The notes beneath the pieces were generated by a model. It searched no databases. It worked only from the letters and a program-made list of their open reading frames with translations, and was not told where the DNA came from. A DNA stretch of 37,533 nucleotides from Pricia antarctica. Its GTDB lineage: Bacteria > Bacteroidota > Bacteroidia > Flavobacteriales > Flavobacteriaceae. A program made the position numbers and the translations under genes. The DNA is taken from the NCBI RefSeq assembly GCF_900101815.1, contig NZ_FNAO01000015.1:1-37533 (forward strand), read 5' to 3'. This document shows positions 1 to 37,533 of this stretch, piece by piece (positions within the stretch are counted from its first letter, which is position 1; every line of letters starts with the position of its first letter).

Positions 1-468
1 ACAATGGACGTCAGGGTATTGGGCACTAAATTCAATATTATGGCATATCCCGAGGACCGGGAAATAAATACCGTTCTGGTCGAAGGCTCCGTCAGTCTTT
101 ACAGTTCTGGAAGGGACTATGACCCCAAAAAGGCCAATATGCTTTCGCCGGGATACAAATCGGCATGGGACAGGTTTTATGAAAAAATGGACGTTGAGAA
201 AGTGGACACGGATATCTACACGGGATGGATTGATGGAAAACTGGTAATCAAGGAAATGTCCTTTAAAAACATCGTACCTAAATTGGAGCGCCACTATAAT
301 GTAAGCATCGACAATACATATGAAGCCCTAGACAATGAAGTCTTTACGGCCACTTTTGATATAGAGACCATTGATGAAGCGTTAAGAATATTTGCGGAGG
401 AAACTCCTTTCCAATATGAATTCAAGAAGGACCGTATTACTATATACCGACCAATACTAAATAATTGA
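1..468 (+). CDS. FecR-family anti-sigma factor, C-terminal part (cut by window start)
   Basis: The reading frame is open from base 1 and ends at TGA 466-468, so the gene starts outside the window. The segment VLGTKFNIMAYPED near the start is the typical end of the periplasmic FecR domain. The rest (about residues 70-155) has the pattern of the C-terminal DUF4974 domain found in Bacteroidota FecR proteins, which resembles an STN fold. In this family the protein sits in the inner membrane. It holds an ECF sigma factor until a SusC-type receptor with an STN domain signals that substrate is bound. The next gene is exactly such a receptor, so control of the locus by an ECF sigma/FecR pair is likely. 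The sigma gene would lie upstream, outside the window. The internal ATG at base 4 is not a real start. Confidence 0.9.
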   Translation, partial: TMDVRVLGTKFNIMAYPEDREINTVLVEGSVSLYSSGRDYDPKKANMLSPGYKSAWDRFYEKMDVEKVDTDIYTGWIDGKLVIKEMSFKNIVPKLERHYNVSIDNTYEALDNEVFTATFDIETIDEALRIFAEETPFQYEFKKDRITIYRPILNN

Positions 469-534
469 AATAACCGCCTATGCATTAGACCATTGAAAAA
501 AATCGTATCAATAAAACTTGGTCGGTTGTCATGT

Positions 535-569
535 AAAAAAAATCGGAAAATGCTCTAACATTTTCCGAT
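535..569 (-). terminator. perfect hairpin between fecR and susC, terminator-like on the minus strand
   Basis: Bases 542-552 (ATCGGAAAATG) and 559-569 (CATTTTCCGAT) form a perfect 11-bp stem around a CTCTAA loop. Eight A residues (535-542) lie immediately to the left, so read on the minus strand the stem is followed by a run of T, as in an intrinsic terminator. Read on the plus strand no T run follows. It may block antisense transcription into fecR, or act as an mRNA end-stabilising hairpin between fecR and susC. Confidence 0.5.
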
Positions 570-615
570 CAGTGATAATCGACTAGTAGCAGTCAACAAA
601 AAACTTTACAAAAAT

Positions 616-3600
616 ATGAAAAATTATGATGAAAAGGGTTTTTTTAAGCCCTGTTCGCTAAACCTCAATCTATCTATGAAACTAACCGCTATTCTTCTGT
701 TAGTTTCTATCTTCTCCGTTGAAGCGAGCGTATATTCCCAGAAAAACAAAGTCACCCTAGATCTTGAAAGGGTGCAAACGAGAAGGGTACTGGAAACGAT
801 AGAGTCCCTTACCGACCTGAAATTCTTTTACAACAACAAGAACATTGATTCCGATAGGTTGGTTTCGGTAAAGGTCATAGAAAGACCGGTATCTGAAGTT
901 TTGGATATCCTGTTCAAAGGTACTTCGGTCTATTATATTCTGCGAAAAAAACAGGTGGTCCTTAATCTCCGCAACATCGAGAAACCCGCTTCTAAAGATA
1001 GCGGGGACCCACTATTGATTACTGATCAAGAAGTTGTCCAACAATCCGTTTCGGGCACTGTAACAGATGAAAACGATGCGCCCCTGCCTGGCGCCAACAT
1101 TCTTGAAAAAGGAACTACAAATGGTGTACAATCCGATTTTGACGGTAATTTTTCTCTAACCGTCGGAGATGATGCCGTATTGGTAATATCCTATATTGGT
1201 TTTAAAACCGTTGAGATACAGGTGGATGGACAGTCCAACATTTCCGTAAGTATGGAAGAAGATGCAGCTGGTCTCGACGAAATAGTCGTTGTCGGCTATG
1301 GACGGGTAAAGAAAGCGGATTTAACAGGTTCGGTCGGATCGGTAGACGCTGCCGACCTACAAGAAGTAAAGGTGTCAAACGTACAGCAGGCGCTTTTAGG
1401 AAAGGTAGCCGGGGTACAAATCAAGCCAAACGATGGTACTCCAGGAGCCCCTCCGCAAATAATAATTAGAGGCGTGGGCAGTCTTTCCGCTGGATCGGAC
1501 CCGCTGTATGTGGTAGACGGGTTTCCCGTACCGGATTTACAGACCCTGAACCCGGACGATATTCAAAGCATGGATATTCTTAAAGATGCATCGGCTACCG
1601 CAATCTATGGTTCAAGAGGGTCCAATGGTGTTGTATTGATTACAACAAAAAGAGGTCAAGAAGGCAAGGCCAGGATTAATCTGGACATTTCCAGCGGATT
1701 GCAGGAGGTTTCCCAAATCCCTCACTATATGAATGCGTTTGAACAGGCTACCTATGCCTATTGGGGCTCCTATTTCAGGACCTTGGATTTGGGTGGTGAC
1801 GTCTCAGGGCCACCGGAAGGCTGGCAATATAGGGTTCCTCAGACCGCTTTGGACATTCTTGATGGAAAGCCGGGAACCGCGGATGTTAATTGGATCGAAG
1901 AGGTTTTAAGGACAGCACCCGTGTCTAGCTATCAACTATCCGCTTCAGGGGGTAGTGAAGATATAAAATATGCGGTAAGCGGGGAATATCTAGACCAAGA
2001 GGGAATCATTATAGGAAGTAGCTTTTCCAGATATTCCCTACGCGCCAATTTGGATGCCCAGTTGACAGAAAAATTAGCCCTAAAAGTAAATCTAAACCCC
2101 TCTTATACGGAGAGGTTAGGCGAAAATCCAGAGGGTACCGGGTATGGCACATCTATTTTGGGGAACGCAACGAGTATAAATCCTTATTCCCCAGTCTACG
2201 ACGAAAACGGAGACTATTTTGTTATTAACGGACTGCCTGAAGTTGGAAATTTCCCTAATCCTGTGGCGCTTGCAAACGAGGTCACGGACAAGACAAGTAG
2301 GACCAATTTTTTTGGAAACATTGACCTTTCATATTCTATTACCGACGATCTCATTTTTAATGTGATGGCCGGTGCTAATCTCTCGTCTAGCAGAAATTTA
2401 CGTTTTGTACCGGACATACCTAGCCTTATTCGCGCCACACCTTTTGGTTCAGATACTACCGAACAAGTGGTGAACTGGATTTCGGAATTTACTTTAAATT
2501 ATGACAAAAATTTTGGAGAGCATCATATTACCGGGTTAGCGGGTTTTACGACCCAAAAAAATAAATTTGAATCGAATTTTTTGGAAAGCGACAAATTTCC
2601 CAATAACCTGATCCCTTACCTAAATAGTGCGGGCGGAATCCTTACCAATGGAGGTGCAGGAATTTCCGAATGGTCATTGATTTCTTATCTGGGCCGGGTC
2701 AATTACGATTTCGCAAATAAATATTACATGACCGCCTCGATCCGTACAGATGGGTCCTCACGTTTCGGTAGTGAAAATCGGTATGGGGTCTTCCCTTCTG
2801 CCGCCGTGGCGTGGCGAATTTCGGAAGAAAACTTTCTTCAAGATTTCGACGCCATTGACAATTTGAAGTTAAGATTGAGTTATGGCGAGACCGGCAACAA
2901 CAATATCGGTAACTATGCGTCATTGGCCACTATAGATAATGTCAATTATCCATTGGCCAATAGCCCGGTCGGCGGTTTTGTTCTCAACAGGATTGGTAAC
3001 CCCAACCTTACATGGGAAAAACAGGGATCCTTTAATATAGGGCTAGATGTCAGCGCATTCAATAGTAGGGTGAATTTTACTTTGGATGGCTTCAGAACTA
3101 TTAACAAGTCTCTGCTTTTAAACGTAAATATCCCCGCGATTACCGGATTTACCAGTTCACTTCAGAATATCGGAAAAATTGAAAACAAAGGATGGGAACT
3201 GGGGATTAACACCGTAAACTTTAGGGGAGACTTCCGATGGACCACCGATTTTAACATATCTTCTTATCAAAATGAAGTTCTCAAACTAGGCCCTGAAGGA
3301 GATCCAATCATTGGAAATAGGCACATCACCACAATCGGTGAGCCGCTTGGAGCGTTCTACGGTTTAGTACAGGATGGTATTTTTGAGACCCAAACAGAAT
3401 ATGACCAAGGCCCGATTTATAACCCTGGAGGATCTAACAGAACACGTGTTGGCGATGTGAAATTTAGGGATTTTAGTGGGCCCGATGGAGTTCCAGATGG
3501 CGCGATTGATAGTTATGATAGGGTGATTCTAGGTAGCCCATATCCCGATTTTTATTATGGAATGACCAATCGTTTCAACTATAACAGCCTTAGTTTAAGC

Positions 3601-4047
3601 ATCTCCTTACAGGGAGTGCAGGGAAATAAGGTGGGGAGCCTTGCAAGAGACGTCGGCGGGCGCAATGAATTACGTGTGAACCAGTTGGCCCTATATAACG
3701 ATTTTTGGAGATCGGAAGAAGAACCTGGAGATGGCAACGCACAACGGCCGAACGATGAGCCCACAGGAGGTATTCGCGAGTTCAGTACCCAAAAACTCGA
3801 TAATGGGTCCTACCTTAGGATCAACAATATCTCCCTTGGCTATGAACTTCCTACTAGCGTTGTCGAGAGACTCAAAATGCGTTCTATTCGCCTTTATGTG
3901 AACGCAAGTAATCCTTTTACCTTCACAAAATTTGAAGGCTTTAATCCGGATGTAAGTAGAGGCACCGACCCTCTTGCGCCTGGCGAGGATAACAATAACT
4001 ATCCATTGGCAAAAACATGGACCTTAGGATTGAACTTGGGATTTTAG
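616..4047 (+). CDS. susC-like: SusC-family TonB-dependent outer-membrane receptor with STN domain
   Basis: This 1143-residue protein would import a glycan or glycoconjugate fragment across the outer membrane. Order of parts: an N-terminal extension and signal peptide (about 1-42, hydrophobic AILLLVSIFSV), an STN domain (about 45-118), a carboxypeptidase-D regulatory-like domain (about 145-212, SGTVTDENDAPLPGANI), the family motif DEIVVVGYG (221-229), a TonB plug (about 230-345) and a 22-strand barrel ending in an aromatic-rich C-terminus (WTLGLNLGF). The STN domain marks it as a signalling receptor that talks to the FecR encoded just upstream. susD follows after 26 bases, giving the standard SusC/SusD pair. 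Substrate specificity cannot be read from the sequence. The ATG at 616 keeps a 20-residue positively charged n-region; the ATG of residue 21 (MKLTAILLL) is an alternative start. Confidence 0.96.
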   Translation: MKNYDEKGFFKPCSLNLNLSMKLTAILLLVSIFSVEASVYSQKNKVTLDLERVQTRRVLETIESLTDLKFFYNNKNIDSDRLVSVKVIERPVSEVLDILFKGTSVYYILRKKQVVLNLRNIEKPASKDSGDPLLITDQEVVQQSVSGTVTDENDAPLPGANILEKGTTNGVQSDFDGNFSLTVGDDAVLVISYIGFKTVEIQVDGQSNISVSMEEDAAGLDEIVVVGYGRVKKADLTGSVGSVDAADLQEVKVSNVQQALLGKVAGVQIKPNDGTPGAPPQIIIRGVGSLSAGSDPLYVVDGFPVPDLQTLNPDDIQSMDILKDASATAIYGSRGSNGVVLITTKRGQEGKARINLDISSGLQEVSQIPHYMNAFEQATYAYWGSYFRTLDLGGDVSGPPEGWQYRVPQTALDILDGKPGTADVNWIEEVLRTAPVSSYQLSASGGSEDIKYAVSGEYLDQEGIIIGSSFSRYSLRANLDAQLTEKLALKVNLNPSYTERLGENPEGTGYGTSILGNATSINPYSPVYDENGDYFVINGLPEVGNFPNPVALANEVTDKTSRTNFFGNIDLSYSITDDLIFNVMAGANLSSSRNLRFVPDIPSLIRATPFGSDTTEQVVNWISEFTLNYDKNFGEHHITGLAGFTTQKNKFESNFLESDKFPNNLIPYLNSAGGILTNGGAGISEWSLISYLGRVNYDFANKYYMTASIRTDGSSRFGSENRYGVFPSAAVAWRISEENFLQDFDAIDNLKLRLSYGETGNNNIGNYASLATIDNVNYPLANSPVGGFVLNRIGNPNLTWEKQGSFNIGLDVSAFNSRVNFTLDGFRTINKSLLLNVNIPAITGFTSSLQNIGKIENKGWELGINTVNFRGDFRWTTDFNISSYQNEVLKLGPEGDPIIGNRHITTIGEPLGAFYGLVQDGIFETQTEYDQGPIYNPGGSNRTRVGDVKFRDFSGPDGVPDGAIDSYDRVILGSPYPDFYYGMTNRFNYNSLSLSISLQGVQGNKVGSLARDVGGRNELRVNQLALYNDFWRSEEEPGDGNAQRPNDEPTGGIREFSTQKLDNGSYLRINNISLGYELPTSVVERLKMRSIRLYVNASNPFTFTKFEGFNPDVSRGTDPLAPGEDNNNYPLAKTWTLGLNLGF

Positions 4048-4073
4048 CCTAATAAATTAAGTAAAACAAAATT

Positions 4074-5534
4074 ATGAAAAGTATATTTTATTTTTTGACA
4101 ATAGCGTGTTTGTTGACCACAACTTCATGCCAAAAGGATTTCATTGAAATCAGCCCCAAATCAGAAGGAACTTCTGAGCTGCGGTATAAAACGGACAAGG
4201 ATTTTAGCGATGCAACGATAGGTGTTTATCGCGAATTTCAGGACGTGTACGATTTTTGGTGGCAATTCGGGGATGTGCCGGGCGAAGATGTCATACAGGC
4301 AGCTCTTCGACTTCCGGAACTTGTTCGCATCGACGATTTTTCGTTAGATGTCAACAATGACATTTTACTGAGCGCTTGGTTAGAAAATTACCAAGTAATC
4401 TCAAACGCCAATAAGCTATTGGCCGAAGTTGAAGATGCAGACGTATCCGTAATTGTCAACAAGGAAAGGTATATCGGGGAGGCAAAATTCCTCCGCGCTC
4501 TTGCTTACTTTAATCTAGTAAGAATTTTTGGTGATGTCCCTATGGTCACAGGGCCTTTAACGACCGAACAAGCCTTGGAGACCCCTCGAACCTCTGTAGA
4601 TGTCGTCTATACCGATTTAATAATTCAGGACTTGCTTGATGCGGAAACCAAATTACCCGAAACATATGCTGCCGACAATGTTGGAAGGGCAACAAAAGGT
4701 GCTGCAAAGTCATTGTTGGGCAAAGTATATTTAACTATTGGCGATTTTGTCCAAGCCGAATCAAAACTGATGGAGGTAACTAATATGGGCTACTCCTTAC
4801 TTGACACTTTTGAGGATCTCTTCGACTTTGATAATGAACATCATAGTGAGTACATATTCGATATTGAATACATTGACGGGAATATTGGTCTTGGCAGCCC
4901 CTTTACAAGACTTTTTACGGTAGAAACTCAGGATGTTGGCCCCTTTAAGGAATCATTATATCAGACTTTTGGTATTGAGGGAACCGAGGGCGGCGGACGT
5001 GGAACTCCTAATTTAGATTTTATCGATTTGTTCGAACCGGGCGATCTTCGTCAATATAGAACCGCTACCACGGGAATTTTCGACAATGAAGGGAATTGGA
5101 TACCCATACCTGAAAATGCTGCCCTCCATGCAATATCCCTTAAATACATCACACCTGTTGGATCCGGCGGCAGCAAGACAAACTGGAGGGTCATCCGATA
5201 TGCCGATGTTCTCTTGATGTTGGCCGAAGCGATGAACGAAAATAATAAAACCCCCGAGGCCCTTACGTATTTAAATCAGGTCCGTACTAGGGCCGGATTG
5301 GATGGTTATACCGGATTGGCCCAATCGGAAACGCGTGAAAAAATTGCTTTGGAACGAAGGTTTGAGTTGTTTTTGGAAGGGCAGCGATGGTTTGATCTGG
5401 TTAGGACCGGACGAGCCTTGGAGGTTCTAGCCCCTCTTGGCATACAGTCTCACCAGACAATTTTTCCGATTCCACAAACCCAGATAGAAGTGGTGAACGA
5501 CCCTTCGATTTTAGATCAAAACCCTGGGTACTGA
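4074..5534 (+). CDS. susD-like: SusD/RagB-family surface glycan-binding lipoprotein
   Basis: A 486-residue lipoprotein: the signal peptide ends in the lipobox TTSC, so Cys20 would be lipidated and the protein displayed on the outer membrane. The helical TPR-like core typical of SusD is recognisable, for example in KERYIGEAKFLRALAYFNLV and in the C-terminal RRFELFLEGQRWFDLVRTG. The last residues (FPIPQTQIEV...LDQNPGY) match the usual SusD end. It would lid the SusC barrel and capture ligand. It lies 26 bases after susC and in the same direction, so co-transcription is expected. Ligand identity is unknown. Confidence 0.96.
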   Translation: MKSIFYFLTIACLLTTTSCQKDFIEISPKSEGTSELRYKTDKDFSDATIGVYREFQDVYDFWWQFGDVPGEDVIQAALRLPELVRIDDFSLDVNNDILLSAWLENYQVISNANKLLAEVEDADVSVIVNKERYIGEAKFLRALAYFNLVRIFGDVPMVTGPLTTEQALETPRTSVDVVYTDLIIQDLLDAETKLPETYAADNVGRATKGAAKSLLGKVYLTIGDFVQAESKLMEVTNMGYSLLDTFEDLFDFDNEHHSEYIFDIEYIDGNIGLGSPFTRLFTVETQDVGPFKESLYQTFGIEGTEGGGRGTPNLDFIDLFEPGDLRQYRTATTGIFDNEGNWIPIPENAALHAISLKYITPVGSGGSKTNWRVIRYADVLLMLAEAMNENNKTPEALTYLNQVRTRAGLDGYTGLAQSETREKIALERRFELFLEGQRWFDLVRTGRALEVLAPLGIQSHQTIFPIPQTQIEVVNDPSILDQNPGY

Positions 5535-5760
5535 TTTCATTCCTAAATTAAGATAGTTAATAGGTTAATGTCTCCATTATTCCATGGCTAAAATCAATGT
5601 AGACTAATTTTGTGAAGTTTAAAGTTCTGACTATACTTCAAAGTTTAGGCCGGATAGGTATAAATACATATTTTGTTCCAACGTCATGATATTCAAAATA
5701 TTGAAGATTGGAGTGAAGTAAATTTAAACAAGCTTTTAAACGATTAAAAAGAAAGATAAA

Positions 5761-7872
5761 ATGAAAAAGTGTTTTTTTACATGCGTAAGTACTTTTCTAT
5801 TACTTGTTTCCTGTTCAGATTCCGAGAAAAGATTGACCTTGGATATCCAAAATAGTTTACAGAATTCAACTGTTAAGTATGCCATAAACGAATTCAGGAC
5901 GAAGTTGGATACAACGAAGTTCGTATTAAATTCTACGGAACCCGACTGGGTAATATCCACCGAACTAGATAGCTCTTTAGGTGATGAGGCATTTGATATT
6001 AGTGTTTCGAACAATAAGCTAGTAGTAACTGGTGGAAACGGGGCAGGTATTATGTATGGTTTTTCGAATTTAAAGGAACAATTTGCTAATGGGAATACCG
6101 TAATCGAACCAGTTCAGGAAAGTCCTCGTTTTGAATTCCGGGCACTCAAGTTTAATCTACCCTGGTCTTCATATCGGAACGGGGAGGCACTGGATCTTCA
6201 CAGGGAGACTTGTCGGGATACCGTGTTTTGGCGTTCTTTTTTGGATATGATGGCGGAAAACAGGTTCAATAAGTTGACGCTCTGGAATCTTCACCCATTC
6301 AATTATCTGGTCAAAACGAAGAAATACCCTGAGGCGAATGGGTTTTCCGATACCGAAATGAAAGAGTGGGAGAGTTTTTGGCATAGCCTTTTTAAAATGG
6401 CAAAAGATAGGGGAATAGAAACCTACTTAATCAATTGGAACATATTCGTTTCACCAGAATTTGCCAAAGCACATAATGTGGCCAAATATAGTATTGACAA
6501 TGAATACTTTACAGAAAAAGGTGATACCTCTCCAATTATAAAGGATTACATGGCCGAAAGTGTTAAAGAAGTAATTGACAAGTATCCTAATTTAACGGGA
6601 TTGGGCATAACATTGGGCGAAGGTATGGGTGGGATGACGGCAGAGGAACGTGAGGAGTGGCTATTAGACGGCTATATTCAAGGAATGCGTAGTGCGTCCA
6701 GAAAAGTTAAGTTTATACATAGGGTGCCTTTGTCCGCGGGCAAAGGTAGTGGCGGATCTACCAGCGCATCGGTCGAGCAAATGACCAGACGAACCTTGGA
6801 TACGCTCAGTATCGCAAAAGGTCCCATCAATATTGAGTTGAAGTTCAATTGGTCGCATGGTCTTACTACACCCTACTTGGCCAAAGTACACGGTGGAGAG
6901 CTAACGGATGCCTATTGGAATCCTATGCCAGAGAACTATAGACTTGCATGGATGATTAGAAACGAAGATGTTTTTGTACTTCGTTGGGGCCAACCAGATT
7001 TTATTCGGGATCATATCAAAGAGAATGGGCACCCATACGTAAACGGCTATTTTGTAGGGTCGGAGACCTATATTCCCGCAAAGGACTATATTACATCGCT
7101 GCCAAATACTTCCTATCGTTATGCATTTGATCGTCAATGGATGTTCTACAAAACTTGGGGCCGTTTGCTTTATAACCCAAAGACTCCCGATCAAGTTTTT
7201 ATTGATGCCTTTGATTCTCGTTTCCCAGGTTATGGCAAAAAATTATTCGAATCACAATCACTAGTAAGTCAAGTTCCTTTGATTGTGGCCACATATTGGG
7301 ATGCTACCTGGGACCATACGCTCTATACAGAAGGATTTATAGGGTTAACGCACCCAGGTGGTATGAAGTTACTATCACTTGAACAAATGATCGAGAAACA
7401 GCCCATGGATCCAAAATTCATGGGAATCGAAGAGTTTCTTGCCAACGGTTCAAAACAAATCGATGGCAGAACAACCCCTATCCAACTTGCCGATTCCATC
7501 AATTCATTTTGTTCCAAAGCACTGGAAGATGTGGAACATACTGACACGGCCAACAACAATGATTTGCTGTACGAGGTCTCCGATATTCAGACTTGGGCAC
7601 ATTTAGGGATATATTTCGCCGAAAAATTAAAGGCCGCTGTAGCTTATCAGCAGTATTTAGAATCAGAAAATAAGGATTTTCTGGAACAATCCATAAAGAA
7701 TCTCGAAAAAGCCACGCAGCACTGGCATAAGGTAGTCGAGATAACTTCGCCCATATACGACCCGATGCCTCTGCAACCCTATGAACATAATGATAATGAA
7801 CTATTCCATTGGTCAAAAGTAGAAGAGGAGGTTCAACAAGAACTGAAATGGTTGAAAAATGAACTCAAATAA
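5761..7872 (+). CDS. GH67-like alpha-glucuronidase-family lipoprotein, type A (module 1)
   Basis: A 703-residue lipoprotein with lipobox LLVSC (Cys18). About residues 25-120 form a small alpha/beta domain like the N-terminal domain of GH67/GH20-type enzymes (GGNGAGIMYGFSNL). A TIM barrel follows from RALKFNLPW onward, with DMMAENRFNKLTLWNLHPF. A helical C-terminal domain follows from about residue 600. Candidate catalytic residues are Glu287 in TLGEGMGG and the Glu of IELKFNWSHG. The overall plan resembles alpha-glucuronidases, which remove glucuronate from oligosaccharides, but it is far from characterised GH67 sequences as I know them, so the substrate is open. Its closest relative in the window is the 711-residue protein at 11991-14126. 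The 226-base gap after susD shows no clear promoter. Confidence 0.8.
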   Translation: MKKCFFTCVSTFLLLVSCSDSEKRLTLDIQNSLQNSTVKYAINEFRTKLDTTKFVLNSTEPDWVISTELDSSLGDEAFDISVSNNKLVVTGGNGAGIMYGFSNLKEQFANGNTVIEPVQESPRFEFRALKFNLPWSSYRNGEALDLHRETCRDTVFWRSFLDMMAENRFNKLTLWNLHPFNYLVKTKKYPEANGFSDTEMKEWESFWHSLFKMAKDRGIETYLINWNIFVSPEFAKAHNVAKYSIDNEYFTEKGDTSPIIKDYMAESVKEVIDKYPNLTGLGITLGEGMGGMTAEEREEWLLDGYIQGMRSASRKVKFIHRVPLSAGKGSGGSTSASVEQMTRRTLDTLSIAKGPINIELKFNWSHGLTTPYLAKVHGGELTDAYWNPMPENYRLAWMIRNEDVFVLRWGQPDFIRDHIKENGHPYVNGYFVGSETYIPAKDYITSLPNTSYRYAFDRQWMFYKTWGRLLYNPKTPDQVFIDAFDSRFPGYGKKLFESQSLVSQVPLIVATYWDATWDHTLYTEGFIGLTHPGGMKLLSLEQMIEKQPMDPKFMGIEEFLANGSKQIDGRTTPIQLADSINSFCSKALEDVEHTDTANNNDLLYEVSDIQTWAHLGIYFAEKLKAAVAYQQYLESENKDFLEQSIKNLEKATQHWHKVVEITSPIYDPMPLQPYEHNDNELFHWSKVEEEVQQELKWLKNELK

Positions 7873-8017
7873 AATTTTATTTCCTCCCAGGGATATTAAA
7901 TAGTGGCAAACACTACGGTAGAATAAAATAGGTAATTGCCAAATGTAAGGTGTTAGGTCCATAAAGGAAAAGCCTCTAAGAACTTTAAGATATAATAATC
8001 TGTTTAATTTTTTTAAA

Positions 8018-10645
8018 ATGAAAAGACATTTACTAGCAAGATTTATTTTATCGTTCTTGTCGTTCCTCTTTAGCATAATCTCTTTACATGCGGGTGTAGG
8101 CGAAAAATCACCGGCTTTATCGATTATTACCGACAAATCACCTGGTGCTTCGGTTGAACACGGTCTCACTAAATTGATGGATGCTTTGGAGGAGAGGAAT
8201 ATCAGTTTTGAAAAAGTAGGGTCGATGGAAGAAGCCAATGGGGCCAGCATAATTGTAACGGGGCTGTCTTCTGGAGAAGGAATTGCTGCCGGACTCTTGA
8301 AAAATGGAAACCGTTCCATGCCACAAGTACCTGAAGCCTTGACCATATGGAGAACGGATTGGCAAAAAACACCAGTATGGGTAATAGGCGGATATGATGA
8401 CCGGGGGCTTATGTATGCTCTGCTTGATGTTGCAAATCGTGTTGGTTGGAGCAACGATGTCAAAAATCCAATGGAAGGGGTCACGGAAATTACGGACGAG
8501 CCGGATGTGAGCGAGCGTGCAATTTCGATCTATACCATGAACCGGGCCTATTGGGAAAGTAAATTTTATGACGAGAGCTATTGGGAGAGTTATTTGGACA
8601 TGTTGGCAAAGAATCGGTTTAATTCATTGGTCATTATTTTCGGGTATGAGAACGGCGGCTTCCTGGCACCGGCATATCCCTATTTTTTTGATGTCGAAAG
8701 TTTTCCTGATGTGAAGATGGTGGGTATCAGCCCCGAAGAGCAGAAACGCAATCTGGATACATTCAACAATTTGATTAAAATGGCTCATGAAAGGGGAATT
8801 GGGCTAACAGCTGGAATTTGGGATCATATTTATAGGGGAGGCGTGCAGGGAGGCGGTATTCCGGGCACCAAAAATGCTCCCGACCAACCTATGGAGGGTT
8901 TGGTATGGGGTGTGAATGCGGAAAATCTCATAGACTACAATAAAACCGCATTAGCCAAATTCATCGACACATTTCCCGATCTGGACGGCATACAATTCCG
9001 TATGCATAATGAATCGGGACTGGAAAAGGGAGAACAGCTAGGTTTTTGGTCGGATGTATTCGAGATGATCAAACAAAAAGCTCCGAACCTCCATCTTGAC
9101 CTTCGCGCCAAAGAGTTGCCGGAACCGGTAATTCAAAGTGCCATTGACATTGGGGTAAATTTCAGGATTACGACGAAGCATTGGATGGAACAGATGGGTA
9201 TGCCGTACCATCCCACCAAGACCAATCCCGAGGAAAGTCCCATTCGCCATAGTTATGCCTATCTGCTCCGGTATCCGAAAAAATACAAAATACATTGGAG
9301 GCTCTGGAACGGTGGCACTACGCGAGTATTGCTATGGGGCAGTCCGGAGTATGTACGTCGATTTGCGGAAAGTACTCATCTGTACGATGGCGATGGCTAT
9401 GAAGTGAACGAACCCTTGGCCACCAAAATGGAGGCACAGCCGCATGATGAGAAACCATTTGATCTATTGAAGCCTGATCATGTTTACTACAAATACGAGT
9501 TTGAGCGCTATTGGCATTTCTTTCAGGTGTTTGGCCGAATCGGCTATAATCCCGACACTTCGACCGAAATATGGGATAAAGAATTCGAAACTCGTTTTGG
9601 CAAAAAAGCCGGGCCCATCATCGAATCGGCCCTGCACAAAGCCAGTTGGATTCTACCCCGCATCATAACCTCTGTCTATCCTTACCGAGGATTCCCGACC
9701 ACTCGGGGTTGGGCTGAAAAACAGCGGCTTGGGGATTTGCCCGAATATGCCAAAAACGCGGGAAGCGACCTTATGCAGTTCGCTAATTTTGATGAAGAGG
9801 CCAAGCTGCTTGTTGAAGGTGGGGAGACTCCAAAAATACTTCCTTCCTCCAACAGCTTGTGGTTTGAACAAATCTCAAAAGAAGTTGACCAATTGATTTC
9901 CGATGCGGAAAAGGCTATTGGAACAAATCCCAACAAGGAGTTTGTTTCCACGGTAACCGATCTTAAGATTCTCGCGAACCTGGCCCTTTATCACTCACGC
10001 AGGATACCTGCTGCAGTAAGCTACCGTTTGTTCGAGCGTACCAAGAACGTAGCTGCGTTAGAAGATGCCATTGCCTATGAACAAAAGGCTATCAAAGCAT
10101 GGCGACAGATTGTGGACGCCGCCGACGGGGTATATGCCGATGACCTGAAAATGGGTGTCTGCGTACACGATCTTTGTGGAAGCTGGAAGGACGAACTCGT
10201 ACTCTTGGAAAAAGGATTGGTCAGCTTGGAACAGAATAGAAAAAGTATTACTCCTGAAAAAAACGCATCGGCGGTTACACCAAAATATAAACCTGCATCA
10301 CAAGCCGACAATCAGGAATTGTTTCATATCGTCCATACACCTGTCACCGAAGCCCCCGTAGGAGAACCAATAGAAGTCAATGCAGAGGTAAGTGCTCCCG
10401 CCGGGATAGAATGGGTGCGCCTGCGTTACCGCAATGTAAATCAGGACAAGGAGTATCAAACCATGCCTATGGAAGCAACGGGAGAGAAAAATTCATACCG
10501 GGCTGTAGTGCCCGCTGATGAAATCGACCCCAAATGGGATTTCATGTACCTTATTGAAGTTATGGATAACAATGGCAACGGCAGCATTTATCCCGATTTG
10601 AACAAAGAGACACCTTACAAATTCATAAAATTAATCAGGCAATAA
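8018..10645 (+). CDS. GH67/GH20-like glycoside hydrolase-family protein, type B (module 1)
   Basis: An 875-residue secreted protein with a signal peptide (about 1-26, hydrophobic LARFILSFLSFLFSIISL). Regions: N-terminal alpha/beta domain (about 28-155, ending WVIGGYDDRGLMYALLDVA), TIM barrel (from about 165, YWESYLDMLAKNRFNSLVI), helical domain (about 620-720) and an Ig-like C-terminal domain (about 770-875, WVRLRYRNVNQDKEY). The candidate acid is Glu332 in MHNESGL, which aligns with Glu287 of the type A neighbour; DLRAKEL holds a second conserved acidic residue. Type A and B share the FW/YWxSxLDMxAxNRFN segment and the helical domain, so they are distant homologues. Two more type B copies lie at 25677 and 29274. 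The exact reaction is unknown; hydrolysis of a uronic-acid or related glycoside is a guess from fold. Confidence 0.75.
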   Translation: MKRHLLARFILSFLSFLFSIISLHAGVGEKSPALSIITDKSPGASVEHGLTKLMDALEERNISFEKVGSMEEANGASIIVTGLSSGEGIAAGLLKNGNRSMPQVPEALTIWRTDWQKTPVWVIGGYDDRGLMYALLDVANRVGWSNDVKNPMEGVTEITDEPDVSERAISIYTMNRAYWESKFYDESYWESYLDMLAKNRFNSLVIIFGYENGGFLAPAYPYFFDVESFPDVKMVGISPEEQKRNLDTFNNLIKMAHERGIGLTAGIWDHIYRGGVQGGGIPGTKNAPDQPMEGLVWGVNAENLIDYNKTALAKFIDTFPDLDGIQFRMHNESGLEKGEQLGFWSDVFEMIKQKAPNLHLDLRAKELPEPVIQSAIDIGVNFRITTKHWMEQMGMPYHPTKTNPEESPIRHSYAYLLRYPKKYKIHWRLWNGGTTRVLLWGSPEYVRRFAESTHLYDGDGYEVNEPLATKMEAQPHDEKPFDLLKPDHVYYKYEFERYWHFFQVFGRIGYNPDTSTEIWDKEFETRFGKKAGPIIESALHKASWILPRIITSVYPYRGFPTTRGWAEKQRLGDLPEYAKNAGSDLMQFANFDEEAKLLVEGGETPKILPSSNSLWFEQISKEVDQLISDAEKAIGTNPNKEFVSTVTDLKILANLALYHSRRIPAAVSYRLFERTKNVAALEDAIAYEQKAIKAWRQIVDAADGVYADDLKMGVCVHDLCGSWKDELVLLEKGLVSLEQNRKSITPEKNASAVTPKYKPASQADNQELFHIVHTPVTEAPVGEPIEVNAEVSAPAGIEWVRLRYRNVNQDKEYQTMPMEATGEKNSYRAVVPADEIDPKWDFMYLIEVMDNNGNGSIYPDLNKETPYKFIKLIRQ

Positions 10646-10669
10646 ATAATGATATAAATATTCTTGACA

Positions 10670-11698
10670 ATGAAAACACTATTCACATTCCTATTTTCTA
10701 TTTTGCTTTTGGCACCATCTTTTGCGCAACACCCAAAAGAGAGAAAGGAGGGCAACCCTTTGGACCACTTGCCTGAAAATGTTGAAATCCTGACCTATTT
10801 CGGGGAACGGGCCGATTTTTCCCCAGACAATAAACGAGTAGCATTTATGGCGAAAAGTTTTGGCGATGCCATGGTGATCGACCTTGAAACGCGCAACATC
10901 GATTGTTTGACGTGTAATGTGCCAGGTGCGGCCTTTCTTCGGGTTATGCATCTGGTTACCGGGGATTATCTGCTAATCGGTCCTGATAATTTTCAGGATA
11001 TCGAAACAAGCCGTTCAAGGGACAACGAACTTTGGTTCTTAAGCAAGGAACCGGGGTCTAGACCGATAAAGATTGGGATGAAGATGAGTGAAGGCGCTGC
11101 AATATCCAAAAATAGTATGAAAATAGCATTTTCCCAAGTACATGCACAAAACCCCGAACTTCCCGAAGGGGCATCGCGTATCATAATGGCCGAGTTGGAC
11201 CTATCGGGCAGCGTGCCCCGACTTACCAATCAAAAGACAGTCTTCGAAAGTCCGGACAGGAGTTGTACAGCCGAGGCACAGGATTTTTACGACAACGACA
11301 CGAAATTGATATTTGCTTGTTATGAACCAGATCATATGAGTTCAGCCATGGGAATTGATTTAAAAACGAGCGAGGCAATCAACCATACGCCAATTCCGGA
11401 GACATACAACGAACCGGAAGGTATTTTGCCCGACGGAAAATACACTTTGGTCGAATCGGACAGGCAGACCGAATGGTTGGGTGGAAGACGCGGGCCATGG
11501 AATATAGATATCTGGAAGGTAAAATTGGATGGAACAGGAAATGACTTTCAACGTCTTACGAACTTCAACGACTATGAGGGAGGCAAAGCTTCAAATCCCG
11601 TAGTATCCACGGACGGAAAATATATGGCCTTTCAATTGGCGAACAATACAGACCCTGCTGGTGTCGGTTACGGCATATTACTCTATAAATTCGATTGA
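10670..11698 (+). CDS. secreted PD40/TolB-type beta-propeller protein, copy 1
   Basis: 342 residues from ATG 10670. A TTG six bases upstream is possible, but the ATG gives the same length and N-terminus (MKTLF) as the copy at 14355. A signal peptide ends near FAQ. WD40-like (PD40) repeats follow: ADFSPDNKRVAFMAKSFGD and the C-terminal NPVVSTDGKYMAFQLAN are typical blades. Strongly conserved in all three copies of this window are GER(A/P)D(F/W)S near the start and YxEPEGIxPxGKYTLVESDR near residue 250. Such propellers are non-enzymatic scaffolds in TolB, but also form the fold of oligogalacturonate lyases (PL22), so a lyase or binding role is possible. I recognise no proven catalytic set. It follows the type B gene by 24 bases. 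Confidence 0.8.
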   Translation: MKTLFTFLFSILLLAPSFAQHPKERKEGNPLDHLPENVEILTYFGERADFSPDNKRVAFMAKSFGDAMVIDLETRNIDCLTCNVPGAAFLRVMHLVTGDYLLIGPDNFQDIETSRSRDNELWFLSKEPGSRPIKIGMKMSEGAAISKNSMKIAFSQVHAQNPELPEGASRIIMAELDLSGSVPRLTNQKTVFESPDRSCTAEAQDFYDNDTKLIFACYEPDHMSSAMGIDLKTSEAINHTPIPETYNEPEGILPDGKYTLVESDRQTEWLGGRRGPWNIDIWKVKLDGTGNDFQRLTNFNDYEGGKASNPVVSTDGKYMAFQLANNTDPAGVGYGILLYKFD

Positions 11699-11879
11699 TT
11701 ACATACAAACATGGACGATTCACTGATTGGAACATTTAGGAGTATTTGAATAATTTAAAAAAAGGGAAGGGGTTGTATGTTTGGCTTTTTCGAGCCGTCG
11801 AACCAAAAACCAGATGTCTATGGGCAGATCGGGACCAACGATATCCGACGATGTGGGGAAGTGATTGTAGTGGAACAAT

Positions 11880-11954
11880 AGGAGCGTATGATGCGAGGGT
11901 ATCACGTATGGCGCTGTGAGAAACTAGTAGGGAAAGCCCCCGGGTCTACTCGAC
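11880..11954 (+). mobile_element. decayed 3' end of a group II intron (domains V and VI)
   Basis: Bases 11890-11903 (GATGC, loop GAGG, GTATC) form the tip helix of a group II intron domain V, followed by the diagnostic AC bulge (11904-11905) and the 3' arm GTATGGCGCT (11906-11915). The 5' arm AGCG...TAT (11883-11889) pairs with it only if three bases (CCG) are missing, so the element has decayed. AGTAGGG (11926-11932) and CTACT (11946-11950) make a domain VI-like hairpin ending in CGAC (11951-11954), a normal intron end (AY). No reverse-transcriptase frame or 5' intron end was found, so this is a fragment. The rest of the gap 11699-11966 may hold more of it, but I could not assign it. Confidence 0.6.
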
Positions 11955-11990
11955 AAAAATGATATTTTGATCGGATTCCAATTGGATGTA

Positions 11991-14126
11991 ATGGAAAGAG
12001 CACGTTTTATAACTATTTTTTTTATCGGATTTACCCATTTGGTAGTTTCACAAACGGTGGATGTCCAGTATGATAAGTATTCTTCCACAGCAGCATATGC
12101 CGGTAGGAAATTGGAAAAATCCCTTTTGGGGCAGGGGTATCAGGTAAAGGGAGAACAGGTCGATTATTCCATCAATCTTACCCTGGATGACAAAATCCTG
12201 GACAAGGAGGCTTATGCCATAACAAGGGAGGGAAACCACATAACCATTACCGGAGGAGATGGAAAGGGTCTTATCTATGGGAGCCTTTCACTTGCTGAGG
12301 ATTTGGGAAATGGCGTTTCCCTTGAAAAAACGAAAGCAAGGAACCAAATTCCAAATTTAGCTTTCCGTGCTATAAAGTTCAATCTTCCATGGGACGCCTA
12401 TCGGGAAGGTTATGCGATGGACCTTCACATGGAAACCTGTAGGTCTGTCGATTTTTGGGAATCATTTCTGGATATGATGGCAGAAAACCGGTTCAATGCC
12501 CTGACATTATGGAACTTACATCCATTTACTTTTATGATCAAACCCAAGAACTTCCCGGAGGCAAGTCCCTTTACAGATCGGGAAATGAAAGAATGGCAAG
12601 ATTTGTACCACACTATTTTTCGAATGGCGAAGGAACGGGGAATCGAGACCTATATCGTAAACTGGAACATATTCGTCTCATCAGAGTTTGCCAAAGCACA
12701 TAACGTGGCGCTCGAAAATCTGAAAAATCGTATTCATTATGGAATTGGCGATACTTCTGAAGTTGTGAAACGATATACCAGGGAATCCGTAACCCAGGTT
12801 CTTGAGGAATATCCGAACCTATCAGGCCTCGGGTTTACCCATGGGGAGGCCATGAGAGGTATGACCCCAGCACAACGACAAGATTGGTTTAAAGACACCT
12901 TTATTGAAGGCATACGCCTTGCAGATCGCAAGACCAAACTTATACACAGGATTCCTCTTTTGGCCGATAATGATGCAGAACAGTTGACTCGGGATGCTAT
13001 GGAGGAGCTTGATTTTTTGGAAGGACCTATATGGGCGGAAGTAAAATTCAATTGGTCGCATGCCCATTCTACCCCAAAGTTTATAAAAGTACATGGCGGT
13101 AAACTGGGCGATACCTATTTCAAACCTGAGCCCAAGAACTATAAGATTGCCTGGATGGCAAGAAATGAAGATTTTTTTTGCCTCCGTTGGGGCGAGCCCA
13201 ATTTTATTCGAAAACATATAAGCACCAATACACAAAGTTATGTGGGCGGATATTTTGTGGGGTCCGAAGGGTATATCCCGGCAAAGGATTATTTTACAAA
13301 AATAACGGATTCCGTAGATTGGAAATATGCCTTTCAACGCCAATGGCTTTTTTATAAACTATGGGGCAGATTGCTATATGACCCTTCAACTCCCGACGCA
13401 GTTTTTGAAGCAGCGTTTACAAGACGTTATGGAAAAGAAGGTGAGAATTTGCTCCAAGCCTATTCGCTTGCCTCGACCGTCCCTTTGCGCTTGGCCTCTT
13501 CTTTCGATTTTACCTGGGATTTTTCGCTCTACAGCGAAGGGTTCATGGCTATGAACGGACAAAGTATGGACTATATTTCCATAGACCGACAAATCGAGCA
13601 ACAACCGGCGGACCCTAACTATGTATCCGTCAGTGATTATGTCAAAAAACGGCTTTTGGGAGAATCTTTTTCAAAAGATAGAATTACGCCCCCTGTTCTC
13701 GCCAATATGCTTGAAAAGGATTGTCAAATGGCCTTGCGCCTGATAAAAAACATCGATATCGATAAAAATAATTCCCTGCTGTACGAGGTGGCGGATATAA
13801 AAGTGTGGGCCAACTTGGGAATGTATTTTGCCGAGAAGCTGAAAGGAGCGGAGGCACTGCAAACTTATCGCTTGGAGGGAGGGGAAAAAAACAAGCAAAA
13901 TGGGATAAAGCATTTGCAAAACGCCCTTGGTTTTTGGGATAAGGTCATTGTGATAACCAGTCCCCTATACATGGAAATGCCGTTGGCGGCGTATAGTTAC
14001 CCACATGAAGGAAATGCATCGGTAATTAATGACAATCGAAAATTTCATTGGAAAAAGCTACGGCCGGAAGTAGCCAAGGATATTGTAATAGCTAAGAATA
14101 CCGTGGTAGAATCGAATGGGCAATAA
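11991..14126 (+). CDS. GH67-like alpha-glucuronidase-family protein, type A (module 2)
   Basis: 711 residues from ATG 11991. An in-frame TTG at 11967 is possible, but the ATG gives a clean signal peptide (FITIFFIGFTHLVVSQ). It is a full-length paralogue of the protein at 5761-7872: both have the N-terminal domain (TGGDGKGLIYGSLSL), barrel motifs FLDMMAENRFN and NWNIFVSSEFAKAHN, the candidate acid Glu286 in FTHGEAMRG, the second acid in AEVKFNWSHA, and GYFVGSEGYIPAKDY. The first copy is a lipoprotein; this one has an ordinary signal peptide, so the two may act in different places (surface versus periplasm). The start lies only 36 bases after the group II intron remnant. Function by fold: a glycoside hydrolase of the alpha-glucuronidase type; substrate unknown. 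Confidence 0.78.
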   Translation: MERARFITIFFIGFTHLVVSQTVDVQYDKYSSTAAYAGRKLEKSLLGQGYQVKGEQVDYSINLTLDDKILDKEAYAITREGNHITITGGDGKGLIYGSLSLAEDLGNGVSLEKTKARNQIPNLAFRAIKFNLPWDAYREGYAMDLHMETCRSVDFWESFLDMMAENRFNALTLWNLHPFTFMIKPKNFPEASPFTDREMKEWQDLYHTIFRMAKERGIETYIVNWNIFVSSEFAKAHNVALENLKNRIHYGIGDTSEVVKRYTRESVTQVLEEYPNLSGLGFTHGEAMRGMTPAQRQDWFKDTFIEGIRLADRKTKLIHRIPLLADNDAEQLTRDAMEELDFLEGPIWAEVKFNWSHAHSTPKFIKVHGGKLGDTYFKPEPKNYKIAWMARNEDFFCLRWGEPNFIRKHISTNTQSYVGGYFVGSEGYIPAKDYFTKITDSVDWKYAFQRQWLFYKLWGRLLYDPSTPDAVFEAAFTRRYGKEGENLLQAYSLASTVPLRLASSFDFTWDFSLYSEGFMAMNGQSMDYISIDRQIEQQPADPNYVSVSDYVKKRLLGESFSKDRITPPVLANMLEKDCQMALRLIKNIDIDKNNSLLYEVADIKVWANLGMYFAEKLKGAEALQTYRLEGGEKNKQNGIKHLQNALGFWDKVIVITSPLYMEMPLAAYSYPHEGNASVINDNRKFHWKKLRPEVAKDIVIAKNTVVESNGQ

Positions 14127-14208
14127 GAATTGACAAATATTATACAAAATACATCTAGCTAGTCTCATCAGGGACCTGCAACTATAACCGTATTAAAATT
14201 ATGTTATG

Positions 14209-14295
14209 ATGAAAAAATATATTTAACAGCAAGATTTATTCTGGAAGTCCTATCATTTTTTTTGGCATCATCCTATTGGCTCAATACGAAATTTA
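14209..14295 (+). pseudogene. stub of a lost type B glycosidase gene (module 2)
   Basis: The sequence from ATG 14209 aligns with the first about 75 bases of the type B gene at 8018. Both carry GCAAGATTTATT (14229-14240 here), followed by codons for a hydrophobic signal-peptide core (ARFILEVLSFFL here, ARFILSFLSFLF there). Two extra bases before GCAAGATTT put TAA in frame after five codons, so it cannot be translated. Nothing of the remaining about 2.5 kb of a type B gene is present. It sits exactly where module 1 has its intact type B gene, between the type A gene and the propeller. Confidence 0.65.
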
Positions 14296-14354
14296 GATAG
14301 ACATACTTTGGTTATGTCGAATACGTTTAACCGAAAACCATAAAAGCTCATAAC

Positions 14355-15383
14355 ATGAAAACATTATTTATACTCCCGCTACTTATTTTATTCGTTACAC
14401 AATCATTTTCTCAAAAATTACAGGAAAGAAAAGAGGGCAGCCCATTAGAAGGTTTGCCGGCTAACATTGAAATATTGACACTTTTTGGTGAAAGGGCCGA
14501 TTTCTCGCCTGACAACAAACGTGTAGCCTTCATGGCCAAAAGTTTTGGCGATGCCATGGTAATCGATTTGGAGACCCGAAAAATCGACTGCCTAACCTGT
14601 AATGTACCCGGTGCGGCGTTTCTAAGGGTAATGCATCTGGTTACAGGGGATTATCTTTTGATTGGGCCCGATAAGTTCGAGGACATCGAGACCAGTCGGG
14701 CTCGTGATAATGAACTTTGGTTCCTGAGTAAGAAACCCGGATCGAAACCGATTAAACTGGGCATGAAGATGAGCGAAGGCGCGGCAATTTCCAAAAAGAG
14801 TCTTCAAATCGCCTTTTCGCAGGTTCACGCCCAAAATCCCGAACTTCCCGAGGGTGCATCGCGTATCATAGTCACCAAATTGGATCTATCCAGCGGCACT
14901 CCCAAACTTGTAGATCAGAAGGCTGTATTTGAAAGCCCGGATAGAAGTTGTGTTGCAGAAGCACAGGATTTTTATGACAACGACACCAAGTTGACCTTTG
15001 CCTGTTATGAGCCTAAGGGCATGTCATCGGTCATGTCATTGGATTTGAGTACGGGCGAATCCACGAACTTTACTCCCACGCCTAATGTTTATGACGAGCC
15101 TGAAGGTATAATTCCGGGAGGAAAATATACACTGGTCGAGTCTGACCGGCAGTGTGAGTGGCTAGGTGGGAAGAGAGGATATCGTAACTGCGATATATGG
15201 AAACTCCGAATGGACGGAACCGAAAACGATTATGAACGCTTGACGAAATTTAATGATTATGTCAACGGAAAAGCCTCCAATCCAGTAGTATCCACGGACG
15301 GTAAACACATGGCCTTTCAGTTGGCCAACCCAAATGACCCCGCAGGTGTGGGTTATGGCCTTTTACTTTATAAATTCGATTAA
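14355..15383 (+). CDS. secreted PD40/TolB-type beta-propeller protein, copy 2
   Basis: 342 residues, the same length as copy 1 at 10670 and nearly collinear with it without gaps. Long segments such as ERADFSPDNKRVAFMAKSF and the NVPGAAFLRVMHLVTGDY region are shared unchanged. A signal peptide ends at FSQ. Conserved Cys residues (IDCLTCNVPG, DRSC, FACYEP) occur in both copies but not in the third, so a disulphide may be specific to this pair. Its role is unknown; see copy 1. The near identity shows that module 2 arose by duplication of module 1. The next propeller begins 10 bases after its stop. Confidence 0.8.
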   Translation: MKTLFILPLLILFVTQSFSQKLQERKEGSPLEGLPANIEILTLFGERADFSPDNKRVAFMAKSFGDAMVIDLETRKIDCLTCNVPGAAFLRVMHLVTGDYLLIGPDKFEDIETSRARDNELWFLSKKPGSKPIKLGMKMSEGAAISKKSLQIAFSQVHAQNPELPEGASRIIVTKLDLSSGTPKLVDQKAVFESPDRSCVAEAQDFYDNDTKLTFACYEPKGMSSVMSLDLSTGESTNFTPTPNVYDEPEGIIPGGKYTLVESDRQCEWLGGKRGYRNCDIWKLRMDGTENDYERLTKFNDYVNGKASNPVVSTDGKHMAFQLANPNDPAGVGYGLLLYKFD

Positions 15384-15393
15384 AGGAAAAACC

Positions 15394-16491
15394 ATGAACG
15401 AATTAGTTATCAATATGGTTAAAGATTCAGTAGGAATATTGAGTAAAAAGTTTAGTGTTTTTTCATGGGCCTTTTTTATGGTTACTGTTGTTAATGCCCA
15501 ATCAGCAAATGATAACGAATGGACGGATACACAATATCCACAATACATTGAGCGGCTCAACTATTTTGGGGAAAGGCCGGATTGGTCGCACGACGGCAAA
15601 AAAATACTTTTTGTAGGAAGGACTTTTGGTGATGTGTACGAAATCGAAGTCGCTACGGGAAAAATAGAATTGATAACGGGCCATTATTATCATGGGGGCT
15701 ATTCGAGGGCACTTTATCTATCCAACGGCGACATCCTGCTGCTGGGGCCTAAAAACTTTCCTTCGGATGATTGGAGGGAGGCACGGTTCAAGCTTACCGA
15801 ACTTTGGGTACTGGACAAAAAATTAAACAGCCCCCCGACCCGTCTGGGAGAATACATTTGGGAGGGCCCCGCGGTCTCAAGGACCCAGTTAAGAATTGCA
15901 TGGGCGGAACATCACGGTAACTATCCTGACCAGAGAAGATACTGGCAGATATGGTTGGCCGACATTGACTTTTCTTCGGGAAAACCTCAAATTAAAGACC
16001 AGCAAGTAGTACTGGATAACTCTAAAGGCGAGATAAAAGGTGCAGTGTTGGAGCCACAAAATTTCCTCCCCGGAAATGAAGATGAGCTTACCGTACAATC
16101 AAACCACGGAGGGACGGAGGTTATGCTGCTGAATTTGAAGAATGGTGAAATTGTCAACTTGTCAAAATCTCCAAACTCATATGATGAACCGGAAGGTATT
16201 TATCCAGATGGCAAATATACCTTGGTTGAATCTGATAGGCATCAAAAAACCGGGTCACAAATTGACCTTTATAAACTTAAGCTTGATACTAGTGAAAGCT
16301 GGGAACGCATTACTTATTTTAATGAACATGGGAAATACAAAGCCTCCAATCCTGTTATCAGCGATGACGGAAAGTTCATAGCTTTTCAGGTTCCACGATT
16401 GGACGAAGTGGCTGGTGTAGGACATGGAATTTACATTTTGGATGTTGAAAAATATGAAGAAGCGAAACTCAAAAAAGCAAAGAAAAGATGA
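15394..16491 (+). CDS. divergent PD40 beta-propeller protein, copy 3
   Basis: 365 residues from ATG 15394, which has AAAGGA just upstream; a later ATG at 15415 is also possible. A signal peptide runs to about VVNAQ. The family landmarks are kept (LNYFGERPDWSHDGKKILF, SYDEPEGIYPDGKYTLVESD), but the cysteines of copies 1 and 2 are missing and histidines are more frequent (GHYYHGGYSRA, WAEHHGNY, SNHGG, ESDRH). His-rich sites can bind metal in propeller lyases such as PL22, so this copy could be catalytic; that is inference. A charged Lys-rich tail (KLKKAKKR) ends the protein. Its stop overlaps the malate synthase start by 4 bases (ATGA), which ties glycan processing to glyoxylate metabolism in one transcript. 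Confidence 0.78.
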   Translation: MNELVINMVKDSVGILSKKFSVFSWAFFMVTVVNAQSANDNEWTDTQYPQYIERLNYFGERPDWSHDGKKILFVGRTFGDVYEIEVATGKIELITGHYYHGGYSRALYLSNGDILLLGPKNFPSDDWREARFKLTELWVLDKKLNSPPTRLGEYIWEGPAVSRTQLRIAWAEHHGNYPDQRRYWQIWLADIDFSSGKPQIKDQQVVLDNSKGEIKGAVLEPQNFLPGNEDELTVQSNHGGTEVMLLNLKNGEIVNLSKSPNSYDEPEGIYPDGKYTLVESDRHQKTGSQIDLYKLKLDTSESWERITYFNEHGKYKASNPVISDDGKFIAFQVPRLDEVAGVGHGIYILDVEKYEEAKLKKAKKR

Positions 16492-18140
16492 ACGAAAAAC
16501 AGAGAGAACTTAGGGAAACACATAAAGATATGCCACAATTGAATTTCAAAATAAACGGAGTGGAGATCAAAGGCGAAATAGAATCCGGCTTTGAATCTAT
16601 TTTGACAAAGGAGGCTATCGAATTTGTTGTAAAACTGCATCGGAAATTTAACGGTACCAGAAAGCACTTATTGGAAGATAGGTGGAAACGTCAAAAAGAA
16701 ATTGATAAGGGTGTTTTTCCTGATTTTTTGGAGGAAACCATCTCCATAAGGGAAGGTAATTGGCAGGTCGGAAATATTCCGGACGATCTTCAGGACAGGC
16801 GAACGGAGATCACGGGCCCCGTAGACAGAAAAATGGTAATCAATGCCTTAAACTCGGGGGCAAAGGTATTTATGGCGGATCTGGAGGACGCAAGTTCGCC
16901 TACATGGCATAATTGCTTGGATGGACAGATCAACCTTAAGGATGCGGTGAGGAAACGGATAGACTTTACGGCTCCCAACGGAAAGGACTATAAACTGAAA
17001 GACGAAACAGCAGTGCTAATGGTGAGGCCCCGGGGGTGGCATTTAACGGAAAAACATATCGAGGTGGACAGTGAGCCGATGTCGGCATCACTGTTCGATT
17101 TTGGCATGTACTTCTTCCATAATGCCAAAGAGCTAATGTCCAAGGGTTCCGGCCCATATTATTACATTCCCAAATTGGAAAACCATAAAGAGGCCAGGCT
17201 GTGGAACGATGTCTTTATATATGCGCAACAAACACTGGGCATTCCTGTAGGTACTATAAAGGTCACCGTTTTGCTGGAGACTATCCTTGCCAGCTTCGAA
17301 ATAGAGGAGATATTGTTCGAACTGAAGGATCATATTGTCGGAATGAACGCCGGACGATGGGATTATATATTCAGTGTAATTAAAAAATTCAGGAACCACA
17401 AGGATTTTATCCTGCCCGATCGGGACCAGATCACCATGAACGTTCATTTTATGAAATCATATGCCGAACTTTTGGTAAAGCTATGCCATAAAAGGGGCGC
17501 ACATGCCATTGGCGGGATGTCGGCATTCATTCCTTCCAAAAACGAGAAAAGCAATAAACTGGCTTTTGAAAAAGTGACCAAGGACAAAAAGAACGAAGCA
17601 AGTCAAGGATATGATGGCACATGGGTAGCGCATCCATTTCTTGTGCCTATCGCTATGGAACAGTTTAATAACGAATTCGGGGACAAGCCCCACCAGAAAC
17701 ATGTACTTCGTAAAGAAGTAACGGTCAATGGAAAAGATTTGATAGACACATCCATCAAGGAAGGAAAAATCACGGAAGCAGGACTCAGGCTCAATATCAA
17801 TGTTGGGATATTATATATTGAATCCTGGCTACAAGGTGTCGGGGCGGCCGCATTGTACGACCTGATGGAAGATGCGGCGACCGCAGAAATCTCCAGGGCG
17901 CAGGTCTGGCAATGGCTGCACAATGATTCCGTAAGCTTAGATGACGGACGTATCATTAATTTGCCACTTTACGAAAAACTATTCGAGGAAGAAAAATCAA
18001 AAGCTGCCGAACTGTTGGGCAAAGAACGTACTTCTACCGGCAAACTGGAGATTGCAGCAAGACTGTTCGACTCTATGGTAAGAACACAGGATTTTGAGGA
18101 TTTTTTGACTTTGGACGCTTATAATAAACTTAAGGGGTGA
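16488..18140 (+). CDS. aceB: malate synthase A
   Basis: 550 residues, full length (E. coli AceB is 533). It condenses glyoxylate with acetyl-CoA to malate in the cytoplasm. Family landmarks run the whole length: DRRTEITGPVDRKMVINALN (104-123), RPRGWHLTEKH with the active-site Arg (from 180), IVGMNAGRWDYIF, HAIGGMSAFIPS, AHPFLVPIAMEQF, and LMEDAATAEISRAQVWQWLH with Asp462 in the position of the catalytic base. The start overlaps the upstream propeller stop (ATGA), suggesting translational coupling. No isocitrate lyase is encoded in the window, so here it probably disposes of glyoxylate from the neighbouring lyase or dehydrogenase rather than serving only the glyoxylate shunt. Confidence 0.96.
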   Translation: MNEKQRELRETHKDMPQLNFKINGVEIKGEIESGFESILTKEAIEFVVKLHRKFNGTRKHLLEDRWKRQKEIDKGVFPDFLEETISIREGNWQVGNIPDDLQDRRTEITGPVDRKMVINALNSGAKVFMADLEDASSPTWHNCLDGQINLKDAVRKRIDFTAPNGKDYKLKDETAVLMVRPRGWHLTEKHIEVDSEPMSASLFDFGMYFFHNAKELMSKGSGPYYYIPKLENHKEARLWNDVFIYAQQTLGIPVGTIKVTVLLETILASFEIEEILFELKDHIVGMNAGRWDYIFSVIKKFRNHKDFILPDRDQITMNVHFMKSYAELLVKLCHKRGAHAIGGMSAFIPSKNEKSNKLAFEKVTKDKKNEASQGYDGTWVAHPFLVPIAMEQFNNEFGDKPHQKHVLRKEVTVNGKDLIDTSIKEGKITEAGLRLNINVGILYIESWLQGVGAAALYDLMEDAATAEISRAQVWQWLHNDSVSLDDGRIINLPLYEKLFEEEKSKAAELLGKERTSTGKLEIAARLFDSMVRTQDFEDFLTLDAYNKLKG

Positions 18141-18222
18141 TTGAAAAATCCCCTTTCTTGAGTATTTTTTTTACAATCCCAATGCTTTTGAAGTACAGAT
18201 CCACAACAAAAACCAATCGAAT

Positions 18223-19887
18223 ATGTCAACGTCGTTACTTGCATTTTTAGCGGTGGTACCCATATTAACCGCCGCGGTTCTCTTGACAGGCTTTAGAACC
18301 CCTGCCAAAAAAGCAATGCCCGTTTCATTTTTGGTCACGGTTGTTATTGCTTTTGCGGTCTGGGATATCCCTATTATCGATATTATGGCCTCTACCGTTC
18401 AAGGGCTGTTCATCACTTTTGACATATTGTACATTGTTTTTGGTGCCATTGTATTATTGAATCTGCTCAAGTATTCAAAGGCTCTCAGGACAATCCGGGA
18501 AGGTTTTGCGAACATATCGGAGGACCGTAGGGTACAGGTGGTCATAATTGTCTGGCTGTTCGGTTCCTTTATCGAAGGGGCCGCCGGGTTCGGTACACCG
18601 GCAGCAATCGTTGCACCGCTCTTGGTGGGCCTGGGTTTTCCCGCCTTTTGTGCGGTAATGTTGGGCATGATGGTGCAGAGTACCGCGGTATCCTTTGGGG
18701 CCGTGGGCACTCCCATACTGGTCGGGGTAAGTGGCGGGATCCAAAGTCCCGAATTTACCGCCGAGCTGGCCGCATCGGGGCTTGAACTTTCCGATTACAT
18801 ACAGTTGGTGACCTCCGACGTGGCAATCCTACACGGTATAACCGGAACGCTTATGCCTACCCTTATGGTCTGCATGATGACCCGGTTTTTTGGCAAGAAC
18901 AGATCATGGAAAGAAGGCCTGCAGGTACTGCCCTTTACTGTTTTCGGGGGACTCGCTTTTACTGTCCCCTATGTGCTTACGGGCATATTTCTTGGCCCAG
19001 AATTCCCTTCGATGCTCGGTGCGTTGGTGGCCATACCTATTGTTGTAATTGCTGCAAAACGTGGTTTTTTGATGCCGAAAAAAATATGGGATTTTGATGC
19101 CGAAAAAAATTGGCCTACCTCTTGGTTCGGTACTTTGAACGTAAAATTCGACAGTAGCGGCGACCAAAAAAAAATGTCCTTGGGCAAGGCATGGTTGCCC
19201 TATCTTAGTATGGCCGCGCTTTTGGTACTGTCAAGACTTCCGCAACTGCCGCTAAAGGGGTGGCTTAACGATGTTAAGGTTACATGGGCAGAGATATTCG
19301 ATACCTCCATCTCGGCATCCAGCACTCCGCTCTATCTGCCAGGCACCATTTTGTTATTGGCGGGGATCATTACAATAGGGCTGCATAAAATGAAATCCGA
19401 CAAGGTCAAGGTCGCGTTCAAGGATAGTGCAAGAATGCTGTTGGGCGCCGGTTTCGTTCTCGTTTTTACGGTCCCGATGGTCCGTATCTATATCAATTCG
19501 GGCGCAAATCCTGCAGGTCTTCCCGGTATGCCCATAGCCATGGCGGAGTGGGTCGCTGGCAAGGCGGGTGCCATATATCCCCTGTTCGCCCCCACCATCG
19601 GTGCGTTGGGTGCATTTATTGCGGGCAGCAATACGGTCAGTAATCTTATGTTATCGCTGTTCCAGTTCGGTGTGGCCGCCAAATTGGAAATGCCCTCTTT
19701 TATTATCGTAGCGCTCCAGGCTGTAGGAGCTGCAGCGGGAAACATGATCGCGATCCACAATGTTGTGGCCGCTTCGGCTACCGTCGGATTTTTAGGAAAG
19801 GAAGGGATAGTCCTGAGAAAAACAATATTGCCGACCATTTATTATTTGGTCGTTGTCGGCCTCTTGGGGCTGTTGCTGCTTTCCTGA
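18223..19887 (+). CDS. LctP/GlcA-family lactate/glycolate permease
   Basis: 554 residues with roughly a dozen membrane segments and the family signature FGSFIEGAAGFGTPAAIVAP, plus FGAVGTPILVGVSG and the C-terminal AGSNTVSNLMLSLFQFG. LctP/GlcA proteins of E. coli and relatives (about 550 residues) carry L-lactate, D-lactate and glycolate with protons across the inner membrane. Placed between malate synthase and a 2-hydroxyacid dehydrogenase, glycolate (or D-lactate) is the likeliest cargo; the sequence alone does not decide. It starts 82 bases after malate synthase and 52 bases before the PAL-like gene, and is probably in the same operon. Confidence 0.92.
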   Translation: MSTSLLAFLAVVPILTAAVLLTGFRTPAKKAMPVSFLVTVVIAFAVWDIPIIDIMASTVQGLFITFDILYIVFGAIVLLNLLKYSKALRTIREGFANISEDRRVQVVIIVWLFGSFIEGAAGFGTPAAIVAPLLVGLGFPAFCAVMLGMMVQSTAVSFGAVGTPILVGVSGGIQSPEFTAELAASGLELSDYIQLVTSDVAILHGITGTLMPTLMVCMMTRFFGKNRSWKEGLQVLPFTVFGGLAFTVPYVLTGIFLGPEFPSMLGALVAIPIVVIAAKRGFLMPKKIWDFDAEKNWPTSWFGTLNVKFDSSGDQKKMSLGKAWLPYLSMAALLVLSRLPQLPLKGWLNDVKVTWAEIFDTSISASSTPLYLPGTILLLAGIITIGLHKMKSDKVKVAFKDSARMLLGAGFVLVFTVPMVRIYINSGANPAGLPGMPIAMAEWVAGKAGAIYPLFAPTIGALGAFIAGSNTVSNLMLSLFQFGVAAKLEMPSFIIVALQAVGAAAGNMIAIHNVVAASATVGFLGKEGIVLRKTILPTIYYLVVVGLLGLLLLS

Positions 19888-19939
19888 TTTGCCTGCGAAG
19901 TTTAAGATTATAATATGGAACTACGTCAATTGAAAAAGT

Positions 19940-20959
19940 ATGTTTATGATATTTGATTTAAAAAGAATATTGCCCATTTATTGCCTGATGGTCCTTAACT
20001 TGTTTTATGGGCAAGAAAATACACAAAAATCAGGAAACAAGGACAGTTATCGGTTGGTGGAGGACTGGCCTCGTTCGCGTTCGGATTCAGTTATGGGACA
20101 ACCTTCCGGGCTAGGGGTGGACAGCCATGGCGACCTTATTGTCTTTCATCGTGCAGGGGCCGCTTCCGGGGCCGATCCCAGTATCCTTATCCCGAGGAAC
20201 ACCATAGTAAAATTAGAGGCAAAAACGGGCAAGGTCCTCGATGCCTGGGGTGCCGACCTCTTTTCCTGGCCCCATGGACTAAACGTGGACCGGGACGATA
20301 ATATTTGGGTCACGGATGTAGGGCTTCATCAAGTCTTTAAGTTTGCCGCCAATGGCAAGTTGCTGATGAAATTGGGCGTAGCGGGGGAACCGGGGTCGGA
20401 TTCCCTGCATTTTAACAAGCCTACGGATGTGGCAGTAGCGGAAGATGGATCTTTTTATGTGTCCGATGGTTACGGAAACAGTCGTATCGTTAAATTTTCT
20501 CCTTCCGGAAAGTTTTTGTTCCAATGGGGAGAAAGCGGTAACGGAAATGGACAGTTTCATATTCCCCATTCCATTGATATCGATGGGGACGGTAACGTAA
20601 TCGTAGCCGATCGCGAAAATGCGCGTATCCAAAAGTTTGATGCCAGGGGAAATTTTTTAATGGAATGGAAGAACGGTTCCGGTGCTGCTGTATATGGCGT
20701 AAAGGCCGTTCCTTCCCAGAATACTTTATTCGCCGTGGATTATCTTGTGAAGAACGATACCTTGATCTTAGGGTCGAATATCATCCGATTCGGGCCTGAT
20801 TTCAATGTCCGAAAGCAGTTTGGCAGGATCGGCTCCTATGTTGGCCCGATATGCCGGTACCACGACATAGAATTGGACGGTAAACAAAATATCTATGTCG
20901 CAGACCTTCTGTACAACCGGGTACAAAAGTTTCAATTGGTTAAATCGAACCTACATTAA
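19940..20959 (+). CDS. peptidyl-alpha-hydroxyglycine alpha-amidating-lyase-like beta-propeller (PAL-like)
   Basis: 339 residues with a signal peptide to about LFYGQ, so it acts in the periplasm or outside. NHL-type repeats form a six-bladed propeller closely matching the lyase domain of animal peptidylglycine amidating enzyme. WVTDVGLHQVFKF, PTDVAVAEDGSFYVSDGYGN and ADRENARIQKF align with the animal segments VTDVALHQVFK, PTDVAV...YVSDGYCNSR and ADRENGRIQ. The known active-site set appears kept: Arg71 (FHR), zinc-type His112 (PHG), His210 (PHS) and His308 (YHD), Tyr178 (DGY) and Arg225 (DRE). The family reaction splits X-CH(OH)-COOH into X-H and glyoxylate. The neighbours use glyoxylate, which supports that chemistry here. 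No copper hydroxylase partner is encoded nearby, so the substrate need not be a peptide; ureidoglycolate-like or hydroxylated carboxymethyl compounds are alternatives. Confidence 0.85.
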   Translation: MFMIFDLKRILPIYCLMVLNLFYGQENTQKSGNKDSYRLVEDWPRSRSDSVMGQPSGLGVDSHGDLIVFHRAGAASGADPSILIPRNTIVKLEAKTGKVLDAWGADLFSWPHGLNVDRDDNIWVTDVGLHQVFKFAANGKLLMKLGVAGEPGSDSLHFNKPTDVAVAEDGSFYVSDGYGNSRIVKFSPSGKFLFQWGESGNGNGQFHIPHSIDIDGDGNVIVADRENARIQKFDARGNFLMEWKNGSGAAVYGVKAVPSQNTLFAVDYLVKNDTLILGSNIIRFGPDFNVRKQFGRIGSYVGPICRYHDIELDGKQNIYVADLLYNRVQKFQLVKSNLH

Positions 20960-20966
20960 CAATACT

Positions 20967-23846
20967 ATGGAAAATCTATTTTTCAAGCTGAAAAACGACA
21001 TTAAGGGAGATATCTTGATTGATGAGTACTCCCTAGGCATGTACGCTACCGATGCCAGCATCTATCAGATAAAGCCTATCGCCGTAATCCTGCCCAAGGA
21101 TGCCGAGGACGTAAAAGCTGCGGTTTGTGTTGCAAAAAAAAATAACATTACCATTCTTCCAAGGGGCGCTGGCACCAGTCTGGCCGGACAGACGGTAGGC
21201 CATTCCATGATATTGGATTTTTCCAAATACATGAATACCCTACTGGAAATAAACGAACAGGAAAAATGGGTACGTGTACAACCGGGCATGGTTAGGGACG
21301 ACCTCAATGCGGAATTGAAGCCCTACGGTCTACATTTAGCGCCCGACCCTGCTACCGGTAGCAGGGCGAATGTCGGGGGGATGGTGGGAAACAATTCCTC
21401 CGGCACCAAAAGTATTCTGTACGGCAAGACCGTGGACCATGTTCTCGAGGCTTCTGTGCTGCTCGCGGATGGCACTATGCTGCACTTTAAGAACTGTTCC
21501 CCTCAAGCATTTTCGGCAAAAGCCGCACAGACCAATAGGGAAGGGGAAATCTATGCCTCCTTTAAACAACTGATAGATACCCATTCCGAAGAGATCAAGC
21601 ATCGATTTCCCAAGGTTATGCGTCGGGTGGGCGGCTACAATTTGGACGAGTTCGTTTATACCGACCAATGGAATTTAAGCAAACTGGTCTGTGGCAGCGA
21701 AGGCACCTTGGCAACGACCTTGGAATTAAAGATGAACCTAACGCCGTTACCCAAGCACAAATCGATCTGTGTGGTACATTTTTCGGAGGTTCTGGAAGCG
21801 ATAGCTGCGGTCGAGTATATGCTGCCCTTCCGGCCTTCCGCGGTCGAAATTTTGGACAAGACGGTGGTGGACCTTAGCAGGGAGAACCTGACCACGAAGC
21901 ACCATTGCCATTTTATCGAGGGAAACCCTGCCGCCATATTGATCGTGGAATTTTATGGAGACACTATGCAAGACGTAATGGACAGGCCCGAACAAATGAT
22001 TGCACGACTGAAAGAAAAAGGATTCGGGTACGCGTACCCGATTTTTCCGGAAGGTGAAGCTTATGAGGATGTATGGGTCATCCGTAAAAAGGGACTGGGA
22101 CTTATGCTGGGTCTCAAAGGAAATAAAAAGCCCCTGGCGTTTATCGAGGATGCGGCAATACCCTCGGAACACTTGCCCGAATATATCGACAAGGTTTTGA
22201 AAATATGCGAAAAACACGGTACCAAAGCGGCCATGTACGCCCATGCTAGCGTGGGGGTCATTCATGTCCGTCCGATATTGGACCTAAGGCTGGCCGAGGA
22301 CATCGAACGATTGAAGGGAATTACCGACGACACCTTTGAACTGGTGATGGAATACAAGGGCTCGTGGAGCGGGGAACATGGCGATGGTCTAGTACGAAGC
22401 GCCTACAATAAACGATTTTTCGGGGAGACCCTGTACGGGGCCTTTTTGGAGATAAAAAAACTTTTCGACCCCGATAACCTGATGAACCCCGGTAAAATTG
22501 TCGAGGCCCAGACAATCGAGCATAACTTGCGCTATGGTACGGCCTATAAAGATCAATCCATTAGAACGGAATATAAATACAAGGCCGAGGAAGGTTTTGA
22601 ATCTTCCGTACATATGTGCACCGGGGTGGGTGAATGCCGAAAATTGCTCGGGGGAACCATGTGCCCAAGTTTTAAGGCTACCAGGGACGAGGAACATTCC
22701 ACGCGCGGTAGGGCAAATGCACTTCGAATGGCTATGTCCGGCCAATTCGGGGAAGAAGGGCTGTCGAGCAAGCGCCTCCACGAGGTCATGGACCTTTGTC
22801 TTTCCTGCAAGGCGTGTAAGTCCGAATGTCCCAGTAATGTGGATATGGCAAAAATGAAAAGCGATACCCTGCAAATGTATTACGACGAACATGGCATTAC
22901 TTTCAGGGATCGGCTGATACGCGGTTCGGCAAAGGCCGCGGCAAATATTTCAGGGTGGAAAGCGGGCGCAGTGAATACCGTTCAAAGAAGCGGTCTGTTC
23001 CGATTTATTTTGGAACTTACGGCCAAAATCGACAAGCGGAGGATTATGCCCGAATTTGCTCAACAGCCATTTTATAAGTGGTTCGAAAAACATGCCCATA
23101 AAACGAACACGGGGAATAAAAAGGTGGTATTGTTCGCCGATACCTATTTAAACTATCACGAGCCCCGAATCGGCATCTCCGCCCTTCAATTATTGAATTC
23201 TTGCGGATATGAGGTAATTTTGGCGAACGTAGGCTGCTGCCAAAGGCCCAAAATTTCCCATGGTTTCCTTAGGGATGCCAAAAGGGACGGCTTAAAAACA
23301 ATGAGCGGCCTAAAAACATTCTTGGACAAGGGGCTAAAGGTCGTGGTCTGCGAGCCTAGCTGTGCCTCCGCCCTGAACGATGACCTGCCGGATCTTATAG
23401 CCGATCAGGATATGGCCGATCAATTGAAAAACGGAGTGATGATGATCGACGTCTTCCTGGCCGATGAAATGGAAAAAGGCCGGTTGGATGTCCATTTTGA
23501 ACCAATTTCCAAGGCCTTGGCCATTCACGGGCATTGCCACCAAAAGGCATTGTACGGCACCAATGCGATGAAGGCCTTACTAAAGGATTCCGTAAAGGGG
23601 GTCCAAGAAATACCATCCGGTTGCTGTGGTATGGCGGGTTCCTTCGGATATGAGAAGGAACACTATGACCTGTCCAAAAAAATCGGTGGGGAAGTTCTGT
23701 TCCCGGCCGTGGAACGATTGCAGGAAGATCACGATATAGTGGCCTGTGGATTTAGTTGCCGTCATCAAATACAACATTTTACCAAGGCAAGACCGATACA
23801 CTTTGTAGAGTCCATAAGGGCGGTAAAAAATAATGATATAAACTAG
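20967..23846 (+). CDS. fused FAD/Fe-S D-2-hydroxyacid dehydrogenase (GlcD-GlcF/YdiJ-like)
   Basis: 959 residues from ATG 20967, 7 bases after the PAL-like gene; an in-frame earlier start at 20895 would lie inside that gene and is unlikely. Order: FAD-binding PCMH domain (about 35-270; LPRGAGTSLAGQTVG, NNSSGTKSILYGKT), FAD-oxidase C domain (about 270-530; GSWSGEHGDGLVRS), ferredoxin-like Cys clusters (from 551, CTGVGEC, and 611, CLSCKACKSECP), then two CCG repeats (near 757 and 886, GCCGMAGSFGYE) that bind a further Fe-S centre. This architecture matches E. coli YdiJ and the fused GlcD-GlcF type, which oxidise D-2-hydroxyglutarate, D-lactate or glycolate and pass electrons to the respiratory chain. 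With malate synthase and the transaminase beside it, glycolate to glyoxylate is the favoured reaction; D-lactate is the main alternative. Confidence 0.9.
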   Translation: MENLFFKLKNDIKGDILIDEYSLGMYATDASIYQIKPIAVILPKDAEDVKAAVCVAKKNNITILPRGAGTSLAGQTVGHSMILDFSKYMNTLLEINEQEKWVRVQPGMVRDDLNAELKPYGLHLAPDPATGSRANVGGMVGNNSSGTKSILYGKTVDHVLEASVLLADGTMLHFKNCSPQAFSAKAAQTNREGEIYASFKQLIDTHSEEIKHRFPKVMRRVGGYNLDEFVYTDQWNLSKLVCGSEGTLATTLELKMNLTPLPKHKSICVVHFSEVLEAIAAVEYMLPFRPSAVEILDKTVVDLSRENLTTKHHCHFIEGNPAAILIVEFYGDTMQDVMDRPEQMIARLKEKGFGYAYPIFPEGEAYEDVWVIRKKGLGLMLGLKGNKKPLAFIEDAAIPSEHLPEYIDKVLKICEKHGTKAAMYAHASVGVIHVRPILDLRLAEDIERLKGITDDTFELVMEYKGSWSGEHGDGLVRSAYNKRFFGETLYGAFLEIKKLFDPDNLMNPGKIVEAQTIEHNLRYGTAYKDQSIRTEYKYKAEEGFESSVHMCTGVGECRKLLGGTMCPSFKATRDEEHSTRGRANALRMAMSGQFGEEGLSSKRLHEVMDLCLSCKACKSECPSNVDMAKMKSDTLQMYYDEHGITFRDRLIRGSAKAAANISGWKAGAVNTVQRSGLFRFILELTAKIDKRRIMPEFAQQPFYKWFEKHAHKTNTGNKKVVLFADTYLNYHEPRIGISALQLLNSCGYEVILANVGCCQRPKISHGFLRDAKRDGLKTMSGLKTFLDKGLKVVVCEPSCASALNDDLPDLIADQDMADQLKNGVMMIDVFLADEMEKGRLDVHFEPISKALAIHGHCHQKALYGTNAMKALLKDSVKGVQEIPSGCCGMAGSFGYEKEHYDLSKKIGGEVLFPAVERLQEDHDIVACGFSCRHQIQHFTKARPIHFVESIRAVKNNDIN

Positions 23847-23889
23847 AACAAGCTCTGAAACCAAATGTATAAAAATAAAAATAACGACA

Positions 23890-25002
23890 ATGGGAAAAAT
23901 TGATGAAATGAAAACAAGTACAAGGGTTTTGATGGGCCCTGGTCCAAGTGAGGTACATCCGAGGGTATTACGGGCAATGGCCACTCCTTTGATAGGGCAT
24001 CTGGACCCCGAATTTTTAGGGGTTATGGATGATATCAAGGCCATGACACAAGAAACCCTGCAAACAAAAAATCCGTTGACCTTTGTCGTCTCGGCCCCGG
24101 GAAGTGCAGGAATGGAGACTTGTTTGGTCAACCTACTGGAACCTGGGGACGAAGCTGTAATATGCATACACGGTGTTTTTGGGAACCGTATGGCCGAAAT
24201 TGCGGAACGGTGTGGGGCAAAAGTTATAAAGGTCGAGGCGGAATGGGGAACGCCGATAAAAATAGAGGACGTTGAGCGGGCCTTGAAAAATAGATCGCCA
24301 AAAGTTTTGGCCATCGTACATGCCGAAACTTCCACCGGCGTATTACAGCCTCTGGAAGAGATAAGTAGGTTGACCAAAGCGGCTGGAGCCCTTTTTGTGG
24401 TGGATGCAGTAACCTCCTATTGCGGGGCCGAGCTGAAAGTTGACGAATGGGGCATCGACGCCCTCTATTCCGGTACCCAGAAGTGTTTGAGCGCACCTCC
24501 GGGACTTTCCCCTGTCACTTTTAGTCAAGCTGCCATTGACGTTCTGGAAAGTCGAAAGACCAAGGTGCAGAGCTGGTTTTTGGATTTAACGCTGGTCAAA
24601 AATTATTGGGCGGGGGCCAAAAGGGCCTATCACCATACGGCCCCGGTATCGGCCATGTACGCCATGCGCGAAGCGTTGCGCATTGTTTTGGAGGAAGGCC
24701 TTGCCGATCGTTTCAAAAGACATCAAAGAAACTATGAACTGCTACGTGACGGACTGGAAAATATGGGGATTAAATATTTAGTGGAGGAAAAGTACCGATT
24801 GCCCATGTTGAATGCCGTGCGAATTCCGGAAGGTGTTGACGATACCGATGTCAGGAAACGCCTTTTGGAAAAATACAATATAGAAATCGGTGGTGGCTTG
24901 GGACCCTTTGCCGGAAAGGTTTGGCGCATCGGTCTAATGGGGGAAAGCTCGGATGCCAACCATGTAAATATGCTGCTGGCGGCACTTAAGGATGTTATGT
25001 GA
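23890..25002 (+). CDS. alanine/serine-glyoxylate-type aminotransferase (class V, PLP)
   Basis: 370 residues. The fold and motifs match human AGT: LMGPGPSEVHPRVL near the start, VVDAVTSYCG with the PLP-binding Asp172, SGTQKCLSAPPG with Schiff-base Lys198, YHHTAPVSAMYAMREAL, and IEIGGGLGPFAGKVWRIG with the carboxylate-binding Arg346. It would convert glyoxylate plus alanine (or serine) to glycine plus pyruvate (or hydroxypyruvate). PucG, the ureidoglycine-glyoxylate transaminase, belongs to the same family and cannot be excluded, which is of interest beside the PAL-like lyase. A second ATG at 23908 (MKTSTRVL) is also a plausible start. It lies 43 bases after the dehydrogenase and is the last gene before a strong terminator. 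Confidence 0.92.
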   Translation: MGKIDEMKTSTRVLMGPGPSEVHPRVLRAMATPLIGHLDPEFLGVMDDIKAMTQETLQTKNPLTFVVSAPGSAGMETCLVNLLEPGDEAVICIHGVFGNRMAEIAERCGAKVIKVEAEWGTPIKIEDVERALKNRSPKVLAIVHAETSTGVLQPLEEISRLTKAAGALFVVDAVTSYCGAELKVDEWGIDALYSGTQKCLSAPPGLSPVTFSQAAIDVLESRKTKVQSWFLDLTLVKNYWAGAKRAYHHTAPVSAMYAMREALRIVLEEGLADRFKRHQRNYELLRDGLENMGIKYLVEEKYRLPMLNAVRIPEGVDDTDVRKRLLEKYNIEIGGGLGPFAGKVWRIGLMGESSDANHVNMLLAALKDVM

Positions 25003-25278
25003 TTTTTTCGGAATTTACTGAAAAGAAAAGTAAGCGTATGATTTTTCATGCTGATCAAAAATACGGCTATATCAATGGTCGAGACAACTAATATTATTAT
25101 AGCCCTGATAACGGAATTCCATTTAATCCGATAAATGATTATTTCGTCCCAAAGTAGTTGATGGCAAAATAATGTGGGGAAAACCATCCGAATAATTAAA
25201 ACAAAAAACCCCTATTACAGAAGCGATTGGACAAGAAGAAAGCTTTAAAAGAAAGTTAGTTTGAGTTAGTTAGTTTTG

Positions 25279-25313
25279 GGCGCAGTGCATTTAATCGGCA
25301 CTGCGCCTTTTTT
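25279..25313 (+). terminator. strong intrinsic terminator closing the long operon
   Basis: GGCGCAGTGC (25279-25288) and GCACTGCGCC (25298-25307) form a perfect 10-bp GC-rich stem with a 9-base loop, followed by six T (25308-25313). It stands 276 bases after the aminotransferase stop and is the best terminator in the window, so it separates region 1 from the type B gene at 25677. Confidence 0.92.
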
Positions 25314-25359
25314 AAAAAATCAAAAAGTCAAAATGAGCTGTTGAAACGGTAACAATCAC

Positions 25360-25382
25360 CAAATGTCATGTATGGACATTTG
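25360..25382. promoter_or_regulatory. inverted repeat, possible operator upstream of the 1113-residue glycosidase gene
   Basis: CAAATGTC (25360-25367) and GACATTTG (25375-25382) are perfect inverted arms around a 7-base spacer. It lies about 300 bases before the gene at 25677. A second, smaller symmetry (ACAAA TG TTTGT) lies about 55 bases further on. A regulator-binding site is possible; there is no direct evidence. Confidence 0.3.
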
Positions 25383-25676
25383 CCCAGATTTTGATTTTAA
25401 TACACTTAGGGGCCTTTGGAAGCACATTTAAACCAACAAATGTTTGTGATTAAAAAAGTGAGTTCTTATTACGACCATATTGACCCTAATGTGGTAACTG
25501 ATTCGCCTCGATAATTGTCGAAATGATTCTTACATTATTTACGATAAAGGTAAATTTTCAATAGTTTTTTATAAAGATGTTTATAAAAAAGCAAAATTAA
25601 TATTTATGACTGCTATTGGTGGATTATTAAAAATGAATTTTATAGATTTTTTCTTAAATTCTAAATTCCTGCGAAT

Positions 25677-28600
25677 ATGGCTGACATTATCAGTGAAAAG
25701 AAAACCCTAAAATTATGGACTTTTGCATGTGTTTTCATTTTGTTCAATAGTATCCAGGCCCAGAGCCTTAGGATTATTCTAGGAAACGAAATTGAGAACG
25801 ATCCTGTAGCATATTATGGAGTAGAAATCTTTCGGGATTCTATGAAAGAAGTGGGATGGAACTGTTTTATAGAAAACGAACTGACGCCCTTACGAAAGTA
25901 CGATCACCAGATACTCTTGGGATTTAGTGAGGGAAACGAGCTGTCCAATCGCCTTTTTAAAACGACAGGGAAAATAAGCCCTAAGGTTCCACAGAGTTAT
26001 GCTTTGGTGTCAACTTTATGGAAAGGTAGTCCTGTAACAATCGTGATGGCGTTCGATTCCATTGGCCTTATTTATGCCTTGCAGGAATATGCTAAGATTG
26101 CCTTAGAGCTGGGCAATCAATCATTGTCCCAAAAATTGCCAGTTACACGTAGTCCATTTATCGCAGAACGGGCAATTTCAAAGACGGTTATGAACCCTTC
26201 GGAGTTTGAGCAATATTTCTATAACGACAATTACTGGAACGAATATTTTGATATGCTCGTCAAAAACAGATATACCACTTTCGTATTGATTATGGGATAT
26301 AACTCTACGGGATATTTTTCCCCACCATATCCATATCTTTTTGATGTGCCTGGATTTGAATCTGTAAAAGTCTTGGGACTTTCGGCCGAGTCTCAACTCC
26401 GTAATCTTAAGGCCTTGGATAATATAATAAACGCGGCACATAAACGGGGTTTATTATTTAAATTGGGAATATGGACACATATCCATCGAGGACTCCCAGT
26501 GGGAATATGGACAGATACTCATCGATTACTCCCAGAAGAAATGGACCCTATAGGAATAAATGATGAAAATTTGTTGGCTTACACGCAAAAAGCATTGCCG
26601 AAATTATTGAACACTTATCCTGGTCTGGACGGACTACAGTTTCGCGTACATTTTGAATCCTCCCTGCCATTGCCCAGACAACTAGAATTTTGGAATTCGA
26701 TATATAATGCAATAGGTCGTAGCGTTCATCCGAATATCGCAATCGATATGAGGGCAAAGGGCTTTACAGATGATCTTATTGATCAGGCAAATCAAAGTGG
26801 TTTGAATATACGTATAACTACAAAATTTTGGGGCGAACAAATGGGGCTTCCTTATGCACCTATACAATTAGGCCGGGCAGATCAATTTATAAGACGCCAT
26901 GGGTATGCCGATTTGCTTAATTACCCAAAACAAATGAAAATGCATTATAGGCTGTGGAATTTTGGAACTACCCGAGTGCTGCCCTGGGCAGACCCGCAAT
27001 ATGCTAAGAACTTTGTGAAAAATGTGATGGAATTGGATGGTGATGGATTTGAGGTAAATGAACCTTTAGCCTTCAAAATGGCTGGGGTTAAAGGAAATAC
27101 ATACGATGTTCTCCAAAAGAAATATCAGTATTATGACTGGGAATGGAAACGTTATAATCACTTTTATCAGATTTTTGGACGTATTGGGTACGACCCTAAT
27201 CTTAATGAAAATTATTACATCAGTGATTTCGAAAATGGTTATGGGAAAATAGCTGGGCCTTTGCTTATGAGTGCTTTGCATAAAGCAAGTCGTATATTAC
27301 CTAGAATAAACGCATATGCCTTATATGATATTAGTGCTGATTACAGTTGGGCTGAGAAACAACGATGGGGAGATCTTCCTACCTACGCATCCACGCTACC
27401 ATCGGACGTTGGTCAATTTTTATCTATGCAAAAAGCGACCCGACTTGATTTAGCGGGTAAGACTTCGCCGAAAGTTCATCCCAAAACTACTGCAAGGTGG
27501 TTTGAAAATCAATCAAAAGATGTGATGGATTTGGTTAATAAAGCTGAAAAAGAGAAAAAGGGTCCCAAGGACAAAGCATTTACTGGGATGATAAAAGACC
27601 TAACCATACTTTCACTTTTAGGGGATTATCATGCAAAGCGTATCCCAGCCGGGCTGAACTATGCCTTATATAAACAAACAGGGAATCCTCAAGCTTATCT
27701 CGATGCCATAACGTCGGAAAAGGAAGCCATAAATACTTGGAAAAAAATTGTGGAGCTTACCGAAGGATATTTCAATGATGATCTTATAATGGGCGATACG
27801 AAACGTATGCGGGGGAATTGGAAAGATGAATTAAACCTTCTTGAAGAAGGATATAAAAAGTTATCTAATCAAGATTATAAAGCTAAAACAGAGCCTCAGA
27901 AGATAGTAACATATGACATGGGCCCTTTAATATCCGTGAAAGGTGATGTTAAAATTGACGCCCCACAAACTGCTCCTTGGTACCAACAGTTTGACATAGG
28001 TAATCACGGGTGGACGAATCATAATATTTTTATTGAGACAAGTAGTAATGAATGGACGAAACGCTCTTTACGACATGACAGTGATAGAGATTTTCTTCGT
28101 GGCCCTCATCAAACTGCCTATGCTACTTTTTCAACAAAAATACCCAATGGAAATTATCGAATTGATTTTGTCATGTTCGATTCAAGAGACGCTCCGGAAG
28201 ATTATGGTCCTATGTGGTTGCGCGCTAATGGAGTTAATAAGACCAATGAATTTAAAGTGCCGGCCGGAGAGCGAGTAGTTCGTTCATTGGAAGCAAGGGT
28301 TACAGATGGTTGGTTAAATCTTACTGTTGCTAGTAAAACTAACTCGATGTGGTTATTAAATAGTATTTCAATATATGATTTGGGCCCTTCTATTGTACAA
28401 CTGAGTCCAAAATATGTAAAACCAAATCAACCCTACACCTTAACTGTATTGGTAAAATCCTTGGATTCAATTAGAAATGCTGTACTAACCTACGGTGATT
28501 TGTTAACAGGAATGAAATCTGTTCCTATGAAAAAAATACAGCCAGGACGTTTTCAAGCGATAATTCCTACTTTAGAAGGTGTTGAAAAACTAAATTATAA

Positions 28601-29018
28601 AATCGATATCGAAGATGACCAGGGGAGATGTACATTGTATCCAAAGGCAGAACTGGACAATGCCTTCGCCAGCATATTCTTTACCAATGATTTTGAGGCA
28701 CCAATTGTAGAGCATGAACCAATAATCTCCTTTTCGAATAAAGATGCATTGGTTATTCGAGCGAAAGTATCAGATGCCTCGGCTATTAAATCTGTATATG
28801 TTAAATTTCGTGGTTTAAACCAGCATCAAAATTACGGTTCAGTTGCTTTAATCCCAAAGGGGAATGGATATTATGAGGCCGTTATTCCCGAATCACTATT
28901 ACCCAAGAAATGGGATTTAATGTACTATTTTGAGGCATGCGACAATCAAGGCAATATTACTATGTTTCCCGATTTCGAGAAAAGAACCCCTTATTTTATA
29001 GCACGATATGAAAAATGA
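25677..29018 (+). CDS. large type B GH67/GH20-like glycosidase-family protein with extra binding domains
   Basis: 1113 residues with a signal peptide to about SIQAQ. The first about 730 residues match the type B protein at 8018: N-terminal domain, barrel (YWNEYFDMLVKNRYTTFVL), candidate acid Glu327 (VHFESSLP), DMRAKGF, TTKFWGEQMGLPY, LDGDGFEVNEPLA and the helical domain. An insert of about 160 residues follows (about 745-905, WYQQFDIGNHGWTNHNIF to WLLNSISIYDLGP), which looks like a jelly-roll, malectin-like or carbohydrate-binding domain. Two Ig-like repeats end the protein; the last (YVKFRGLNQHQNYG to DLMYYFEACDNQGN) matches the single C-terminal domain of the other type B proteins. The gene is AT-rich compared with 16-25 kb. 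It stands alone after a terminator, so it is regulated separately. Substrate unknown. Confidence 0.75.
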   Translation: MADIISEKKTLKLWTFACVFILFNSIQAQSLRIILGNEIENDPVAYYGVEIFRDSMKEVGWNCFIENELTPLRKYDHQILLGFSEGNELSNRLFKTTGKISPKVPQSYALVSTLWKGSPVTIVMAFDSIGLIYALQEYAKIALELGNQSLSQKLPVTRSPFIAERAISKTVMNPSEFEQYFYNDNYWNEYFDMLVKNRYTTFVLIMGYNSTGYFSPPYPYLFDVPGFESVKVLGLSAESQLRNLKALDNIINAAHKRGLLFKLGIWTHIHRGLPVGIWTDTHRLLPEEMDPIGINDENLLAYTQKALPKLLNTYPGLDGLQFRVHFESSLPLPRQLEFWNSIYNAIGRSVHPNIAIDMRAKGFTDDLIDQANQSGLNIRITTKFWGEQMGLPYAPIQLGRADQFIRRHGYADLLNYPKQMKMHYRLWNFGTTRVLPWADPQYAKNFVKNVMELDGDGFEVNEPLAFKMAGVKGNTYDVLQKKYQYYDWEWKRYNHFYQIFGRIGYDPNLNENYYISDFENGYGKIAGPLLMSALHKASRILPRINAYALYDISADYSWAEKQRWGDLPTYASTLPSDVGQFLSMQKATRLDLAGKTSPKVHPKTTARWFENQSKDVMDLVNKAEKEKKGPKDKAFTGMIKDLTILSLLGDYHAKRIPAGLNYALYKQTGNPQAYLDAITSEKEAINTWKKIVELTEGYFNDDLIMGDTKRMRGNWKDELNLLEEGYKKLSNQDYKAKTEPQKIVTYDMGPLISVKGDVKIDAPQTAPWYQQFDIGNHGWTNHNIFIETSSNEWTKRSLRHDSDRDFLRGPHQTAYATFSTKIPNGNYRIDFVMFDSRDAPEDYGPMWLRANGVNKTNEFKVPAGERVVRSLEARVTDGWLNLTVASKTNSMWLLNSISIYDLGPSIVQLSPKYVKPNQPYTLTVLVKSLDSIRNAVLTYGDLLTGMKSVPMKKIQPGRFQAIIPTLEGVEKLNYKIDIEDDQGRCTLYPKAELDNAFASIFFTNDFEAPIVEHEPIISFSNKDALVIRAKVSDASAIKSVYVKFRGLNQHQNYGSVALIPKGNGYYEAVIPESLLPKKWDLMYYFEACDNQGNITMFPDFEKRTPYFIARYEK
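26466..26537 (+). repeat. in-frame 36-base tandem duplication inside the glycosidase gene
   Basis: Two adjacent 12-codon units (26466-26501 and 26502-26537) encode GIWTHIHRGLPV and GIWTDTHRLLPE. The homologue at 8018 has only one such segment (GIWDHIYRGG), as does the one at 29274 (GLWGHAYES). The duplication lengthens a loop after a barrel strand and keeps the frame. Confidence 0.9.
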
Positions 29019-29273
29019 AAAAACAAACAATTTAAATAAAGGCAAATCAACTCGATTGATTGTACGACAAACGTCACTTTAAGCTGCTTTTTGATAGAAA
29101 TTTTTGATTTTTTCCCATTGAAGAACTGGACAGGTTATCAATACCTAAAACCAATTTTGGTCAAATCGCTGCGTAACCAGTAATTTATTGTTCTTATAAA
29201 TCGAATTCAAATGCATTGATAGAATATGCATGTGGAGAGTATTAAGGATTTATTTCATCTTAAATCATCTAAA

Positions 29274-32042
29274 ATGAAGAAAACAAAAATAGTGCAACCG
29301 AAGCAAAAGACTTACCGGTATGATGGCAAAAGAAAAAAAAATGGAATCTTTTCAATATTAACGCTGCAATTCATAAGGATTATTGCAAGCACTGCAATAA
29401 TCCTATCAGGTTCCTTTTCTTTAATTGGAGCCCAAACAAATGATACAGTCACCATCTTCGTCATTTCGGATGCATCTGATCTCGCTTTAAAACAGCCTCC
29501 CGTAGTTTGGGCAATAGGACAGTTGCAGGAGGCACTGCAAAAAAAGGATATTGTTACCGACATCCGGTATAACCTTGCCTCTATTCACGAGTCAGGAGAC
29601 CGGATTATTGTAACACCCGGAGAATCGGGACTTGCGCAGACCCTTTCCAATCAAAGCGATGTTGACCTCCCGACTTCTGCAGAATCTTTGGCTTTAATTT
29701 CAGGGCATGTACAAAATCAAAAAGTACTTATGATTACGGGAGCTGATATGCGCGGCCTGGTTTACGGGATTCTGGAGTTGTCAGATCGTGTCGCCTATAG
29801 TGAGACACCCATTGCTATGCTCCGTGGTATTGAAGCGTCTGTTGAACAGCCCGTCAATAGCATTCGCAGTATGACACGTCTGTTTGTCAGCGATGTTGAA
29901 GATAAGTCGTGGTTTTATGATAAAACCTTCTGGGAGTCCTACCTGTCCATGTTGGTGACACAACGCTTTAACCGTTTTTCACTGACTCTGGGATTGGGCT
30001 ATGATTCACCGAAGGAGGTTCTCGATTCCTACTTTATTTTCGCATATCCCTATCTTGTCGATGTCCCCGGATATTCAGTGAGGGTACGCGGTTTGGCTAA
30101 AGGCGAGCGCGATAAAAACCTGGCCATGCTGCAATTTATCAGTGAAGAGGCGTCACGTAGGGGCCTGCACTTTCAATTGGGCCTGTGGGGCCATGCTTAT
30201 GAGAGTATAAATAGTCCTGATGTAAACTACATCATCGAAGGACTGACCGAAGACACCCATGCGGAGTACTGCCGCAACGCAGTGAGAACACTTTTACAAG
30301 CCTGTCCTTCCATCGACGGGATTACTTTTCGGGCGCATTATGAAAGCGGCATTCCTGATGGATCTAAAAGTTTTTGGGAAACCGTTTTTCAGGGCGTAGC
30401 CGAATGCGGACGGCGTGTTGAAATTGATCTGCACGCTAAAGGAATCACTTACGAACAGACCGAGATGGCATTGAGTACGGGGATGCCAGTCCGTGTCACA
30501 CCCAAACTGACAGCCGAGCATATGGGTCTGCCGGCGCATCAGGCTGCTATACGCGAAATGGAACGGGTACCTTCGCCCAACAACGCCCATCCGCGGAACA
30601 GCATTGCACGTTACGGTTATGCCGATTTTTTGTCTAATGACCGGAATTATGGTGTTTACTATCGCCTCTGGCCAGGCATGCAGAAAATTCTGCTATGGGG
30701 AGACCCTGTGTTGGCCGCTGGATACGGACGTTATGCCAGTTTTTGTGGAAGTCTGGGGATGGAAGTGAGTGAACCGCTTTCCTTCAAGGGCCGCCAGGGT
30801 TCGGGTGTATCACCGGAACGGCGAATTTATGCGGATGATTCGCTTATCCCCGAAGGCGGTAATTGGCGAAAATATCTTTATACCTATCGTATCTGGGGAC
30901 GACATCTTTACAATCCCGATGCCGATCCCGAATCCTATCGCCGTTATCTTCGCGCCGAGTTCGGTACGGCCGCTCTCAATGTCGAAAAGGCATTAGCCCA
31001 CGCAAGCCGCGTCCTACCGCTGATCACGTCATCACACTTACCGGCAGGATCAGCCATGACCTACTGGCCTGAGATGTATACCAATATGCCAATTACCCAA
31101 AGCGGTCTGGATCACCCCTATGGTGATACGCCCAAACCCAAAGTTTTTGGTCGGGTAAGCCCACTGGATCCGGCGATGTTTTCACCAGCAAATGAGTTTG
31201 TTGATGACCTGATTGAAGGGCGACCCCACGCACGCTATTCGCCCGTTGACGTGGCAAGTTGGCTTGAAGGTTTTGCAACGGTTTCGACTGAACAGCTGTC
31301 CCTGGCTCAACAAAACGTTTCCGATCCAACAGACCCTTCATTCAGACGGGTGTTTATCGATGTCAGCGTCCAGAGTGGATTGGGCATGTTTTTCGCGCAG
31401 AAACTGCGTGCCGCTGTTGCCTTTACGCTCTATGAAGAAAAAGGAGATTTGGACTACCTGCGCGATGCGGTATTTTTTTACAGGGCCGCACGCAGCGCCT
31501 GGGTAGCCATTATTCAAGATACAGAAAATGTTTATGTGGATAAATTGGGGTTTGGCCAATTTCCACATATACGGGGTCACTGGAAAGACCGTCTGCCGGC
31601 AATCGATCAGGATTTGAATTATATGGAGCAACTACTGAGAGGAAAAATCGGCAAATCGGCAGCTTTCCCCAAGGAGCCTAGTGCATCTGCCAGCGAATGG
31701 TTAGACCCCCGTCCGCCCATCTCGTCATGCGAACATGCGATTCCGGTCGGATTTGATCCTGGTCAGCCTCTTGAGCTTACACTGGCCTCTCCGAGTCCCT
31801 TGGTCCACACTGCTAAGATCCACTATAGGCACGTGAACCAGGCGGAGACGTACCAAATTGAAAGCATGTCTGAAAAAGACGGAGTCTGGCGATACACGAT
31901 TCCAGGTGGATTTACGGATTCGGATTATCCCTTGATGTATTTTTTTGAATTGCTTGACGATAGTGGCCATGCATGGTTTTACCCAGGCTTCGAGCCAGAT
32001 TTGGCAAATCAGCCATACTACCACGTGCAGCGTTCAAAATGA
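29274..32042 (+). CDS. type B GH67/GH20-like glycosidase-family protein, third copy
   Basis: 922 residues from ATG 29274; an in-frame ATG at 29226 would add 16 residues. The n-region is long and basic before the hydrophobic core (IIASTAIILSGSFSLIGAQ). The type B plan is complete: N-terminal domain (ITGADMRGLVYGILELSD), barrel (FWESYLSMLVTQRFNRFSL), candidate acid Glu357 (RAHYESGIPDG), DLHAKGI, TPKLTAEHMGLPAHQ, helical domain (FAQKLRAAVAFTLYEE) and one Ig-like C-terminal domain (KIHYRHVNQAETYQ). Its codons are richer in G and C (CGC, CTG, GCC, CCG) than the gene before it, suggesting a separate origin. It is the last intact glycan gene before the defence island; the HsdR remnant begins right after its stop. 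Substrate unknown. Confidence 0.75.
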   Translation: MKKTKIVQPKQKTYRYDGKRKKNGIFSILTLQFIRIIASTAIILSGSFSLIGAQTNDTVTIFVISDASDLALKQPPVVWAIGQLQEALQKKDIVTDIRYNLASIHESGDRIIVTPGESGLAQTLSNQSDVDLPTSAESLALISGHVQNQKVLMITGADMRGLVYGILELSDRVAYSETPIAMLRGIEASVEQPVNSIRSMTRLFVSDVEDKSWFYDKTFWESYLSMLVTQRFNRFSLTLGLGYDSPKEVLDSYFIFAYPYLVDVPGYSVRVRGLAKGERDKNLAMLQFISEEASRRGLHFQLGLWGHAYESINSPDVNYIIEGLTEDTHAEYCRNAVRTLLQACPSIDGITFRAHYESGIPDGSKSFWETVFQGVAECGRRVEIDLHAKGITYEQTEMALSTGMPVRVTPKLTAEHMGLPAHQAAIREMERVPSPNNAHPRNSIARYGYADFLSNDRNYGVYYRLWPGMQKILLWGDPVLAAGYGRYASFCGSLGMEVSEPLSFKGRQGSGVSPERRIYADDSLIPEGGNWRKYLYTYRIWGRHLYNPDADPESYRRYLRAEFGTAALNVEKALAHASRVLPLITSSHLPAGSAMTYWPEMYTNMPITQSGLDHPYGDTPKPKVFGRVSPLDPAMFSPANEFVDDLIEGRPHARYSPVDVASWLEGFATVSTEQLSLAQQNVSDPTDPSFRRVFIDVSVQSGLGMFFAQKLRAAVAFTLYEEKGDLDYLRDAVFFYRAARSAWVAIIQDTENVYVDKLGFGQFPHIRGHWKDRLPAIDQDLNYMEQLLRGKIGKSAAFPKEPSASASEWLDPRPPISSCEHAIPVGFDPGQPLELTLASPSPLVHTAKIHYRHVNQAETYQIESMSEKDGVWRYTIPGGFTDSDYPLMYFFELLDDSGHAWFYPGFEPDLANQPYYHVQRSK

Positions 32043-32206
32043 CGTCTGCATACAAAAAGTAGTAATTTTAATACAGATTTCCTTAAACGCCAAAAAATAT
32101 TAAAAGCAGTATAGGTTTTCCCGGTTCCTGTGGCCATTGCCAAAATAATTTTGCTCTGGCCTTTCGCAATAGCTTCTATTGTTCTATTAATTACATTTTG
32201 TTGGTA
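32043..32206 (-). pseudogene. fragment of a type I restriction enzyme R subunit (HsdR, helicase motif I)
   Basis: Read on the minus strand from 32206, the frame gives YQQNVINRTIEAIAKG followed by IILAMATGTGKTYTAFNIF and WRLRKS. This is the start of the SF2 helicase core of HsdR, with Walker A ATGTGKT at about 32112-32130. A stop lies just before the first codon and the homology ends at the glycosidase stop, so only about 55 codons survive. The normal protein is about 800-1000 residues. Confidence 0.75.
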
Positions 32207-32214
32207 TTATGGAT

Positions 32215-32360
32215 GGGACGGATTATAAGAACCGCTAAAAACGGCAAAACTGAACCACCTAATATTTCGTTGTACTGGTTTGAAGGTCAGTATTTTGTTG
32301 GTTGTTTTGCTATGCTCATTTTTTTCTGGCGAAGGTGGTATACAATGTCCGTTTTTTGCA
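32215..32360. repeat. 145-base repeated element, copy A (nested inverted repeats)
   Basis: This stretch, from GGGACGGATTAT to the GCA at 32360, recurs at 34742-34886 with few changes. Both copies contain AAAAACGG-N9-ACCACC on the left and GGTGGT-N9-CCGTTTT on the right, so the ends can pair as two stems separated by a symmetric 9-by-9 internal loop. No coding capacity was found. It could be a small non-autonomous transposon or a recombination site. Confidence 0.8.
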
Positions 32361-32369
32361 CATAACTAA

Positions 32370-32821
32370 GCAATAGATATAAATTCCACTTTGATTTTAG
32401 GACATAGTAGAAATCCAAGTGAAATAAAGTCCTTTAACGATGTTGCCGATATAGAGGAACAAGATGTTAGAATAACGGAGGGGAATACAATGTTAGATGC
32501 CTATTTTATTAAAACTTATAAACGGAGTGAGGAAATAATTAACGAAAATATAGATTATTTTCTTGCATTGAACAGTATTGGGGAAATTCTAATAATTGGC
32601 CCTTCAATGTCGGAGGTTGACTCCAAATATTTCGAGGTATTGCAAAAAATATAGATAGGCAAAAAGTGAAATGGAACGTAGGGTATCATAAGAAAAAAAG
32701 TATCCGGAAACGATTAAAATTATTGGTGGATTTGGGAGTTAGTGAAGAACTACTATCATTTCATACAATGAACGATTGGGTTAGTGGAACAGACCCGAAT
32801 CAATTAGAGCTCTTCAAATAA
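32370..32821 (+). pseudogene. 3' fragment of an AbiH-family abortive-infection gene, frameshifted
   Basis: From 32370 the frame reads INSTLILGHSRNPSE, then a helical stretch, then ILIIGPSMSEVDSKYFEVLQ, matching the C-terminal half of AbiH proteins (family pattern: LILGH, and GHSxxxxDxxYF). The frame breaks in the A run near 32643-32648 and resumes one frame over as IDRQKVKWNVGYH, ending LELFK with TAA at 32819-32821. Restoring one base would rejoin the two halves. The N-terminal half is absent; the fragment begins next to repeat copy A. It is therefore a dead remnant. Confidence 0.65.
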
Positions 32822-32879
32822 TTCATTTCCAAGAAATCTTTTAAAACTTTCGCAATTATTCTCATTTGCAACATATAAA

Positions 32880-33021
32880 AAGTAACCACTTTTCATGTTT
32901 TCTGTCAAAAAGTAATCGTTTTTCACGGAAAGTAATCGTTTTTCATGCTATATTTGTAATCACATTTCATGAAAGATGGTCATAAGTAATCGATTTTCAC
33001 GGAAAGTAACCACTTTTCATG
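32880..33021 (+). repeat. six-copy array of an 18-base repeat before and inside the Fic gene start
   Basis: Copies of AAGTAAyCrnTTTTCAyG lie at 32880-32897, 32910-32927, 32930-32947, 32954-32971 (degenerate), 32984-33001 and 33004-33021. The first and last are identical. Multiple short direct repeats near an end are usual for IS21-family elements, so this may be the relic end of such an element. No transposase is beside it. Confidence 0.8.
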
Positions 33022-34520
33022 GTAGAGTTCTACCTGAAGAGGGCATATTGGTAGGTTACGCCCTCCTCCTTCAAATTTTGGAGGATCATACAGACAGACG
33101 ATTACCGCTACCCGATGTACTGGCTGTGGTTACGGATAAGCAACAACGTTACAATACCGAGGAATGGCAGGTGTTTGCAAATCGCTATATGCCTACCAAA
33201 GATGAGATTGCCCATTTGATATTCACTTTGAAATACGAAGGCATTGATTTATTGATTTTAAAAGAATTCTTTCTTTATACAGGAGAGTCCCTCGTTAAAG
33301 ATATGATGGAGAACGAACCCACCAGTCAGTATTCAAGACGGGTATGGTTCCTATATGAGTGGCTTTTGGACAAACAACTTGATATTCCCGATTTAAAAAC
33401 TGGCACCTATGTAGAAATCGTAAATCCAAAACTTCAATATACCGGGCCTATTGAGAATAGTACAAGACACCGCATAAAAAATAATTTGCCGGGTACTCGT
33501 GAGTTTTGTCCTATGATTAGAAAAACCGAAAAACTGGATATTTACACTACCACCAAGTTTCCAGAGCTTATGGAAAAAGGTTTAAAAGGAAGGGATAGAG
33601 ATTTGATCCGCAGAACGGCGGCCTTTCTATTACTAAAGGATTCCAAAGCTTCCTTTGCTATTGAGGGCGAATACCCCCCTAATATGAGAGCGAGAAATTG
33701 GGGCAAGGCAATCGGGCAGGCAGGAAAAAAAGAACTGTCCATAAGCGAGATTGAACGTTTGCAGGATATTGTAATTGGAGTAAAAAAATTGAAATACATG
33801 GGCCTTCGTTCGGGCGAGGGCTTTATCGGCGAACACGACCGAGAAACCTTTCTGCCTATGCCCGACCATATCTCCGCAAGGGCAAAAGATTTACAATCGC
33901 TCATGAACGGGGTCATAAATACCAACATGCTATTACAAAAAAGCGATTACGATCCTGTTTTGGCGGCGGCTAGCATAGCCTTTGGCTTTGTGTTCATACA
34001 CCCCCTCTCTGATGGAAATGGCAGGATCCATCGCTATTTGATGCATCATATTTTAGTGCGCATGGGCTATACGAAACGGGATATGATATTTCCGGTTTCA
34101 GCCGCCATCTTGAACCGTATCGGGGAATATCAAGACGTTTTGGAAGCCTACTCCTCCCCTAGAATCGATTTAATCGAATGGAAACCTACAACGGACCATA
34201 ATGTCGAAATAACCAATGAAACCATCGATTTGTACCGTTATTTTGATGCTACACTTCAAGCTGAATTTCTGTATGAATGCGTAGAAGAGACCATTGAAAA
34301 AATAATTCCCGAAGAGCTGGACTTTCTTGAAAAGTACGACCGAATGACGAACTACATTAATTCCATTGTAACCTTGCCGGATACCAAGGTGGACTTATTA
34401 ATCAAGTTTCTGAACCAAAACCAAGGCAAGCTTTCAAAGAATAAAAGAGAAAAAGAATTTGAGGAACTGACCGATGAAGAAATCAAGTCGATTGAGGAGT
34501 CATACAACTTAATCTTTTAA
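32976..34520 (+). CDS. Fic-domain protein (probable AMP-transferase) with N-terminal inhibitory motif
   Basis: 514 residues. The Fic core motif reads HPLSDGNGRIHR (342-353), a Leu variant of HPFxDGNGRxxR, with catalytic His342 intact. An inhibitory helix motif SxxxEG (Ser226-FAI-Glu230-Gly231) lies N-terminal of it, as in class II Fic proteins, which silence themselves by placing Glu near ATP. Fic proteins typically attach AMP to a hydroxyl of a target protein. The first about 15 residues (MVISNRFSRKVTTFHG) are encoded within the 18-base repeat array, and similarity to other Bacteroidota Fic proteins seems to begin only at about RVLPEEG. The original 5' end was probably replaced. No later Met fits before residue 72, so if the gene is translated it starts near 32976. 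Confidence 0.85.
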   Translation: MVISNRFSRKVTTFHGRVLPEEGILVGYALLLQILEDHTDRRLPLPDVLAVVTDKQQRYNTEEWQVFANRYMPTKDEIAHLIFTLKYEGIDLLILKEFFLYTGESLVKDMMENEPTSQYSRRVWFLYEWLLDKQLDIPDLKTGTYVEIVNPKLQYTGPIENSTRHRIKNNLPGTREFCPMIRKTEKLDIYTTTKFPELMEKGLKGRDRDLIRRTAAFLLLKDSKASFAIEGEYPPNMRARNWGKAIGQAGKKELSISEIERLQDIVIGVKKLKYMGLRSGEGFIGEHDRETFLPMPDHISARAKDLQSLMNGVINTNMLLQKSDYDPVLAAASIAFGFVFIHPLSDGNGRIHRYLMHHILVRMGYTKRDMIFPVSAAILNRIGEYQDVLEAYSSPRIDLIEWKPTTDHNVEITNETIDLYRYFDATLQAEFLYECVEETIEKIIPEELDFLEKYDRMTNYINSIVTLPDTKVDLLIKFLNQNQGKLSKNKREKEFEELTDEEIKSIEESYNLIF

Positions 34521-34624
34521 GAAACACCTTGATTCTAAAATTCAAATTGAATCAAATCATTTTGTAGTTTGTATGTTTAAAGCAAAAAGTGGATGAGCCG
34601 GTCAAAGTATACCACGTGCGCCGG

Positions 34625-34682
34625 ATTAAAGGGTTCTGTCGCATCTGTTCAAAATTAAAGGGTTCTGTCGCATCTGTTCAAA
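34625..34682 (+). repeat. perfect 29-base tandem repeat
   Basis: The unit ATTAAAGGGTTCTGTCGCATCTGTTCAAA without its last nine bases is easily seen: it occurs at 34625-34653 and again immediately at 34654-34682 without a mismatch. It lies in non-coding DNA between the Fic gene and repeat copy B, next to GAGCCGGTCAAAGTATACC, which looks like worn insertion-sequence end material. Confidence 0.92.
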
Positions 34683-34741
34683 ATAAATATGAAAGTTTGA
34701 TTTGAACCTTGTTTTATGATGCTAATGAGATAAAGGTGGGA

Positions 34742-34886
34742 GGGACGGATTATGGGAACCACTAAAAACGGTAAAATTGAACCACCCAATATTTCGTTGT
34801 ACTAGGTTGAAGGTCAGTATTTTGTTGGTTGTTTTGCTATGCTAATTTTTTCCGGCGAAGGTGGTATACAATGCCCGTTTTCTGCA
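34742..34886. repeat. 145-base repeated element, copy B
   Basis: The second copy of the element at 32215-32360, in the same orientation, 2.5 kb away. Its right part is the point where the truncated membrane-protein gene on the minus strand ends. Copies A and B flank the AbiH remnant and the Fic gene. Confidence 0.8.
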
Positions 34887-35175
34887 TGCTATTAGCCAAC
34901 CACGGAAACCAAGGGTTAAATTTGGCTATTAAAAAAAGAAAAGAGAAAAAAGTTGTAAAAAGCAACCATTCAAATAAGGTTAATGGTCTTGACCGAAACT
35001 TTAGTTTTGGCCCAATGCTTATCTGGGGTATTTCTTTTTCAAAGACACGGGATAAATAGTTGGACTTATACTTGCTCCCAATGTTGGATATCTTGTCTAA
35101 TGTAATTGGGTACGCTAAACCAATGATTGCAATATCAATTGCGACACATATTTCTATAATATATTTCAATTCCAT
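34837..35175 (-). pseudogene. truncated membrane protein, N-terminal part only
   Basis: On the minus strand from ATG 35175 the frame encodes a membrane segment (YIIEICVAIDIAIIGLAYPI), a soluble stretch (ITLDKISNIGSKYKSNYL) and a second membrane segment (EWLLFTTFFSFLFLIA). The last about 17 codons come from repeat copy B, ending in a basic nonsense tail (HLRRKKLA). The pattern resembles the beginning of a larger uncharacterised Bacteroidota membrane protein, so I read it as a gene cut by the repeat. A functional short protein cannot be ruled out. Confidence 0.5.
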
Positions 35176-35270
35176 TTATAATTGTTTCTTTTGTTTTTTG
35201 TCCATATACAAGTCAATCTCTTACAACCAAGGTTTGTTTCTTGATGCATTCCCTTTCCTTATAATCCATA

Positions 35271-36527
35271 TTAAACTTCAGATTTAAAAGCAGATTCCAT
35301 CAAAAGCTGTTCTTTATTGGATATGCCTATTTGATTGGCAAACGATTTCCAATCCTTCACCACACTTATAACTTCATCAAGTATGGTTTTCATTTCATTT
35401 TCGCTTAAGCGAAAAAACTCACCAACACTTTTGGCCAGTTCAAAATCCAAGGCATTGTCATCCATATCTATATTGAGCGCCAATCCATCTTTTTCAATTG
35501 ACGGATTCAAATCGTAGGCTGGCGAAAGTTCCCAACCTTTCTCGGTAAGGATAAATCCGTGATTGCGTAAATGGTCGTCCGTATTTGATATGGCTATATT
35601 GAATACTACCCTACGCCACAGTTGGTGTAAATTAGCCTCAACATTAGTCCCGTAATTCTCAATTACGTCCACAATATCTAAATAGCTTGAAGTAGTGGCC
35701 TTAAGGATTTCTTCATTATATCCGGTCATTGTCATTGCAGAGGCAAAGTGGATGCGGCCATCTTTTTCTCGGTCAAACCTCTTAGTAAGAAATGTATGGT
35801 AGTGACCTGAAATCTTTTCAATTTTTGATTCTGCCATCTCTATACCACAGCTGACTGCAAGCGTATAGGCGAGGTATTCCCAAGCTGCCTTATCCACAGT
35901 ATCAGTTTTAGATGGGAACTTAGCAATCCAGAGACTTTTATCCTTACTAAGAATATTCGCCTTTGGCCGTGCACCACCTAAAGAAGAACCAGGTGCAATC
36001 AATACAGCTATCCATTGTCTTACTTCGTCACTCTCAGCGTCGCTTTCCAGTTGGTTCACAGCTTCTTGTAAATCACCAAGGGACGACCAAGGTGGCGTAG
36101 GGTTTTTATCATCGTCATCTAAAAATGGTCCGTCTTTGTTGGTTTTAAATCGTAATGCGCCCATTCGGCTTTCGTCATAAACACCTAACAGATAATCTAT
36201 TTCATATAGGGTTCGAGCCTTATCGTTACGAGCTCTGGCATCTTGTGCTTCGCGACGTTTCATCAATGTCTTGCCCCAAGTGTCTGGCATACTATCTAAG
36301 AATATTCCAAAGTTCTCTTTGTCAGTAGGATATTGAGGTCCTGAATAAAAGGCAATATCTGGGTCAAGCAGTTGGTACAAGCCCCTTTCCAACCAGTCCT
36401 TATTATATTCAAAGCTGAAGGCCTTTTTCGCTTTCGCGAAATGTGCCGAAAGCACACCTATTTGAATCGGGCCATCCAATCCAATCCAATCTGCATATAC
36501 ATATATATCAAACTTTCCCTGTGCCAT
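35271..36527 (-). CDS. hipA: HipA-family serine/threonine kinase toxin
   Basis: 418 residues, about the usual length for HipA (around 440 in E. coli). The N-terminal HipA domain spans about 1-125 (SMPDTWGKTLMKRREA). The kinase part follows with the Gly/Ser loop APGSSLGGARPKANI (178-192), ATP-binding Lys203 region (LWIAKFPS), catalytic segment ISNTDDHLRNHGF with Asp317, and the metal-binding Asp339 in SPAYDLNP. HipA proteins phosphorylate targets such as glutamyl-tRNA synthetase and slow growth. The antitoxin gene is 3 bases upstream on the same strand, so the pair forms a hipBA operon. All key residues seem intact. Confidence 0.93.
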   Translation of the reverse strand: MAQGKFDIYVYADWIGLDGPIQIGVLSAHFAKAKKAFSFEYNKDWLERGLYQLLDPDIAFYSGPQYPTDKENFGIFLDSMPDTWGKTLMKRREAQDARARNDKARTLYEIDYLLGVYDESRMGALRFKTNKDGPFLDDDDKNPTPPWSSLGDLQEAVNQLESDAESDEVRQWIAVLIAPGSSLGGARPKANILSKDKSLWIAKFPSKTDTVDKAAWEYLAYTLAVSCGIEMAESKIEKISGHYHTFLTKRFDREKDGRIHFASAMTMTGYNEEILKATTSSYLDIVDVIENYGTNVEANLHQLWRRVVFNIAISNTDDHLRNHGFILTEKGWELSPAYDLNPSIEKDGLALNIDMDDNALDFELAKSVGEFFRLSENEMKTILDEVISVVKDWKSFANQIGISNKEQLLMESAFKSEV

Positions 36528-36530
36528 AAT

Positions 36531-36818
36531 CTATAATAAATCCAAGTCTTGTAGTTTACGACCAAATTCATCGTCTTGGGCAATTTTTGAGAAATCGCTC
36601 TCAAGGTTCAGCACCTTTAGCACATTAAAATAGATTCCGATTGCCACAGCTGGGTCGCCTTTTTCAATACGGTGCAACGTAGCGCGGTGTATTCCTGCAC
36701 GTTCGGAAACCTGTTCTGTGGTTAGCTTTCTGCGTTTACGCGCCAGCTTGATATTTTCGCCAATACCATCAAACATCTTCTGATATTTTGGAAGGATTAT
36801 CGCTTTCTTTGAATTCAT
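36531..36818 (-). CDS. hipB: HipB-like XRE-family antitoxin/repressor
   Basis: 95 residues from ATG 36818. A TTG at 36839 is in frame, but it would lie inside the operator-like inverted repeat, so the ATG is preferred. The helix-turn-helix is clear: IGENIKLARKRRKLTTEQVS, then AGIHRATLHRIEKG. The C-terminal tail (DFGRKLQDLDLL-like, DEFGRKLQDLDLL in sequence) would be the part that contacts or is degraded from the toxin complex. It would neutralise HipA and repress its own operon. The hipA start follows its stop by 3 bases. Confidence 0.92.
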   Translation of the reverse strand: MNSKKAIILPKYQKMFDGIGENIKLARKRRKLTTEQVSERAGIHRATLHRIEKGDPAVAIGIYFNVLKVLNLESDFSKIAQDDEFGRKLQDLDLL

Positions 36819-36824
36819 AACGTT

Positions 36825-36865
36825 GCTTATTAACGACAAATATAACCATTTTGTTGTAAATAAGC
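36825..36865 (-). promoter_or_regulatory. operator-like inverted repeat upstream of hipBA
   Basis: GCTTATTAACGACAAA (36825-36840) and TTTGTTGTAAATAAGC (36850-36865) are inverted arms matching at 14 of 16 positions around the spacer TATAACCAT. The site begins 6 bases before the hipB ATG, where a HipB dimer binding its own promoter would be expected. Confidence 0.7.
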
Positions 36866-36972
36866 GACATTAAAGACATTTTAGCTCTAAAGGAAACGGA
36901 ATAAATGAGCAGGGGTGAAAACGTTAACTTTATGCCGTAGTCTTTTGATGGAAGTATTTTACGAGTTTAAAT

Positions 36973-37135
36973 TGTGGATACTTCGGTTCGGATTGTGCCA
37001 GTGATTTCGGAAGCTTTGTGCCAGGCATTTCGGTTCGATCTGTGCCAATAATTACGGTTCGATCTGTGCCGGCCGATCTGGGATAGGCACCAAAACGTTT
37101 CGATCCGTGCCAGTTCCATCGGTTCGTTCTGTGCC
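36973..37135 (+). repeat. left end of an IS21-family element with six terminal repeats
   Basis: Six copies of a 15-16-base unit, consensus CGGTTCGATCTGTGCC, lie at 36984-36999, 37008-37022, 37031-37046, 37055-37070, 37096-37111 and 37120-37135. Multiple end repeats of this kind bind the IstA transposase in IS21 elements. The element probably begins near TGTGGATA at about 36973-36980; the exact end is inferred. Confidence 0.8.
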
Positions 37136-37185
37136 ACTTTGGGAGATCAAGTAATTACCTTATCGCGCTAACATAAAAGCACGAT

Positions 37186-37533
37186 ATGGCCAACACACTT
37201 GATCCAATGGACCTTAAACAAATTATCACCTTGCATTTGGACGGTTACAGCAACCGTAAAATAGGGACTGCCCTCGGTATCTCCCGCAACACGGTAAATA
37301 CGTATATGCGCCTGTTCAAGGGGAGCGACTACTCTTTTAAAGAGCTGCTCTCCTTTGACAATGCCGCCCTGGAAAAACTTTTCCCTTCCCGTACAACCAT
37401 CGACAACGGGCGGTATGACGGGCTCATGCGCTATTTCGAGGGCATGAACAAAGCCCGAAACCATCCCGGTTTCACCTTTCTCCATCATTACCATGAATAT
37501 GCGCAAAGTGCAAGGGAGCCTTATGGCTATACG
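37186..37533 (+). CDS. istA: IS21-family transposase IstA, N-terminal part (cut by window end)
   Basis: The frame is open from ATG 37186 to the window end (116 codons). The start MANTLDPMDLKQIITLHLDG and the helix-turn-helix IGTALGISRNTVNTYM (about residues 26-41) are typical of IstA, as is the DGLMRYFEGMNKARNHPGFT stretch, which precedes the HHYHEYA segment. The catalytic DDE core and the helper ATPase IstB would lie beyond the window. It is preceded by the terminal-repeat array at 36984-37135, so the element is probably intact at this end. Confidence 0.92.
   Translation, partial: MANTLDPMDLKQIITLHLDGYSNRKIGTALGISRNTVNTYMRLFKGSDYSFKELLSFDNAALEKLFPSRTTIDNGRYDGLMRYFEGMNKARNHPGFTFLHHYHEYAQSAREPYGYT

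Follow-up and report, generated by a model that had tools for sequence, protein, structure and literature searches.

A candidate operon for making and using glyoxylate within a polysaccharide utilisation locus of Pricia antarctica

Why would a locus for polysaccharide use carry genes that act on glyoxylate? We asked this of a 37,533-nucleotide stretch of the Pricia antarctica genome (contig NZ_FNAO01000015.1; hereafter the window), where a sequence-only reading had placed a PAL-like lyase at the centre of enzymes making and consuming glyoxylate. The genes lie in the order, on the strand and at the coordinates given by that reading (Table 1), including the 4-base overlap (ATGA) between the secreted propeller at 15394 and malate synthase and the terminator hairpin at the locus end. 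All genes between 15394 and 25002 run on one strand upstream of this terminator with intergenic gaps of -4 to 82 bp, and they would be transcribed together. From the propeller at 14355 onward the gaps are 10, -4, 82, 52, 7 and 43 bp, followed by 674 bp; upstream of it they are 26, 226, 145, 18, 268 and 228 bp. The consensus terminator scan missed the hairpin, presumably through a loop limit of 8, and a promoter scan returned 32 matches, near the level of shuffled sequence (27.4 +/- 6.1).

Table 1. Features of the window, with positions counted from its first nucleotide.
Feature	Position	Strand	Evidence
SusC/RagA TonB-linked porin	616..4047	+	TIGR04056 917.5 bits, cut-off 368.25
SusD-like lipoprotein	4074..5534	+	PF07980/PF14322
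GH67-like/alpha-galacturonidase-like glycosidase	5761..7872	+	NF049878 150.8 bits, cut-off 1300; 47% identity with 11967
GH67-like paralogue	8018..10645	+	NF049878 55.2 bits; 42% identity with 25677 over 677 aa
Secreted propeller, paralogue of 14355	10664..11698	+	78% identity to 14355
GH67-like glycosidase with GH20b domain	11967..14126	+	PF02838; NF049878 151 bits; PDB BPa0997 107.8 bits
Secreted beta-propeller	14355..15383	+	39% identity with 15394
Secreted TolB/PD40-like beta-propeller	15394..16491	+	PF07676; 4-bp overlap with aceB
Malate synthase A	16488..18140	+	TIGR01344 758.5 bits, cut-off 594.5
LctP-family lactate/glycolate permease	18223..19887	+	TIGR00795 347.3 bits, cut-off 341.15
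PAL-like lyase, NHL propeller	19940..20959	+	Rat PAL 3fvz 172.5 bits; Foldseek rank 1; key residues
YdiJ/GlcD-GlcF-type FAD + Fe-S 2-hydroxy-acid dehydrogenase	20967..23846	+	PF01565 (FAD_binding_4), PF02913 (FAD-oxidase_C), PF13183 (Fer4_8); NF049975 628.5 bits, cut-off 1350
Alanine-glyoxylate-type aminotransferase, class V	23890..25002	+	1vjo 392.5 bits
Intrinsic terminator	25278..25313	+	Hairpin 25278-25308, 11 pairs, loop 9, T run, -21.5 kcal/mol
GH67-like paralogue downstream of cassette	25677..29018	+	42% identity with 8018 over 677 aa; NF049878 18 bits
GH67-like paralogue downstream of cassette	29226..32042	+	27% identity with 8018 over 899 aa; NF049878 65 bits

The surroundings are those of a polysaccharide utilisation locus (PUL), with a SusC/SusD pair (616/4074) and glycosidases, and the glyoxylate genes are indeed embedded in it: GH67-like genes stand on both sides of the cassette (5761, 8018 and 11967; 25677 and 29226). 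The label GH67-like is roughly right, as these five mutual paralogues match the NCBIfam alpha-galacturonidase model, but at 18-151 bits, far under its cut-off of 1300. The propeller at 15394 had no match at E 0.01 in a PDB sequence search, and its AF2 model was poor (pLDDT 61.8), with generic propellers as fold matches. For the propeller at 10664, the true start may be an ATG two codons further in. The lctP, PAL, ydiJ and AGT genes have a GC3 of 0.50-0.56 and the PUL genes one of 0.33-0.47, a difference consistent with separate histories.

We then considered the enzymes that would consume glyoxylate. By its closest solved sequence, the Anabaena alanine-glyoxylate aminotransferase 1vjo (392.5 bits), and by its signature residues, the last gene of the cassette probably encodes an enzyme of this type; at two positions it carries the residues of 1vjo, not those of PucG. 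It reached 209.6 of the 650 bits set for BhcA, the aminotransferase equivalog of the beta-hydroxyaspartate cycle. Its three nearest relatives outside the cassette are 66-68% identical to it, and two of them lie in uric-acid gene clusters, assigned by profiles in one genome (G248, 67% identical) and by a matching succession of gene lengths plus an allantoinase over cut-off in the other (G052). Uric-acid breakdown yields glyoxylate.

The malate synthase is the only one matched in the genome, and it scores 758.5 bits with the malate synthase A model and 27-37 bits with the G-type models; a plasmid search with it returned 83 records, all below 60% identity. The isocitrate lyase profile PF00463, which matched 8 of 14 known genomes in a control search, had no match here, so the genome lacks the detectable pair of isocitrate lyase and malate synthase that defines the glyoxylate shunt. 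Each of the ten relatives with malate synthase has isocitrate lyase, adjoining in nine and on another contig in one (G095). Among five more distant Bacteroidota malate synthase neighbourhoods, three had no isocitrate lyase motif nearby, so a missing adjacency is not unusual there. Because no isocitrate lyase was matched, the malate synthase of the locus apparently serves no glyoxylate shunt.

The permease and the dehydrogenase are less specific in their scores. The former reached 125.7 of 1121 bits for GlcA and 148.7 of 918 for L-lactate permease, and the latter 221.9 of 567.9 for glcD and 628.5 of 1350 for YdiJ (D-2-hydroxyglutarate), all below cut-off. In the PDB, glycolate oxidase was the first match of the dehydrogenase (121.1 bits), with D-lactate dehydrogenase level at 120.0. 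Glycolate cannot be assigned over lactate from these profile and PDB scores. Of the marks of an E. coli-type glc operon, the locus has a malate synthase in the operon, and its GlcD and GlcA scores fall short of the equivalogs.

In animals, PAL forms the latter half of the enzyme that amidates peptides, and releases glyoxylate as a by-product; the mammalian enzyme also accepts ureidoglycolate. The text available from PMC12636437 gives the products of the reaction as amidated peptide and glyoxylate. Rat PAL (3fvz) is the top sequence match of the protein at 19940, at 172.5 bits, nearly level with a Drosophila NHL protein (171.1 bits). Its AF2 model (pLDDT 87.0, pTM 0.85) has the PAL propeller fold, with 3fvz as the first Foldseek match (TM 0.78/0.80, E 1.4e-27; next match 1.5e-18). 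R71, H112, Y178, H210 and R225, and H308 in a short C-terminal alignment, match residues of rat PAL that we take to be the catalytic and zinc residues Arg533, His585, Tyr654, His690, Arg706 and His786. Across 17 chosen sequences H112, Y178, H210, R225 and H308 never vary, and R71 hardly does. Several of these residues also occur in a more distant NHL protein encoded by this genome, which has Thr in place of the first arginine; since most of them are retained in distant NHL proteins, their conservation by itself is not specific. The 4.85-Mb genome holds one full-length PAL-type match, whose hydrophobic N-terminus suggests export. PF03712 for the partner enzyme PHM had no match in this genome, in a search run with no positive control. 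A gene beside a PAL on another contig (L011), considered as a PHM, encodes instead a homologue of PNGase F (370 bits; Pfam PNGase F domains) with neither HH nor HxH motifs; PNGase F domains and PHM have a common fold. Among the matches listed in the literature searched, no paper described a bacterial PAL with a catabolic role or glyoxylate genes within a PUL.

Is this set of genes shared by relatives? A close orthologue occurs in six other family genomes; in every one the dehydrogenase and aminotransferase genes are neighbours, and in five the permease gene is there too, running in the opposite direction in two (G021, G040). In the three relatives where both genes run the same way, permease and dehydrogenase are 15, -4 and 12 bp apart; in P. 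antarctica the PAL gene lies between them, 52 bp from the permease and 7 bp from the dehydrogenase. The neighbours of this core differ among the six (inositol/arabinose genes, sulfatases, GH3/GH20 and others), and malate synthase was found in none of these genomes. Since the core recurs in varied surroundings and in genomes with no malate synthase, it is a portable module of dehydrogenase and aminotransferase, often with permease, that is not tied to one glycan. As far as sampled, malate synthase and PAL joined it in this genome only, where the full set is found. We roughly estimate the chance of the single malate synthase and the single PAL each landing in the cassette at the order of 1/1000. 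None of 32 other PAL-type loci mapped has a malate synthase, LctP or aminotransferase nearby; on one further contig (L040) a broken PAL-like stretch adjoins an LctP. These comparisons speak against a conserved polysaccharide-to-glyoxylate system. The sequence-only reading had stated beforehand that neighbourhoods in relatives never combining these genes would refute it, and the full set was never combined in the relatives sampled.

What stands is the convergence of the genes on glyoxylate, which is well supported by the alanine-glyoxylate-type aminotransferase, the malate synthase with no detected isocitrate lyase and the PAL-type lyase. We hypothesize, and think it somewhat probable, that the locus contains an operon making and using glyoxylate, built from the portable core with malate synthase A and PAL added. 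The LctP-type permease would import a small 2-hydroxy acid, with glycolate the likeliest substrate and glyoxylate a further candidate, and the FAD/Fe-S enzyme would oxidize glycolate to glyoxylate. The aminotransferase would convert glyoxylate to glycine, while malate synthase A would condense it with acetyl-CoA to malate, feeding the TCA cycle. The PAL-type lyase, probably exported, may cleave an N-linked group, of the alpha-hydroxyglycine or ureidoglycolate-like type, to yield amine or amide and glyoxylate. A rare bacterial PAL look-alike among glyoxylate genes suggests that glyoxylate may come from a source not yet described. That this source is the glycan is unproven; we suggest, only tentatively and as a rather unlikely reading, that the secreted PAL frees glyoxylate from an alpha-hydroxyglycine-type group (X-CH(OH)-COOH) on, or released with, the locus's glycan or glycoconjugate, for assimilation through malate synthase and the glyoxylate aminotransferase.

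Uptake of algal glycolate is a simpler reading, to which we give a little under an even chance. It shares the core and does not exclude the operon proposed above, but treats the placement in a polysaccharide locus as a matter of position or ecology, chemically unrelated to the glycan, with PAL otherwise employed. Oxidase, permease and malate synthase stand together in the E. coli glc operon (glcDEFGBA), a precedent on which the sequence-only reading was silent, and the core lies beside differing genes in the six other genomes. Algae release glycolate on a very large scale, according to the text available from PMC11323563; that available from PMC4620155 names glycolate oxidation genes in proteobacterial genomes only. 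Scavenging leaves unexplained, however, why PAL is inserted into the cassette and why aceB overlaps by 4 bp a secreted propeller with PUL paralogues. Lactate or another 2-hydroxy acid could instead be taken up by LctP and oxidized by a D-lactate-type dehydrogenase to pyruvate, on which the aminotransferase would act. In its favour, the permease family takes its name from lactate, the PDB matches of the dehydrogenase include D-lactate dehydrogenases and Shewanella has such a permease-dehydrogenase pair for D-lactate, but the aminotransferase is nearest to glyoxylate enzymes and this scheme has no use for malate synthase or PAL; we reject a lactate operon as the main reading and consider such use improbable.

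Could the NHL protein be a non-catalytic propeller in a chance pile-up of genes? NHL propellers are common binding modules, and both the near-level sequence scores and the residues kept by the distant NHL protein allow it. Against this, rat PAL ranks first by sequence and, with a clear margin, by fold, all six key residues (first arginine, three histidines, tyrosine, second arginine) are kept and the gene sits within a recurrent cassette, which leaves this account quite improbable. A purine route, with PAL acting as a ureidoglycolate lyase, would agree with the uric-acid clusters around the aminotransferase's relatives and with the substrate range of mammalian PAL, but the two aminotransferase positions resemble 1vjo rather than PucG. 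Weaker relatives of allantoinase occur in 12 of 12 genomes, over cut-off only in G248 and G052 and not here; we therefore reject uric-acid catabolism and hold use of purine-derived ureidoglycolate, which could still be imported, to be very improbable. A pentose route through glycolaldehyde was also discarded: it gains no support from the aldehyde dehydrogenases found close to the core in two genomes (G258, G250), of which one is a methylmalonate-semialdehyde dehydrogenase (542.2 of 448.5 bits) and the other reaches none of the cut-offs shown (346.1 of 646.35 for SSADH).

If the glycan-linked source proposed here were true, this would be a polysaccharide locus feeding on glyoxylate, with a catabolic role for PAL, and a bacterial PAL among glyoxylate consumers would show PAL chemistry serving nutrition. 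It would also suggest that natural polymers contain a hydroxyglycine-type group so far unrecognised. Even under the simpler reading, a glycolate/glyoxylate cassette in Flavobacteriaceae makes two-carbon acid use testable there.

Several known systems resemble parts of this locus. Like other SusC/SusD PULs it has the SusC/SusD pair and a glycosidase set, but it also carries genes for two-carbon acid metabolism. The PAL-like protein has in common with known PAL the NHL propeller, the best sequence and fold match and the key residues, yet it is bacterial and stand-alone, with no PHM partner found, and lies beside glyoxylate-using genes. The aminotransferase is 49% identical to Anabaena 1vjo, with the motifs GHLDP and YHHTAP in both, and differs from it in that its gene shares a cassette with those of a permease and a 2-hydroxy-acid dehydrogenase. 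As in the E. coli glc operon, an LctP/GlcA-family permease, an FAD/Fe-S oxidase and a malate synthase come together, whereas here a fused YdiJ-like protein replaces GlcDEF, malate synthase A replaces malate synthase G, and an aminotransferase and PAL are added, the whole being embedded in a PUL.

On the + strand we find every gene named in the sequence-only reading, beginning with that of the secreted propeller (15394) and extending through the aminotransferase gene 23890, which ends at 25002. Its 4-base overlap between propeller and malate synthase A (aceB, 16488) was recovered as a spacing of -4 bp, and its terminator as a hairpin with an 11-pair stem, a 9-base loop and a T run (-21.5 kcal/mol), which is absent from the output of a consensus terminator scan. 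Propeller gene 14355 lies 10 bp ahead of 15394, while spacings after aceB are, in order along the cassette, 82, 52, 7 and 43 bp, followed by 674 bp; upstream of 14355, on the susC side, they range from 18 to 268 bp, which makes a common transcript with susC no more than a possibility. The cassette is enclosed by a SusC/SusD polysaccharide locus (PUL), with three related secreted propellers (10664, 14355, 15394) ahead of it and five mutually related GH67-like proteins upstream (5761, 8018, 11967) and downstream (25677, 29226). The GH67-like glycosidases matched the alpha-galacturonidase model NF049878 far under its cut-off; a uronic-acid glycan as PUL substrate is our guess.

Next, we analyzed propeller 19940, which resembles PAL, the lyase half of the animal peptide-amidating enzyme. 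Among 40 PDB sequences, rat PAL was the top match (172.5 bits), followed by a Drosophila NHL protein (171.1 bits, spread over several stretches). In modelled fold comparison, PAL ranks clearly first (E of 1.4e-27 vs 1.5e-18 for the next). Aligned to rat PAL, the protein has R71, H112, Y178, H210, R225 and H308, which we take to be rat Arg533, His585, Tyr654, His690, Arg706 and His786. All six are intact in 23 of the 31 other aligned loci (L003, L010-L039), the deviating ones being L017, L018 (near SusC/SusD, with lysine for the first arginine), L021, L022, L036, L037, L038 and L039. The same genome and four relatives also encode a less closely related NHL protein that keeps most of these residues, with Thr at the first arginine; its local alignment spans only about residues 60-240, leaving the last histidine uncertain. 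PAL of the 19940 kind is rare: besides its own genome, a full match was observed in one of 98 relatives (G058, 50%; other matches were partial, 31-37%) and in one of 394 sampled phylum genomes (G805, 44%). A search for PHM, the monooxygenase half, run without a positive control, gave no match in the genome.

Features by location
Feature	Location	Strand	Remark
Second, distant NHL protein	G000:C20:345931-346404 (L008)		Several PAL residues kept, first arginine not
Broken PAL-like stretch with LctP permease	L040:10001-12037		Verrucomicrobia
PAL with PNGase F homologue	L011:5466-9618		Flavobacteriales
Uric-acid-type gene cluster	L111:1044-12895		Same family; with a glyoxylate-type aminotransferase and two allantoate amidohydrolase relatives
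Fic/DOC-domain protein	window 32976-34520	+	Outside the cassette finding
HipA-C protein	window 35271-36527	-	Outside the cassette finding

The FAD/Fe-S dehydrogenase (20967) has close orthologues, 79-83% identical, in six of the 396 other family genomes searched (7/397 with its own), and a paralogue (37-43%) is present in its own genome and 60 of 98 relatives; the same-genus genomes G001-G003 (G003 79% complete) carry the paralogue only. The aminotransferase adjoins the dehydrogenase in all six, and the LctP permease (18223) lies beside them in five, the exception being G250. All three genes are codirectional in three genomes, where permease and dehydrogenase are 15, -4 and 12 bp apart, and the permease has the opposite orientation in G021 and G040. 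Because the neighbours differ (inositol-type genes, arabinose genes and GH92 in G258 and G417; sulfatases in G230; GH3/GH20/SusD in G250; Kelch, a metalloprotease and an epimerase in G021; Nramp and GntP in G040), this core is portable, without specificity for one glycan. At least four of the six adjoin carbohydrate genes, which are dense in this family, probably the Flavobacteriaceae to judge by the relatives.

Malate synthase is found in none of these six genomes. The aceB product is the only malate synthase matched in its own genome, where isocitrate lyase gave no match; all 10 relatives having malate synthase possess isocitrate lyase, adjacent in nine. Ten more distant malate synthases (56-61% identity) were found, and the isocitrate lyase motif KKCGH lay nearby in two of the five neighbourhoods read.

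The gene-neighbourhood check for PAL-like genes beside aceB found no further case: malate synthase occurs in none of 32 mapped PAL loci (30 of 31 named loci plus G058 and G805, some on short contigs), nor do LctP or the aminotransferase. About 6 kb from the G805 PAL is a protein related to the dehydrogenase, with 27% identity over 505 aa. At the remaining named locus, L040 (coverage 0.09 in the record title), a short PAL-like stretch immediately precedes a 51% identical permease, a suggestive pairing that is possibly an assembly artefact. In L011, PAL overlaps a BNR-repeat protein gene and is followed, again with overlapping genes, by a 251-aa protein and, two genes beyond PAL, the PNGase F homologue (370 bits). 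This is a second glycan or glycoprotein setting for PAL, possibly a glycoprotein-degrading operon.

The aminotransferase points to glyoxylate. Aminotransferase homologues (66-68% identity) occur in three further family genomes, bringing the group to 10/397. In G248 the neighbours resemble uric-acid genes: allantoinase, UraD/HIU hydrolase and XdhC score above cut-off, and XdhA and two relatives of allantoate amidohydrolase stay under theirs; G052 has gene lengths in the same order, with allantoinase above cut-off. G391 lacks this look (of two neighbours scanned, one was DnaB and the other had no match). The nearest match of 23890 is Anabaena alanine-glyoxylate aminotransferase (1vjo, 392.5 bits), with PucG second (331.9 bits), and, like 1vjo, all 10 group sequences carry GHLDP and YHHTAP; the corresponding stretches of PucG read GQFDP and NHHTEA, and these positions matter for specificity. 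We disfavour purine catabolism as the setting, no allantoinase having scored above cut-off in the genome.

Our model suggests that glycolate or glyoxylate would be imported, oxidized, and then transaminated to glycine or condensed to malate, with exported PAL as a putative source of glyoxylate. The permease and dehydrogenase sequences do not discriminate glycolate from lactate. The best hints that the PAL and malate synthase additions are functional come from their placement, since PAL is inserted precisely at the junction of two genes that three relatives have side by side, and aceB overlaps a propeller gene having paralogues in the PUL. As its substrate, PAL may take a decoration on the glycan, a peptide product or ureidoglycolate. 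The glyoxylate-type aminotransferase, and malate synthase without an isocitrate lyase match, support the proposed convergence of the cassette on glyoxylate; the portable core speaks against a conserved route from polysaccharide to glyoxylate. Our results confirm the gene arrangement described in the sequence-only reading and bear out its interpretation in part. The cassette is a variant glycolate/glyoxylate operon that stands out for its well-conserved bacterial PAL.
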